64,000 nt of DNA from Brachypterus glaber (Eukaryota; Arthropoda; Insecta; Coleoptera; Kateretidae): assembly GCA_958510825.1 (NCBI GenBank), contig OY294045.1, forward strand, positions 6,189,916 to 6,253,915. The letters are read 5' to 3'. Under the pieces are notes generated by a model that ran no database searches, was not told the origin of the DNA, and worked only from the letters and a program-made list of their open reading frames with translations. Position numbers and translations under genes: made by a program. Position 1 is the first letter of the stretch, and every line of letters begins with the position of its first letter. This document shows positions 1 through 64,000 of this stretch, in pieces.

Positions 1-840
1 GTTCCCCCATATTTCCAAAAAAATACTTTTTCATCCAGCGCCGTACCGACTAAAAAAAGGTTAGCGCCGCAGGCGATTTTTTTTAAAGAATTCTGTTAAT
101 TTCTGACGTATTCTTTTTAAATTCAATATTTTAAAACTTATGCTTTGCAAAAACTCAAGAAATCCCTAGCGCAGCAGGCTATTTTTTACACTTTTGAGGC
201 TCTTTTTTAATTTTAAAACATGTTACAATTTTAAATTTATTAAAAATGCAAGAAAGCTATATCAAGCGATCGCCGCTGGTGAAAATTTTTACAAATAAGT
301 TTTACAAGCTCCTAAAAACGTAAAATTCTAGAGCCATAGGCGAAAATTAATACAAATTTGATTCTTAATTTTATAACATTGTTACAATTTAAAGTTTCAA
401 AAAAAAGCAAAATTTTTACAATTTTTACGTTTAAAATCTTAAATAAAATTAAAAAAAAAGCGTAAAAAGCCTAGCGCCGCAGGCAATTTTTTTTTAAAAT
501 TCTGATGGTCTCTTTTAATTTTAAAACAGTATTAGGTACAATTTAAAGTTTGATAAAAATGTAAGAAAGCTTATTGCCACAAGCGCCGCAGGCGAAATTT
601 TCTACAAATTTCACGCTTGAATTTTAGACTCGAATAAATAAAACAAAAAAACATACAAATTTGATAGACAATTTTAATTTTAAAACAGTGTTACAGTTTA
701 AAGTTTCATAAAAACGCATTTTTTTATAATTTTTACGTTTAAGTTTAACAATCTTAAATAAAAAAAACTAAAGGAAGCCCCAGCGCCACAGGCGAAAATT
801 TGTACGAACTTGAGGGTCTGTGGTACATTTGGAAAAGGCC
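1..840. repeat. Degenerate tandem repeat with GCGCCGCAGGCG boxes
   Basis: AT-rich DNA in which a short GC box recurs every 65-200 bases: AGCGCCGCAGGCGA near 64 and 583, and variants near 168, 266, 333, 472 and 782. The box is a small palindrome, CGCC-GCA-GGCG. Between boxes the units share phrases such as TTTTAAAACA and TTACAATTTAAAGTTT. No open frame of note. I read it as a decayed minisatellite or the sub-repeats of a mobile element; the family is not recognised. Confidence 0.6.
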
Positions 841-853
841 CTGCTCATTTTGG

Positions 854-935
854 TGCCCTTATCGTTCTGGGGGGATTATAAATAAATAAAGTATAAACAG
901 TTTATAATAAATTAAAAGAAAGTGTAGACGCTGGG
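854..935 (+). repeat. Dispersed repeat fragment (copy also at 33734)
   Basis: The segment from GCCCTTATCGTTCTGG to GACGCTGGG recurs in the same orientation at 33734-33804 with scattered substitutions. Both copies sit beside GC-rich debris. It probably belongs to one larger unrecognised element. No coding potential. Confidence 0.5.
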
Positions 936-1518
936 AGCTCCTCAAGGGCCCTCGTCCAGTGAACAGTGGACCAAGGAAAACTTTTCTGGAAAAGTGCCAC
1001 TTTTCCACGTTAACAGAAAACTTTTCATGTGGACTTTATGATAAAATAGTTTCCCAATCTAGGGGTCTCAGGGGCCCCTTCTGGATGCATTATAATGCCT
1101 AATTATGCACCCTCTTAAGATTTTAGCTGCGCATTTAACAAAAATATTTTTTTGCTGTTTCAAAGCAATATCACCAAATGGGACTTATGTGTGGGCCCCC
1201 TTGTAGGTTTAGTTGGCGTTTCTGTATCAGGCTTTTTTATAGTTGGGGGCCTATAGATGGTATGCTTCGTTTTAGATTTTGTGCACAAGAATGGTCAAAA
1301 TAGGCCCCTTGAAGGTACAATTCCCGAGTAAAAAAATAACAAATGTTATTTTGGATACATTGGAAGGATTAATCTCCATATTTCTTTAAGGGTATTTTCT
1401 GAGCGTTAATGATCATGATGATTTTATGCATTATTACTATTTTTATATATTCAACCCCCCCGGTCGGTAGGCCCCGGGCCGCCGGCCCAACCGGCCAAAT
1501 GGTTAATCCGGCCCTGAC
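936..1518. other. No gene seen; GC-rich patch at 1456-1515
   Basis: Mixed sequence without a supportable frame. The 60 bases from about 1456 are unusually GC-rich and self-complementary (GGCCCCGGGCCGCCGGCCC), in sharp contrast with the AT-rich surroundings, and look like the end of an old element. Confidence 0.4.
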
Positions 1519-1872
1519 CTCCTTACCCTCTACCCCTACTTACTTTTGTCATATTATCCATTTTTTTTAAAATATTTTTTTTCATAATATCCCTATTTAT
1601 TCTACCTATAAATTTAAAGTTTCCATGTTTTAAGTTGGGTATTTTTTAACTAATATTGAGTCGCCGAACCTAAAGTCCTCGGAATATTTTGATCTCCCAT
1701 GATTTTAGAACAAAAGAGGGATAAAGTAATGATTTTTTAACATTTTTATGTTATTTTTCTCAGAAAACTTAGGTTACAGAAATATTCTGAGGCCGGATTC
1801 AGTTTCAGCGACCCAAAATTAATTAAAAAACATATGACTCCAATCAGGGCAAGAAACCGTGTTGCCTAGTGT
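1519..1872 (+). repeat. Dispersed 350-bp repeat, copy 1
   Basis: Runs from CTCCTTACCCTCTACCCCTA to GTTGCCTAGTGT and is matched in direct orientation by 60355-60700 with small indels. Both copies lack terminal inverted repeats and end at the same place. That would suit a non-LTR 3' fragment or a Helitron-like piece, but the family is not identified. Confidence 0.6.
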
Positions 1873-3136
1873 TATTATAAATTATTATTAATTATATTAA
1901 TAAAAAGTATTAAATGGATTTAATTTTCTGTTATATAATGCAATTTAGATTAATTTTGATAAAATCTGTAAACATTAACCCAATCAATTACTGTAAAAAG
2001 TTACAAAATGATATCATGACATAAATTAATTGTTTCCTGTTAGTTTAATTATATTAATTAATAAATTGGTGTGTAATTTTCTTAACTATTAAAACACCTA
2101 CAAGTGTCGTAACAAGAAGATTTAATAAAGTTAATAAACAGTTTATGTCATGTATATTACGTAACAAGTTCTGTAATTGATATTGATACCTAGAAATTAA
2201 AAGCAAATATAAGGTATACCTTATATTTATTACCGGTAATAAATATTTTGAAAGCATTAATACCTCTAAAGATATTTTTACCTAACTAAAAGTTAAGATT
2301 TTCCTAACTTTTTACTCAAGACTGCGATTATCCCAACTTTTTAACCAAAATTTCAAATTTTCCAATTGGAAAATTAAAAATCCCACCAACTTCATGATTT
2401 TCCCACTAAAGAGTGGATTTTCCGAACTCGCTTGTTTTATTTTATACAAGATTTTATCTCAATACTGTGAACGAGTCAAAAAAATTGCACGAGTCGAGTG
2501 AATTTCATTGGAGGGTAATTGCCTTCCCAGACAGCACATGTTATCTTAAAGCCGTCTTTTTTAGATCTTAATTATGTTTGGACGCCTAAAGATATAAAAA
2601 GGATATCTTATGGACTTCTTTTTAGGGATGTTTAAAAGATATCTGATTATGATATCTATAAGATGTCTTTTAAGTATCGGTACAAGACGTCATGACTTCG
2701 ATACTCATAGCTAAAAATAAATTAACCACAATCAAAAATATTTTTAAAAAATAACATTTTTTTTAAAGATCTTTTCTTGAAAAACAAAAAAAATTATTTT
2801 TTTTTATTTTCTTTTTACGAAAACCGAAAAAATAAAAAAAACACTTTTTTAAGATCTTTTTTTTTAACAAACAAATTACCTCTCATTCTAGTTATTATTA
2901 TGCTTTTTATAATAATATGACTGTACCTAGCAACGTAAATGGGAGGGGGTATTTTGTTGTAAAGTCGCCTGTACAAGGCGTCAGTAATGTGGCTTAAAAA
3001 AGATGTCTTAACGTTACCTTTTGTAACATACGACTAAGTATTATAGTATTATTTTCTTGATTTCAATTCAAACATCTAGGTTTCAAACAAATTAGTACTT
3101 AATTTTTAAATAAAAACAATTGCGAATGAAATAGTA
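1873..3136. other. AT-rich, no gene; decayed AAGAYGTC repeats
   Basis: No supportable gene. From about 2540 to 3015 variants of AAGATGTCTT, AAGACGTC and AAGGCGTC recur, suggesting a heavily decayed short repeat. The rest is low-complexity A/T sequence. Confidence 0.35.
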
Positions 3137-3216
3137 TACAGGTCTCCAGGAAAATGGTACTTTTCCTCGACCTATAAATGGTCTCGGAAAAGTACTATTT
3201 TCCGAGTCGACCTGTA
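3137..3216. repeat. 80-bp hairpin
   Basis: Near-palindrome bounded by TACAGGTC and GACCTGTA, with inner arms GGAAAATGGTACTTTTCC and GGAAAAGTACTATTTTCC. A compact foldback sequence, possibly a solo end of an inverted-repeat element. Confidence 0.5.
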
Positions 3217-3610
3217 ATCTACTATTAAATTTATTTATATTTTTTCTTTGAGAACTTTTGTTGTTTTTTTTTGTTATTTTTGTAAATTATTTCGTGCATT
3301 TTTTTGTTGTAAAAACTAGAGTATTGTATTAAGATAACATGTGTTTAACACGATTCGAGCAACAGTGCAGAAAGTCTTCAGATAAATGGGTAGGCATGGC
3401 ACACTGTTCTAGTTTATATTATTAACTGCACTAGCTAATTAAAATTGTCAAACAAACCGTAATAAATGTATCTGGCATTGTTTAAGGTGATTGCAAATAC
3501 CTATACCTAGAAATGCTCTTAGACTTTAAACGATATAAATTTCCATTTACATTAGGTATTTTTCAGAAAATTTATTCGACACCAAACTATAATTGATAAA
3601 GTCATTTATA

Positions 3611-4897
3611 CAGGGTGTCCCCAAATACCATTTGGAAACTTCGGGAGCCAATTAACCGGATGAAAATAAGAAAAAAAGTTTCTATGGACATGGGTCCGAA
3701 AATGCTTATTGGCGGAGCTACATACCTCTAAAGTTGGGGCCCTAAAGAAGGTTTTTATTTATTATCCGAGGAACTCTTTGAGATATAGTAACGAGGTTTT
3801 GCACGTAAACTAATCTTAATAAGGCCCATCTTCGTATGTTATTTCCATGTACTTATTTTAACCAGGGGTGTGCGAAACGGAGGGGCCTTAACAGTTTTTT
3901 GCCCCATACTTTTTTCTGTGTAACTTTTTTGTGATTTTATTTTTGAAATATGATTCCTCAGGCCAAAATACATAAAAAAAGGTACTCTTGTGGTAACACT
4001 GTAGGACTAACCATTTTCGAGAAAAATTAATTTGAAGGTGAAATTTCACGGTTCGTGGACGAAAAATTAAATACTAAAATGTTGAAAACCAAAATTTTAA
4101 TGATGTAGGGCGAATGTACATTAAAAACTAAGAAAAAAATCTCATATACAGGTACTTCCAAAAATTAATCCTAATGGAGCTATGGTCTCCTAAATATGCA
4201 CCATTTTTAAAATTTCAATGATGCAGGGTTATTCTATATGAAAAACTAAGAAAAAAAGTTTTTATACATGTAGGTCGAAAAATAGCTTTTAAAGTTACTA
4301 TGCCCCTTTAAAAATTGTGCTTTTTTAGGATACCATAGCTTCATTAGGATTGATTTTTGGAAGTACCTGTATATGAGGTTTTTTCTTAGTTTTGGATTCC
4401 CCTGAATTATTAAAATTTTGATTTTCAACATTTTAGTATTCAATTTTTCATCCTCAAACCTTGAAATTTCACCTTCAAATGAATTTTTCTCGAAAACGGT
4501 TAATCCTACAGTATTACAACAAGAGTACCTTTTTTATATATTTTGGCCTGAGGAATCATATTTCAAAAATAAAATCACAAAAAAGTTACACAGAAAAAAG
4601 TATGGGGCAAAAAACTGTTAAGGCCCCTTCGTTTCGCACACCCCTGATTAAAATAAGTACATGGAAATAATATACGAAGATGGGCCTTATTAATATTAGT
4701 TTACATGTAAAACCTCGTTGCTATATCTCAAAGAGTTCCTCGGATAATAAATAAAAACCTTCTTTAGGGCCCCAACATTGGAGGTATGTAGCTCCGCCAA
4801 TAAGCATTTTCGGACCCATGTCCATAGAAACTTTTTTTCTTATGTTCGTCCTAGGAATTGGCTTCCGAAGTTTCCAACGTTATTTCCGGACACCCTG
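3611..4897. mobile_element. Palindromic TA-flanked element, CAGGGTG family
   Basis: Starts CAGGGTGTCC and ends GGACACCCTG, each flanked by TA. Roughly 500 bases of the left half (3611-4110) are matched by the reverse complement of the right half (4370-4897), so the whole is a giant hairpin. Short frames inside are products of the palindrome. TA duplication and inverted ends fit a non-autonomous Tc1/mariner-like foldback element. Relatives occur at 5284, 13446, 35020 and 62294. Confidence 0.75.
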
Positions 4898-5283
4898 TAT
4901 AGCTGATTATATTAATTTTAATATGAAAATAAGTGCCTTACAGGAGGCAAACTATATAAATCTATAAAGATTTTTGCACTGTTCTACTACATAATTTTTT
5001 ATAATTAAATATATTACTTTTATGCAAAATTAGATGGCGCTACCAGTTGTACGCTCTCAGTACAAAGATGATTTAATAAAAAACAATTATTTTCATTAGC
5101 GAATATACATACTATTATACATACTTATACATAATTATAAGTTATACTAAATTAAACTAAATTTTGTAATAAAAATCTTCTTGTAGAAATTATTTTATTA
5201 GATTGGAACTAATCGCTTAAAATCTCAAACTAATTATATAGATACAGTCTAATTTAAATATAATATGTTATTATGTATAAATA

Positions 5284-6017
5284 CAGGGTGTTCCAGAACT
5301 CCCGTACCGAAATTTAAGAGGTGATTCTACATCCAAAAATATGAAAAAAAGTTTCTATAAAGGTTGGTCCGGAAATGAGCCCTAAGGGATCTAGGGCCCT
5401 TTAAAATTGTAATAAAAATAAGGTTTTTAATTAATAACTCGGGTACCGTTTAAGCTAGAGCGGCGAGCTTTTGCATGTATACTAGTATTAATAAGGGCAA
5501 TAAGTTTATGTTAATTTATTTTTTTAATTTATCCAGAGGCGTGCCCAGACGGACAAAATATATGAGGCTTAAAACATTTTTGCCCCAAACTTTTCTATGT
5601 GTATGTTTTTTGGATTTGTTGTAAAAAATATAGATTTCTAGAGTAAAAATACATATAAAATATCATATAGTGTAACACTGTAGGAGCAACCGTTATCAAA
5701 AAAAAAATGCAATTAAGAGGAAGTAACATTTTGTGCCACCAAAAACGTTACTTTTTAAAAGGCTATTACTCCTTTAATATTAAATTTAGGTGTTTTGGTG
5801 TATAATACTTTTTTGCTCAGTTTTAAATGAAGAATGACCCTGCAGCATTAAAATTTTATTGGTGCTTTTTTTTGTTCCCCATTCAATACGTCATCTTCGA
5901 AGGGCCGTAGCTCCCTTAGGGCTCATTTCCGGACCAACCTTTATAGAAACTTTTTTTCATATTTTTGGATGTAGAATCACCACTTAAATTTCGGTACGCG
6001 AGTTCTGGAACACCCTG
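5284..6017. mobile_element. Palindromic TA-flanked element, CAGGGTG family
   Basis: CAGGGTGTTCCAGAACTC at the left is mirrored by GAGTTCTGGAACACCCTG at the right, and both ends are flanked by TA. The arms pair over about 300 bases. The inner phrase GGTCCGGAAATGAGCCCTAA and its complement are shared with the element at 13446. No transposase frame. Confidence 0.75.
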
Positions 6018-6254
6018 TATATTTTTATTAGAATGATACGTTTCATTAACCAAGAAAATGGATCTTTGAAAAAAAATCATATCTTGTTTGGAAATATTTT
6101 ACAGAACATGATACAGAATAATATATCGATACCTCAGTTGTAAACTGATTTATCTCGAAATTAGGTCAATTCAATAACGTATCCAGATATTTGCGAATTA
6201 AGTTTCAGTTTTTAAGAAATCCACACAGTTTTATTTTTTGCATTTTTACCCATA

Positions 6255-6372
6255 ATTGTGCACACTATCTTCTGTGGACCACCGACTTATAGTGACTTAT
6301 GAACCTCTGTTTGTATAAAAGTGCCGTCCAACAATTCTTAGAGTAGTCCCTATTCTCCCCTCAACTGACAAG
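6255..6372 (-). repeat. Fragment related to the SINE body
   Basis: Contains ACCACCGACTTATAGTGACT, the complement of the GGTTC...AAGTCA...ATAAGCCGGTGG phrase found in the bodies of the tRNA-headed SINEs at 17666-33100. A second such fragment in the same orientation lies at 49862-49965. No tRNA-like head or tail is visible here, so it may be a diverged subfamily or a shared LINE-derived segment. Confidence 0.45.
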
Positions 6373-6427
6373 TTTTCTCTATTTATAAAAATTGAACAAA
6401 CTATTATATCTGCTACCTGGCTCAATC

Positions 6428-6663
6428 TACACAAAGAAAAATATTGTCTCAAATCAAGAATATGGTGATTTTTATTTAACGAAGTATTATATTCTTCTTT
6501 TATGCATACCATATTCCTATCCTTTCATATTTGAGAATATATTCTCCTTTCAAACATACCATATTTTTATCCTTTCATATTTAAAGCAAAATTTTGCTTT
6601 ATATTCTGTTCGTTATATCCAAATCACACATTCTTGATTTAAGACTATATTTTTTTCTGTGTA
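6428..6663. mobile_element. Small inverted-repeat element
   Basis: TACACAAAGAAAAATATTGT with TCTCAAATCAAGAAT at the left is mirrored by ATTCTTGATTTAAGAC and TTTTTTTCTGTGTA at the right. About 236 bp, no coding frame. The ends resemble those of the palindromes at 18330 and 21799 (CATAGAAAAAA), so they may be one loose family. Confidence 0.45.
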
Positions 6664-6761
6664 AGGCAAGTGGAATCAAATTTTAACAATTCATAATACC
6701 GCAAAGGGACCAGCTTAATATATAGTCCACAAGTATGCCACATCACATAAATGAAAAATTG

Positions 6762-6838
6762 TCTTCCCCCGCGGGGACTCGAACCCACGCTTAAGCCTGA
6801 CGATTTAAGTTCTGAATGCCTTAACCGCTGCGGTTGAA
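6762..6838 (-). tRNA. tRNA-like sequence, probably pseudogene or SINE head
   Basis: Read on the minus strand this has an A-box-like GCAGCGGTTAAGGC and a clear B box GGGTTCGAGTCCCC, as in Ser/Leu-type tRNAs. The acceptor ends do not pair and the anticodon stem is poor (loop around CTTAAAT), so a functional tRNA is unlikely. It has no copy of the SINE body seen elsewhere in the window. Best read as a tRNA-derived relic. Confidence 0.45.
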
Positions 6839-7566
6839 AAAAGAGAAAATATTTTCTTTATAGGTTAAAACCATTTAAAAGTGGGTGGTTGGTGACAAAA
6901 CTATTTAAATCAACTTTTTTAAAATTTAAATCTTAAAACGGTAAACTCGATTCTAGATGAGTGACAAAAGTATCTACTAAATTACATTTTTTCATATAGA
7001 AATAAAACAAGTTTTCGACTTTCGCTTTTTTTTAATGATTAAAATTTAATCATGTTTAAATATTTTTTCCTGCGAAGGTGCCTATCACTTTTATGACCAA
7101 AACAGTTTATATCTTTTCGTTAAGGTATGCCATTTTTAATTAATTAGTATATCATTGTTAAAAACATTTCACAAGCTATAATAAAATTGATTCTGCCTTT
7201 TGTTGGGTTTTTTACTATCACTTTTCACACACGACTTATATTGGGTATGTATACGCCTATTATAGGGTCGTAATACGCATATTATAGGGCCGCAATGGCT
7301 TATATGGCTTAAAAAATGTATACTATGTGTTATACAAAATCTTTGATTTTTTGGCATTATACAAAATCTGTAATTTTTTGGCATGTGTGTGTATGTGTGT
7401 TATATTTGTTTTTACTAGCCGGCTATAGCCGAACAAATCATAATTACTCTGTTATCCCTAAACTAAAAACTTTAGGGGATATAACTTTTTTTAAAACCAA
7501 ATAAAGGTAGTAGCCATTCCTTTGGATACAATCTTTTTGGAATTTTGTTATAGGTTGATCTAGAAC
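6839..7566. other. AT-rich, no gene; short TG repeat
   Basis: No supportable gene. Holds a (TG)n tract near 7384-7400, and short direct repeats of TATACAAAATCT with TTTTTTGGCAT near 7330-7385. Confidence 0.35.
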
Positions 7567-7740
7567 ATTAAAATTTACAATTGAGGAGGTGAATTTCATA
7601 ACGCAGTTTTTGACTTTGTGACATAACAGCTTGTCACTTAGTAAACAATACAATTTGATTGTCAAGTAATTGACAAGCTGCTATGTCACAAAGTCAAAAA
7701 CTGCGTTTTGAAATTCACCTCCACAATTTATGTAAAACAT
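7567..7740. mobile_element. Hairpin MITE, about 170 bp
   Basis: Two arms of about 60 bp pair almost perfectly: GGAGGTGAATTTCATAACGC at the left and its complement at 7695-7722. The inner TGACATAACAGCTTGTCA and TGACAAGCTGCTATGTCA also pair. Short loop, no frame. A typical palindromic MITE. Confidence 0.65.
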
Positions 7741-7847
7741 TAAGTTGGATGTCGAATAAATTGTTTACTTACTTTGTCAGTAAAATACTCAATAGCAAAA
7801 ATTTCCGGGTATTTTTAAAACAATGGTGAATTTAATGTGACAAATAA

Positions 7848-7876
7848 GATTCCGATTCCAATTCCAATTCCAATTG
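7848..7876. repeat. Short ATTCC/ATTCCA simple repeat
   Basis: Four imperfect ATTCCR units; a similar GGAATT tract occurs near 16695. Simple repeat, no further meaning visible. Confidence 0.6.
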
Positions 7877-8072
7877 GTGTTATTGGTCTTTTCTGTTGGT
7901 AATGGAACAAATATGAAATAAACATATGTGTGCATTTTTACAATTTAAAGTTTAAATTCATTTTTAAAGTTTAAAGTTGATAAAGATTTAGGAACCAATG
8001 CCAGAGCATTATTACACATACCCCTTTTACTAAATTTACCCATGTTTAACTTGCATAATATGTAATGGGAAC

Positions 8073-8958
8073 GGAAGCCTTCTTCGAAAAATTTACCGCG
8101 AAAACAATTATCGCGAAAATATTTCGTCGAAAAAATTACCGCGAAATGTTTTTTTCCGCGCAAAGGATTAACAGCGATAAAAATTTAACGCGCAAAAATA
8201 TTAAAGCGAAATAAAAATAGCGAAAAATATTACCACGAAAAGTTTAAATAGCGAAATGCAATTACCGCGAAAAATATATAGCGAAAGTAATAGCCGCGAA
8301 AATATTTAACGCGCAAAGCAAATTCCGAGTCTAATTTTAAATTATAAAAATACGTTTTTTTTATAATACTTTTTCGTTAGCTACGCCAAGTTTAATATAT
8401 TATATTACCAATTTGTTTAATTAAGTTTAATAATTGCAGAATTAACCAAATTTTAATATAACTAAATTGTTTGGTTTGGTTTTTAAACATATATGTAAGT
8501 AAAATTATAATTATATTACTAATAAATATAATATAATAAAATACATCATTAATTTCTTTATATTGGTGTTATAATTTTAGTATTTTAAAAAACATAAATA
8601 TGATTAAATTGTTTGGTTTTGTTTTTGATAAAAAATAAAAACAAAACTATGATTATAAAATAAGCGTTTTATTTAAAAAATTATAATATTTATTTTTTAT
8701 TTAATTAAAATTTAGGCGCGATTATCATATTGAGCGGCGAAAGTATGTGCGATTATATTATTACGACGTAAAAGTATGCGCGATTTTTATTGTCGCGATA
8801 ATATTTTCCGCGGTAAATGTTTTCGCGGTAATAATTTTTCGCGGTAATTACTTTTTCGCGGTGAAACCTTTCGCGGTTAAATCATTGCGCGGTGAATGTT
8901 TTCGCGGTAAACGTTTTCGCGGTAAAAGTTTCGCGGTAATTTTTTCGGCAAAGTCTCC
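8073..8958. mobile_element. Foldback element with CGCG-rich minisatellite arms
   Basis: The left arm (about 8073-8330) is a run of about 15 degenerate 14-17-bp units of the type AAAATATTACCGCG. The right arm (about 8717-8958) is the same unit inverted, TTTTCGCGGTAAT. The outer tips also match as inverted repeats (TTCGAAAAA.TTACCGCG against CGCGGTAATTTTTTCGG). The 385-bp centre is plain AT-rich DNA. Terminal inverted repeats built from short direct repeats are the hallmark of Drosophila FB-type foldback elements. No transposase is present, and the short frame in the right arm is a by-product of the tandem unit. Confidence 0.7.
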
Positions 8959-9261
8959 TAGATCCATATATAATATTATTAAAACTTATTAATACCTGAT
9001 AAGTGTTTGTGAAAGTGATACGATATCCTATTAGAGCATATGTAACATCATTCTAAAATTTAGTAAATTATGCAATGTAGATATAACCTATAAATTAGAA
9101 CGCAGATATACAGGATAATTTAGAATTAGGGTAAAAAGTTAAACTTAAAAAAAAAATGACATCTAAGGAACTTCTTTTAGTCTTTAAATTGAAAAAGGAA
9201 TCTGGTTGGTGCATCCTGTCTGCTGCAACTAAAAATCTGATGAAGTCAACAAAACTTATGT
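8959..9261. other. AT-rich, no gene seen
   Basis: No frame, repeat or RNA gene that I can support. Confidence 0.4.
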
Positions 9262-9336
9262 GTTTTTAGCACGAGTACAAGTTTAGAAAACGAGCCGCTT
9301 GTGGCGAGTTTTCTAAAGTACTAGTACGCTAAAAAC
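9262..9336. repeat. 75-bp hairpin
   Basis: GTTTTTAGC at 9262 is mirrored by GCTAAAAAC ending at 9336, with an inner pair TTTAGAAAAC against GTTTTCTAAA. A compact stem-loop with no other context; probably a small foldback repeat. Confidence 0.45.
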
Positions 9337-10415
9337 GTGTTATGAAACGAGTGCTTTATACAATTTTTTCTATTTTGCTCTATAATTAAAAAAAAACTTA
9401 CATATAAATTGATGACTGATTTAGGGATTTTTGTTTTGGATTGGCATTACAGTTTACACCATGTTTAAAATTCTAAGAACAAATAATATTTTGTTATATT
9501 TTATAGTCACCTCTTCTCTTTTTTACTGCAATTAACCAAGCCACAATTTTAACATGGTAAAACAAAACACAAAATTTTGTAGAAAATTCAACTTTAAAGT
9601 GACATTGACATTTGCACGGAAAACGTCAAGCGATAGGCCAGGTCTGTTGCCAACCCAAAAGAACAAAAAGTACAGACCTCTTATGGGCCTAAAAGAACAC
9701 ACAAAATGCGTGTGATTATGAGCTTATAAGAGTCGCAAAATAGAAAAAAAAATTAATATGTCTTGTTGTCTAAACCAAATTTCTGCTTAAAGCAACCAGA
9801 ACAATGGTTTTTCCGTTTTTAACAATTGTAATTAATCTGGTTGCCTCCACCAAATCTCTGAAAATGTAGGCAACACTAAGGTTTTTAATTAAAGGCCACA
9901 CATAAAATTAAAAACTTCATAGATTTAAATCCCTCTTTTCAAAACTGGGAATGAAAATGTTGTTTTAATAAATGTATTTGCCTTTAACAAAAATTAATAG
10001 ATTTGTATCAGATTAAATTCAAAAAATCACCTCTGTATATCATACCCCAAAAAATTCCAAAAATATTATTTAAATGATGTAGAATCATCCCTTAAAATGT
10101 TGCATCTCATCTGAATATCCCTGTATAATCTCATGTAAGAATCTATACGTATATATATCAAATTTGAAAGTACATAGAAAATTAATGTAAAGATATTTGT
10201 TTATTTTTAAAATTTATTATATAAATAGCAGTTTTAGTCCAAGTCTAGACCTGGATAAGATTAATGCCTTGGATCAAATTAATAGGAAAAGATCTTAAAT
10301 ATAATTTTTAAATTACATGCGTTAAAGTATTTTTGAGAGTGATTTAAAATAAATCTTTTTAAAAATGTTCTAAATTTATTTCAATTTTTTAAAAATTTTG
10401 TATCATAACAACTAA
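9337..10415. other. AT-rich, no gene; partial repeat end near 10136
   Basis: No supportable gene. GAATATCCCTGTATAAT near 10125 resembles the right tip (CACCCTGTATA) of the TA-flanked palindromes and may be a solo end. Confidence 0.35.
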
Positions 10416-10430
10416 TATTTTCTAATCATC

Positions 10431-10503
10431 GTATAGAGTGATATTGTTCACTGACAGTTTCGGGCGGCTGGCCCTCTTCAGTACCAAGAGTTAACTCTGC
10501 ACG
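10431..10503 (-). ncRNA. Hammerhead ribozyme motif 1 (cleavage site mutated)
   Basis: On the minus strand: CTGAAGA core, stem II GGGC/GCCC with loop CAGCC, GAAA, then CTGTCAG as a short stem III. The triplet that should be NUH reads GTG, and the downstream stem I strand (AACAA) no longer pairs fully with TTGGTA. The fold is recognisable but self-cleavage is expected to be lost. Confidence 0.7.
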
Positions 10504-10760
10504 CTGATTAAGAAAACTATTTTAGACTTTATTCGCAAAAGGAATATAGTCATTAGATTGATACAGACTTGTGCGCCATCTATTGCTAGATGTAGACAAC
10601 TACGCATACCACTCCTAGCCTGGAGACTTTGAATGGTAGCAAGTTGAAGACTTGTGTGTCTCAGGATAGACGTAGAATTAATAAGGACAGACATTTTTAA
10701 TTTTAAACAAAATTATAAAAATATTAATTTATTATTCCATCAATCTATTTTCTAATCATC

Positions 10761-10833
10761 GTACAGAGTGATATTGGTAGACTGACAGTTTCGGGCTGCT
10801 GGCCCTCTTCAGTACCAATAGCCAACTCTGCAC
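10761..10833 (-). ncRNA. Hammerhead ribozyme motif 2, type I, intact
   Basis: On the minus strand: stem I TATTGGTA pairs with TACCAATA (8 bp) and is extended beyond an internal loop by GTGCAGAG/CTCTGTAC (8 bp with one G-U). Core CTGAAGA is followed by stem II GGGC/GCCC with loop CAGCA, then GAAA. Stem III is the tiny CTG-T-CAG or CT/AG hairpin. The cleavage triplet is GTC (10780), so predicted cleavage falls between 10780 and 10779. All conserved core bases are present. Short stem III type I ribozymes are typical of Penelope-like elements and metazoan retrozymes. Confidence 0.85.
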
Positions 10834-11101
10834 GCTGATTAAGAAGACTATTTTAGACTTTATTCGCAAAAGGAATATATGTAGTCATTAGATTGATATA
10901 GACTATTGCTAAATGTAGACAACTACTCATACCTCTCCTAGTCTGGAGACTTTGAATGGTAGCAAGTTAAAGACTTGTGTGTCTCAAGCGCATAGTACCA
11001 CTAACGTGTGGTTAGACGTAGAATTAGTAAGGACAGAAACTGTCAGTCTACCAATATCACTCTGTACGATGATTAGAAAATAGATTGATGGAATAATAAA
11101 T

Positions 11102-12133
11102 AAAAAGAACTGTCTAAATGATCATTTTGTTTATATAACACTCTAAAATGTGAAACGTGTATCACTTTGTAACGGTTTTTTTTATTCATCAAAAAATATC
11201 GTGACGAAGTATAATAGCTAATAAAAATAGTAAACATTTATCATTAGTATTAATCAAAATAAAAAGAATCACGATTTTGAACAACTACCGAAAATTATTG
11301 TTTTTTTATTTTTATTTTAATTATGGATTGAATTTCTTTTATCTGACATAATAAAGTGACAGCTACACAATTGAAAATAAAATAATAACATATCAACTGT
11401 TCGTAAATGTGACATGTGATATAAACAAATGAACGAGAAATCACAGATTAAAATCTTCAAGAAGGTACCGTAATAGGGAGTTAATGGGCCGAGAGATGAT
11501 GTATAAAAGTTTTATGAATTATTAGCAATAATTTATTATAAATTACTGTTTAGTATACCGGGTGTAAATTATTGTTTAGTATACCGGGTGTCACAGGTCA
11601 TATGAAGACCCCCTTTAATTTCTGTATTTATAAAGAAAAAGTTACAGAGCACAGTGTTTTTTTGCCTATAGTTGTAGTAAAAAAAATAATTTAGGACTAA
11701 CAAATATTTTTTTTTGCCGTGGATTGGTTCTCTATTAATAGAGCTCTAAGCTACATATTTTCATAGTTACCGTGGTACGGTTATAGAGGGCGCAACTCTA
11801 CTTTCAGCGCCCACTGTAACCGTAACAAAATACTTATCAAAATGCATAATAAATATAAAACTTATAGAGAATTTCAAGAGCTACAAGTTTGCTTATAACC
11901 TTTTATCCTCCGATGAATAATTTGGCTAAAAAACAATTTTACCCCCAACATGGCCATTTTTGAATATTTATAACTCGATTGTTATTGATATATTAAAAAA
12001 AAATTCAAACAAAAATTGTTGGAAATTTTCTCCTTAACAAAATTCATCGTAAGATGCATATTTAGCGAGATAATTGCAATCACCCCTAAAATTCAAGATG
12101 GCGGACCCCCGGAGTGCTCTGTTGCTATCCACT
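11102..12133. other. AT-rich, no gene; 25-bp duplication with CCGGGTGT
   Basis: No supportable gene. A 25-bp segment ending TATACCGGGTGT is repeated at about 11542-11591. CCGGGTGTCACAGG resembles the tip of the small element at 35020, so an element end may lie here, but I see no partner end. Confidence 0.35.
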
Positions 12134-12559
12134 ACACGGAAAAAAAAATTATAGCTAGGAGCGCTATAACACACATACCAAGCAAATTATAATCGCTTAT
12201 TATATAAATACAAGGCTTTCTCTTACAATTATGGCAGTCAGTGTAAAAATTTATATGAAATACTTTAATTGTTTAGTGAATAATAAAATATTACAAATAG
12301 TATGGCATTTATAGCTTAAATAGATTTAATTATTGTCCGTGCTAATAATTTTTATAATATAATAAAATTTCGGTAAATTTATAATAGTGCCTGTAATAAA
12401 TATAATCGTGTCTGTAATATATATAATCGTTTCCAATTTATTTTTAACATTATTAGTTATTGTGTCCCTTATAATCTATAGCTTAAATCACTATAATTTG
12501 CCACTGTTACCAAATATCTTATAATGTATAGCGCAGAGCCCACTAATTTCTTTCCGTGT
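12134..12559 (+). mobile_element. 426-bp MITE, copy 1
   Basis: Begins ACACGGAAA and ends TTTCCGTGT, with ACT on both sides as a possible 3-bp target duplication. The copy at 57795-58220 has the same length and orientation and differs at only about four bases that I can count. No coding frame. The near identity means recent activity, so an autonomous partner probably exists elsewhere in the genome. Confidence 0.75.
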
Positions 12560-12984
12560 ACTACCATTTAAAATCATCCCGTGTACATTTATTGCAATTT
12601 AACACCGAGATTTCTGGTTATTTGACTGGACTATCAGATAAAACTGTAAGTTTTGCCCCAATATATTGAGTATGAAGAGACCATAAACTTAAAATCACAG
12701 TTAAGGTTTTTATGAAGACATATATTCGATTAACATAAACGCGTAATGCAATACCAACATAAATTTAAAATGCATGAAAAAGATAGGACTTTGAAAGTAG
12801 TACAATGATGTGAAAAACAATAGCTTTATTTGTATTATACAAATTGTGTACGATAGAGATATCAACTTCTGTCATTTGGATATAAAATATTATCTAAAAG
12901 AAACAAGAATACATAGGTGCGGTTGGATTCAAAATAAATAAAAGAAAAAAAAAACGCAAAAGTAAGGTTAAGGAAAATATAATT
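12560..12984. other. AT-rich, no gene seen
   Basis: No supportable gene or repeat boundary. Confidence 0.4.
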
Positions 12985-13445
12985 TATCCAATACATACAG
13001 ATAATAAGACAATTACCAGCTTTATTTTAAATAGATAAACTCAATAATAACCCCCGCGTGGCTTTTACTTTATTGAGTGGATAATTACTTATTTTACCCA
13101 ATCAACTGTCACTTGTCAAATTATTTTCTTGTAAATGTCATTAAAAGTTAATAAAAATATGAAATCCTAAGCTATTTATTGGATAAAACCTTGTATGGCA
13201 CTCATGGGTAAACAGATATTGCCCTCTCGAAAATTAACCTTAATTAATTTTATCATGGGCAATAACTTACTTTAACCACTAGTACCATAATAGTAATTTA
13301 TGGTACTAGTGGGTAAAGTAAGATATAGCCCATAAGAAAATTAACCTGCGAGGCGTCAGCCAAGCAGGTTAATTTTCGATAAAGTAAAAGCCATGCGGGG
13401 GTTATTATTGAGTTTATCTATTTAAAATAAAGCTGGTAATTGTCT
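12985..13445. mobile_element. Palindromic MITE (ACCCCCGCG family), copy 1
   Basis: The left arm GACAATTACCAGC...AATAATAACCCCCGCG (13009-13060) is mirrored by CGGGGGTTATTATTG...GCTGGTAATTGTC (13396-13443). A central hairpin AACCTGCGAGGCG.../CAAGCAGGTT lies near 13345-13372. It is related to 19190-19785 (interrupted by a SINE) and 36283-36560. The right tip is cut off where the next element starts at 13446. Confidence 0.65.
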
Positions 13446-14499
13446 AAGGTTGGTCCGGAAATCAGCCCTAAGGAAGCTACGACCCTTCTAAGCGTACATC
13501 TAAAAAGTAGTTTTTATTTAATATTTCTGGAATCCTATAAACCACATAAACGAATTTTTGCACATGCCTTAGCATTGATAAAGGCTATCATTTGATGTAA
13601 TTTTTATTTAGTAATTTTAACCAGGGACGTGCAAAATGGGGGGGGGGGCGATATCACTTTTTTGCCCCAAACTTTTTTATCCATAGATTTTTTGACATTT
13701 TCTCAATAAAATATTAATCTTTAATTAAAAATACATAAAAAAGGTAATCTTAATGTAACGCCGTAGAGCCAACCGTTTCGAGGCAATTTTACGTTCTGGC
13801 CATCAAAAATAGGAAATAAAAAATGCACTAGTAAAAATTTTAATACTTCGACGTGATTCTACATTAAAAACTGTGAAAAAAAGCTCGTGTACATCTAAGT
13901 TCAAAATTCAGTTTGAGAGTATTACGGCCTCTTAAACAGTAACACTTTTTAAGGGACCATAGCTCCCTTAAAAGTGATTTGTGGATATTTATGTATGTGA
14001 ATTTTTTTCGTGGTTTTTAATGTAAAATCTCTCTCTGCAGTATTGAAATTTTTGTTCCTATTTTTGATGCTCAGAACGTGAAATTGCCTCTTTAATTGTA
14101 AATTTCTCAAAAACGGTTGGCCCTACAGTGTTACATAAAGTGTACCTTTTTATGTATTTTTAATTAAAGATTAATATTTTATTGAGAAAATGTCAAAAAA
14201 GTTACGGATAAAAAAGTTTGGGGCAAAAAAGTAACATCACCCCCCATTTCGCACGTCCCTGGTTAAAATTACCAAATAAAAATTACATGCAGTGATAGCC
14301 TTTATCAATGTTAAGGCATGTGCAAAATTTCGTTACTGTGGTTTATAGGGTTCCAGAAATATTAAATAAAAACTACTTTTTAGATGTACCCTTCTGAGGG
14401 TCGTAGCTCCCTTAGGGCTCATTTTCGGACCACCCTTTATAGGAACTTTTTTTTCATATTTTTTCTTAAATATTTCTAACTCATTCCTGAATAACCCTG
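13446..14499. mobile_element. Palindromic CAGGGTG-family element, left end truncated
   Basis: GGTTGGTCCGGAAATCAGCC at the left is mirrored by the complement of AGGGCTCATTTTCGGACCAC near 14415-14435, and the arms pair for several hundred bases. The right tip ends in CCCTG|TA, but the matching left tip is missing because the element abuts the preceding MITE. A G tract (10 G) lies at about 13642. No transposase frame. Confidence 0.65.
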
Positions 14500-14944
14500 T
14501 ATTTAAAAATTTCGGAATTTTGCATTTTGATTCGCTGTCAAAAGAGAAATTTATTCATCAAATTATGTATATTGCTTTTAGATGGACTTATTATGTTGTT
14601 TTATGGGCTAAATTTTAGATTTGGTTTAATTTATACACTTTTGGAAATTAGTTTTTGATAAATTTATCCTTACCGGTTTCTGCCTAAGAATTCCTAGCAA
14701 AATTGTAAAATTTGCAATATATTTGCAATGTATGATTCTATTAACCTAGATTATCAATTAATTTATTAGATAGCTATTTTCTACTAACTACCTACTTCTC
14801 CAGATAGTTTTTTCTCAAATGAGTAAACATTAAAAAAAATATATTAAAAACAAGCGATGAAGATTATCAATGCTTCGCATTCCATAAAGAGGAGTTTTTG
14901 AAGTAAACCGCTGAAAAAATTAAACCTGAATTTCTTCTAGAAGG
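14500..14944. other. AT-rich, no gene seen
   Basis: No supportable gene or repeat boundary. Confidence 0.4.
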
Positions 14945-15371
14945 AACCCAAGTAACACGCTTAGATTTTACAGCTTAAATTGGCTGTACCTCTCATTTTA
15001 AACCAGCGTTTAGCTTTATTTCGGTAATTTAGTTTGCTTTATTTAGGATTTTCTATTAAGCTGTTCTTAACACTTTACATCCACTGTAATAGCAATTATC
15101 GACTTGGCGCAGCCAATAAATAGTACAAAATAACACCACAGCAGCAACACAAACAGCTGCTGTTTGTGTTCTGTTTTATATACTTTAAACCTATCTTAAA
15201 ACAATCAAAAATAATAGAAATTGAATGCATTTTAAAACCGCTTAATGCTAGTATTATTACCTAGAGTCACTCACTCTTATTGTCAAAATGGTTATCCATC
15301 CTACCCGTAAATAACGGAACTAATTCATTACAGAAATCTGTAACCTACAATAATATATTTTATACAGGAAG
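14945..15371 (+). repeat. Dispersed 425-bp repeat, copy 1
   Basis: Runs from about AAGTAACACGCTTAGATTTT to ATATTTTATACAGGAAGC and is matched in inverted orientation by 29452-29872. Shared phrases include TTCTTAACACTTTACATCCA and GTCAAAATGGTTATCCATCC. A polymorphic CAGCAGC stretch lies in this copy. It ends directly against a hammerhead motif at 15373. Class unknown. Confidence 0.6.
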
Positions 15372-15372
15372 C

Positions 15373-15445
15373 GTACAAAGTTGACTCTTGGTACTGAAGA
15401 GGGCCAGCAGCCCGAAACTTTCAGTCTACCAATATCACTCTGTAC
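15373..15445 (+). ncRNA. Hammerhead ribozyme motif 3, type I, plus strand
   Basis: Stem I TTGGTA/TACCAA, core CTGAAGA, stem II GGGC/GCCC with loop CAGCA, GAAA, stem III CTTTCAG, cleavage triplet GTC at 15425-15427. An outer stem I extension GTACAAAG/CTCTGTAC has one mismatch. All core bases are kept, so activity is plausible. It is followed to about 15516 by the unit's AT spacer, with ATTTCTGTCCTTAT marking the truncated body. Confidence 0.8.
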
Positions 15446-15516
15446 GATGATTAGAAAATAGATTAATGGAATAATATATTAATGTTTTTATATCTTTGAT
15501 TAAATTTAAAAATTTC
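15446..15516 (+). repeat. Truncated retrozyme-like unit, locus B
   Basis: Continues from the hammerhead with GATGATTAGAAAATAGATT, the AT-rich spacer and the first bases of the body (complement of AAGGACAGAAAT), then stops. A single, incomplete unit in the orientation opposite to loci A and C. Confidence 0.6.
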
Positions 15517-15582
15517 TGTCCTTATAAAAATCTTTAAAGCATGAGCTACGTGTAGTGTTTTGTGAAGTAGGTATAATAATGT

Positions 15583-15626
15583 GGCCAGAAATGGCCTAGT
15601 TGTCCGGCTTTGGCCAACCCAAAAAT
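15583..15626. repeat. Short shared repeat (also at 47174)
   Basis: GGCCAGAAATGGCC followed by TAGTTGTCCGGCTTTGGCCA recurs exactly at 47174-47216. It is partly palindromic (GGCCAGAAATGGCC). Presumably a remnant of one repeat family. Confidence 0.5.
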
Positions 15627-15636
15627 TTACTACTGC

Positions 15637-16011
15637 TAAAGTTTATTTTTTTAAGGTATAGTTATTTTAAACCTTCCCGCTTGTAAACTATCTCGAAATT
15701 ACCATAGCAAACCTAAAACGTTGACGTGCCATAAACGAGAACAAAACAATGGTTTATTCCTCTAAATTATTGGAATAAGAGCGATTTTATAAGCAAATTT
15801 TGTTTCTACAGGAATAAAAAAGTGTTTTTAGCAACAGATTTATCAATTCTCTTTTTTTACATCAAAACATCATAAAAACAAAGTAAACAAAAATTATAAG
15901 TTTTGGTTTTGTTGACATTCAAAATAAGCCACATGCTTCAGTGTAAATCGGACTTTGTGGAGTATGTAGGGGCAAATTTAAAATAACTATACCTTAAAAA
16001 AATAAACTTTA
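15637..16011. mobile_element. MITE with 35-bp terminal inverted repeats
   Basis: TAAAGTTTATTTTTTTAAGG at the left is mirrored by CCTTAAAAAAATAAACTTTA at the right. The match continues through TATAGTTATTTTAAA, about 35 bp in all. Both ends touch TACTA-like sequence, but no clean target duplication can be claimed. No coding frame. Confidence 0.65.
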
Positions 16012-17047
16012 CTACTAGGTATAATAATAATAACATGACTACTTAGTTGTTACAATTCTAAGATCTAGAAATAGAAGTATTTTATATAAATCACGTAACC
16101 TGTTCATTAAACCTCTGTAAGCACTTAATTAAAGAAATTATTGTACCGTAAAAAAAAATGATTTTTTATATAATAATATAATAATCCTAGTAAACAATCC
16201 AAAGAAGCACGCGTGTAGGCGCGGCAGTTCATTAAAAGTTATATATTATAGTATACTTCACACTGTAGCAGTACCCGAGGTACCTATTCTTGACTTTTGA
16301 GGAGTAGAACTATACTGGAAATTCAATCACTCGCAGCGTGTTCCTTGTAAGAGACGGATGTGGCCGCTTAGGCGGATTTACTCCTGCATCAGCCTGCTAT
16401 CGTAGATATGCACAGGACTTGATTTATTTTATTTTATGTTGTTTCGTGAAAATATTACTTTAATAGTAAAGTTTTAAGTAAATCGTGATTATTTATGTTT
16501 TTTTTTATATTGTGATGTTAAATTTTAACGTGGAAATGTTGAACATGTAAAGTCACTTTTTTAATAAATTTTAAAGATAATTTTTTTATAAGTTGGCTTC
16601 TGCGCAAACATCACTAAAGAGTGAGTCGGTTTTGCGTAGGCCGAAAATTATATTAGATTGAGCTGGAAAACTATCCTATGGAAAATGCCATTATTTGAAT
16701 TGGAATTGGAATTGGAAATTCAATAAAACCTGCATGGACTTATACCTCTTTTAAATTATATCTCCTAAAAAATGTTATAGACAAGGTAATAAAATTACCT
16801 TATTGTAAAAGCTAAGGACCAAAAAAACATTAACAAAAAAAAATAATTAAAAAATAAAAGTTCCTTTTTCTAGAATTAGAATCATTAGAATGTACATTCA
16901 TTTCTTCTCACATAATTGATTTTAGGTATAGGTATATTTAATATCATATTAAATAATTACACAAGTTTACAAAAACTTTGCTGACGGAGTAGTTTTTGGG
17001 ATAACTATCGCACCTTACTCGAAATATTGATAACGACAGAAATTATT
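16012..17047. other. No gene; TATA-like site and GC-richer patch near 16200-16430
   Basis: Mostly AT-rich. At 16236-16270 a TATA-like TTATATATTATAG is followed about 25 bases on by TCACACT, and then by about 160 bases of more balanced composition with a donor-like GTAAGA at about 16347. This could be a promoter with a 5' exon or part of a retroelement leader; no frame decides it. Confidence 0.25.
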
Positions 17048-17062
17048 AATTTTCTATTCATC

Positions 17063-17135
17063 GTACAGAGTGATATTGATAGACTGGCTATTTCGGGCTG
17101 CTGGCCCTCTTCAGTATCAAAAGTCAACTCTGTTC
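17063..17135 (-). ncRNA. Hammerhead ribozyme motif 4 with compensatory stem I change
   Basis: Core CTGAAGA, stem II GGGC/GCCC with loop CAGCA, GAAA, triplet GTC. Stem I reads TTGATA/TATCAA: relative to TTGGTA/TACCAA in motifs 2 and 3 a G-C pair has become A-U on both strands. Stem III (TAGCCAG) is weak, with only a U-G closing pair. The paired change supports selection on RNA structure at some stage. Confidence 0.8.
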
Positions 17136-17408
17136 CTTGATTAAGAAAACAGTTTTGACTTTATTCGCAAAAGAAGTAGTCATTAGATTGATGTATACTT
17201 GTGCGTCATCTATTGCTAGATGTAAACAACTACCCATACTTCTAGTCTGGAGACTTTGAATGGTAGCAAGTTAAAGACTCTCAAGAACATAGTACCACTA
17301 ACGTGTGGTTAGACGTAGAATTTATGACAGATTTTTTTTTTAAATCAAAGTTATAAAAACAAACAAACAAAACAAATTACTATTCCATAAATCTATTTTC
17401 TAATAATC

Positions 17409-17481
17409 GTACAGAATGCTATTGGTAAACTGACAGTTTCGGGCTGCTGGCCCTCTTCAGTATCAAAAGTCAACTCTGTAC
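17409..17481 (-). ncRNA. Hammerhead ribozyme motif 5
   Basis: Core CTGAAGA, stem II GGGC/GCCC, GAAA, stem III CTGTCAG. The triplet reads GTT, which still fits NUH. Stem I is TTGATA against TACCAA, with one A-C mismatch where motif 4 has the compensated pair. The outer GTACAGA/TCTGTAC helix is intact. Probably weakened but foldable. Confidence 0.75.
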
Positions 17482-17665
17482 GCTGCTTAAGAAAACAGCT
17501 TTGACTTTATTCGCAAAAGAAGTAAAGTTATTAGATTGATGTATACTTGTGCGCCATCTATTGCTAGATGTAGACAACTACTAATATTGATAATTTATTT
17601 TATTCTACTAGACACTCTAAAATCTGATAAAGCCCATTTTTTTGCCTAACTTTTTACATTTTTGT

Positions 17666-17921
17666 TTAACCTCGTAATATTCTACTTAATTAAGCATCCC
17701 CTAAGTCCAGGACTTGTGTGGGCGCTAGTAGTAGAGGGAACCACCGGCTCTAATTGACTTTTGAACCAATTTATAGGAAGTGTCCGCTTCACTTACGCCT
17801 TCGCCAAGTTTCAATTATTAATTAACTGAAAAAGGCAAATCGGCGCCGGTGAGAATCGAACTCACGCTTTTTTGGGCATTAAACTCGACTACGACGCGGT
17901 AGTCCACTACACTACACTAAA
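17666..17921 (-). mobile_element. tRNA-headed SINE, copy A
   Basis: On the minus strand: head with box A GTGTAGTGGACTACCGCG and box B GTGAGTTCGATTCTCAC, then GGCGCCGATT. The common body follows (CTTTTTCAGTTAATTAATAA, GGCGAAGGCG, GGTTC.AAAGTCAATTA), and the 3' end is AGTAGAATATTACGAGGTTA. RNA polymerase III promoter boxes lie inside the head. Dependent on LINE enzymes for movement. Confidence 0.8.
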
Positions 17922-18329
17922 AATAAAATTTGCCTTGATATGAGTTATTCGGATTCAGCACGTAAAAATACCCAAATAATTTTTTAAAGAAAAAAATGTA
18001 ATCCAGTGTTAATTATAATTATAAAACCATGGTCTATTATTAAATAAAACAATTATTTTAGCATGAAATTGCTTATACCTAATGAAATTATATGGTAATT
18101 ATTTAAAAAAAAGTTGTAGTAAAAAGTTTTCATTAAAAACTAATCTACATTAGGTACAAGTCAAACATTTTGAGATCAACTATTAAATAACAATTTTATT
18201 TTAAAAATATTTTAAGGACAGAGAGCATAAGTACAGGTAAATTTACAGCTATTAGGTTGTCGTCATCACAAAATAGTACCTAAAATACCGCCGTATTTTT
18301 TCATAATATCGATACCTTTATTCTAATTC
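17922..18329. other. AT-rich, no gene seen
   Basis: No supportable gene or repeat boundary. Confidence 0.4.
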
Positions 18330-18542
18330 TACATAGAAAAAACGGATTCCTTGAACCAAGGACACGTGTCTTTGTATATGTTCAAAGCCATATTCTCTTG
18401 TTTCAAGGCTGGCATTTTCTTGAACCAAATCAATGTCCTTGAATGAAGAGCACGGGTTTTGGAATAAAAATCCGGAGAATATGACTTTGAACATATACAA
18501 AGACAGGTGTCCGTGGTTCAAGGAATCCGTTTTTTCTATGTA
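18330..18542. mobile_element. Palindromic MITE (GGATTCCTTGAACC family)
   Basis: TACATAGAAAAAACGGATTC at the left is mirrored by GAATCCGTTTTTTCTATGTA at the right, with further pairing of GACACGTGTCTTTGTATATG. About 213 bp, no real frame. A related copy at 21799-22220 is split by a SINE, and a diverged one lies near 51833-52060. Confidence 0.65.
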
Positions 18543-18989
18543 CGTATGGGAATTTATTAGAATAATATATGAAATATATTAGTTAGTTATTTGTATACAA
18601 AATAGAGAAATAATCTTCTCTGACACGTGGGATTAGAACCAATAGAGAGAGCGACAAAAACAAAAAAATCTCATCTGTACTAAACGTGAAACATTTTTTT
18701 AGGTAATTTTTAAGATTTTTTTGAGATAATTTTGAAGGAAATCTTAAGAGATTACCACCTAAAAGCAATTCTGGTATATATTTTACTTTCCCCAAGGAAA
18801 GTCTTGCGTTAGTAAAAAAAAATCGAAAAATTTTTATTGCTTTTTTTTACGTTTCTGGACGTTTTATATCCAAAAAATATGATTTTCGTCAAAAAAAAAA
18901 AAAAAATTAAAACAAAAAATGACAATGTCTGTCAAAAATTGGCAAATGATATATGGTTGTAATCAGAATTTAATTCTGAATCAAAATAT
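18543..18989. other. AT-rich, no gene seen
   Basis: No supportable gene; homopolymer A/T runs around 18815-18905. Confidence 0.4.
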
Positions 18990-19189
18990 CGTCGGCTAAG
19001 AGGTAAATTTACCTAAAAATATTTTTTTTTTCAAAATCTGTATTTTTATAGAATCGGATACAACATTTCTTACTCTATGTTTCTGTTTAAAATTAACTTG
19101 TATTAAATCAATACCTACCGATAAAAAGAATAAAAATTTTAGAGGTAAAATTACCCAAACCGATCATAAAATTGCAAGTAAAGCACTAT

Positions 19190-19785
19190 AGTTATTTATG
19201 GTACTAGTGGGTAAAGTAAGATATTGCCCATGAGAAAATTAACCTGCGAGGCGTCAGCCAAGCCAATTTTCGAGAGGGCAATATCGGTTTACCCATGAGT
19301 GCCATACAAGGTTTATTCCAATAAATAGCTTAAACATTCATATTTTTATTAAAAATTTTAATGACATTTACAAGAAAATAATTTGACAAGTGACAGTTGA
19401 GTGGGTAAAATAAATAATTATCCACTCAATAAAGTAAAAGCCACGCGGGGGTTATTATTGAGTTTATCTATATGGGAGATTAGCTCAGCGGTCTAAGGCA
19501 TCGATATAGCATTGACACTGAGCTAATGATCGTGAGTTCAAACCTCACTGGCGCCGATTGCCTTTTTCAGTTAATTAATAATTGAAATTTGGCGAAGGCG
19601 TACTCCCTAGATATATTGGTTCGAAAGTCAATTAAAGCCGGTGGTTCCCTCTACTACTAGCCCACACAAGTCCTGGACTTAGGGGATGCTTAATTAAGTA
19701 GAATAGTACGAGGTTAAAAATAAAATAAACAAATAAAAATAAAAAAAATCTATTTAAAATAAAGCTGGTAATTGTCTCATTATCT
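19190..19785. mobile_element. ACCCCCGCG-family MITE, copy 2, split by a SINE
   Basis: GGTACTAGTGGGTAAAGTAA (19200) through GCCACGCGGGGGTTATTATT (19440-19460) matches the right half of copy 1. The tail TTTAAAATAAAGCTGGTAAT resumes after the SINE at 19753. The left arm is missing. Confidence 0.65.
19472..19748 (+). mobile_element. tRNA-headed SINE, copy B
   Basis: Head with box A TAGCTCAGCGGTCTAAGGC and box B GTGAGTTCAAACCTCAC, then GGCGCCGATT, the common body and the end GTAGAATAGTACGAGGTTA with an A-rich tail. A 6-bp target duplication ATCTAT (19466-19471 and 19748-19753) marks retroposition into the MITE. The head differs clearly from copies A, D and E although the body is shared. Confidence 0.8.
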
Positions 19786-20302
19786 GTATGTATTGGATAA
19801 AAGTGTTTTAGCTAGACTTTTAGATGACAATTCTCATCATTAAAATCAGGCAGTAATATAATAGGGATACTTTTGAACTAAAACATGACAGTTCCGTACA
19901 GAAATTGATATAATAAATATAGTAGATGTAACACAAAAGCGCCTGGAAATATAAAAAAATAAGTATACAACAAAATAAGATATACAAAAATCTTTATAAA
20001 TATCATAATTTTAAGTTAGATTTCATATCCCCTTATGTATGGCCTTAGGTTTAGGTAAATTTACCTCTAAAATGTGTGTTATTTTTAGAATGTCTAGTAT
20101 CTATACCGATTTTTGTTGAATTTTAAATAAAATAGTTAAGAATGAAATAATTTAAAGACAATAACGAATTAAGTGCTCTTTAAGATACAAAAAAAATACC
20201 TATAGTAAGTATAAATCACCAAAATAAATTTTAAAATCGGTTTTTACGTTTCCTGAAAAATTTGAAAATGTAGCGATAGGTAAATTAACCTCTTAGCCGA
20301 CG

Positions 20303-20858
20303 ATATGTAAAAATATATAACGTGTTCCATTTAAAAATCAATAGTTCAGATCATTTCTAGGGAAACCGGAAGTGAAACAAAAAAAAATCCGACATTTTAT
20401 AGCCAATGTAAAATTATATAAATCAATAAAGTTTCGTTTTTAATGAACCAAAATTAATTTTAATTTTAGGGGTATATCTCGGAGTTAAAAAATATAAAAT
20501 TTTATAAGTAATTTTTAAGAAAAGATGTCCTTTTCTTTAATGTTTTTTTGGATTTTTTTACTATAAGTTTATTTGGTGCCCTAAAACAAACAATAATGGT
20601 CGCGTATAAAAAAATTAGCATTTCTTTTAAAAAATAACTTTCTATATCACTGTTACCATTGTTTTACTAATCATATAGTTTAAGTAACAAGATCAAGATC
20701 GGGACGTGAGCCGAGTAAAATTTTCCACATCAGTTGAAAAGATTGAGAAAGTATTGTTTTGCCATAACATAAAAAAAAACAGTTTTTTTCACAATACCTT
20801 TAGCATGAAAATGGAAAAACGTAGAAAATTATGTAAATTTTATTACCTATCTTATTTA
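20303..20858. other. AT-rich, no gene seen
   Basis: No supportable gene or repeat boundary. Confidence 0.4.
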
Positions 20859-20993
20859 GGGCCACTTGCACCAATGATGGTTTAACTTTAAACTTGGATT
20901 AAATTGACGGCTGACCAATCAGAACGCAGCATTTTTAACTTAAACTCGGTTTAGCTGAGATAATCCCTTACCAAAAGTTGGTGCAAGTGGACC
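20859..20993. mobile_element. 135-bp MITE, GGCCACTTGCACCAA ends
   Basis: GGGCCACTTGCACCAA at the left is mirrored by TTGGTGCAAGTGGACC at the right, with more pairing inside. A short complete hairpin MITE of a type common in insect genomes. No frame. Confidence 0.7.
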
Positions 20994-21290
20994 TTAATCT
21001 TTTAACGAGAAAATGTGCATGTGAAAATACCTCGGAAAATACAAATTATTTATTTTGAAAGTATTAAGTATGTAAAACGCTCCAAAGCGACACTCAAAAG
21101 TTTGTTTATTAAGCTTTATTACCAGTAGTCGGTGTAAACTCATCAACGTTGAAAATAAACAGAGAAACATTGGCTTTTTGGAATAATTTTGCCGAATGGT
21201 GAGGGAAATTTTTACGAAGGTCACTAAATCGAAACATTTGACGACTAATTTGTTACACACAATAATATTGACTATACATTTTAACTAAAC

Positions 21291-21295
<5 letters not shown>

Positions 21296-21332
<37 letters not shown>
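21296..21332. repeat. (TA)n microsatellite
   Basis: About 18 uninterrupted TA dinucleotides. Confidence 0.9.
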
Positions 21333-21337
<5 letters not shown>

Positions 21338-21798
21338 TTTTTCAAAGAAAAAACCGATAATCGATTTTTATCTTTTAAAAATACGAATGTTTTTAATTTT
21401 TATTTATCGATAACTTTTTTCCCACCTTACTCATTTAAATGGAATTATTAAAAAAGAAATAAAAATATAAATATTTAAAACCTCGCGTCAACGCTAGAGT
21501 CGACGCGACGCCTATGCGAGTACTGAAAATTCGCCGAGTACTGTTTATTACACAATATATAAAGGTATTTTCTTTAATTAAAAAAATATTTTAATAAAGC
21601 TATAGAGCCGAAATAATTTTAGCAATTTTAATTTTCAAATTTTATAATTTAAATAAATATTAAATATAAACCAAGTTAAACGTAATTTATTAAAACATTT
21701 AGTTGTTTTAATAAAAAATAGGTCATCGCAGTTGATTAATTGATTTTTCAATGTTTTTTTTTATTTTTTTTGGTTAATTATTTACTTATACATCCACA

Positions 21799-22220
21799 GA
21801 AAAAAAAGTATTCCTTGATGCAAGGATACGTTTCTTTCAATATGTTCAAATCAATATTCTCTTGTTTCAAGGCTAGCATCTATGGGAGGTATAGCGTAGT
21901 GGCTAGCGCGTATGCATAGCAAGTCTACTATCGTGAGTTCGATTCTCACTGGCGCCGATTCGACTTTTTCAGTTAATTAATAATTGAAATTTGGCGAAGG
22001 CGATAAGTGAAACGGACACTCCCTAGAAACTGGTTCGAAAGTCAGTATAAGCCGGTGGTTCCCTCTACTACTAGCCCACACAAGTCCTGGACTTAGGGGA
22101 TGCTTAATTAAGTAGAATAGTACGAGGTTAAAACAAACATGTATTTATTTGAACTAAAGTCAATGTCCTTAAAAGAAGTGCACGGGTTTTTGAATAAAGA
22201 TTCATTCAAGGACATTAACT
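21799..22220. mobile_element. GGATTCCTTGAACC-family palindrome split by a SINE
   Basis: ACAGAAAAAAAAGTATTCC with CTTGTTTCAAGGCTAGCATC before, and TCAATGTCCTT with GCACGGGTTTTTGAATAAAG after, the SINE match the palindrome at 18330-18542. The SINE has landed near its centre. Confidence 0.5.
21892..22138 (+). mobile_element. tRNA-headed SINE, copy C
   Basis: Head with box A TATAGCGTAGTGGCTAGCGC and box B GTGAGTTCGATTCTCAC, GGCGCCGATT, the common body and the end AGTAGAATAGTACGAGGTTA. The head is distinct from both copy B and copies A/D/E. Confidence 0.8.
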
Positions 22221-22351
22221 TTTGTTAAAAGACATGCTAGCCAGTCATTAACACTTAACTCACTAAGAATCTGACCAATGAAATATCAGAATTTATTGAC
22301 ATTATTCATTTCATTGGTTCTTAGATTAGTTTGATTCTAATCATACATTAT

Positions 22352-23210
22352 CAGTGATCGGACTTTGGATTTTTTAACAGGTCCGCATTAAGGAAAACGT
22401 GATTTATAGTATTTAATAACAATATTACTTGTATTGTATACAGATATTGTTTTTGGTATTACTATAGTAAATAATAGCGTCATGTAAGAAATTATTTATG
22501 TATTTTATTTTCAAAGTAAATTATTAAAATCTTTTCAATCTTTTTTTTAAAGTAATGCATTTCTTTTTGTATTAAAATCCATTTATGTAAACAAAATGAC
22601 CTTTCCACGTCTACCGATGTAAGTGGTGCAAAGAAAAACGTATTTTCCTATGACCTAGTTAGTAGTTAGTGCCTATTTTCCACTCATTGCCTATGATAAC
22701 GGTTGGAAAGTGACAATCAGATGATTTTACATATCTACTGTCAGAAAATTAGTAAACATCATTTTCGAGTGTTACGCCCATGTTAATTGTATAGGAAAAT
22801 AGCGTTATAGGGGAGGGGGTCTAGAATTATCAAAATTTGCGTTACGTAATACTAGAACGTTACCTTAATTTCTATTTTATATTTAACAACCTAGGAACCA
22901 CACCGAATATTGAAATCTGTCCGCTTATCTTAAAAAAAGGAAAAACATATTTATGTACACACTGTTTTTTGTTTTACTTTTTATTTTATTTGACTGTAGG
23001 TATTTAAATTAGTTTGATTTCACAGGAATATTTAAAATAATACATTAGACAAAAGAGCAAAATTAAACGAAATTAAAATTAAACAAACCAAGAATTACAT
23101 AACAATAATAATGTATTTTTGTTACTTTAATTTAATTGATCTTGCGATTTATGAAATTATTCTGTTTTCCTTAATGCGTACCTGTTAAAAAATCCAAAGT
23201 CCGATCACTG
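22352..23210. mobile_element. Non-autonomous hAT-like transposon
   Basis: Terminal inverted repeats begin CAGTGATCGGACTTTGGATT and continue for about 45 bp (TTTTAACAGGTCCGCATTAA). A perfect 8-bp target duplication TACATTAT flanks it (22344-22351 and 23211-23218). An 8-bp duplication with CAGTG-type ends is diagnostic of hAT elements. At 859 bp with no transposase frame it is a deletion derivative. The clean duplication suggests a fairly young insertion. Confidence 0.85.
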
Positions 23211-23218
23211 TACATTAT

Positions 23219-24377
23219 TCAACTAAAAATCCTTAAAAAAGTGCATTTTAATAATAAATGAAATGAAATTCACCTTCTAGTGAGTAATTTAGTCCACTTG
23301 CAGTATTTTTTAAGTACACTTTTACATTGGAAATCGAATAATAACATCAAGTTTTCTCCTTGTTCTAGAAAAACCCAGCAGGACAGAATCAATTACCCAT
23401 CTATAGAAGAACGTATAAAACATTTTTGCAATTACCTATTTAAAATATTAGAACATGCAGAAAAAAATAAATAATTTTATATAGGGGAACCCGGGGCGGA
23501 ACGGGATATGGGGCGAAACGGAATATGGGGCGAAAAGGTATGGAGCTGTTATCGGGCGAGGATGTGTGGCAGAGTTAAGCTAATCATATTTAAACATTCT
23601 ACAATGCAGTGATTGGCTTGGTTGTTTTTTGTATAGTTCTACGTTTTCCGCGATTTTTACAGGTGTCGAATTTTGTGTAAATTTATAATATTTATAGATA
23701 TTTATTCTAGGTAAGTCGTGTTATTCTGATTGATTATATTTATGATACCTATTAGGAAAGTTCGTAATATAATGTTTTAATTATTTATTGTTCAGAAATG
23801 CTGATCGTGATGAGTAAAATAAGTTTACGTTCACTTTTGACTGTAGTATGCAATTGGGGCAGAATGGGATGGGGCGGAATGGGATAGTACCCGTTGTATT
23901 AATATAGTAGTCATTTTGTTGTTATACTACAAAAGAAAAACTGCAAACCAAACTGTTTCTCAGTGATTATGGACCCTGCTATGGAAATACCATGGTAAAA
24001 TTAAAAAAAAAAAATTAAATTTTGTTGACTGACAGGCAAAATTTCATTAAGGGTCTGACTTTTTACACTCACAGTATAATTTAGCCATAGGGGTCACGGT
24101 TAACCCTCTGGAAATGTTTAATATTTATTCCTAAATAGTTTCTATAATTCTATAATAATTTCTGAAATAGTTTGACAACAGTTTTCATGTGTTTAGAAAA
24201 AAATACCAAAAAGTCGCATATGTATGTCAAACAGCTATAACTTTTTTTCGTAATTATTACTAAAACAGTTTTCTCAGTGGTATTAGCTGGTATGTTTTTA
24301 ATCTGGTTCATATCATCTGGTGCATATCTTGTATTGTCATGAAAAACATGATAAATAAATATACAGTATAACAATAT
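23219..24377. repeat. GGGGCGGAA repeat fragments; no gene
   Basis: Clusters of GGGGCGGAACGGGATATGGG-type units occur at about 23483-23540 and 23855-23896 in direct orientation, within AT-rich DNA. They look like ends of one decayed element. No supportable gene in the interval. Confidence 0.4.
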
Positions 24378-25449
24378 CGTCGGCTTACAAGTAAAAGGCA
24401 CTAAGTCACTTTTTTGCAAAAATGGGATTTTAATAGCACTGTAGTTAATTTTTGATGATCTATGTATAGGTAAACCGAACTAACTTCTAGGTGGACTTCC
24501 AAGGGAGTTACCCCCTATACAAAATGCACCAATTTGATTTTGATTAAAATTTTATCTGGCAATAGGCACTAAGTCACTTAGTGCACTTAGTGCGTTTTAC
24601 TTGTAGATTATATCAAATGTTTCTGCACTAAACGACTTTCTAAAAAGAGTTTATTTATAAAACTATGATTGCTTGAATCATTTATATGATACAATATCGC
24701 GTTATTTATTGTACTGACAAACGCATTCAAATTTTAACTGATAGATTATTTTAATTTTGCTCTTAAATCCTTGGTTACTACATAAATTACAAGAATATAA
24801 GAAAAAACTAAAGTTCGCAGCAAGTTCGGAAAACAGCCCTTAGAATTGCACCGTGAAGTGTTTTATCATTAATAATGATTCATTATAATTATTGACTTTA
24901 GGAGATGCTTCTTTGCCGGCACAGCCGATGGCCTCTGAAAACTGTCTTAGTTCTGGCATAGTAAGCAGTTTCATATAATTAATACTAATTAATTTTATTA
25001 AAGTCCAAAATGAAAACTTTCTTTAAACAATCAAAAAGTCCAAACCCTTCTTTTAAAAATCTAGTTTTTGAAAAGGTTATTAAACATCTTGTTTTCTACT
25101 TTATAGTTATACGTTTAATTAATAGAAGGGTTTTAATTTTAAATAGTTGTTTTTTTATATTATTTTATTGACTTAGTGCTCTTTACTTGTAAGCCGACGT
25201 CGTGGGCCTACAAGTAAAAGGCACTAAGTCCATGTCTTTTTTCAAATTTAGTTGAATTAAACTACTTCAACTTTTCTTTATTTAACTGCAAATGGGACAT
25301 CATTATGTCCAAACATATCATTGCAATTTGCGGTAGTTTTTTTCCAAAAACAATTATTATAAAAATTAAAAAACAACAATGAAAGTTAAATTTGTCAATA
25401 TCTCAAAACCATGTTTTTGGACTTAGTGCTCTTTACTTGTAAGCCTACG
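24378..25449 (+). mobile_element. Composite inverted-repeat element, copy 1
   Basis: Ends CGTCGGCTTACAAGTAAA and its inverse, flanked by the 4-bp duplication ATAT (24374-24377 and 25450-25453). Inside, a second pair of the same ends meets head to head at 25199/25201 with one base between, so it consists of two end-bounded units of about 822 and 249 bp. The same two-unit arrangement recurs inverted at 43423-44490. CACTAAGTC phrases repeat near all four ends. No transposase frame. Confidence 0.8.
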
Positions 25450-25478
25450 ATATAAATATTCAAGCTTTTATAAAAAAT

Positions 25479-25694
25479 ATGGAAAATAAAATATATTATT
25501 ATTTATGCTTTTATAAAAATATATAGAAAATAAAATAAAATAAATGTTTTTCTCCCTTCTGCTCATATAGAAATACGTAGCCACATATGGAAAATAAAAT
25601 ATATTATTATTTATGCTTTTATAAAAATATATAGAAAATAAAATAAAATAAATGTTTTTCTCCCTTCTGCTCATATAGAAATACGTAGCCACAT
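25479..25694. repeat. Two tandem 108-bp units
   Basis: The unit ATGGAAAATAAAATATATTA...ATACGTAGCCACAT occurs twice almost without change. Since 108 is divisible by three, the minus-strand frame across it is an artefact that repeats the same peptide. Confidence 0.8.
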
Positions 25695-27579
25695 GTGGGT
25701 TTCTAATGTTTTTTTTTACTTTTATTATTATTTTTTTCTTTTTAACAATGGAGTAGGAGGGCGGCATTATTTTTGTTCTTAGTTAAGTAGAGGAAAAAAT
25801 TATTTGGAAGGTATTATTATAAACCGTATTCGTTACAATATTGCTAGAATTATACTAACTAAAAAAATATCACGTTAATTAACAAAATTAGCATAAAATA
25901 TCGCTAGAAAATAACGGATCTTTATGCTTAAATATAGTGGACTAGAACAAAATTAATTTTCCGTGTAATGCTGATAGATTTTCTCTGCTACAAATTACAC
26001 AGAATATACTTAGTTTGAAAGATTTATTACTTCACGCAAGAAATACTTTGATACTTCTTGCCTTTAATTTTAATTTAGAAAATTAGAATCTGTCTATAGA
26101 TTCTAATTCTATCTAATCTATCTAAAGATATTCTTCTCTCTACTAGTTTGCAAAGGGTCTATAAAAGTAAGCATGGTAAAATTGCCCCCGCCTCAGTTTT
26201 AATTTTTATACTGGTTACGTAATGCCCCTTACCTAAAAGGCAACCCACCATAATTTCAGACCCCCATCTCCTCTTATAGGGGTAATAGGGGCCTTAGTAT
26301 CTAAATCTATAAAACCGATTTTCTCAAAAGCTATTAAAGATATGGGAATAATTTAAAAAAGAAAATGTAGCTATTCATAAGCACTACAAATGATATTTTT
26401 TTTAGAATTTTAAGTCAACTATTAGGGGCCAAAAAAATATATTAATTATTTGAGGGTGGATTTCACACCCACGCCCTGAAGTTACACCCACCAAAAAATA
26501 TGGATTAACACATATGTACCCAGTTATAAATTGTAAACATTGCAAAGGAGTGAAATGGGCGGAGGATAGTTAAAAAAATAAAAACCAGTGGCATGCAGTA
26601 ATTTTTATGTAGATTCTTGCAGAAAAATTATAATTATAGTTATTATTGCTCTATAAATAACATGTAACTTTACGTTAAATATTTTAGGAAGAATATTATA
26701 TTTCAGTATCTACAGCGGGTACCGTCGTACACTATGCTCCAAAAGTTTTTGCCTATTATTTTTCTACGAAATAATTAATTTTGATTTTTGTGTAATTTTT
26801 GAACCCTCCCCTTCCACCTTCAATATATTTATTTTTTAAAATTTTAAAAAAGGGATTTATCTCAAACTGACTTAGACATCTGAAACTCAGTTTTAGATTA
26901 ATCCCTGAATATGTCTCTAGCAGTCAGATGAAACGTTGGAAAGTAAAAATCCATCAACACGGTCTAAACCCGAAGGTGAAAATTCTTTATAATTTTTTCT
27001 TGGAAATTATGACGACATAGAATAACATACAGGGTGATCATTTGAAAACGAGCCACCCTAAATATCTCTCAAACTAAACACAATTTTAAAAATCTAAAAA
27101 ATAGGTCAATTTGATTTTTTGAGGGGGAAACTTAGATATATAGTTTTGGGGGGTCTACCTCTCAGTCCCTAAAACCCAACATAAAAATCTATATAATTGG
27201 AATCTCCATCTTCTGATAAGTCATTTGTAAGAGCTCAGTAAATGCTATCTCTTGGTTAAAAAAAAATTAAATTCACCTACACTTAAGGGCTGATCATTTA
27301 ATTATAAAATAATTGGAAATATTTAAAATAGCTTAATATTTAAAAAATAATTAAAATAGGTTCGATTGATGGGGTTGTAACTTCAACCCCTTAGCTACCA
27401 GCCACCCCAATTTTTTTTATTTTCTTTATAAAAAAGAATATTTTGGTAAAATATTTATTAGAATCAGCTGATTGTCGCTATCTTTATTAATCATCCTTCC
27501 TCAAAAAACTATTATAGTGACAACAACGTTGTTGTATTATTAAATAATATGAATCTACAATTTTAATAGTGTATTTAAT
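25695..27579. other. AT-rich, no gene; element tip at 27029
   Basis: No supportable gene. TACAGGGTGATCATTTG at 27029 looks like a left tip of the TA-flanked CAGGGTG family without a visible partner. Confidence 0.35.
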
Positions 27580-27832
27580 ATGGGAGGATTGGTGTAGTGG
27601 ACTACCGCGTCGTGCTTGACGAGTTTACTACCCAAAATAGCGTGAGTTCGATTTGCCTTTTTCAGTTAATTAATAATTGAAATTTGGCGAAGGCGTATTT
27701 GAAGCAGACACTACCTATTAAATGGTTCGAAAGTCAATTAAAGCCGGTGGTTCCCTCTACTACTAGCCCACACAAGTCCTGGACTTAGGGGATGTTTAAT
27801 TAAGTAGAATAGTACGAGGTTAAACAAAATGT
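27580..27832 (+). mobile_element. tRNA-headed SINE, copy D
   Basis: Head box A GGTGTAGTGGACTACCGCG and box B start GCGTGAGTTCGATT, after which the end of the head (CTCACTGGCGCCG) is deleted. The common body and the end AGTAGAATAGTACGAGGTTA follow. Same head type as copy A. Confidence 0.75.
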
Positions 27833-28242
27833 AAAATGTAAACTATAGTCAAAGGCCCCCAGGGAGCGGGGGGTAATTATTTTTAAATGTTTACAATTAT
27901 ATATGGGAGTATACAGCAACACGTTTTCAATGTTTCTTTAAATACGCTGCTCATGGACTATAGGTGTGAAGCTGGACCATAGTTGTGTGATTCTGGACTA
28001 TTTTTGTGTATTACTGAAAACTCTTGTCCAAGGAAAAACAATTTTCATAAAATTACTTTAGTACAATGATGAACATTGGAAATCTTACCACAGTAGTGAA
28101 AGGCTTAAATTTTATTTTAGATAATCGTAAATCCTACTTACGATACGGTCAGTCCTTTCAAATAATTTAATAACTGAACATGCAATAGCTATTTAAATTA
28201 ACTCCTATAAGTTATGTTTACATATACCTATCTATAAACTAT
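27833..28242. other. No gene seen
   Basis: AT-rich, with a short GC patch CCCCCAGGGAGCGGGGGG near 27856. No supportable gene. Confidence 0.4.
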
Positions 28243-28898
28243 TACATCGGCACTTGGTGCTACTAAGAGTACCGATGTATTGAAATCTTCGCCGAAAAGT
28301 CAAAATCTTTGACTACGTTTGTTTACATTTCTCGACGTTTTAGACCATTCTGAGTCGAAATCAGTAAAAAAAAAATTTGCGTCCGTCTGCCTGTCGGGTG
28401 TAAACTCTCTAACTCCATTTTTACATGAGATATCGCTTGCGGTTTTTTGCATATTGTTTCTTATCGTATTCCGAAGAGATGATTAGATTTTGGGGGTAAA
28501 CGATTGGGGGTAAGGGGGTAAAAATAGGGCAAACCTCCTATTTTTAGCGTTTTTTTTTATAATTAAGGCAATTATTATTGTATTTGGTTAATTTAGCACT
28601 TATATAAAAGATAATTTTAAATTGGTCAAAAAATGTTATAAACAATGTTTTCCTAAAACGCATTGTTTTCGAGATATTGGCGTTTAAAGCAGTAAAAGTT
28701 TTTTTAGCATATCTCACATATGTATAACCCGATTTCAAAAAATTATATTTTAAATAAAAGCTCTTTTAAAGCCCTATAAAAAATGTTATATACAGTGCTA
28801 GAATATAATGTTTTAAAGATACAGAATTTAAAATCAAACAAAACACCTAGTTTGAAATTTGCAAACTAGTTGGCTCTAGTGTACAATAGTGCCGATGT
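28243..28898. mobile_element. Inverted-repeat element with ACATCGGCACT ends
   Basis: ACATCGGCACT at 28243 is mirrored by AGTGCCGATGT ending at 28898, an 11-bp terminal inverted repeat about 656 bp apart. No frame of note. The interior contains the phrase CGTCCGTCTGCCTGTCGG. No clean target duplication. Confidence 0.45.
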
Positions 28899-29451
28899 TT
28901 TGACAGGTTGCTTACAACGTTTCATCTAGTTTAATTTTAATTTGCTTTCGCTCTTCGGGTGCTTCTATTTAATTATACTCAAATTGATCTAGAACGTGCG
29001 TGGGTTTAAAAAAGGTAAATATTACACCGATATATTTCACCATTAACACACGTAGCTTTTAAGTGTCTCTTACTACGTATCTGCTGTCAAATTAAAGCTA
29101 GCTTGACTGTAACAGCTTTCTGTAAACGAGATTTGAAGTGGTTTTAGCGTTAGAATTTGGCCAATTTAGGAGAGTCATTATATGGTTGCTATGAGGATTT
29201 CATGTAAGCTGGAATATCTATTTTAAAAACATTCTAAAGATAGATAACAGCTATATTCTGTATTTTCTTGTTGTCAACATAAAACGACAAAAATATATAA
29301 TTTTTTTATGACAAATTTATGGAATTTAATAATATAATATTGTCATAAGCTTTACTTAGTTCTCTGTTCACGAAATATCTTTGAAATATCATAACAATGT
29401 AATATTTATTGTGATAACATATGAACTTTTACAAGATCTGTAAGTAAGAGA
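28899..29451. other. AT-rich, no gene seen
   Basis: No supportable gene or repeat boundary. Confidence 0.4.
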
Positions 29452-29872
29452 AGCTTCCTGTATAAAATATATTATTTTAGGTTACAGATTTCTGTAATGA
29501 ATTCGTTCCGTAATTTACCGCCGGATGGATAACCATTTTGACAATAAGACTGAGTGACTCTAGGCAATAAAACAAGCGGTTTTAAAATGCATTAAATTTC
29601 TATTATTTTTGATTGTTTTAAGATAGATTTAAAGTATATAAAAAAGAACACAAATAGCTGTGGTTTTATTTTGTGGTATTTATTGGCTGCGCCAAGTCGA
29701 TTATAGCTATTACTGTGGATGTAAAGTGTTAAGAACAGCTTAATAAAAAAATTTTAAATACAGCAAATAAATTACCGAAATAAAGCTAAACGCTGGTTTA
29801 AAATGCCATGTACAGCCAATTTAAGCTGGAAAATCTAAGCGTGTTACTTGGGAAGTTCCAAGATTGATTTAA
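29452..29872 (-). repeat. Dispersed 425-bp repeat, copy 2
   Basis: Inverted counterpart of 14945-15371, from CTTCCTGTATAAAATATATT to GCGTGTTACTTGGGA. It has its own substitutions and lacks the CAGCAGC stretch. Confidence 0.6.
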
Positions 29873-30044
29873 ACATCTGATTATCCAATTCTTTTAAAAG
29901 TGCAAAATGATCAAAATTTGCGTAATACTTGAACGTTCCCTTAGCTCGCTCCAAAATATCTTTAAGTAAACTTTCATGCCTTAAAACCTATTTGTTTAGG
30001 CACTAAAGTATAGTTTTTATTATGGTGCGGGACTAATTGTGAAA

Positions 30045-30263
30045 AATATTCTAAGACGAATATATGGAGAACTAAAAGAAGAAGAAAATTGGAGAAAAAG
30101 GATAAAATTAGGAATTAATGGAACTGCATAAAAGGCCCAGTTAGGACATGTGGTGCGAATGGACTATAGTCGAGTGGCAAAAAAGAAAAGAGGTCGTCCG
30201 ATGAAAAAAATGGCTGGATGATGCAAAAAAGAGGACTTGAGACGTGTAGTATTGCATAATTGG
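30045..30263 (+). pseudogene. Non-LTR retrotransposon RT C-terminal remnant
   Basis: Conceptual translation gives ILRRIYGELK, then, after an in-frame stop, QLGHVVRMDYSRVAKKKRGR. Two frame changes later come WLDDAK and EDLRRVVLHNW. The LGHVxRM...RGRP.KKWLDDxKEDLRR pattern is the conserved C-terminal end of RTE/jockey-type reverse transcriptase proteins. The stop and frameshifts make it dead, and nothing upstream of it is recognisable. Confidence 0.7.
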
Positions 30264-30312
30264 GAGGGTACTGCTAATATTACCATCTTTAGCTAATTAT
30301 GGTCTTGGACGA

Positions 30313-31163
30313 AGTAAGATAACACAGGCCCACAAAAGAAAAAAAGTGGGCTGTCCTGGGGTTGAGACCTAACTATTCTTATGTATTTTGGGATGCTGAA
30401 TACGAATTTGTCATAAAAAAAGGCACTTCGTCTGGTTATTTTGTTTCTACACTGAAAAAACTGTCTCGACCCACAAAAAAAAATGGTCTGTGCTGTGGTT
30501 AAGACCCACGGATTCTTATGTATTTTGGGATGCCGAACACGAATCTGCCATAAAAAAAGCCACTTCATGGGCTTATTTTGAAAAAACTGTCTGGGCCCAC
30601 AAAAAAAAGTGGTCTGTGCTGGGGTTGAGATCCACTTATTCTTATGTATTTTGGGATGCTGAACACGAATCTGTCATAAAAAAAACACTTCATCGGCTCA
30701 TTTTTTTTCTACACTAAAAAAACATTATGAGCCCACAAAAAAACAATAGTCGTCTGTGGCGGGATTGAGACCCACCTATTCTTATGTATTTTGGGATGCT
30801 GAACACAAATCTGTCATAAAAAAGGCACTTCATAGGCTCTTTTTTTTTCTACACTGGAAAAACTGTATGGGGCCACAAAAAAAAAGAGTGGTTTGTGCTG
30901 GGGTTTAGACCCACCTATTCTTATGTATTTTGAGATGGTGAACAAGAATCTGTCATAAAAAATGCACTTCAATGGCTCATTTTTTTGTTACACTGAAATA
31001 ATATGAGATTTTTACTATTTTAGACAGTTTTTTTAGTGTAGCAAATAAAAGAGCTGAAGAAGTGCCTTTTTTATGACAGATTCGTGTTCAGTATGTCAAA
31101 ATACATAAGAGTAGGTGGGTCTCAACCCCAGCACAGACCACTTTTTTTATTTTGTGGGCCTGT
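30313..31163. repeat. Tandem array of about 137-bp units with an inverted end unit
   Basis: The phrase CTTATGTATTTTGGGATGCT recurs at 30378, 30515, 30641, 30781 and (with changes) 30920, giving spacings of 137, 126, 140 and 139. Each unit also has GGCCCACAAAAAAAAA, GACCCAC and CACTTCAT. A sixth unit at about 31030-31163 is inverted. Short plus- and minus-strand frames through the units are by-products of the repeat. Confidence 0.8.
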
Positions 31164-31701
31164 GTTATTAAAACGATAGGAGCCATATGCCTTTAAGGCC
31201 TGAAGCGCCAATATAATATGTAAAACTATATTTTATCGTATTTTAAACCTATTTAACAACTATTCTCATATGTGTAAAAGCATTGTTTTAGCAGTCGCAA
31301 TTTTTGTTAATAACAATTGTTTCTTCTTTATTTTACAACGGTATTTGTAAGTAGGTCCAAAGAAGGTACTAAATCTGTGCGTAGGTTGATATTATTACAA
31401 ATCTAAAGTTAGCAACATCATCTAACATGTTTTTAATTACGGTATATAGCAGAATTATATCTCCAAGGCCTTTTGGGGGACTCTATAGATTTGGATTTCA
31501 TGGTTGAGCGCGGTTGCCACAATGTCTGACAAAGGGAATATACACGATGTTGTCATTTTTGAGTTAACTTAAAAAGTACTACATGAATTTGATTGATGCT
31601 GTACTTTAAATTTGAAGCTTAACCGAGTTACCTTTTTATTCTAATCAAGTTTACCAAAAACATAAATTGGGTTTGAAAAACTTGAGTAGAAGAAAAAATA
31701 G
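31164..31701. other. No gene that can be supported
   Basis: AT-rich. The phrase around 31539-31580 (ATTTTTGAGTTAACT) resembles one at 31900-31925 (ATTTTTGAGATGACT), hinting at a decayed repeat or coding relic; not resolved. Confidence 0.3.
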
Positions 31702-31881
31702 GGTCACTCCGTCCGGCGGCAGTTCTGCGAAATCACCGTTAAGCCTCCGTCAGATGGCAATAAAAAGTTGCCCCGGGATAAAGAAACTGTAGAAGAAGAA
31801 GTAAAAGACATGAGCGTAGAAGAAGAAGAAGTAAAAGATATGAGCGTAGAAGAAGTAGTAAAAGACATGAGCTTCAAATAA
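31702..31881 (+). other. Exon-like open frame with three VEE..VKDMS repeats (uncertain)
   Basis: After an acceptor-like AAAAAATAG an open frame of 59 codons runs to a TAA. It starts GHSVRRQFCEITVKPPSDGN and ends with three acidic 9-10 residue repeats (VEEEVKDMS, VEEEEVKDMS, VEEVVKDMS). The local base composition is less AT-biased. It has no ATG of its own upstream, no partner exon that I can see and no recognised domain. It may be a terminal exon, a captured fragment or chance. Confidence 0.2.
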
Positions 31882-32829
31882 AAAACTCTGCTGATTTAGT
31901 AATTTTTGAGATGACTGAAAAAGTTACAACTTTCAGGAAAATCCTGATATCTCCTAAACCAGAAGTAAAAATGTAAAAAAATTAAAAAGAAAATATTTTT
32001 AAAACTGCGGCAATAAGAAAGACTTTAATAATTTGATAAACAGTTACAGTGGCGCACCATGCAAGTCCTAGAAGATGGGGTAAAAAACATAGTTGTACAT
32101 TATTTGTTGCTGTTAATACGAAAAAAAAAATTAATCATTCTTAAAACAAACAAAAGTAAAAAATGTTTAAGCTTCAAAAGGCGGTGTGTGGTACACCTTT
32201 TTACTAAAAAAGGAATTGAAAATACAATTAGACTTTAAAATGTTTATAAATACGGTATTCCGTATGCAAATCAGCTATTGGATAACCGAGAAGAAATAAT
32301 GCAAGACATTGACCTTGACCAAGGAAAGATGAATTAATCTCATTTATAAAAACGCGAGGTGTTTGCACCTTGACTTTTACCTCTATAGTACTACTTTTGG
32401 TACTACTTTGAAAAGTAAACTTTTTCGAATAATCGACCAGTTTTGTACAAGTGGCCTATCTGTAACAATTGATTTGCTTTCTATCATTTTATCCTGTTGC
32501 ACGAAATGAGTGTAATATTTGTAACTTTTATCCCTCTACAGCCTAAACGCCTGAACGAATTTTTATAAATTGAATGTTAAATAATTTGTCTAAATCATCC
32601 AAATGTCACCCACTGCATAAAATTTTAATAAAAACAACATGGTGACCACTAGACGCCATGTTGTCTAAATGTAAACTTAAAAAAAAACTTTTTAAGTATA
32701 GGTTATTTCAATTTAAATGAAATTATTAAAAAAATAAGAAAAAAAGTTCCTTGAACATTTGTATAGAAATGCTTTTCAGCAAAGCTACAGCACGTGTGCA
32801 GTCGAGTTTTTCATGTTATTAATGCGCTA
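31882..32829. other. AT-rich, no gene seen
   Basis: No supportable gene or repeat boundary. Confidence 0.4.
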
Positions 32830-33100
32830 AAGCTTTTTTTTTATTTTTGTTTATTTTTTTAACCCTTTATTTACTTAATTAAGCATCTTCTAAGTTTAGG
32901 ACTTGTGTGGGCTAGTAATAGAGGGAACCACCGACTTATACTGACTTTCGAACCAGTTTTTATAGGGAGTGTCCGCTTCACTTATGCCTTCGCCAAATTT
33001 CAATTATTAATTAACTGAAAAAGGCAAATCGGCGCCAGTGAGACTTGTCATGTACAGACGCCGTAGACTACTACACCAATTCTCCCAAGTAGAATTTTTT
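32830..33100 (-). mobile_element. tRNA-headed SINE, copy E, with target duplication
   Basis: Minus strand: partial head GGGAGAATTGGTGTAGTAG, box B damaged, GGCGCCGATT, the common body and end, and a long A/T tail. A 9-bp duplication AATGCGCTA flanks it (32821-32829 and 33101-33109). Same head type as A and D, with an internal deletion. Confidence 0.75.
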
Positions 33101-33191
33101 AATGCGCTATACACTGTAAAAAATAAATATGTAATTATACATTATTCTGCACGTAAATGTGATTCAATACAAATACATATAAAATTTACTA
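33101..33191. other. AT-rich, no gene seen
   Basis: Nothing supportable. Confidence 0.4.
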
Positions 33192-33250
33192 CATTTTACA
33201 TGTAATTTTACAATTTTACATGTAATTTTACAATTTTACTTGTAATTTTA
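33192..33250. repeat. 20-bp minisatellite
   Basis: Three copies of TTTTACATGTAATTTTACAA, the last with one change. Each unit contains the palindrome TTACATGTAA. Confidence 0.75.
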
Positions 33251-33733
33251 AAAACTCATATGCACATTACATGTAAAATTACATATAAAATCTAGTAAAT
33301 TAGACAATTTTATATCAAAGTGCGTTTTATACAATTCTAAACAACTTTTAAAAAAATCCGTCCATCTGAGAATAATCCTTTGTTATCCAGAAACACTTTT
33401 TTGTTCCATAAATATCCAATATCAAAGATTTTATATCCTTAAAACAATAAAAACCCTTCACATGAACTTCTGTTCAAAATAGCGCCGGGCGGGACTTTTA
33501 AATATTTTTTAAACAATCTAAAAAAAATCAGGGTTATTTTTTCACCTAAAGGAACAATTCTAAGGGGTGGAACCCAAACAATTCCGTAGGTCCTGTGCAC
33601 CCTAGTACTTATAAGTAATTGTCTACATATGAAAATAGATGGCACACAAGTATACATCATTCTAATGACTTTATTTTTGAAACAGTCGAAAATTTTAACT
33701 TTGATAGTTTATTTTATTTTAAAACTTTGTTAC
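33251..33733. other. No gene seen
   Basis: Two short overlapping frames on opposite strands exist here, but neither has recognisable content. Confidence 0.35.
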
Positions 33734-33804
33734 GCCCTCATCGTTCTGGGGAAGTGCAAATGAATAAACTGTACTATAAACTAAAAGAAACTGTCGACGC
33801 TGGG
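33734..33804 (+). repeat. Dispersed repeat fragment (copy also at 854)
   Basis: Matches 854-935 from GCCCTCATCGTTCTGG to GTCGACGCTGGG. Followed by a GC-rich patch (CCCGGGCCCCGGGG) at about 33815. Confidence 0.5.
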
Positions 33805-34150
33805 CCCTCCTAAAACCCGGGCCCCGGGGAAGTTTCCCCCCTTTCGCCTCCTGAATCCAGCCCTGCCTATCCTTTGAAAAAAATACTTTTTTTACTACGT
33901 TTAAAACAATCCACTGTCATAAATTTAAATTTGTTTAAATCGCTTTGTTTATATATAACTATTCAAACAAAGCTGGTGATTTACACAGAATTATATCTGT
34001 TTTGGTTCGTATTTTCAGTAGAATTAAGCCATCGATGCGTGAAATGAATTAATGGGATTTTAAAGTTTTGTCTGCGCATCACGGTTCAGTTAATTTTGTT
34101 GCAATAATTGATAAAAAAAAGTATCGATGAGAAAAATAGTAAATATAAAT

Positions 34151-34280
34151 CTGTGGCTTGTTTCTAAAAGGTCCAATGTCATATTGTCAATAGCAGCGTT
34201 TTCAAAATATTACATCAGGGTTGATGTGAAAACGCTGCTATTATCAAAGTGGCAATGGCCCTTTTAAAACCAAGCCACAG
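34151..34280. repeat. 130-bp palindrome
   Basis: CTGTGGCTTG is mirrored by CAAGCCACAG, and TAGCAGCGTTTTC by GAAAACGCTGCTA. A compact hairpin MITE-like sequence without coding potential. Confidence 0.6.
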
Positions 34281-34300
34281 AAATAAATCAGTGTAATATT

Positions 34301-34330
34301 TAATTATTTATTTATTTATTTATCTATTTT
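34301..34330. repeat. (ATTT)n simple repeat
   Basis: About six ATTT units, slightly interrupted. Confidence 0.7.
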
Positions 34331-34640
34331 ATAGTGATACAGGGACCTTCATTTACATTTTAATTTAAAAAATATATAAATATAATAAAGAATAGAGTTA
34401 TTACATCGGGGCAGTGCACTGGAGTGCGAATAAAAAGTTTATACAGTGCTATCCAAAAATAAACCTCCCTCTTAACCTTTGAACGAGATATCACACTTAA
34501 ATAAGAAAACTCAAACTATCTTTTTGCGTATTTGATATTTTCATTTTTTAAAATGTGGGCAGGGGGGCAAGTGTGGCTTTTTTTTTAAATAGGGGTTGTG
34601 CGACACATTATTTTAATACTTTTTTTTTTTTTTAAATCAA
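34331..34640. other. AT-rich, no gene seen
   Basis: Nothing supportable; homopolymer runs near 34580 and 34620. Confidence 0.4.
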
Positions 34641-34895
34641 ACTTTTAGTCATCATTCACTTTATTAATAATTTAGGTTAGTTACCGGTTTCGATTATCAT
34701 CGTCAGACTAGCCAAAAATATATAAAAATACTATATCCATAAAAGGTCAAAAATAACCATAAGAAAACATTATGGCTATTTTTGACCTTTTATGGATATA
34801 TATTATATTTTTATATATTTTTGGCTAGTCTGACGATGATAATCGAAACCGGTAACTAACCTAAATTATTAATAAAGTGAATGATGACTAAAAGT
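34641..34895. mobile_element. Perfect-arm palindrome with hammerhead-like motifs
   Basis: Arms of about 120 bp (34641-34762 and 34770-34895) pair nearly perfectly around a short centre. Each arm contains GGCTAGTCTGACGATGAT followed by AATCGAAACCGGTAACTAAC (minus strand 34675-34713, plus strand 34823-34861). The motif has CTGACGA, GAAAC, a one-pair stem III (CCGG) and a GTA triplet. GGCTAGT pairs with ACTAACC as stem I (one mismatch), but stem II is poor. Hammerhead-like rather than proven. Confidence 0.6.
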
Positions 34896-35019
34896 TCGGT
34901 TTTTTAAAATAATATCTCTTCACTATAAGTATACGTACGTTAAATTATGGATCTCAATATTTTTGATTTTCGCAATTGGGCATTATTTTAAAGCGTAAAA
35001 AGTTCTCTATTCGACTATA

Positions 35020-35176
35020 CCGGGTGTTTTACGAAGGTGAAGGTGTAGGATCTTGAAATTTGCAGAAGCTTTATTATGTATAATTCAAGATTTTTCGACA
35101 TAGTTAGAAATTTTTTGGCACTTTCGGTTTCACCGGAAATTAATAGAACTTTTTGATTTTTAATTAGAACACCCTG
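35020..35176. mobile_element. Small TA-flanked element, CCGGGTG/CACCCTG ends
   Basis: Starts CCGGGTGTTTTACG and ends AATTAGAACACCCTG, with TA on both sides. 157 bp, no frame. Related by its tips to the larger CAGGGTG palindromes. Confidence 0.55.
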
Positions 35177-35288
35177 TATATTTTTACATATTTGGATTCA
35201 GAAATCAATTCTGAGAACAAGCATATGTCACTTGTCAAATTTTGACAGGTCATGACATTTTCTATTTAAATCAACCTAAGACAGCTTA

Positions 35289-36100
35289 CTTAATAATAAT
35301 AATAATTTATTTCACCATGTAAGATACATACAGTATATATGGTTGGTCAGTTAATTTATAAATAAATATATTATACGTAAGTTAACGTATAAGTCAGTTT
35401 AAACAATTAAAATTTAGATATAAACAAATAGAATAAAATTATACAAAACAGAATAGAATAAAATAAACGGAACAAACAATGAAATAAATAAAATAAAATA
35501 AATATTACAAGTTTAAAATCATTATTAAAGAGACAAATATTCGTTTAATGTATAAAAAGCTCTATCAATAAAGTACTTTTTTACAGAGTTTTTAAATAGA
35601 TTGAAGCTTTCTATATTTTTAAGATCTTGTGGTAGCTTATTATATAAGGTAACACAGTTATAAAGAGGCGATTTTTTAAAAAAAGAATTTCTGTGACGTG
35701 GTACCCGAAGGTTTTGACTGTTGCGGGTGTTATGTGAATGAGTATCTGTGTTCAAAATAAAACTGTTAAGATTCTTCTTGGTATAAACAACACATTTAAA
35801 AATAAAAATACTAACTACAGTTAAAATCTGCTTATCTCTAAAGATATTTCGGCATGATTCGCCAAAAGGTATATCAAAAAGAAGTCTTATTAACCTTTTT
35901 TGGGCAATTAGTACTCTGTTAATTTCGACAGCACCTCCCCAGGCAATAATATTATAAGAGAGGTGACAGTATGCTAAAGAATAGTACATATTGATTAATC
36001 CAGTAATAGTAATATTATGATACAAAGAGAAAAAAAAAACTGTTTTTGGCGCGAATACTAAGATTGACCCATAAACAGTTCTCGTCCATGTGTCATACAC
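35289..36100 (-). pseudogene. Truncated non-LTR retrotransposon, RT C-terminus and 3' UTR
   Basis: An open frame of 191 codons (36100-35525) carries YYSLAYCHLSYNIIAWGGA, then RVLIAQKRLIRLLFDIPFGE and ILTVVSIFIFKCVVY. This is the C-terminal region found after the catalytic palm in jockey/CR1-type reverse transcriptases (Y..L.H..L.Y.I..WG and QKR..R motifs). A 3' UTR follows, ending in a (TAA)n tail at about 35290-35306. The catalytic part and ORF1 are missing, so the copy is 5'-truncated as usual for these elements, although the remaining frame is undamaged. The Met at 36100 is not a real start. Confidence 0.75.
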
Positions 36101-36282
36101 TATTTTTTATTCGATCGTAAAATTTTTTACAAAAAATTTGACGTTTGAGTTCAAAGGTCAACAGTTTCTATATCAATCATCCAATCAACGTCTATTATTT
36201 TGCTCTTAGCACTAGTGCGAAAAATCCAACTTTTCGCTTGTTGTTATTTGTATTCAATAGTTATTTATGTTACGAGAGAGGA

Positions 36283-36560
36283 AACTAGGATATTGCTCAT
36301 GAGAACATTAACCCACGAGGCTGGAGGCCGAGTGGGTTAATTTTAGAGAGAGAGCAATGTTAGTTTACTCACTAGTAACATAAAAAGTTTTATCCAATAA
36401 ATAGCTTAGAAATTAATATTTTTATTAAAAATTTTAATGACATTTACGAGAAAATAATTTGACAAGTGACAGTTGAGTGGGTAAAATAAATAACTGTCCA
36501 ATCTATAAAGTAAAAGCCACGTGTGGGTTATTATTGAGTAGCTTTATTTAAAATAAAGCC
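36283..36560. mobile_element. ACCCCCGCG-family MITE, copy 3 (diverged)
   Basis: Shares AATTTTAATGACATTTACGA, TTTGACAAGTGACAGTTGAG and GTGGGTTATTATTGAG with copies 1 and 2. It carries a different central hairpin, AACCCACGAGGCTGG.../GGCCGAGTGGGTT. Left arm missing. Confidence 0.55.
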
Positions 36561-36561
36561 G

Positions 36562-37005
36562 TGCTATGGCATAGTCTGTTGGGGCAATAGCTCTTCAGTT
36601 AAACGTCTGTTTGTAATTCAGAAAAGATGCATTAGGTGTCTTTTTGGTTTAGGGTGGAATGAATCTTGTGTAAGTGCTTTTCAAGAAAATAATCTATTAA
36701 CTCTTCCTTGCCTCTACATTTTTGAGCTGCTGTCCTATATTCATTTAAATAAACATAATTTTCCTACTTTAAACCAAAATCACCAATACAATACTAGACA
36801 CGGTAACAATTTTGATCAGCAAATTCATAGGCTTACTCCCTATGAAAACAATGCTTTATATATTGGTGCTAAGCTTTATAATAAACTTCCTCTTGAACTT
36901 AAATCAATACGAAGAATTAATATTTTTAAAAACAAAGTCAAAAATCTATTGGTAAAAAAAGCTTTTTACTCGGTAGATGAATATTTAAGCTATCAGTTCT
37001 TATAA
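36562..37005 (+). pseudogene. Truncated non-LTR retrotransposon, RT C-terminus
   Basis: Open frame without ATG: YGIVCWGNSSSVKRLFVIQK leads into CIRCLFGL, then LYNKLPLELKSI and a C-terminus FYSVDEYLSYQFL before TAA at 37003. It is homologous to the fragment at 35525-36100 (FYTLNEYLSL and LYNKLPQDLKNI in that copy) but clearly diverged, so two lineages of one clade. The 5' part is missing. The 3' UTR continues to about 37530 and is interrupted by a MITE at 37050. Confidence 0.75.
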
Positions 37006-37049
37006 TGTATGTTCATATCTATTTATCTATTTATTGTATATCTACTTTA

Positions 37050-37436
37050 ATGGCGATTTCTCCCGTTAGATTAGACAGGGACAAAAGTTCTACCCAAAAA
37101 GGATAGAAGACATACATACACTCCCACTTCCACCCAACCAAACAAATTCTGTATTTGTTCTTTGTTGAACAAATACAATATTTACTTGGCCGGGCGAAGT
37201 GTTATTTTTATTAAAGAAATTACTGGCGCCATCTAAATTTTAGTAGAATTATCTTATTCTACAGATTCGTTCGTGGCGCTCAGTGCTACACTTTCCGGCC
37301 AACCAAATAAATACTGTATTTGTTGTATGAAAAACAAATACAGTATTTATTTGATTGGCTGAAAAGTGTAGCACAAATGAGATAGAGATAGGGTAGACGT
37401 CTTTTGTTTCATAATTCTAGTTGTAGAGAGCTCCAT
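37050..37436 (-). mobile_element. 390-bp MITE with two internal hairpins, copy 1
   Basis: Inverted relative to 58419-58820. The outer tips are ATGGCGATTTCTCCCG and GAGAGCTCCAT. Two palindromes sit inside: AACAAATACAATATTTACTT type, and AAATACTGTATTTGTTG with AACAAATACAGTATTTATTT. It lies in the 3' UTR of the LINE fragment, so it inserted after that LINE. Confidence 0.65.
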
Positions 37437-37530
37437 TGAATCTATTGTATTTATATTTACTATCTTTTATACTGACCTATCCTATATCATGTATGTGATC
37501 TATTGGACTAATAAATTACTTTACTTTACA

Positions 37531-37710
37531 TTAAAAGTCTTATTATATGTATGTATTTTATAAAAAATTAAATTTTTATCAATTTTTAAAATAAAAACCC
37601 GTTAAAATTATACTTTCTTTCAACTTTAGTAGGTTTAGTATCTTGTTTGCTAATGTGGGTCATTCTGGCGGTCCAGGTGATAGTGACCTCGGAGAATAAT
37701 ATACATTAAT
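37531..37710. other. AT-rich, no gene seen
   Basis: Nothing supportable. Confidence 0.4.
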
Positions 37711-38869
37711 TAGGGTGGTCCTAAAAATATTAAGTTTTTGATACGCCCCCTAGATTTTTCCTCAATTGCCTGAGCAATATTTTTTCAGAAAAAAAAGCTA
37801 TATAATTTTTGTAGCAAGTGCCTAAAGTGTCAGTTTTTGGCCCACGGCATGAAATTGTTGCCCGAGAAGAAGACGAGGGCCAAATACACACTTTAGGCCA
37901 GCGGTACAAAGAATATTTTTATCCAATCGGATCTAAAATATAAAAATACAATTTTAAGTTTAATTTTATAGGGTGGTCCATTTATCATGTAAATCGTTAA
38001 TATTGAAATAACTGCTAGATATAAATACAATGGAGGCAGGGGCAAGGGGAAACATTTTTTCAGATAAAAAGGGAGCGTGTGATACATTATTTTAAAGCTC
38101 GAAATAATCTCTATTTGACCATATTTTTTTAATTTTTTTAATTTTTTTTGGAGGGTTAAAAATAGGAATTTTCTTGAAAATTTCTTTAAAAAATTAACAA
38201 TTTTTGTTTATTGATAAATTTTATTATACAAAACGTAAATTATAGTTTTTAACTAATTTTAAATGATATAGATCTAAATTTTAAAAGAAAATCTAATAAA
38301 AATTATTTTTTTTAACAATTTTTTTTTTAAATTTGCACTTTCAATTTTTTTATTAAAAAATACATGGTTAAAAAGAAAATTTAATAAGCTTAAAAATGAT
38401 GTATAACAAAACACCAATTTTCATTTTAAAAATGTTAACCTTGTCCCCTGCCTCAATTGTGCCCCCTAATCATATTAAATATACACCATTTTGTGCTTTA
38501 ATTAAGCTCTCTTAAAATTTGTTTAAAACTTCCTTTGATATATCTAGCAGTTATTTAAATAATATTATTAATTAATTAATTAATCCCTATTTAGGGATTT
38601 TCATAATAAATAGACAACCCTGAACTTGATGAAAGAAATTCGCGTAAGTCAGTAAGTAAGTAGTAAAGTTAAGGGTTGGTCCTAAAAAAAAACGCCCCGC
38701 TACCGAGAATTTTCTAATGTAAGAAGTTGTTCGACTGGACATAAAGAACACATATACAAAGTCTCAACAGTGAGGTAATCACAAAAACTCTACTGAGCGT
38801 GGGCCTTAAGATAAGCTGTAAAAATATCTGCGGGCTTTCCAAAAAATATATTTTTTTAGGACCACCTTA
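37711..38869. mobile_element. Inverted-repeat element with GGTGGTCCTAAAAA ends
   Basis: TAGGGTGGTCCTAAAAATAT at the left is mirrored by TTTTTTTAGGACCACCTTA at the right. ATATACAT occurs just outside both ends. A further internal tip GGTTGGTCCTAAAAAAAAA lies at 38664. No transposase frame; interior very AT-rich with long homopolymer runs. Confidence 0.55.
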
Positions 38870-39084
38870 ATATACATCTTTAAGTGAATATATACCTTTT
38901 GTGTTGTATTTGTAACAAAGGTCACCGAATCTGAATAATAACCATATTAATCTTAAAATTGGAAATATTTTGAAAGTAGCGCACAGTTTTTTTTATTTTA
39001 GTTTTTTTTTTCTTTTAAATTATAATTATTCATCACTTTATAACTAATATTAATTACTATAATTTATTTGAGGCGTATATATAT

Positions 39085-39754
39085 TTACAGTATTATTAAA
39101 TTGAGCCATTTCGCCTCAATGACTATTTATATCGTAAAAAATCTAAAACAGAAAATAAAATTAAAATGTTCTTATCAGGCGCACCTATTTCTAGATGCGC
39201 TGGTAAGGTATTGCGTTTAAAATAATACTTATCTGCTATATCTTCTTTACCTAAAAAATATTATTAGTCAATACCTTACCAAAGTTTAAACATTCTTGAT
39301 AAATCGTTAAAATAATTAAAAAAGAACGAAAAAACAGAATAAAAGTTAACTTCTAACGTTTCGGGATCTAATCTGATCCCGTTTTCAAAGAAAATTATTA
39401 GTTTTGAAAGAATTTTCTTTGAAAACGGGATCAGATTAGATCCCGAAACGTTAGAAGTTAACTTTTATTATGTTTTTTCGTTCTTTTTTAATTATTTTAA
39501 CGATTTATCAAGAATTTTATTGAAAATTCTCTATTTAGGCAAAAAAATTTAAACTTTGATAAGGTATTGACTAATAATATTTTTTAGGTAAAGAAGATAT
39601 AGCAGATAAGTATTATTTTAAACGCAATACCTTACCAGCGCATCTAGAAATAGGTGCGCATGATAAGAATATTTTAATTTTATTTTCTGTTTTAGATTTT
39701 TTACGATATAAATAGTCATCGAGGCGAAATGTCTCAATTTAATAATACTGTAAA
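39085..39754. mobile_element. Foldback element, copy 1
   Basis: TTTACAGTATTATTAAATTG is mirrored by CAATTTAATAATACTGTAAA, and the arms (about 320 bp each) pair almost throughout. Shared internal phrases include GCGCACCTATTTCTAGATGC and CAATACCTTACCAAAGTTTA. At the centre each arm carries AACGTTTCGGGATCTAATCT or its complement. A second copy lies at 45436-46437. No frame. Confidence 0.8.
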
Positions 39755-40198
39755 TTAATATTAATGACCTTATACCCCGTCATTTTTACAGCGGAACGAT
39801 CGTTTAGGCGGAGTCAATATGGCTGACCAGCAACAACTTTGTATATTTTTTTGTAATTTTTAAATTTTTGAGGTCAAAAATAAAAAAATATATATATAAT
39901 TAGTTGTGTAATATTTAGTTTTTTTTTTTTATATTTACCTTGCTTTATTTTAACAGCAAGCATTCTTCGTGCTTTGTTTATTCCGATACGCTAATACCAT
40001 GTCAAATCGTAATTTAACGCTAATCATTTTGCTGAAGAATTAGTAAAGAAAATAATTAGCTATACATTTTGCAATATTTATTTTTAAAGATTATGTAGGC
40101 AAAATTGAAAATATAATAATTACAGTTACTTTTAAGGAATTTAAAAATTGAATACGTTCTAAAATTCGTTTTAGTGTTAAAATAACTAATAACACACC
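39755..40198. other. AT-rich, no gene seen
   Basis: Nothing supportable. Confidence 0.4.
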
Positions 40199-40399
40199 CA
40201 CGAAAAAAAAGGGTCTTGTTCACCAGACGAGACAAATATTTCTATACGTTTTTGGAGTCGCACTATTCATCACTTTTTGAGGTTAGAAACGAAATGCGAT
40301 CTGACTTAGTCAAACCAACCCCAGATTCGGATTCAGCGACCACAAAAACATATAGAAATTTTTGTCTCGTCTGGTGGATAAGACCTTTTTTTTCGCGTG
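40199..40399. mobile_element. 200-bp palindromic MITE (CACGAAAAAAAAGG ends)
   Basis: CACGAAAAAAAAGGGTCTTG is mirrored by AGACCTTTTTTTTCGCGTG, and CCAGACGAGACAAATATTTC by its complement. The plus-strand frame through it is a by-product. A second copy at 40847 is split by another hairpin. Confidence 0.65.
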
Positions 40400-40441
40400 C
40401 CTGTGTAATACAAATGTGGACTAGGGCACTGCAAAAAAACC

Positions 40442-40693
40442 AACGAACTAAAAACTCTTCTCTCTAGAATACGCATACCGTTAATATAAAGTATTGCCAA
40501 CATCTCGGTTTGTTTGTAAACAAATAGTAGGTATATTCAGGCCTGAACAATAACAATTACCAGTAACTGTTATTGTTGTCTCTGTTAGAACAAAGCTGTG
40601 CGAGTAAGACAGACAAATGTATATGTTGGCTACGTTTTTGTCAGTTTTTACAAATGAAATGACCATTCTAGAGAGAAGAGTTATTAGTTCGTT
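40442..40693 (+). mobile_element. 250-bp inverted-repeat element, copy 1
   Basis: AACGAACTAAAAACTCTTCT at the left is mirrored by AGAGTTATTAGTTCGTT at the right, each next to TCTAGA. The interior has CAGGCCTGAACAATAACAAT and TAACTGTTATTGTTGTC. The inverted copy is at 53837-54073. No coding frame. Confidence 0.7.
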
Positions 40694-40846
40694 GAAAAGA
40701 ACACTTTTTCTTTTAATTTTTCATACGCACCCCCCATGTTGTTTCAATTGAAATACTATGCTTGCATACCAAATTTCAGGTTACTTGAATATTTTATGAC
40801 TCCCGCCCAACTCCGTTTACTAATTCAACAAAAACACAGGGAAGTA

Positions 40847-41050
40847 CACGAAAAAAAAAAAAGGTTTTGTCCACCAGACGTGACTAACACTACCGTGCTA
40901 AGCTGAAAGGTCCTATCTACATAGGTTTAACATACACAGATAGGACCTTTCAGCTTAGGAAGGCAGAAAATTTCTGTACGTTTTTGGGATGGCTAAATTC
41001 GAATCGGGGGTTGGTTTGGCTCCGTCAAATTGCATGCCCCCCCCCCCCTA
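40847..41050. mobile_element. CACGAAAA-family MITE, copy 2, split by a hairpin
   Basis: CACGAAAAAAAAAAAGGTTT and TGTCCACCAGACGTGAC match the left arm of 40199-40399. The arm resumes as AATTTCTGTACGTTTTTGGG after a 61-bp insert. It ends in a C tract (about 13 C) at 41036-41048. Confidence 0.5.
40898..40958. repeat. 61-bp perfect stem-loop
   Basis: CTAAGCTGAAAGGTCCTATC plus T pairs perfectly with AGATAGGACCTTTCAGCTTAG, a 21-bp stem with a 19-nt loop. It is inserted in a MITE copy. It has the size of a small MITE or of a microRNA precursor stem, with nothing to decide between them. Confidence 0.6.
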
Positions 41051-41967
41051 AATCCGCCCATGCCTATAATACTATAAGCCTTTTCGGATTGCTTACCATG
41101 TTTTTTTATTTGAGTAGGGGGTGGGGTCAATTAGTTTCGGTGACATAATTTCTTAGGGGGGGGGGGGGTCAATTAGTCACACCCTTTAAAAGAGTATAAT
41201 AACAATATAATATAAAAAAATATATCTATATGATATTTTTTAATGAATGCTGGAATCCTAGGAAATTTTATGGTATATTACCATAAGCGAACATTAATTA
41301 TGGCTACTTTAAATAATATACACACGTATACACAATTTAAATTTTAATTTTTTTTTATTTTCTAGTTTTATAGTTGTCATTAGTTTTTTTAATAAGGTAT
41401 ACCAACTTTAACTAAATTAATTAACTTTTTAAATTCTGTAGTTTTTGGAAAATTGTAATATTTATTAAAAAATGTGCCGAACTTGATTACAAAATTTGAT
41501 GGAAATATAATAGAATGTCCTGCTGCTTACTCCTGTCTTTTATGTCTACAGGGTCAAAATTAACGCTATCGCACTCTATAAAGGGTAAAAAGTTATACGG
41601 ATCACCGTGTATGGTATGTAAATTACTGTTTATAATGAAAGATCCGTTGTTCGTAGACCAGTTTACGCATCTTCACATACAGTTAATTGGACTCAAGTTT
41701 CTAATTATAATAGCATGTAATAGACTTAATGGATACCAAGCTAATTAATAAATTTATCAATAAAATGGTTCATAATAAAACTATGAAATCACTGTTAATT
41801 AATTTACTATTTATTTTACAGCAACATCCTGCCTTCTTATATAGTCTTTTTTTTTTCAAGTTTTCTTTTTAATATATTCCCTACAATGTAGAATTATTTA
41901 TTTTTTTAACTACATTATTTTTGTCGCTTATCCATCTCTCCTTCTAATACTAGCTCCGAAAATTATG
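41051..41967. other. No gene; G tract at 41155-41168
   Basis: GTCAATTAGT occurs twice, each after a G run (41129 and 41169), the second with about 13 G. A 77-codon frame at 41515-41748 has no recognisable content. Confidence 0.35.
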
Positions 41968-42628
41968 AAAGAACCTGGCACACATATAGGGGGGTTCCTG
42001 GGCCTCAGGATTTTAGATTTTCTTGATATATTTTTTCAAAAGAATATCTGATGGTTGACAAATCTCTCATGATATTTTCATATGAAAAACATATTATATA
42101 TGATATAAAAATATGATGACAGATTTGTCAAGCCTCAGACGTATTTTTGAAAAAATATATCAAGAAAATCTAAAGTATATAATTATAAAATATTTGTCGA
42201 TGTACCAAACCATGTTTTAATCAAGCAAAAATCTAGCAGAAAATATGCAGATAATTAGCAAACACGTGGAAAATTCCATCAGGTGGAAGTTTCACAAAGT
42301 TTTAAAATTTTTATAGAACCACATGTAAGTAAATGATAATAAAGCCTTTTATGTATTATTTATCTTGCCTGTTCTTTAATTAATAGAGTATAATAAACTT
42401 AAAACGGCTAATTAGGTTAATATTTACGTAAGTAAAAAATAACCTTAATATACGTCAAAAAATCTGTCATAAAATTAAATTTTTAAAAGCGTTTTTCTTC
42501 GAAACTGGTCATTTAATTTGGCTGCAATTTTCCTAATTTAATGTTTGCCCTCGAAATTACAAAATATGAAAATTTGAGACAGTTTGACTGAGGCCCAGGA
42601 ACCCCCCTATATGTGTGCCAGGTTCTTT
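41968..42628. mobile_element. 660-bp element with 39-bp terminal inverted repeats
   Basis: AAAGAACCTGGCACACATAT continuing AGGGGGGTTCCTGGGCCTCA is mirrored almost perfectly at 42591-42628. A second palindrome lies inside at about 42000-42170 (CTTGATATATTTTTTCAAAA type). No frame. Strong end conservation suggests a comparatively recent insertion. Confidence 0.75.
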
Positions 42629-42949
42629 GGCAGGGAATTGTAGAAATTTTAAATTATAAATATAAAATAATTTTTAAATATTTTTATTTATTTTAAATTA
42701 GACTTTAAATTTAATAATAATATTATTATTATTGTATATCTGTAACGAGGTATTAAGAAGAGTTGTTTTACTGGAGTTCAAAAATATTTAGTAGTTTTTT
42801 TTTAAATATTTTCCCTTCCTTAAATTTCCAATCGGCTCAACCAAAAAAAATAAAATAAAGATAATAATAGTCCCATTTAAAATTTCTTATCAAAAAAATT
42901 ATTAAAAACAAGTACGTAATTTTTAGATTAAGTAACTCATAAGTTTGTA
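42629..42949. other. AT-rich, no gene seen
   Basis: Nothing supportable. Confidence 0.4.
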
Positions 42950-43226
42950 AGTCCGCAAGTATGCTAAATACTTAAATCAAACGTTTTGCTTGATTGAAGT
43001 TAAATCAGTGTCTTACTTAAACCAAGAGGTTAAAACTTAAATCAAGTAAAAGTGCTTAATTTGAATAATAAAATTTATGGTATTAAGTAATTGCCATGTT
43101 TGATTTAATATTTTTTAAACTCATGCAAAAAATTTTAATATTCATACCAAGTACATTTACTTGATTCAAGTTTTAACCTCTTTATCTAAGTGTACTTGAT
43201 TTAAGTGCTTGTCTTGCTTGCAGATA
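42950..43226. repeat. Palindromic repeat (CTTAAATCAAG arms)
   Basis: AAGAGGTTAAAACTTAAATC at 43024 is mirrored by TTGATTCAAGTTTTAACCTC near 43162-43181. Outer GCAAG and ACTTAAATCAA phrases pair as well. An old, diverged foldback. Confidence 0.5.
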
Positions 43227-43422
43227 TGTTCTGAGCCACTGATCTGAATATTACGGACCTGTTTTTAGTAACCATTTCTCGGTGTGTATTTTTACTGAAA
43301 CTTTACTGTAAAATATAATAGTCATGACCGGCATTTGTGCACCAAACTAAATAAATAAAAGTAAAGTGCATTAAAACGTTACACATAAATAACATTAATG
43401 TTATACATACATATTATAATGT

Positions 43423-44490
43423 CGTCGGCTTACAAGTAAAGAGCACTAAGTCCAAAAACATGGTTTTGAGATATTGATAAATTTAACTTTCATTGTTGTT
43501 TTTTAATTTTTGTAATAATTGTTTTCGGAAAAAAACTACCGCAAATTGCAATGACATGTTTGGACATAATGATGTCCCATTTGCAGTTAAATAAAGAAAA
43601 ATTGAAGTAGTTTAATTCAACTAAATTTGAAAAAAGACATGGACTTAGTGCCTTTTACTTGTAAGCCCACGACGTCGGCTTACAAGTAAAGAGCACTAAG
43701 TCAATAAAATAATATAAAAAACAACTATTTAAAATTAAAACCCTTCTATTAATTAAACGTAATGTATAACTATAAAGTAGAAAACAAGATGTTTACATAC
43801 ATTTTCAAAAACTAGATTTTTAAAAGAAGGGTTTGGACTTTTTGATTGTTTAAAGAACGTTTCCAAAATTAATAAAATTAATTAGTATTAATTATATGAA
43901 ACTACTTACTATGCCAGAACTAAGACAGTTTTCAGACGCTATCGGCTGTGCCGCAAAGAAGCATCTCCTAAAGTCAATAATTATAATGAATCATTATTAG
44001 TGATAAAACACTTCACGGTGCAATTCTAAGAGCTGTTTTCCGAACTTGCCGCGAACTTTAGTTTTTTTTATATTCTTGTTATTTATGTAGTAACCAAGGA
44101 TTTAAGAGCAAAATTAAAATAATCTATCAGTTAAAATTTGAATGCGTTTGTCAGTACAATAAATAACGCGATATTGTATCATATAAATGATTCAAGCAAT
44201 CATATTTTTATAAATTAACTCTTTTTAGAAAGTCGCTTAGTGCAAAAACATTTGAAATAATCTACAAGTAAAACACCCTAAGTGCACTAAATGACTTATT
44301 GCCTATTGCCAGATAAAATTTTAATCAAAATCAAATTGGTGCGTTTTGTATAGTGGGTAACTCCCTTGGCAGTTCACCTAGAAGTTAGTTCGGTTTACCT
44401 ATACATAGATCATCAAAAATTAACTACAGTGCTATTAAAATCCCATTTTTGTAAAAAAGTGACTTAGTGCCTTTTACTTGTAAGCCGACG
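43423..44490 (-). mobile_element. Composite inverted-repeat element, copy 2
   Basis: Inverted relative to 24378-25449 and of almost the same length (1068 against 1072 bp). The ends CGTCGGCTTACAAGTAAA are flanked by the 4-bp duplication ATGT (43419-43422 and 44491-44494). The two sub-units again meet with one base between (43671/43673). Its different flank and the kept internal junction show that the two-unit composite moved as a whole. Confidence 0.8.
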
Positions 44491-44555
44491 ATGTATTGAT
44501 ATTCAATAAATGTAAGTCGGTTCGGTTTTTTTCGTATCCGTTTAAGTCATGCGGT

Positions 44556-44880
44556 CAGTGCCGTAGCTATGGTGGGGGGCGTTCCCCCCACCTTTCTTGA
44601 AAAAATGTATATTTTATTAATCCAAAACAAAAGTGGTATTTTATGGATTCAAAATATAAAAGTTTCATATTTTACAAAAAAAAGTTGTATATTTCAGGGT
44701 CTCAGAGGTGAGGACCTTTTATTTTTAAGTCATCAAAATTTTTTCATGGACAAAGCTTTTTTGGAGGTGAGGTTTTTTTTTAATCATCAAGTTTTTTCTC
44801 GAAGAAAGAAGTTGCATTAGGCTAAAAAAGTTGTAAAGTTGACCTTATCCCCCCACAATATCTTCTTCGCTACGGCCCTG
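44556..44880. mobile_element. hAT-like MITE with CAGTGCCGTAGC ends
   Basis: CAGTGCCGTAGC at the left is mirrored by GCTACGGCCCTG at the right. CATGCGGT precedes and CACACGGT follows (6 of 8 identical), consistent with a decayed 8-bp duplication. The 83-codon plus-strand frame inside has no recognisable content. Confidence 0.55.
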
Positions 44881-45435
44881 CACACGGTTTTACAGCGAGA
44901 AAATGTATTAAAAGGTATAACAAAATAGTAACTGAGTATATTGGTGGTAAGTAAACTATTTTAAAAATAGTTTATTTACCACAAATATACTTGTTACTAT
45001 TTTATTATTTCTAAGTATAGTTTATTTACCACGAATATACTTAGTTACTATTTTAAGACTTAATATATGCTTTCAATTAAGTCGAGCCAATCATAAAGTT
45101 TAATTGTAGTAATTATAAAAATTAATTTGCCTTAAATATTGCGGACAAAACCAAATAAAGTATTTATGGTAAATAAATTGTGGTTAATAATTTTTTTTAA
45201 ATATATATTTTTAACTTTCACGAATAAATCAATTATAATTATATTATAATTATTTGTTTATTAAGTTTAATCCTATTTACCATGAATATACAATTTAATG
45301 ATGTTTAATAAATGAGTTAATTTATAGTCATATATTTGGGGTTACTATGGTTTTTTTTGGTCTTATTAAAAAAAGTATTTATCCCAAATAGTTAATGTTG
45401 TGAAACTGATTATAATTATTAAAAATTTTTAAATT
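44881..45435. other. AT-rich, no gene; small palindromes at 44935-45055
   Basis: GAGTATATTGGTGGTAAGTA and TATAGTTTATTTACCACGAA repeat in inverted and direct form between 44935 and 45055. Nothing else supportable. Confidence 0.4.
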
Positions 45436-46437
45436 TATAGTATTATTAATTTGAGCCATTTCGCCTTAATGATTATTTATATCGATAAAAAATCTAAAAC
45501 AGATAATAAAATTAAAGTGTTCTTATCAGGCGCACCTATTTCTAGATGCGTTGGTAAGGTATTGCGTTTAAAATAATACTTATCTGCTATATCTTCTTTA
45601 CCTAAAAAATATTATTAGTCAATACCTTACCAAAGTTTAAAAATTTTGCCTAAATAAAGAATTTTTAATAAAATTCTTGATAAATCGTTAAAATAATCAA
45701 AAAAGAACGAAAAACTGAATAAAAGTTAACTTCTAACGTTTCGGGATCTAATCTGATCCCGTTTTCAAAGAAAATTATTAGTTTTTGAAAGAATTTGTTC
45801 AATATTTGGTTTTATCATTCAAAATATGCCAAATGTCAAAATATTTCATTTCGAGATAATTGAAAAAAAGACACCCGTTACAATAAAAAGGTGTAGAGAA
45901 ACTATTTCAATAAAAAAGTTTTTTCCAAATTAACTTCTCTGCACGTTTTCATCAAAAACGCCTTTTCCAAATTAATTTCTCTACACCTTTTTATTGTTAC
46001 AGGTGTCTTTGTTTCAATTACCTCGAAATGACATATTTTGACATTTGTCATATTTTGAATAATAAAACCAAATATTGCACAAATGCTTTCAAAAACTTTA
46101 AATTTTCTTTGAAAAAGGGATCAGATTAAATCCCGAAACGTTAGAAGTTAACTTTTATTCAGTTTTTCGTTCTTTTTTAATTATTTTAAGAATTTATCAA
46201 GAATTTTATTAAAAATTCTTTATTTAGGCAAAATTTTTAAACTTTGGTAAGGTATTGACTAATAATATTTTTTAGGTAAATAAGATATAGCAGATAAGTA
46301 TTATTTTAAACGCAATACCTTACCAGCGCATCTAGAAATAGGTGCGCCTGATAAGAACATTTTAATTTTATTTTCTGTTTTAGATTTTTTATCGATATAA
46401 ATAATCATTGAGGCGAAATGGCTCAAATTAATAATAT
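45436..46437. mobile_element. Foldback element, copy 2, with a palindrome in its loop
   Basis: Same arms as 39085-39754 (GCGCACCTATTTCTAGATGC, CAATACCTTACCAAAGTTTA). The centre is enlarged by an insert at about 45794-46085 that is itself an inverted-repeat element with TTTGTTCAATATTTGG ends. So it is a palindrome inside a palindrome. Confidence 0.75.
45794..46085. mobile_element. Palindromic MITE inserted in the foldback loop
   Basis: Left tip TTTGTTCAATATTTGGTTTT is mirrored by AAACCAAATATTGCACAAA. TCTCTACACC and GGTGTAGAGA pair inside, and TTTCATTTCGAGATAATTGA pairs with its diverged complement. Confidence 0.65.
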
Positions 46438-46750
46438 GTCTCTGATTTTTATAAGCAACACCAACACACATAAGGTTTGTAAAAATAAAAAAAAGTTTTA
46501 CATTGAATCCAGTAACGGAGATTTTACGTTTACGGGGAGTTATTGAAAGCAGAACAACAATATTTTGAATTATTTAATGTTTATTTAATGTTATTTATTA
46601 AGAATTTTTTTATTTTTCATTTGTTTTTTTTTCCTAAAGTTCATTTATTGTGTTGCTCTTCTAAGAATAAATAAAATAGGAACTCTAAAATCTCTGTCAC
46701 TGGATTAAATAAAAAACTTATTTATTTTTATAAACCGCACGTATCTCATT
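46438..46750. other. AT-rich, no gene seen
   Basis: Nothing supportable. Confidence 0.4.
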
Positions 46751-47140
46751 TTTTGAATTTAGAAGCCTATAAAAAACAAAAAAATAAAGATATATTAACT
46801 GTGTTTTTTTTGGCTTATAGCCCCATTAATAAAGAGTCAATCCACGACAAAAAGAAAATTAATGACCTTATTTTTTTACTACAGCTAATGGAAAAAAAAC
46901 ACTGTTAGCTATATTTCAAAAAAATGAGCTGATGCAAATTCAATAATATATACAAGCAAAATAAAATCTCTGTCACCTAGCGAGAAAATGCGAAAAACTT
47001 TTTTGAATTTAGAATCCTATAAAAAACAAAAATAAATATATATTAACTGCCCTTTTTTTGACTTAGATCCACATTAATAAAGAATCAGTCCACGGCAAAA
47101 AAAAAAATTAATAAGACATTTTTTTTTACTACCGCTATAG
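46751..47140. repeat. Two direct repeat units of about 240 bp
   Basis: TTTTTTGAATTTAGAAGCCT with CATTAATAAAGAGTCAATCC (46751-46860) is repeated as TTTTTTGAATTTAGAATCCT with CATTAATAAAGAATCAGTCC (46999-47092). AAAAAATGAGCTGATG/C also follows each. A diverged tandem pair, no coding content. Confidence 0.55.
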
Positions 47141-47173
47141 TAAATGGCTGGGATTGCCTGGGGTGACAAAAAG

Positions 47174-47216
47174 GGCCAGAAATGGCCTAGTTGTCCGGCT
47201 TTGGCCAACCCAAAAA
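47174..47216. repeat. Short shared repeat (also at 15583)
   Basis: Identical phrase GGCCAGAAATGGCC followed by TAGTTGTCCGGCTTTGGCCA as at 15583-15626. The overlapping minus-strand frames of 88-91 codons have no recognisable content. Confidence 0.5.
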
Positions 47217-48489
47217 AAATTACTACTACTACTCCTACCGCTATTGGCAAAAAAGCACCACCATATTTCAAAAAAATGAGCTGATCGAGAAAAACGGAAA
47301 AAGGTTCCAAAATTAGCGCAGTAAATATAGCCAGACGCAACTAAAAGGTCCACGGCAAATAAAAAACAATCTTTTGATAGAGCAGTGTAATAGATTAATG
47401 TTAAATACATTGTCCGATTTTTCTCGGTTTAGGTTTTCCGCCTTTCGACAATCAAATAATGCGAAAAAACGTTATTGTACAATGGCTATAAAGATAAAAA
47501 TTTTACTGGGTCGAAAACCACCGCCCGCCGCCGCATCGATAATTCCAAGATTCGAAATTTTTATGCCGCAAAAAAAACCTTTTTTAAATGAAAATCATAA
47601 TTTTCGTAAATTATATATTACATTACTAAGGAATTAAAAGTTGTATTTCCCATAAGATTTACTAAATATTGTGTTTAAATTGTGTTTAAATGTTTTATAT
47701 GATTAAATATTCTAAATGTTTCATTTTATTATTTATTATATTTGGACCCCGGAGGTAAAAGACACCATGTCACAAAAACGTAATTTTTCAGAAAAGCAAG
47801 TTTTCGATTCTTTTTTAACATTAAATGCATTTTCTAAGGGCTCTCCATTAATTTTGTAAAAAAGAAGGAATATTAACATACAAATAACCATCTTGGGCAG
47901 ACTTCTTGCTTCTGCAGATCTGGAACCTCTATATTTGCTAGTTTTCTATTTCTTGCAGCTTCATGTAACAGCAGTTACTGTTATTTAACATTATTCGCAT
48001 TATCGCATTATCTGTAATAACTTATTAGAGACTACTAATAAACTTAAAGAAAAACTGATAATATGCCAAATTATTCTAACCTCTTTCTTAAAATCTTACT
48101 TAAACTATAAAATAATTAATAAAATTGATATTTTGGCATATTTAAAACTTGCATTTTTTGTGGGTCCAACTGTACAATAAGTTTTTTAAAAAAATATATC
48201 CGTGGATATGGATCACAGACAGTTGGACATTTGTACTTCCACTAATTAACAAAATATATATTAAAGAAGTCCTACCTTTTGGGAAAGGAAATCCTCCGAT
48301 GCCTGTAAATCGAGTCAAATTTATGAAGAAAATCCATTTTCTTCAATTATCGTATAAGGAATTTATTTCAAAATAATTTTCCAAGTCAAAACACATCACA
48401 TAACAAAACCATCCACAAAGGCAATCTCTTAAACTCGACCGCGTTAGATAGTTCGATGAAAGTCTTTCACCAGGTGAAGTACATCATGA
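47217..48489. other. No supportable gene
   Basis: Short frames occur at 47374-47637 and 48149-48376 but show no recognisable domain and no splice context. The rest is AT-rich. Confidence 0.3.
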
Positions 48490-48648
48490 GGACGTTCACG
48501 CGAAGAACTGATCCGCTGGAGCGGCGTTTTGCCGGTATCTGTGTTCCACCACGCCTGCCGAGATGCTTCCGTCTATGTCCTAGATCGTCTGCTCTATGGA
48601 GATGCCATGTTGCGGCCGCGTCCACCCGCACAAAAATTGCAAATTCAA
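48490..48648 (+). other. GC-rich open frame, possible captured exon fragment
   Basis: 53 codons of markedly GC-rich DNA in an AT-rich setting, open between two stops. It reads REELIRWSGVLPVSVFHHAC, then RDASVYVLDRLLYGDAMLRP. Composition and residue mix are protein-like, and another plus-strand frame (48456-48680) is also open, as is common in GC-rich DNA. No ATG start or clear splice sites, and the family is not recognised. It lies directly before the tandem array at 48668 and may be a gene piece carried by a mobile element. Confidence 0.25.
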
Positions 48649-48667
48649 TGATATATGCAAGAAACGG

Positions 48668-49692
48668 ATATTACATCTAACTAGCATAGTTATGGAACAG
48701 TGTCATAACACAAAATTTTGAAAAAGGTGTTAGGTGTATTATTACTGCTCTTACTGAGATCTACCGATCTATATAACTGGCATATTACATCTAACTAGCA
48801 TAGTTATGGAACAGTGTCATAACACAAAATTTTGAAAAAGGTGTTAGGTGTATTATTACTGCTCTTATTGAGATCTATCGATCTATATAACTGGCATATT
48901 ACGTCTAACTAGCATAGTTATGGAACAGTGTCATAACACAAAATTTTGAAAAAGGTGTTTAGTGTATTATTACTGCTCTTATTGAGATCTACCGATCTGT
49001 ATAACTGGCATATTACATCTAACTAGCATAGTTATGGAACAAAATTTTGAAAAAGGTGTTAGGTGTATTATTACTGCTCTTACTGAGATCTACCGATCTA
49101 TATAACTGGCTTATTACATCTAACTAGCATAGTTATGGAACATAACACAAAATTTTAAAAAAGGTGTTTAGTGTATTATTACTGCTCTTATTGAGATCTA
49201 TCGATCTATATAACTGGCATATTACGTCTAACTAGCATAGTTATGGAACAGTGTCATAACACAAAATTTTGAAAAAGGTGTTTAGTGTATTATTACTGCT
49301 CTTATTGAGATCTACCGATCTGTATAACTGGCATATTACATCTAACTAGCATAGTTATGGAACAGTGTCATAACACAAAATTTTGAAAAAGGTGTTAGGT
49401 GTATTATTACTGCTCTTACTGAGATCTACCGATCTATATAACTGGCTTATTACATCTAACTAGCATAGTTATGGAACATAACACAAAATTTTAAAAAAGG
49501 TGTTTAGTGTATTATTACTGCTCTTATTGAGATCTATCGATCTATATAACTGGCATATTACGTCTAACTAGCATAGTTATGGAACAGTGTCATAACACAA
49601 AATTTTGAAAAAGGTGCTTAGTGTATTATTACTGCTCTTATGGAGATCTACCGATCTGTATAACTGGCATATTACATCTAACTTGCATAGTT
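48668..49692 (+). repeat. Satellite-like array with trimeric higher-order repeat
   Basis: Nine units of about 100-121 bp: TCTAACTAGCATAGTTATGG, ACACAAAATTTTGAAAAAGG, GAGATCTACCGATCTATATA. Variants cycle as A (CATCT, GTTAGGTG, ACTGAG), B (TATCGATC) and C (CGTCT, ATCTGTATAA) through units 1-3, 4-6 and 7-9, so the last amplification copied a three-unit block of about 350 bp. Deletions of GTGTC or more in units 4, 5 and 8 are shared partly between blocks. Confidence 0.85.
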
Positions 49693-49797
49693 ATATGTAA
49701 TATACCAGTTATACAGATCGGTAGATCTCAATAAGAGCAGTAATAATACACTAAACACCTTTTTCAAAATTTTGTATTATGACACTGTTTCATAACG
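49693..49797 (-). repeat. Inverted terminal unit of the array
   Basis: TACAGATCGGTAGATCTCAA and CACTAAACACCTTTTTCAAA are the complement of a C-type unit. The array is therefore closed by a head-to-head unit, as in the array at 30313-31163. Confidence 0.75.
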
Positions 49798-49861
49798 GGT
49801 GCGATATGTCCAACGAAGTTGCCAAAGTTGCCATGAATAGGGGATAATCCCATTGTGCATA

Positions 49862-49965
49862 CTTCCTTCTGTAGATCACCGGCTTATAGTGACTTCCGAA
49901 CCACTGTTCTTAAGGCAAAAATTCTTAAAGTGGTCCCTATTCAACTGTAGGTTTCCTCCAGCCAT
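49862..49965 (-). repeat. Fragment related to the SINE body, copy 2
   Basis: ATCACCGGCTTATAGTGACT with CCGAACCACTGTTC matches 6255-6372 and, more loosely, the SINE body on the minus strand. No head or tail. Confidence 0.45.
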
Positions 49966-50171
49966 ACTGTACAGTCAGCCACAAGTCTTGATACCATATC
50001 GTATGAATGAAAAATTCTCGGAAAAATTGTTTTCCACTAGATTTTTAAATGAAGGGCTTTGGAAACGTTCACTAAAAATTCTTTATCGTAGTAAGTACTG
50101 AACGTTTTTGTCTATTCGGAACCCCAGGCAACATTTTTTATTAATTACTTTATTTATTTATTTATTTATTA

Positions 50172-50226
50172 CAAGTTGTTACAGTAACAAATAACGTTAT
50201 TCTGTTATGTTTTACTGTAACAACTT
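50172..50226. repeat. 55-bp hairpin
   Basis: AAGTTGTTACAGTAACA is mirrored by TTTACTGTAACAACTT, with ATAACGTTAT as the inner palindrome. Followed by an AT-rich (TATAATATATAT) stretch. Confidence 0.5.
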
Positions 50227-50319
50227 GGTAGGTATATACATATAATATATATTATATACATATAATATATATTATATGAATGTAGGTATATTTGTCCTCA
50301 AATTTAAAAAATCCTTTTC

Positions 50320-50930
50320 ACCCACTTAGAAAAAACTTAGAGAGCTGAAATTTGGTACACATGCTTATCTGCCCTAACAAAATAATTGTATATAAAAATT
50401 TACCCCCCAACCCCCCACCCCTAAAATATCAAAACCTTCTTTTTTACCCACGTGAGTTTATTTAAAAATAAAATAGGGTTACGTACTCATCCCGTGATAA
50501 TAAAATAAAAAACCGCCGTTAACCCCCCCATCACCCCCCATAGGGCTAAGTTAACTCTAGAGGGCCCCATCTGTTTTCCCACTTAAAATAAACTTAGAGA
50601 GCTAAAATTTGGTACACGTACTTATCTCTCCTAATAATATAATTTTATATAAAATTTAGCCCCCAACACCCCACCCCTAAAATATCAAAAACCCTTTTTT
50701 TACCCACATGAGTTAATTTAAAACTAAAATTGGGTTACGTATCCCGTGATAATAAAGTTTTACTATAATTAAAAAAGCTCCCGTCAACCCCCTCATCCCC
50801 CATGCGGCTAAGTTATCTCTGGAAACCCGTTTCTGTTTTACCCACTTAGAATAAACTTAGAGAGCTGAAATTTAGTACCCTTGCTTATCTCCGTTCACAA
50901 TACAATTTTGTGCAAAATCTATGTTTCGCA
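50320..50930. repeat. Three tandem units of about 260 bp
   Basis: CCCACTT...AACTTAGAGAGCTGAAATTT recurs at 50320, 50578 and 50841 (spacings 258 and 263). Each of the first two is followed by CCCCAAC...CCCACCCCTAAAATATC and by TTTTTACCCAC.TGAGTT. The third unit is incomplete. No coding content. Confidence 0.7.
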
Positions 50931-50997
50931 CCCAATAAGGGTTACATTAAATATTATTAAAAACAAAGTAAAAAACTAAAATAATATAAAAAATAAA

Positions 50998-52480
50998 GGA
51001 CATGGCACAATTTATAGGGAATTTTGGCCCTCGGTGAAATTCGCTAAATTTTTTATATGTTTTAGTTTATACTTTTTTAAAAGGAATTAGGAACGTTTCA
51101 AGCACTTTGTATGTACAGTTTTTTTTTCTATAAGGAAAATAAAAAAATATTTTTGCCCTACACTCCTCATAAAAATATTTTTCTAGTAGGCATTGTTTCG
51201 TTTGACAACTTGTCAGTGAAGGATATTCTGACGTATTTTTTGAAGTTTTTTAGACTAAATTGTCAGTTTTATTGGGAAAAAGTAATGAAATACATATTGA
51301 AATTGGACAGAATAATTAAATAAGATGAAGAAAAGTGCAACAGAAATACTTCTTAAGGACTAAATTAGTGAAATACGTGAAATAAGTTATTTGCTAACCT
51401 GGTAAAAAGTACTAAAACGTATATAAAATTGAACTAAATAATGAAATAAGAAGAAAAGCAGAATAGAAATACGTTTTAAGGGAATCGTTTGTAAAATAAT
51501 AAGCGATTTTAATGCCGAAAGTGTATCCCTTATTTTTTGTACGGCAAAAAAAACAATTATTTCCAAAATTCTACATAGAAGAAATTGAATATGTGTTTTT
51601 GTAATATAATGTACTGGAACCCATGTTAAAACTCCAGAACTTAATAAAATAATAAAATAAGAAGTAAAACAGAACAGAAAAACTAAGCTGAAAGTGAAAT
51701 ACTGTGTTTCTGCATAGAATAAATTATCCAATATAACTATCATACCGAGGGCTTCATAACAGGGCTGTATCAACCGTGTTAACATGTAGCAGATATGCCC
51801 CTTTGCTATGAAGCCCTCGATATGATTTAAAATATGAACACTAAAAAAAAGGATCCATGAATCAAGAAAATGCATCTTTCGATTATATTTTAAGCCAAAT
51901 TCTCTTATTTTTGGACTAGCATTTCTTATGAACCTAATAACTGGCGCGGGTCTTTGTTGGAAATCCGCGCTCTTCATTTAAGATGTTAGCCTAAAAATAA
52001 GAGAATATGGTGTTGTACTTATCAAAAGACATGTGTCCTTGATTCAATTCTTTTTCACAGTATTACATTAGGACATTTTTATAAAAAATAAATAAAATGT
52101 TTTCATTTTCTCCCATTCGGGGCATCTGCTGTTGACCACTTTGACGGTTGCATACAAAGCAATTTACTTGAAAAAAGGCTCTAAAAGCCATGCTAAATTA
52201 ATTTTATATTACTAATAATATATAAAAAAAATTGACAGACATCAGTTTGACTTATACCAATCAAGCTTTTTTCTTAATCATTAAGCTAATTAAACTTATT
52301 TTTATGAGGAGTTTGGGGCAAAAATATTTTTTTATTTTCGTTATAGAAAAAAAACTGTACATACAAAGTGCTTGCAACGTTCCTAATTCCTTTTTAAAAA
52401 GCATAAACTAAAACATATAAAAAATTTAGCGAATTTCACCGAGGGCTAAAATTCCCTATAAATTGTGCCATGTCCTTTTT
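50998..52480. mobile_element. 1.48-kb inverted-repeat element
   Basis: AGGACATGGCACAATTTATA at the left is mirrored by TATAAATTGTGCCATGTCCT at the right. The match extends about 190 bp on each side (CCCTCGGTGAAATTCGCTAA, CACTTTGTATGTACAG). A 196-codon minus-strand frame inside (51977-51387) is rich in Leu/Ile/Phe and partly overlaps a diverged GGATTCCTTGAACC-type palindrome (51833-52060). I see no transposase motif in it and do not call it a gene. Confidence 0.7.
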
Positions 52481-52489
52481 TAAGTTAAA

Positions 52490-52722
52490 ACGCTTCTATT
52501 AATTAAATGTAATGTATAACTAAAAAGTAGAAAACAAGATATTTACATAAATTTTTAAAAACTTGATTTTTAAAAGAAGGGTTTTGAAAACGTTTTTTTT
52601 AACGTTCAAAAATTCCAAAACTTTTCTTTTAAAAATCAAGTTTTTGAAAATTTATGTAAATATCTTGTTTTCTACTTTTTAGTTATACATAACATTTAAT
52701 TAATAGAAGGGTTTTAACTTTA
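52490..52722. repeat. Palindrome related to the composite element
   Basis: CTTCTATTAATTAAATGTAA...GAAAACAAGATATTTACATA is mirrored by its complement around 52605. The same phrases occur inside the composite elements near 25080-25145 and 43735-43800, so this is a solo derivative of their inner part. Confidence 0.65.
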
Positions 52723-52737
52723 ATAGTTATTTATATA

Positions 52738-52848
52738 CTAAGGGACTAAACTGGCTGTTTTAGTCCCGCTGCATTAGTGTTTCCTGAGCGAGCGTAGCGA
52801 GCGAGGGAAACAGAAATGCAAGGGACTAAAACAGCCAAGTTTAGTCCT
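52738..52848. repeat. 111-bp hairpin with GAGCGAGCG loop
   Basis: GGGACTAAAC.GGCTGTTTTAG pairs with CTAAAACAGCC.GTTTAGTC. The inner GCATT.GTTTCC pairs with GGAAAC.GAAATGC. The loop GAGCGAGCGTAGCGAGCGAG is a near-perfect GAGC/GCGA repeat, in strong contrast with the AT-rich flank. CATGTTTAGTCCCG at 53266 may be a further end of the same element. Confidence 0.6.
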
Positions 52849-53836
52849 GAGGTATATACACTATTTTTTGCAGGACCAAACATAATTTAGGTAGGTAGAT
52901 AAAATTAAAATTAAAAACCACGCGTCTAAAATCGGTTGTTTTATTTTCGTAATTTAATCAAGGTACCTGTAAATTGCGAAAAGTCAGTTTTATGGCTATC
53001 GCGATTTCAATTGTTTTTTAATATGGTTGACACAAACGTCAAAAAAATGGAAGCAGATGATAAATTTTAAGTTATGTATAAATTGTTATAACAATTTTAT
53101 TTTTAAAGGTTTTCTTTGTTAAAATCAAATAAATTGGTTTGAATCGCTAATTTATTACAAAACACCACCAAACCTAATTTTTGAACCAGCAAAGCACATA
53201 GTAAGTATAATATTTTAATATTATTAAGGTTGCCGTGATTTTTATACCCTAGGGAGAAAAACGGCATGTTTAGTCCCGAAAGTGAAAGCGTAAAATTAGG
53301 TTTTAGTCTTGGTCGTGCAAAAAAATCATTTTTTATATTATTTTTTAAATTTTATATTAAAATATCTAAATGTATTGACTATAAAAATCGAACAAATTTT
53401 TAAAAAGCATAAAATACGAATAATAGGAAATAAATGTCTATGTTTGAATTAAGAAAATTAAAAGCTGGACTATGAAGCCAATTTATGTTTAGAGATAAAT
53501 GGGAATTTAGCGCATAACTGTATTTAAGAAATATAATAAAATAATAGATAAAATAAATAAAATATAGTTTTTAATGATTAAATTTTACCTAAATAATTTT
53601 AATTTTATTTATGCAAATTTATTAAAATTGCATTTTATGCAAATCTATTCAAATTTATGACGTTGGAGTTTTAAACGATCGACAAAAGAAATTTATTTTT
53701 TTTTACTACTAGCTTTAGAACGAACCATTATTTTAATGCAAGAAATTAATTGTCTGTACCAAGAGTAATAATAAGTTTTTTTTTCTATACTCCGTCCAGT
53801 TATGCAAGATAGTAAGGGACTCGGCCCGTTTTACAC
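52849..53836. other. AT-rich, no gene seen
   Basis: Nothing supportable. Confidence 0.4.
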
Positions 53837-54073
53837 AACGAACTAATAACTCTTTTCTCTAGAATAAAAACTGACAAAAACATAGCCAACATATACATTC
53901 GTCTGTCTTACTCGCACAGCTTTGTTCTAGCAGAGACAACAATAACAGTTACTGGTTATTGTTATTGTTCAGGCCTGAATATACCAACTATTTGTTTACA
54001 AACAAACCGATATGTTAGCGATACTTTATATTAACGGAATGCGTATTCTAGAGAAAAGAGTTATTAGTTCGTT
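53837..54073 (-). mobile_element. 250-bp inverted-repeat element, copy 2
   Basis: Inverted relative to 40442-40693 and slightly shorter. AACGAACTAATAACTCTT and its inverse form the ends, with TCTAGA next to each. The internal CAGGCCTGAATATACCAACT is shared. Confidence 0.7.
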
Positions 54074-54165
54074 GGTTTTACACCATAGAGCGCATAAATA
54101 GCATAATTATGCATAAATCGTAGTGTATCAAAAATTTAACAGATGTCGGTACTGTTTTCCTGGAA

Positions 54166-54286
54166 AGGGCCTATTCAAAGACTCGCATAACAAGCATAGT
54201 ACATAAGAATGCGATGCCAGGATTGGCTTGATGTGTCGTTATGTATCTTGTAATGGTTGTTATGCGAGCCTCTGGATAGGTCTTAA
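54166..54286. repeat. 120-bp palindrome
   Basis: GGGCCTATTCAAAGACTCGC with ATAACAAGCAT is mirrored by TTGTTATGCGAGCCTCTGGA with TAGGTC. A MITE-like hairpin. Confidence 0.55.
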
Positions 54287-54902
54287 GTAATTGTAATATA
54301 AAAATTTGACGTTTTCCTTGTGTTCAATATAGTTTACGTTTGTACAATATGTAGAATATGCTAATTTAGTGTGAGTGAATGAAGAATAAACCAAAAAAGT
54401 ACCTGTTTCAATACCATACAAAATAACATTAAGTATAACCATTTTTTTATGTAACTTTCTGTTCTTTTATTAGCTTTACCAACTGTCAATCATTGTCATA
54501 GACAAAAAGTGTCACATTATTTTATATGTTAAAAGGTACGAGTTTTTAACCAATGATGTAGCTTAAAAATCGGGGGAATTTTAAACTACTCTCTGCATAA
54601 TTGGACGGACTATAGTAGGAGTTAATTTTATAACAAATGACAACTGTCACTTAATTTTCCTTAAATTGCAAAGACATGATTTTTATTGGACAAAATTTAC
54701 CAATAATTTTCATTGGATAAAAAATAAACTTGGCAAACATTATAAATAAATAAATTAGAACACCATATAACACGTTATTTATTAAATAAAAAGGTTCATT
54801 TTAACTTATCGCACGTGGGCAGCAATTTGGCAATTTAATCCGACCATAGCAACGCGAAACGAGAGTTTTGAATATACATTTTTGTTTGTTTTGCAAAACA
54901 AA
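54287..54902. other. AT-rich, no gene seen
   Basis: Nothing supportable. Confidence 0.4.
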
Positions 54903-55074
54903 GTTTGTTTATTTCCAAATACATCCCCCTTTCGTAGGTTAAAAATATTAAGGTTGTAATTTTAGCGGTAGTGGGAACATTTTGTTTGTTTGTTTGTTTG
55001 TTTGTTTATTTCCAAATACATCCCCCTTTCGTAGGTTAAAAATATTAAGGTTGTAATTTAGCGGTAGTGGGAAC
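54903..55074. repeat. Two direct units of about 75 bp around a (GTTT)n tract
   Basis: TTTATTTCCAAATACATCCC...GCGGTAGTGGGAAC occurs twice nearly unchanged, separated by six GTTT units. A simple tandem duplication. Confidence 0.8.
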
Positions 55075-55359
55075 TTTTTTTTTGCCGAGGGTATAAAAGT
55101 TATAATTTTAAACTAACAAAAGTTGTGAATTTCTACCAATGACTTAAATAAATTTTTTAGCTCTCCCATAGAAGCTCCTTCGCCATATATAATTCATATC
55201 AAACCACTTACTATTTCGAAGCTATGCCTAGGCACGGGTGTTTCTCCCACTCATCTAAATTCATTGACTAAATTTTGGATATGTTATAGTTTCTAAAAAT
55301 ACGTACAGCCTTTGAATGAATTTTGGTAAAACTTGCGTTACGTAATATATGAAAGCCTC
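55075..55359. other. No gene seen
   Basis: Nothing supportable. Confidence 0.4.
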
Positions 55360-56054
55360 TACACTGAGATAAATCTTTACATCCACGTGCATGGGTAATT
55401 TACTTGCAGCTGCTGCTGATGTGAATTTACACTCAAAGCGTTAATATAAATGCGGTGTGTATTATATTTTTACATCCAGTGTGTAAAGTTTACACACTGG
55501 ATACAGAAAACATACACAAGTCTTAACAACTCAAAATTTGCATGCCAGTGTTACCGCCTAAATAAGTAAAATATTATAAAATGTATGATTTAAGGATATT
55601 GTATTAATCACACTTTTTAAATATTTACTTTTAATCAACACTTACCAATTATTTCTTTGAAAAATCTAGCACACACAAAATTATACGTACGCTCTTACAA
55701 ACGTAAACAATTATAATAGTCGACAGCCACCAGACTCGATGAAGCAGGGATACTGGCTTCTCGAGTCATGTGACTAGCTTTACGCCCGCGATTGGCTGGC
55801 TTGTACATCAGAAGTGTGGTTTTTACACTTCGGGTGTATTGTTGCTAAAGGTATGTTTATAAAAATAAACTTTCTTGAGCTCCGAGTGTATTGTTGCAGA
55901 AGGTATGGATGTAAAAATACAGACTCTAGGTCAAAATCACCTCACGTGTGTAGTGTCACATCAATGTTGATGTACATTTATATAAAGGTGTAAAATTTAC
56001 ACATTTATAGTGTATTTTTTTACACCTTTTCAATGTAATTTCTTTCAGTGTAAG
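55360..56054. mobile_element. Inverted-repeat element with TACACTGA ends
   Basis: CTACACTGAGATAAATCTTT at the left is mirrored by the complement of AATGTAATTTCTTTCAGTGT at the right. The phrase TTTACAC/GTGTAAA recurs throughout, with an inner palindrome CCAGTGTGTAAAGTTTACAC. It ends 217 bases past the cytochrome c stop codon. No coding frame. Confidence 0.55.
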
Positions 56055-56269
56055 AATACTCCCAAAAATCAATACAAATATCCATAAGTGGATACAATGG
56101 AGCGGAAGGGGTTAATTTAAGTTTTTTAATTTTTTAGTCGATATCTCAACGCGTTTAAAAGTTAAAAGATGGGGTGACTATGTATAAAAACAAGAACAAG
56201 GTATACAATAAAAAAATCAGTCTAATATTTCTAATTAGAAATTAAATACATAAAAATACAAACACATTC

Positions 56270-56275
56270 TTTATT
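56270..56275 (-). promoter_or_regulatory. Polyadenylation signal AATAAA overlapping the stop codon
   Basis: AATAAA on the minus strand contains the TAA stop of cytochrome c. No other AATAAA occurs in the next 60 bases, so it is the likely signal. Confidence 0.5.
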
Positions 56276-56582
56276 TTGTAGCTTCTTTTAAGTATGCGAT
56301 TAAATCTTCTCTATCTTTGGGCTTTTTGAGTCCAGCAAATACCATCTTAGTCCCGGGAATATACTTTTTTGGATCTTCTAAATACGTATTTAATGTTGAC
56401 TCATTCCACGTTATTCCCTTATTTTTATTCGCTTCTGTGTAGGTAAATCCAGCCGCTTGTCCCGTTTGTCTGTTTATTATACCATTTAAATTTGGGCCCG
56501 TTTTATGTTTTCCGCCCTTTTCAACTGTATGGCACTGGGAACAAGCCTTTTGGAATATTTTTTTGCCATTTTCTGCGCTCAT
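56271..56582 (-). CDS. Cytochrome c, complete and intronless
   Basis: A 103-residue soluble haem protein of the mitochondrial intermembrane space that carries electrons from complex III to cytochrome oxidase and can trigger apoptosome assembly. Visible: haem motif CSQCH (Cys14, Cys17, His18), Arg38, Tyr48, Asn52, Trp59, Tyr67, the YIPGTKM loop with axial ligand Met80, and the C-terminal helix. No targeting peptide, as expected. Start: an ATG after CAAACC, and the reading begins in the family at this point. The N-terminus [10 protein letters not shown] lacks the four- or five-residue extension of the usual insect somatic protein and recalls the AENGKKIF start of Drosophila's Cyt-c-d paralogue. 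The stop TAA lies inside an AATAAA, so the 3' UTR must be very short. No poly(A) tract or duplication marks a recent retrocopy. MITEs lie 217 bases on either side. Confidence 0.95.
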
Positions 56583-56799
56583 GGTTTGGTCACGAGAAAA
56601 TTTCGTTTAACGTCAAAATTTTAAATGTCAAAAATGATCATACCAACTTTAAAATTCGAAGTTTTTAATTTTCAACAATTTTTAACAATTTTTATATTTT
56701 TTGTCCATTTCTGTAGGTACAAAACGCTGATTTTCTCTACGCGCAAAAACAGTATGTTTAAACGAGCAACACTGTTTTTCGTATATGGTTAATTTAAAC
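56583..56799 (-). promoter_or_regulatory. Probable cytochrome c 5' region
   Basis: 217 bases between the start codon and an upstream transposon end. It contains TTTGACATTTAAAATTTTGA and TGATCATTTTTGACA just before the gene and no obvious TATA box. The promoter and 5' UTR presumably lie here, unless a 5' intron extends across the transposon. Confidence 0.4.
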
Positions 56800-57712
56800 A
56801 TAGTAGAGGAAATGCGCCTAATTTCGGATGGTTTCCAAATTTTGGATAGTAGTGTATTTAAGATCCTGTCTGCAAAGGTAAACAGAAACCTACTTTTATG
56901 TGAAGCCAAAAGTCAAACTAAATCCGTCCTGTAATATGATAACGGTAGAGCTTCTCCCCTTTAAATGGCAGCACAAATCGTTTATATTGCAAATGGCAGT
57001 TTTGTGCTCAGTTGCATTATTATGCTTGTTTATTTTATAAATAATCGTTATAAAAGTTCGTGATTCTGTCTTGGGTAAGTTATGATGTTAGTTAAGTTGA
57101 TCCACTATTCATAATTAAGCAATTTGAAAACGTAAACATTCTACAAATTTCTAATCTAAAAAGCAGAAAGTTGCCTAATTTCGGATAGACCATTTTTGTG
57201 CATTTGATTTCCAATTTCGGATATCCGCAAGGTAATTATTATTCAGGATAACCAACCATTAATTATTTTTTTTATAATAATACAACAAACTAAGATAAAC
57301 AATTTTGAAAAAACGAAAATTACCTAAGATACTAAGATATTCGAAATTGGGAATCTAAAATTATAGTTCCTATAGTATTTCGTAGAAAATCGCTTAATGA
57401 TTAAATTACGTGTTAAATGATAAGGAATAACAAGAAACACAAGCAATGGGATCCAGATCTACTCTTGAAAAAATTTTTTCGGATATGTCCGAAATTAGGA
57501 GCCCTTTTTCAAATGCACAAAAATGCGCTGATTTTTTTTAACCCTGTTTTTTGGAAAAAATAAACTGTAATAAAATTGCTTTTATAATAAATCATGGTTC
57601 GCTATAATAAGTTGTATCTGGTTATATAAAAAAAATATCAAAAAGTAATACCGAGTATTAAATATTGAATACATTGTAAATGGTATCCGAAATTAGGCGA
57701 CTTTCCTCTATA
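56800..57712. mobile_element. Inverted-repeat element with GCCTAATTTCGGAT ends
   Basis: TAGTAGAGGAAATGCGCCTA with ATTTCGGAT at the left is mirrored by ATCCGAAATTAGGCGACTTT with CCTCTATA at the right. Partial tips (CTAATTTCGGAT, CCAATTTCGGATAT, CCGAAATTAGGA) recur inside at 57177, 57222 and 57488. 0.9 kb, no transposase frame. It sits immediately upstream of cytochrome c. Confidence 0.65.
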
Positions 57713-57794
57713 GTTAATCCAACATTCATCTTTGAATTTTATTTAAAAGTTGGAGGAAATGGATGTGTAATTTTATATACGTATGGGAGCGTGT

Positions 57795-58220
57795 ACACGG
57801 AAAAAAAAATTATAGCTAGGAGCGCTATAACACACATACCAAGCAAATTATAATCGCTTATTATATAAATACAAGGCTTTCTCTTACAATTATGGCAGTC
57901 AGTGTAAAAATTTATATGAAATACTTTAATTGTTTAGTGAATAATAAAATATAACAAATAGTCTGGCATTTATAGCTTAAATAGATTTAATTATTGTCCG
58001 TGCTAATAATTTTTATAATATAATAAAATTTCTGTAAATTTATAATAGTGCCTGTAATAAATATAATCGTGTCTGTAATATATATAATCGTTTCCAATTT
58101 ATTTTTAACATTATTAGTTATTGGGTCCCTTATAATCTATAGCTTAAATCACTATAATTTGCCACTGTTACCAAATATCTTATAATGTATAGCGCAGAGC
58201 CCACTAATTTCTTTCCGTGT
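57795..58220 (+). mobile_element. 426-bp MITE, copy 2
   Basis: Same length, ends (ACACGGAAA and TTTCCGTGT) and orientation as 12134-12559, with about four differences. Flanks do not show a clear duplication here. Confidence 0.75.
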
Positions 58221-58418
58221 ATTTTTAATTTTTTAGATATTTTTTAAGATAAGATATTAACTTCAAATATGAAATACTTAAAAAGGAAACTTAAGCTATA
58301 GATATATCTTCTGGCATATAATTAATAAATTTATTTTTTACAATGTGGTCAGGGGGCATACGGTTGGGGATTTTTTTAATTGAAATGGAGTATTTTGATG
58401 CATCATTTTAAACAAACA

Positions 58419-58820
58419 ATAGAGCTCTCTACAACTAGAATAATGAAACAAAAGACGTCTACCCTATCTCTATCTCATTTGTGCTACACTTTCCAGCCAA
58501 CCAAATAAATACTGTATTTGTTTTTCATACAACAAATACAGTATTTATTTGGTTGGCCGGAAAGTGTAGCAGTGAGCGAACATAGCTAATGTGAATCTGT
58601 AGAATAAGATAATTCTACTAAAATTGAGATGGCGCCAGTAATTTCTTTAATAAAAATAAATAGTTACACTTTTCGCCCGGCCAAGTAAATATTGTATTTG
58701 TTCAACAAAGAACAAATATAGAATTTGTTTGGTTGGGTGGAAGTGGGAGTGTATGTATGTCTTCTATCCTTTTTGGGTAGAACTTTTGTCCCTGTTTAAT
58801 CTAACGGGATAAATCTCCAT
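58419..58820 (+). mobile_element. 390-bp MITE with two internal hairpins, copy 2
   Basis: Inverted counterpart of 37050-37436, bounded by ATAGAGCTCTCTAC and GATAAATCTCCAT. Both inner palindromes (AAATAAATACTGTATTTGTT type and AACAAATATAGAATTTGTTT type) are present. Confidence 0.65.
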
Positions 58821-60354
58821 TTCTATTCGAAGATGTTTATTTTTCTCTTTTTTTTTGCTAGAAATAGGATTTTTTAAGATATTTTTTAAAAATTATTATT
58901 TATATCATTAAAAATTGGTTTAAAAGTATAATTTACGTTTTTTTTTATCATGAAAATAATCTTTATATAACTTTTTTTTTAATTTTTATAACAAATATTT
59001 GACGATAACAATTTTTAACCCCTCATGTCTAAAACAATAAAAAATATATGGTCAAATAGAGAACTTTATGAGTTTTTAAGCGATATAGAACTGGTATAAT
59101 ATATATCTCAAGGCACTTCAGTGTTGAGTGCGTATTAACAAAACTCAGCCCTGCCCACATTTTTTTATTATTTTTTAAAATAAAAAGAATGCTTTTTAAT
59201 CTGACCCAATTATACTAGAGTTAAGTTAATACGCACTCAAGGCTGTGTTGCCTCATAGGACACCCATTTCATTTAAAACATGCCTATGCCCCCTGTCCAT
59301 ACTTCAAAAGCTAAAAATATCAAATATATGTAAAATATAGTTGTTTTATTTATGTGTTTTAAATTTGAAGTCCTTATCTCAACTCGTTCAAAAGTTGAGA
59401 GGAAGGAAGGAGTCACTCCATTAAGTGTTAATTACGACCGTAAAATTTACACCATATATTTCAAATTTTATGGGAGTTAATTTTGACCCTATAAAAATAA
59501 AATTATACATCTAAAAAAAAGTATTCCATACATAAATAAAATGTAACTTCGCGTCGTAAGATAACACTAAGCAACAAATCTGAACTTTATTTTGCCCCTA
59601 TTGGAAAGTAAATTTTTCTTACTAACTCGAGGGGGTAGAAAAGGAATTTGACCTTGGAAAAATTTCAGCACCTAAAATTTTTGAAATATAAGTCCAGGAA
59701 ATAATGACGTTTTTTTTTCAAAATCTTAAAAAAAGAGTAGGATTTTGAAAATTTTAGAGTATATTAAAAAAAATACGAGGAACTCAAAAATATATATGCA
59801 AAGGACCTACTGTCAGAGTAAGTACGCGAAAAAAAAAATAAAAAGCTTAAAATGAAAGTACAGAGTTAATTGCTCTTTTGTGACAAAACTATTAATCTAT
59901 ATAAAAATTGTATAGGACTTAATTTGTAGATTATAAAATTCTCTACAAAAATATTTATACAAATATTTCTTTATTTTAACTTGTTCGTAAAAAGAAAATA
60001 AATGAAAAAGAAACAAAATTAAAGTAAACAGTGTAAACTTTTTTCCCGAGTCCAAAAAATATATTTTTCTTATCAATTTAAAGGCGCAGAATCCAAATTT
60101 GACCTTAAAAAAAATCCAACTTGTCTTATTTTTTAAATTTTAGTACAGGCAATTATGCCAATTTAAAAATAATTTATAAAACAAAATACTGTGTATTTTT
60201 TTTGTTTTTTAATGGTATCATACAAATGTTACTTTATTACATAAGAACCATATTACGTAATATTTTTTTAGTTATTTTTTTACCCCTTAGTAAAGGTTTT
60301 TGACAATTTTTAGCATGAGTACGTGGCGATAAGCTTGTCCCCTCATGCAACCTT
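58821..60354. other. AT-rich, no gene seen
   Basis: Long A/T runs. TTGAGTGCGTATTAAC and GTTAATACGCACTCAA at 59124 and 59224 are a local inverted repeat of about 115 bp span. No supportable gene. Confidence 0.4.
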
Positions 60355-60700
60355 CTCCTTACCCTCCACCCCTACTTAGTTTAGTCACATTATCCATTTT
60401 TTTTAAATGTTTTTTTTCATAATATCCCTATTTATTCTACCTATGAATTTAAAGTTTCCATGTTTTAAGTTGGGTATTTTTTAACTAATATTGAGTCGCC
60501 GAATCTAAATTTGTCCTCGGAATATTTTTATATTTAGAATAAAAGAGGGATAAAATAATGATTTTTTAACATTTTTATCTCATTTTTCTCAGAAAACTTA
60601 GGTAATAGAAATATTCTGAGGCCAGATTTGGTTTCAGCGACCCAAAATTAGTTAAAAACATATGACTCCAATCAGGGCAAGAAACCGTGTTGCCCAGTGT
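60355..60700 (+). repeat. Dispersed 350-bp repeat, copy 2
   Basis: Direct match to 1519-1872, ending at the same phrase (GAAACCGTGTTGCC.AGTGT). Confidence 0.6.
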
Positions 60701-61248
60701 AATCTGTCAACAACAGGACTTTGCGTGATCAGAACAGACACAGAGCTTTTTTATGGAATAACATTTTTAAAAACTAAAACAAAAGTAGTGTAAATAGTAA
60801 CCTGATCTATGATTAAATTAGGAAATGAAATAAAGGTAAATGATATGGTTAAAAAATAAATTTTGTTTATTTAACTTTTGCACAGTTATTTGTACAAATA
60901 CAAAATCAAAAAAATCTATCACAATGTTTGAAGGACCAAATAAAATTAAGCACCTACAATCTATTTACAATATCTAAATATTACATTACAAATTTCAGTG
61001 ATAAAAAAAATTACAACAAAAGAGTAAAAATAATACAATAGGTAATAGACAAATCAAAACTTAAAACTGACAATAAAAAAAACATGAAGCAAAACCAAAA
61101 ATATTTACAGAAGTTAGTAACACATTATATTTAGTATAAAAAAATTATTTCCAAGGCAAAATGCTATCTTTTAGACGAAATATATTATTTTTATTAATTG
61201 AATAATTTCTTAGAAATTTTCATTCAACATTCTTCTGTTAACAAAAAA
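60701..61248 (-). other. Probable 3' UTR of the gene at 61249-62217, otherwise no gene
   Basis: AT-rich sequence directly after the stop codon at 61249. AATAAA-type signals occur on the minus strand (complement TTTATT near 61188 and 60868). The transcript end is not fixed. Confidence 0.3.
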
Positions 61249-61340
61249 TTAACAGGCGCAGTCGCAGGAGCAACGTTTTACCCTTTTTTGACTTTTGGGC
61301 AGAAGGGCATCCACGGATCTGACAGACCTTGGCTGGACAA
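61249..61340 (-). CDS. Last exon of an unrecognised gene, Cys-rich basic tail
   Basis: Begins after an acceptor TATATTTTCAG and ends at TAA. Joined to the exon at 61945-62217 the phase matches exactly (T plus TT gives Phe) and the frame reads FVQPRSVRSVDALLPKSQ, then KRVKRCSCDCAC. A polybasic stretch followed by four cysteines at the very C-terminus suggests either lipid attachment at the membrane or metal binding; a furin-type RVKR site is a third reading. These are inferences. Other frames are open too (one runs past this stop), but only this one agrees with the upstream donor. Confidence 0.55.
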
Positions 61341-61588
61341 CTGAAAATATAAATATAAATTAAAATACACTAAGAAAAATTAGGTTAAGTTGCGAAAAAT
61401 ACTTGGTCGTAAAAAACGAACAAGGATCATGGCATAACTAACTTAGCTTGTTTGTATGGTTAGTTCTTTTTTAGTAGTATTACCAACGAAACACGAAATT
61501 ATTTAGCAAATAAATAAATGTATGTAAATCTATTTTTTTTTGTATTTTAGTAATGCATTATTTGTATCTTTGAGTTATTTTAATTAGT

Positions 61589-61660
61589 ATACAGGGTGTT
61601 TGGTAGAGAGTATGACAAACTTTGCAGGGTGATAGATTAGGTCATTTCCAAATACATATA
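61589..61660 (+). repeat. Element tip in intron (CAGGGTGTTTGG)
   Basis: TATACAGGGTGTTTGGTAGA followed by CAGGGTGATAGA resembles a left end of the CAGGGTG family. No partner end found. It lies in the intron between the two downstream exons. Confidence 0.4.
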
Positions 61661-61944
61661 TCCAAGTACAAAAAATAAAAATAAAATAAAAATAAAACTA
61701 AAATAAAAAATCAAAATTAAAAAAATATATATCGCAACGGTTTCAGCCCTCTAGCCCCACGTCCTAAACATATTAATGTTAATATAGCTGGGACAAAATA
61801 ATGAAATAAAAATGGTCACCAGTTCTTAGACTATTTCCTACTTTTGGTACTAAATCTATTGTTTATTTTTTTAATTTAAAATTTTCTAAACTTTAAATGT
61901 GAATTTTAGAAAGTCCAAAAGCTTTTTAAAATGCAGATACTCAC

Positions 61945-62217
61945 AATGTGGCCTATTTTCCTCGGAAGCAGCAGCTTGGGGTTCCTGTTCCTGTTGCATC
62001 ATGGGTACTGGGATGTGGACAGGAAGTCTCCTGGCATAGGTTTGTCTTCCATTCATTTCTTGGGGAGAAGTTCTTTGTTCCTGGATGACTTGCATGTCCT
62101 GGGGTTGTTCGTCGGATTCTGGGTCTTGCTCGGACACTACTACGATGCCTTCGCGGTTTGGTAATCTATTGAGTTGGGTTAGGACTTCTTCTGGGATTGG
62201 TAGTCTTGACATCATAC
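61945..62217 (-). CDS. Internal exon of an unrecognised gene
   Basis: Bounded by a good acceptor (TTCTCTTATACTAG then GT) and a strong donor (ATT|GTGAGTAT). Encodes two methionines and then SRLPIPEEVLTQLNRLPNRE, an acidic Gln/Glu-rich middle (EQDPESDEQPQDMQVIQEQ), PVHIPVPMMQQEQEP and ENRPH before the donor. The composition (Pro, Gln, Glu) and lack of hydrophobic segments suggest an unstructured cytosolic or nuclear region; no signal peptide. Translation may start at the first ATG here (121 residues with the last exon), or the frame may continue upstream, because the exon opens with two bases (GT) that need one from an earlier exon. Family not recognised. Confidence 0.55.
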
Positions 62218-62293
62218 CTAGTATAAGAGAATAAAATTATTAGTAATAATAAATATCTTTTATTCACAAGCATACAGAAAAACGTCCTATATA

Positions 62294-62932
62294 CAGGATG
62301 TCCAGTAAATGATCTCATTAATTTTAAGGAAAAATATGAAAAAAAGTTCCTATAAACATATGTCTAAAAATGCGTACTAACTGAGCTAAGCCCCTTTGAA
62401 AGTGGATAAAAAATTCGGTTTTATTTAATAACTCAGGAACGCTTTGAGGTACAGAAACGAGGTTTTGAATGTAAACTAACCTTAATAAGGCCCATCTTCG
62501 TATGATATCTTCATTTACTTATTTAAAACAGGGGTGTGCGAAACTGGGGGGCTTTATTAGTTTTTTGTGCCAAACTTTTTTCTGTGTAACTTTTTGTAAT
62601 TTTATTTTTGAAATATGATTCCTTAGGTCAAAATACATAAAAAAGGTACTCTTATTGTAATACTGTCGGATTAACTATTTCGAGAAAAATTAATTTGAAG
62701 GTGAAATTTTACGGTTTGCACCCCTTAAGGGTTTAGAGATAATGATTAAAAACCATTTATGGACCAATCTTTATAAGAATAAACCATAGAAAAAATGTTA
62801 TCTCTCTTTGGTTTATTTAAATCAACTCCAATATGAGTAAGGATCAAGAATTTCTTAACTTTATAAGAATATTTTCATACTTTTGCATGCAAAATCACTC
62901 CTTTTTAGTTTCTTTATTTATGAAACACCCTG
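62294..62932. mobile_element. CAGGGTG-family element in intron
   Basis: Starts CAGGATGTCC after TA and ends GAAACACCCTG. The interior matches the left half of 3611-4897 (AATAAGGCCCATCTTCGTAT, GGGGTGTGCGAAAC). The right half has diverged or been replaced after about 62720. It lies between the possible first exon and the internal exon. Confidence 0.6.
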
Positions 62933-63713
62933 TGTGCGCCCGGACTAATTATATTCGCAAATTTTTAATAGTGTAGCTCTCTAAATTAATTTAAAAAGTG
63001 ACTAATTAAAAATAGGAAAGGATATAAACATTATTGACCATAAAATATTTAATTATTTAAAATAATTTATAGCAGAAAGCTTATTTTAACTTTTAATCGT
63101 TCTTAAATAATACTTTAAATATAAAGTCTAATTAAAACTCCACAAAAAAAAACTTAACTGCTTTAGTCAAAGAAAAATAATATAAATTTTAAGTTTGACT
63201 TCTTAGTTTATTATAATATTTTTTTGGAAGGAGAAAGAAAAATTTTGTTATGAAAGTATGAACGCCTGCTTTTAACAGGTTGCATTATAACACAGCATAT
63301 TAATAAGAAAAAAATACATTTAAAAAGGTAATAACAAATAAATTCTTTTTTTCACTACCAGCCTAAAACCACATCTTTATTACTGTTCTTTTCATTGGTA
63401 GAAATATTATTTCTCTACCTATGACGTCAGAGGTTCTAAAAATAATGAAATTGCACCATGGTAATTAATGAATTTTTATTCAGCTGTTTTGGCATCTGAC
63501 GTTTCACTTAATTATTAAATCACGTTGCTATTTACAAGTGTCTTTAGGCACCAAATTTATTTATTGCATGATAAATTCAAAAATATTAACTAAATTAAGT
63601 ACCTATATTTAGTACCTATAAAACATGTTTTACAAAAAACACTTCGAAAAGTGAAAATCATTGGTCCATCATATTCACCCATAAACTATACAACCCATAT
63701 ATTACCGTAAGGA
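62933..63713. other. Intronic or intergenic AT-rich DNA, no gene seen
   Basis: Nothing supportable. Confidence 0.35.
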
Positions 63714-63842
63714 TCATAGATTACTAGAGGTACAACCCCCATATATTGATTTTTGAGGCAATAGATTCTCCCTCACAGTTTTCGCCTGTCCCCTTATTTC
63801 TGGAGGAGTACCAGAATCATCACTTTGCATTTCACTTTCCAT
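63714..63842 (-). CDS. Possible first exon, recombinase-like N-terminus
   Basis: ATG at 63842 preceded by TATATAAAA. The frame reads MESEMQSDDSGTPPEIRGQA, then KTVRENLLPQKS, and runs to TGA at 63714. The ENLLPQKS phrase after a short acidic leader resembles, from memory, the N-terminal core-binding part of a large insect family of tyrosine-recombinase-like proteins in which LLPxKS is followed by a Tyr-rich helix. Here the similarity stops at that point. A weak donor after GGGG (63737) would give the phase needed to join the exon at 62217. Otherwise the 42-residue frame is a stand-alone remnant. The 5' flank has no further coding sequence in this window. Confidence 0.4.
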   Translation of the reverse strand: MESEMQSDDSGTPPEIRGQAKTVRENLLPQKSIYGGCTSSNL

Positions 63843-64000
63843 TTTTATATATTTTATTACACTTAACCCGGAAACACTTTCTAACTTAATAATTTTAGCA
63901 GATCACCAGAAAATTTCTGCCAGAAATGTCAAGTTATTCATTTGTTTTTTTAATGGCCGCGAACGGCCAGCGTGATATTTTAAATTTATAAGCGTTTTCA
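63843..64000 (-). promoter_or_regulatory. Possible 5' region of the minus-strand gene
   Basis: 158 bases upstream of the ATG at 63842, less AT-rich than the surroundings. They contain GGCCGTTCGCGGCC-like palindromic sequence at about 63955-63970 and a TATA-like TATATAAAA right at the ATG, too close to act as its TATA box. Tentative. Confidence 0.25.

Follow-up and report, generated by a model that had tools for sequence, protein, structure and literature searches.

A tandem repeat at 10416-11101 of a 64-kb stretch of DNA from the beetle Brachypterus glaber (hereafter the window) raises the question of whether its units, which bear hammerhead ribozyme motifs, are able to release themselves as unit-length RNA, and of how such units were copied into the places at which they are found. 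An earlier note on this DNA had read the repeat as retrozyme-like, with self-cleaving ribozymes held at a fixed phase in tandem units. Our best explanation for the evidence as a whole, to which we assign a probability of roughly 0.8, is that this repeat and two further loci in the window are small, non-coding animal non-LTR retrozymes that were copied internally by a borrowed reverse transcriptase.

The repeat, locus A, has the following parts:

10416..11037, minus strand (read from 11037 to 10416): sense segment of nearly two tandem units, marked by direct repeats D1-D5
10759..10841, minus strand: complete hammerhead motif A2, with a predicted cut 5' of base 10779
10429..10510, minus strand: broken hammerhead motif A1, with triplet GTG and three of six inner stem I pairs
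10449..10779, minus strand: unit stretch of 331 nt from the A2 cut to the matching place in A1
11036..11114, plus strand: inverted, head-to-head partial copy, with 69 matched bases (11036-11104) and then CTGTC (11110-11114)

The direct repeats D1-D5 recur at spacings of 323-346 bp with 87-97% identity, and families D1 and D3 place A1 and A2 330-331 bp apart, in agreement with the earlier proposal of a second motif about 330 bp away in a tandem unit. A2 contains CTGAAGA, a stem II of GGGC/GCCC with the loop CAGCA, GAAA, the triplet GTC, and all of the core bases; its stem III consists of three pairs (A-U, C-G, and U-A) with a loop of 3 nt, and its stem I has an inner part of 8 bp (scoring six of six for the inner pairs) and an outer part of 10 pairs. 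The identification of this motif as a complete type I hammerhead is thus confirmed, we agree on the position of its cut, and A2 looks competent for cleavage.

The same is not true of A1. Hammerheads are known to fail to cut when a G occupies the cleavage position. With its GTG triplet and its three of six inner pairs, A1 is expected not to cut, and it is dead by the usual hammerhead rules as applied to its sequence; the notion of self-cleaving ribozymes at a fixed phase therefore holds for A2 and fails for A1. Because A1 would not cut, the release of unit-length monomers from locus A is not expected, and the GTG triplet rules out the locus as a working ribozyme dimer. The inverted copy bears on the same question. 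Its 69 matched bases are 99% complementary to 10724-10792 and span the region from the hammerhead GAAA into the tail. For a transcript beginning at 11104 or farther upstream, ViennaRNA favors pairing with the inverted copy over the A2 hammerhead fold by 31.8 kcal/mol, as compared to a gap of 6.3 kcal/mol for a transcript from 11035, which lacks the inverted copy. The inverted copy can therefore mask A2, on these predicted energies, in transcripts that include it. Between the uncleavable triplet of A1 and this competing fold, the idea that locus A releases unit-length RNA is not sustained, and the locus appears to be a decayed retrozyme copy.

A text search of the window for CTGANGA followed by GAAA returned eleven matches, five of which represent one common motif (CTGAAGA GGGC CAGCA GCCC GAAA, from which A1 differs at one loop base). 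These five hammerhead motifs lie in three loci, and two of them, A2 and B, are complete; the text search placed B at 15394 on the plus strand and C2 and C1 at 17437 and 17091, respectively, on the minus strand. The additional loci and a diverged piece of the unit are as follows:

15370..15521, plus strand: locus B, a single partial copy with one hammerhead and a full tail, which leaves the unit after TTTCTGTCC
15364-15447, plus strand: B hammerhead (model match), cut 5' of 15427
17034..17582, minus strand: locus C, a partial tandem with two hammerheads 346 nt apart
17407-17490, minus strand: C2 hammerhead, cut 5' of 17427
17061-17144, minus strand: C1 hammerhead, cut 5' of 17081
33615..33675, minus strand relative to a plus-strand query: diverged unit piece with no hammerhead, 82% identical over 61 bases

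Loci B and C start at different points of the unit, and the piece at 33615-33675 may represent either an ancient copy or sequence that another element has in common with the unit. Pattern scans with pieces of the unit yielded no matches in viral and prokaryotic contig collections, which say little in a case of this kind.

The B hammerhead retains all core bases, the triplet GTC, six of six inner stem I pairs, and three stem III pairs. C1 likewise has GTC and six of six inner pairs, the latter by way of a two-sided change (TTGATA/TATCAA in place of TTGGTA/TACCAA), and it has two stem III pairs, as compared to three in the other four copies. In C2 the triplet is GTT and five of the six inner stem I pairs are present. 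The stems carry loops, and a contact between loop 1 and loop 2 is a feature of metazoan non-LTR retrozymes. A strict type I descriptor, which was composed after the fact with the motif already known, matched twice in the window (A2 and B) and not at all in 300 dinucleotide shuffles.

A covariance model built from the five copies and run unfiltered scored them at 97-112 bits (111.9 for A2 and 96.8 for A1), values that are not independent since the model was made from those same copies. Over the whole window it found no sixth copy; 22 other matches scored 24.6 bits or less, and some of these were opposite-strand echoes of the same five motifs. Rfam at its gathering scores, meanwhile, recognized no hammerhead in the whole window, and under relaxed thresholds it gave a weak match of A2 to RAGATH-1-hammerhead (20.5 bits versus a cut-off of 56.3, E = 1.2) and no hammerhead at loci B and C at E up to 5. 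In the alignment of the five copies, 93.0% of the cells in named stems were paired, as compared to 26-40% when the partner was slid by one to three columns. A shuffle test for covariation among the five window copies was not significant (203/500), one stem I pair (in C1) having changed on both sides. Energies calculated with ViennaRNA, which have no term for loop-loop contacts, favored an extended stem I over the hammerhead by 6.3 kcal/mol for A2 and by 6.6 kcal/mol for B.

Elsewhere in the window, a long inverted repeat at 34660-34880 carries CTGACGATGATAATCGAAACCGGTA in each of its arms (around 34688-34706 and 34830-34848). CTGACGATGATAATCGAAACCGGTA, which was considered as a possible second hammerhead family, resembles a hammerhead core in which the palindrome ACCGGT stands where stem III would be, and its stem II pairs poorly by eye. 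At 34688-34848, Rfam gave no hammerhead at E up to 5 and matches to microRNA-type hairpins that were below cut-off.

The three loci together bear on whether locus A could be a miniature inverted-repeat DNA transposon, whose termini would be its 69-nt arms (10724-10792 and 11036-11104). The near-perfect complementarity of the arms is what such an element would offer, but B and C have no pair of arms, and one of the arms of locus A lies in the middle of the tandem rather than at a terminus. As paired inverted arms occur at locus A and nowhere else among the loci, we rule out this reading, to which we attach next to no probability.

What, then, is the unit? From hammerhead to hammerhead it measures 331 nt in locus A and 346 nt in locus C, with nothing else in between, and its GC content is 0.36 and 0.33, respectively, in a window whose GC content is 0.296. 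The two units of locus A are 93.2% identical to each other over 263 columns, and the A units are 87.0-88.6% identical to those of C. All eight sites at which the four units divide two to two group A1 with A2 and C1 with C2, as expected if each locus arose from one circle; a source array that had been homogenized by conversion would give the same grouping. The A units differ by at least two block indels, and so an origin from one circle needs later deletions. High self-pairing is reached by one of the two units: compared with shuffles, the A unit had z-scores of -5.4 as a linear molecule (329 bases) and -7.85 as a circle (331 bases, 60 shuffles), as against -0.88 and -0.92 for the C unit (17081-17426, one base off the cut-to-cut stretch). 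Self-comparison of the window revealed no LTR-like pair.

These properties can be set beside those of metazoan non-LTR retrozymes, which, in the surveyed text of Cervera and de la Pena (2020; PMC7229834), are described as tandem repeats whose units measure about 170-400 nt and contain type I hammerheads with a short stem III; further traits are a GC content below 45%, no LTR, and, where present, a target duplication longer than 4 bp. They are recorded there from cnidarians to arthropods, including insects, and their circular RNA has been demonstrated in coral, mussel, and axolotl (PMC7229834). The loci described here share the type I hammerhead with a short stem III (A2 and B), the size and GC content of the unit, and, at locus C, an 11-bp target duplication (see below). 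They differ in that only two of the five motifs are complete, and in a common internal end and an inverted copy that are absent from the surveyed text of PMC7229834. The description of the repeat as tandem, retrozyme-like, and equipped with type I hammerheads is supported for the family. Plant LTR retrozymes are likewise non-autonomous, with hammerheads that bound the RNA unit, but in the passages surveyed they have type III hammerheads, LTRs, units of about 700 nt, and 4-bp duplications (PMC7229834, PMC7761336), in contrast to the type I hammerhead and 11-bp duplication seen here.

A tandem layout is also what would be expected of ordinary satellite DNA that contained a hammerhead by chance and was spread by unequal crossing-over with no RNA step. 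An insect case is known, the pDo500 satellite of Dolichopoda cave crickets, a tandem repeat whose hammerhead cuts in vitro; its units, as described in the parts of the source surveyed, are about 500 bp long and make up about 5% of one genome (PMC2837043), whereas here we find dispersed, short loci of 331-346-nt units. Three such loci in both orientations, each of one or nearly two units and one of them flanked by an 11-bp duplication, make the satellite explanation very improbable.

Evidence as to how the retrozyme units were copied comes from the ends of the insertions. Locus C is flanked by a direct duplication:

17023..17033: target duplication TTATCAATATT on the 3' side of locus C, exact over 11 bp
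17583..17593: target duplication TTATCAATATT on the 5' side of locus C, exact over 11 bp

The copies of TTATCAATATT line up exactly with the two termini of locus C; for randomly paired positions in the window, the rate of agreement across 11 bases is 6.5e-06. No clear target duplication was found at loci A and B. The 5' end of locus B adjoins a repeat (14947-15372) of which there is another copy at 29453-29852 (a 400-bp repeat); that copy has CAGGAAGC in common up to the B junction, the two copies do not match beyond B, and the junction looks like a microhomology join.

At the opposite side, locus B ends with TTTCTGTCC and locus C with TTTCTGTCG, and both leave the unit at CTGTC. The next four bases after both ends are TTAT, which is the start of the duplication in C and is also what comes next in the A unit; the exact end is therefore uncertain by about five bases. 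In B, and likewise inside the A unit, CTGTC ends 94 nt beyond the hammerhead cut; inside the C unit it ends 102 nt beyond it, and at the end of locus C it is preceded by a gap of about 47-55 nt. The inverted copy of locus A has a gap of about 28 nt after its matched part and then CTGTC at 11110-11114, which may be the end of the inverted copy and by itself could be chance (the frequency of CTGTC in the window is 0.00056 per base and strand). TTTCTGTC is found three times in the 64 kb, both strands considered, at the B end, the C end, and the A inversion junction. Because B and C are homologous there, the rarity of TTTCTGTC is not separate evidence, and we have dropped it as strong proof of a common end. 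By simple arithmetic, two ends would fall within about 5 nt of each other in a 330-nt unit with a chance of about 3/100. The A1 end of locus A does not agree with these two, as its departure from the unit is about 33 nt beyond the cut position.

The place of the hammerhead cut is read through in all five copies. Had a linear, cut RNA been primed at its own end, the insertions would stop at the cut, and those of B and C do not. From these ends and the read-through we infer that the template was intact at the hammerhead junction and primed at an internal site, which suggests that the RNA that was copied was a circle or an uncut multimer rather than the cut linear form.

A similar arrangement has been described for PAc, a Penelope-like element of Anolis. 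In the surveyed passages of PMC11167929, the PAc hammerhead cuts within the ORF, at 26 nt, and reverse transcription begins inside the template, at 111-118 nt of the ORF, with AT-rich sites as targets; by subtraction, the distance from cut to start is 85-92 nt, as compared to 94 nt in locus B. Insertion in vitro was unchanged by mutations of the PAc hammerhead (PMC11167929), a result that agrees with an uncut template. Copies of Penelope in Adineta vaga, according to the portions surveyed, have an inverted terminal repeat, mostly head to head, and duplications of 8-10 bp, and one junction shows microhomology with no duplication (PMC3846280). The loci considered here thus share with Penelope-like elements a type I hammerhead, partial tandems, a head-to-head inverted copy, a short duplication, and an AT-rich target. 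These marks of Penelope-like insertion are spread over loci A-C, no single locus having all of them, and we take the resemblance as a lead and not as proof.

Might the loci themselves be pieces of a Penelope-like element? On this reading, they would be pseudo-LTR fragments of an autonomous element whose coding part has been lost. Penelope-like elements do carry type I hammerheads, and their insertions, too, comprise tandem copies, inverted partial copies, and short duplications (in the surveyed parts of PMC3846280). Against this, the Penelope hammerhead is described, in the passages seen, as a minimal type lacking helix III or the loop contacts (PMC7761336), whereas stem III is present here, with three pairs in four of five copies, and hammerhead follows hammerhead at 331 or 346 nt with no other sequence in between. 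Penelope-like elements, as described in the literature surveyed, have an ORF for reverse transcriptase, mostly with a GIY-YIG endonuclease. In contrast, a Pfam search of the six frames of 7001-21999 (E up to 0.01) detected no domain, and hence neither reverse transcriptase nor GIY-YIG; the flanking Penelope-like reverse transcriptase for which the earlier note had proposed a search was not found there. Two plus-strand frames of 22000-36997 were also free of Pfam domains, and among ten open frames tested (two of them inside 7001-21999) cytochrome c was the one clear Pfam family. The loci are thus not identified as a Penelope-like element as such, and we consider the pseudo-LTR reading improbable. 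A decayed Penelope-like partner elsewhere is possible.

We return, therefore, to a retrozyme and to the enzyme that moved it. LINEs, too, leave truncated 5' ends and target duplications such as the one of 11 bp seen here, and both features fit a retrozyme that was mobilized by a LINE instead of by a Penelope-like enzyme. The surveyed text of PMC7229834 leaves LINEs open as movers. An A-rich tail of the LINE type, or one of simple repeats, is absent from the ends of B and C, at which CTGTC is followed by TTAT, and a fixed start inside the unit has been described, in the passages surveyed, for a Penelope-like element (PMC11167929). We judge a LINE to be a possible but rather unlikely mover. Penelope-like elements were proposed as candidate movers of retrozymes on the basis of hammerheads, tandems, and co-occurrence (PMC7229834), and in the parts surveyed of three sources (PMC7229834, PMC7761336, PMC11722881) the mover of animal retrozymes is named as a candidate only. 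We infer from the analogy with PAc and Adineta vaga that a Penelope-like element is the likeliest source of the enzyme; the insertion ends can reasonably be read in this way, although they do not prove it.

A pathway consistent with the retrozyme reading would be as follows. Transcripts through a tandem copy would cut themselves at the hammerhead to give RNAs of about 331-346 nt, which, by the published pathway, could be circularized by a host ligase. The template of a borrowed reverse transcriptase would then be RNA with an intact junction (a circle, or else a multimer that had not been cut), and synthesis would begin near CTGTC, about 94 nt beyond the cut, with AT-rich DNA as the target. Where the enzyme went on across the junction, in some cases repeatedly, dimers and partial tandems would be generated, and these steps would leave the products that are observed, namely a truncated 5' end, a duplicated target, or a partial copy in inverted orientation.

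More tentatively, animal retrozymes might be SINE-like parasites of Penelope-like elements, in which the hammerhead and the roughly 90 nt beyond it imitate the junction between pseudo-LTR and ORF. The Penelope-like reverse transcriptase would start at a fixed internal site on the uncut retrozyme circle, and its crossing of the junction at least once would give rise to dimers, truncated copies, and head-to-head inversions. We offer this as a conjecture that is more doubtful than probable. As the insertions have an internal end in common, and its distance from the cut can be measured, the mover of animal retrozymes becomes testable by counts of ends in a genome. The unit, probably a further animal retrozyme, has a sequence of its own. 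Among retrozymes, the common internal end and the inverted copy are possibly new features: neither was reported for them in the titles, beginnings of abstracts, and passages surveyed.

Finally, we note several other features of the window. The cytochrome c frame (56274-56606, minus strand; Pfam PF00034, E 4.4e-16) is intronless within the frame. Among the best 120 of 2813 relatives (E up to 1e-30), the proteins of named beetles are 73-78% identical and those of two copepods 79%, the first by E-value is from a gastropod (69%), and the testis-specific cytochrome c of two beetles is included. A tRNA-like match (21885-21957, 39.2 bits) lies at the edge of a dispersed repeat that is probably a tRNA-derived SINE, with copies near 17649-17912, 19529-19745, 27581-27852, and 32834-33087. 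Two tandem arrays are present, one at 30339-30998 (140-bp unit, 4.9 copies, about 80% matches) and one at 48668-49694 (114-bp unit, 9.2 copies, higher-order period of 336 bp), the 114-bp unit having an inverted copy at 49679-49796. A 1.1-kb repeat pair in opposite orientation (24368-25453 and 43419-44502) is 95% identical, and a 428-bp direct repeat pair (12133-12560 and 57794-58221) is 99% identical at a distance of 45 kb.
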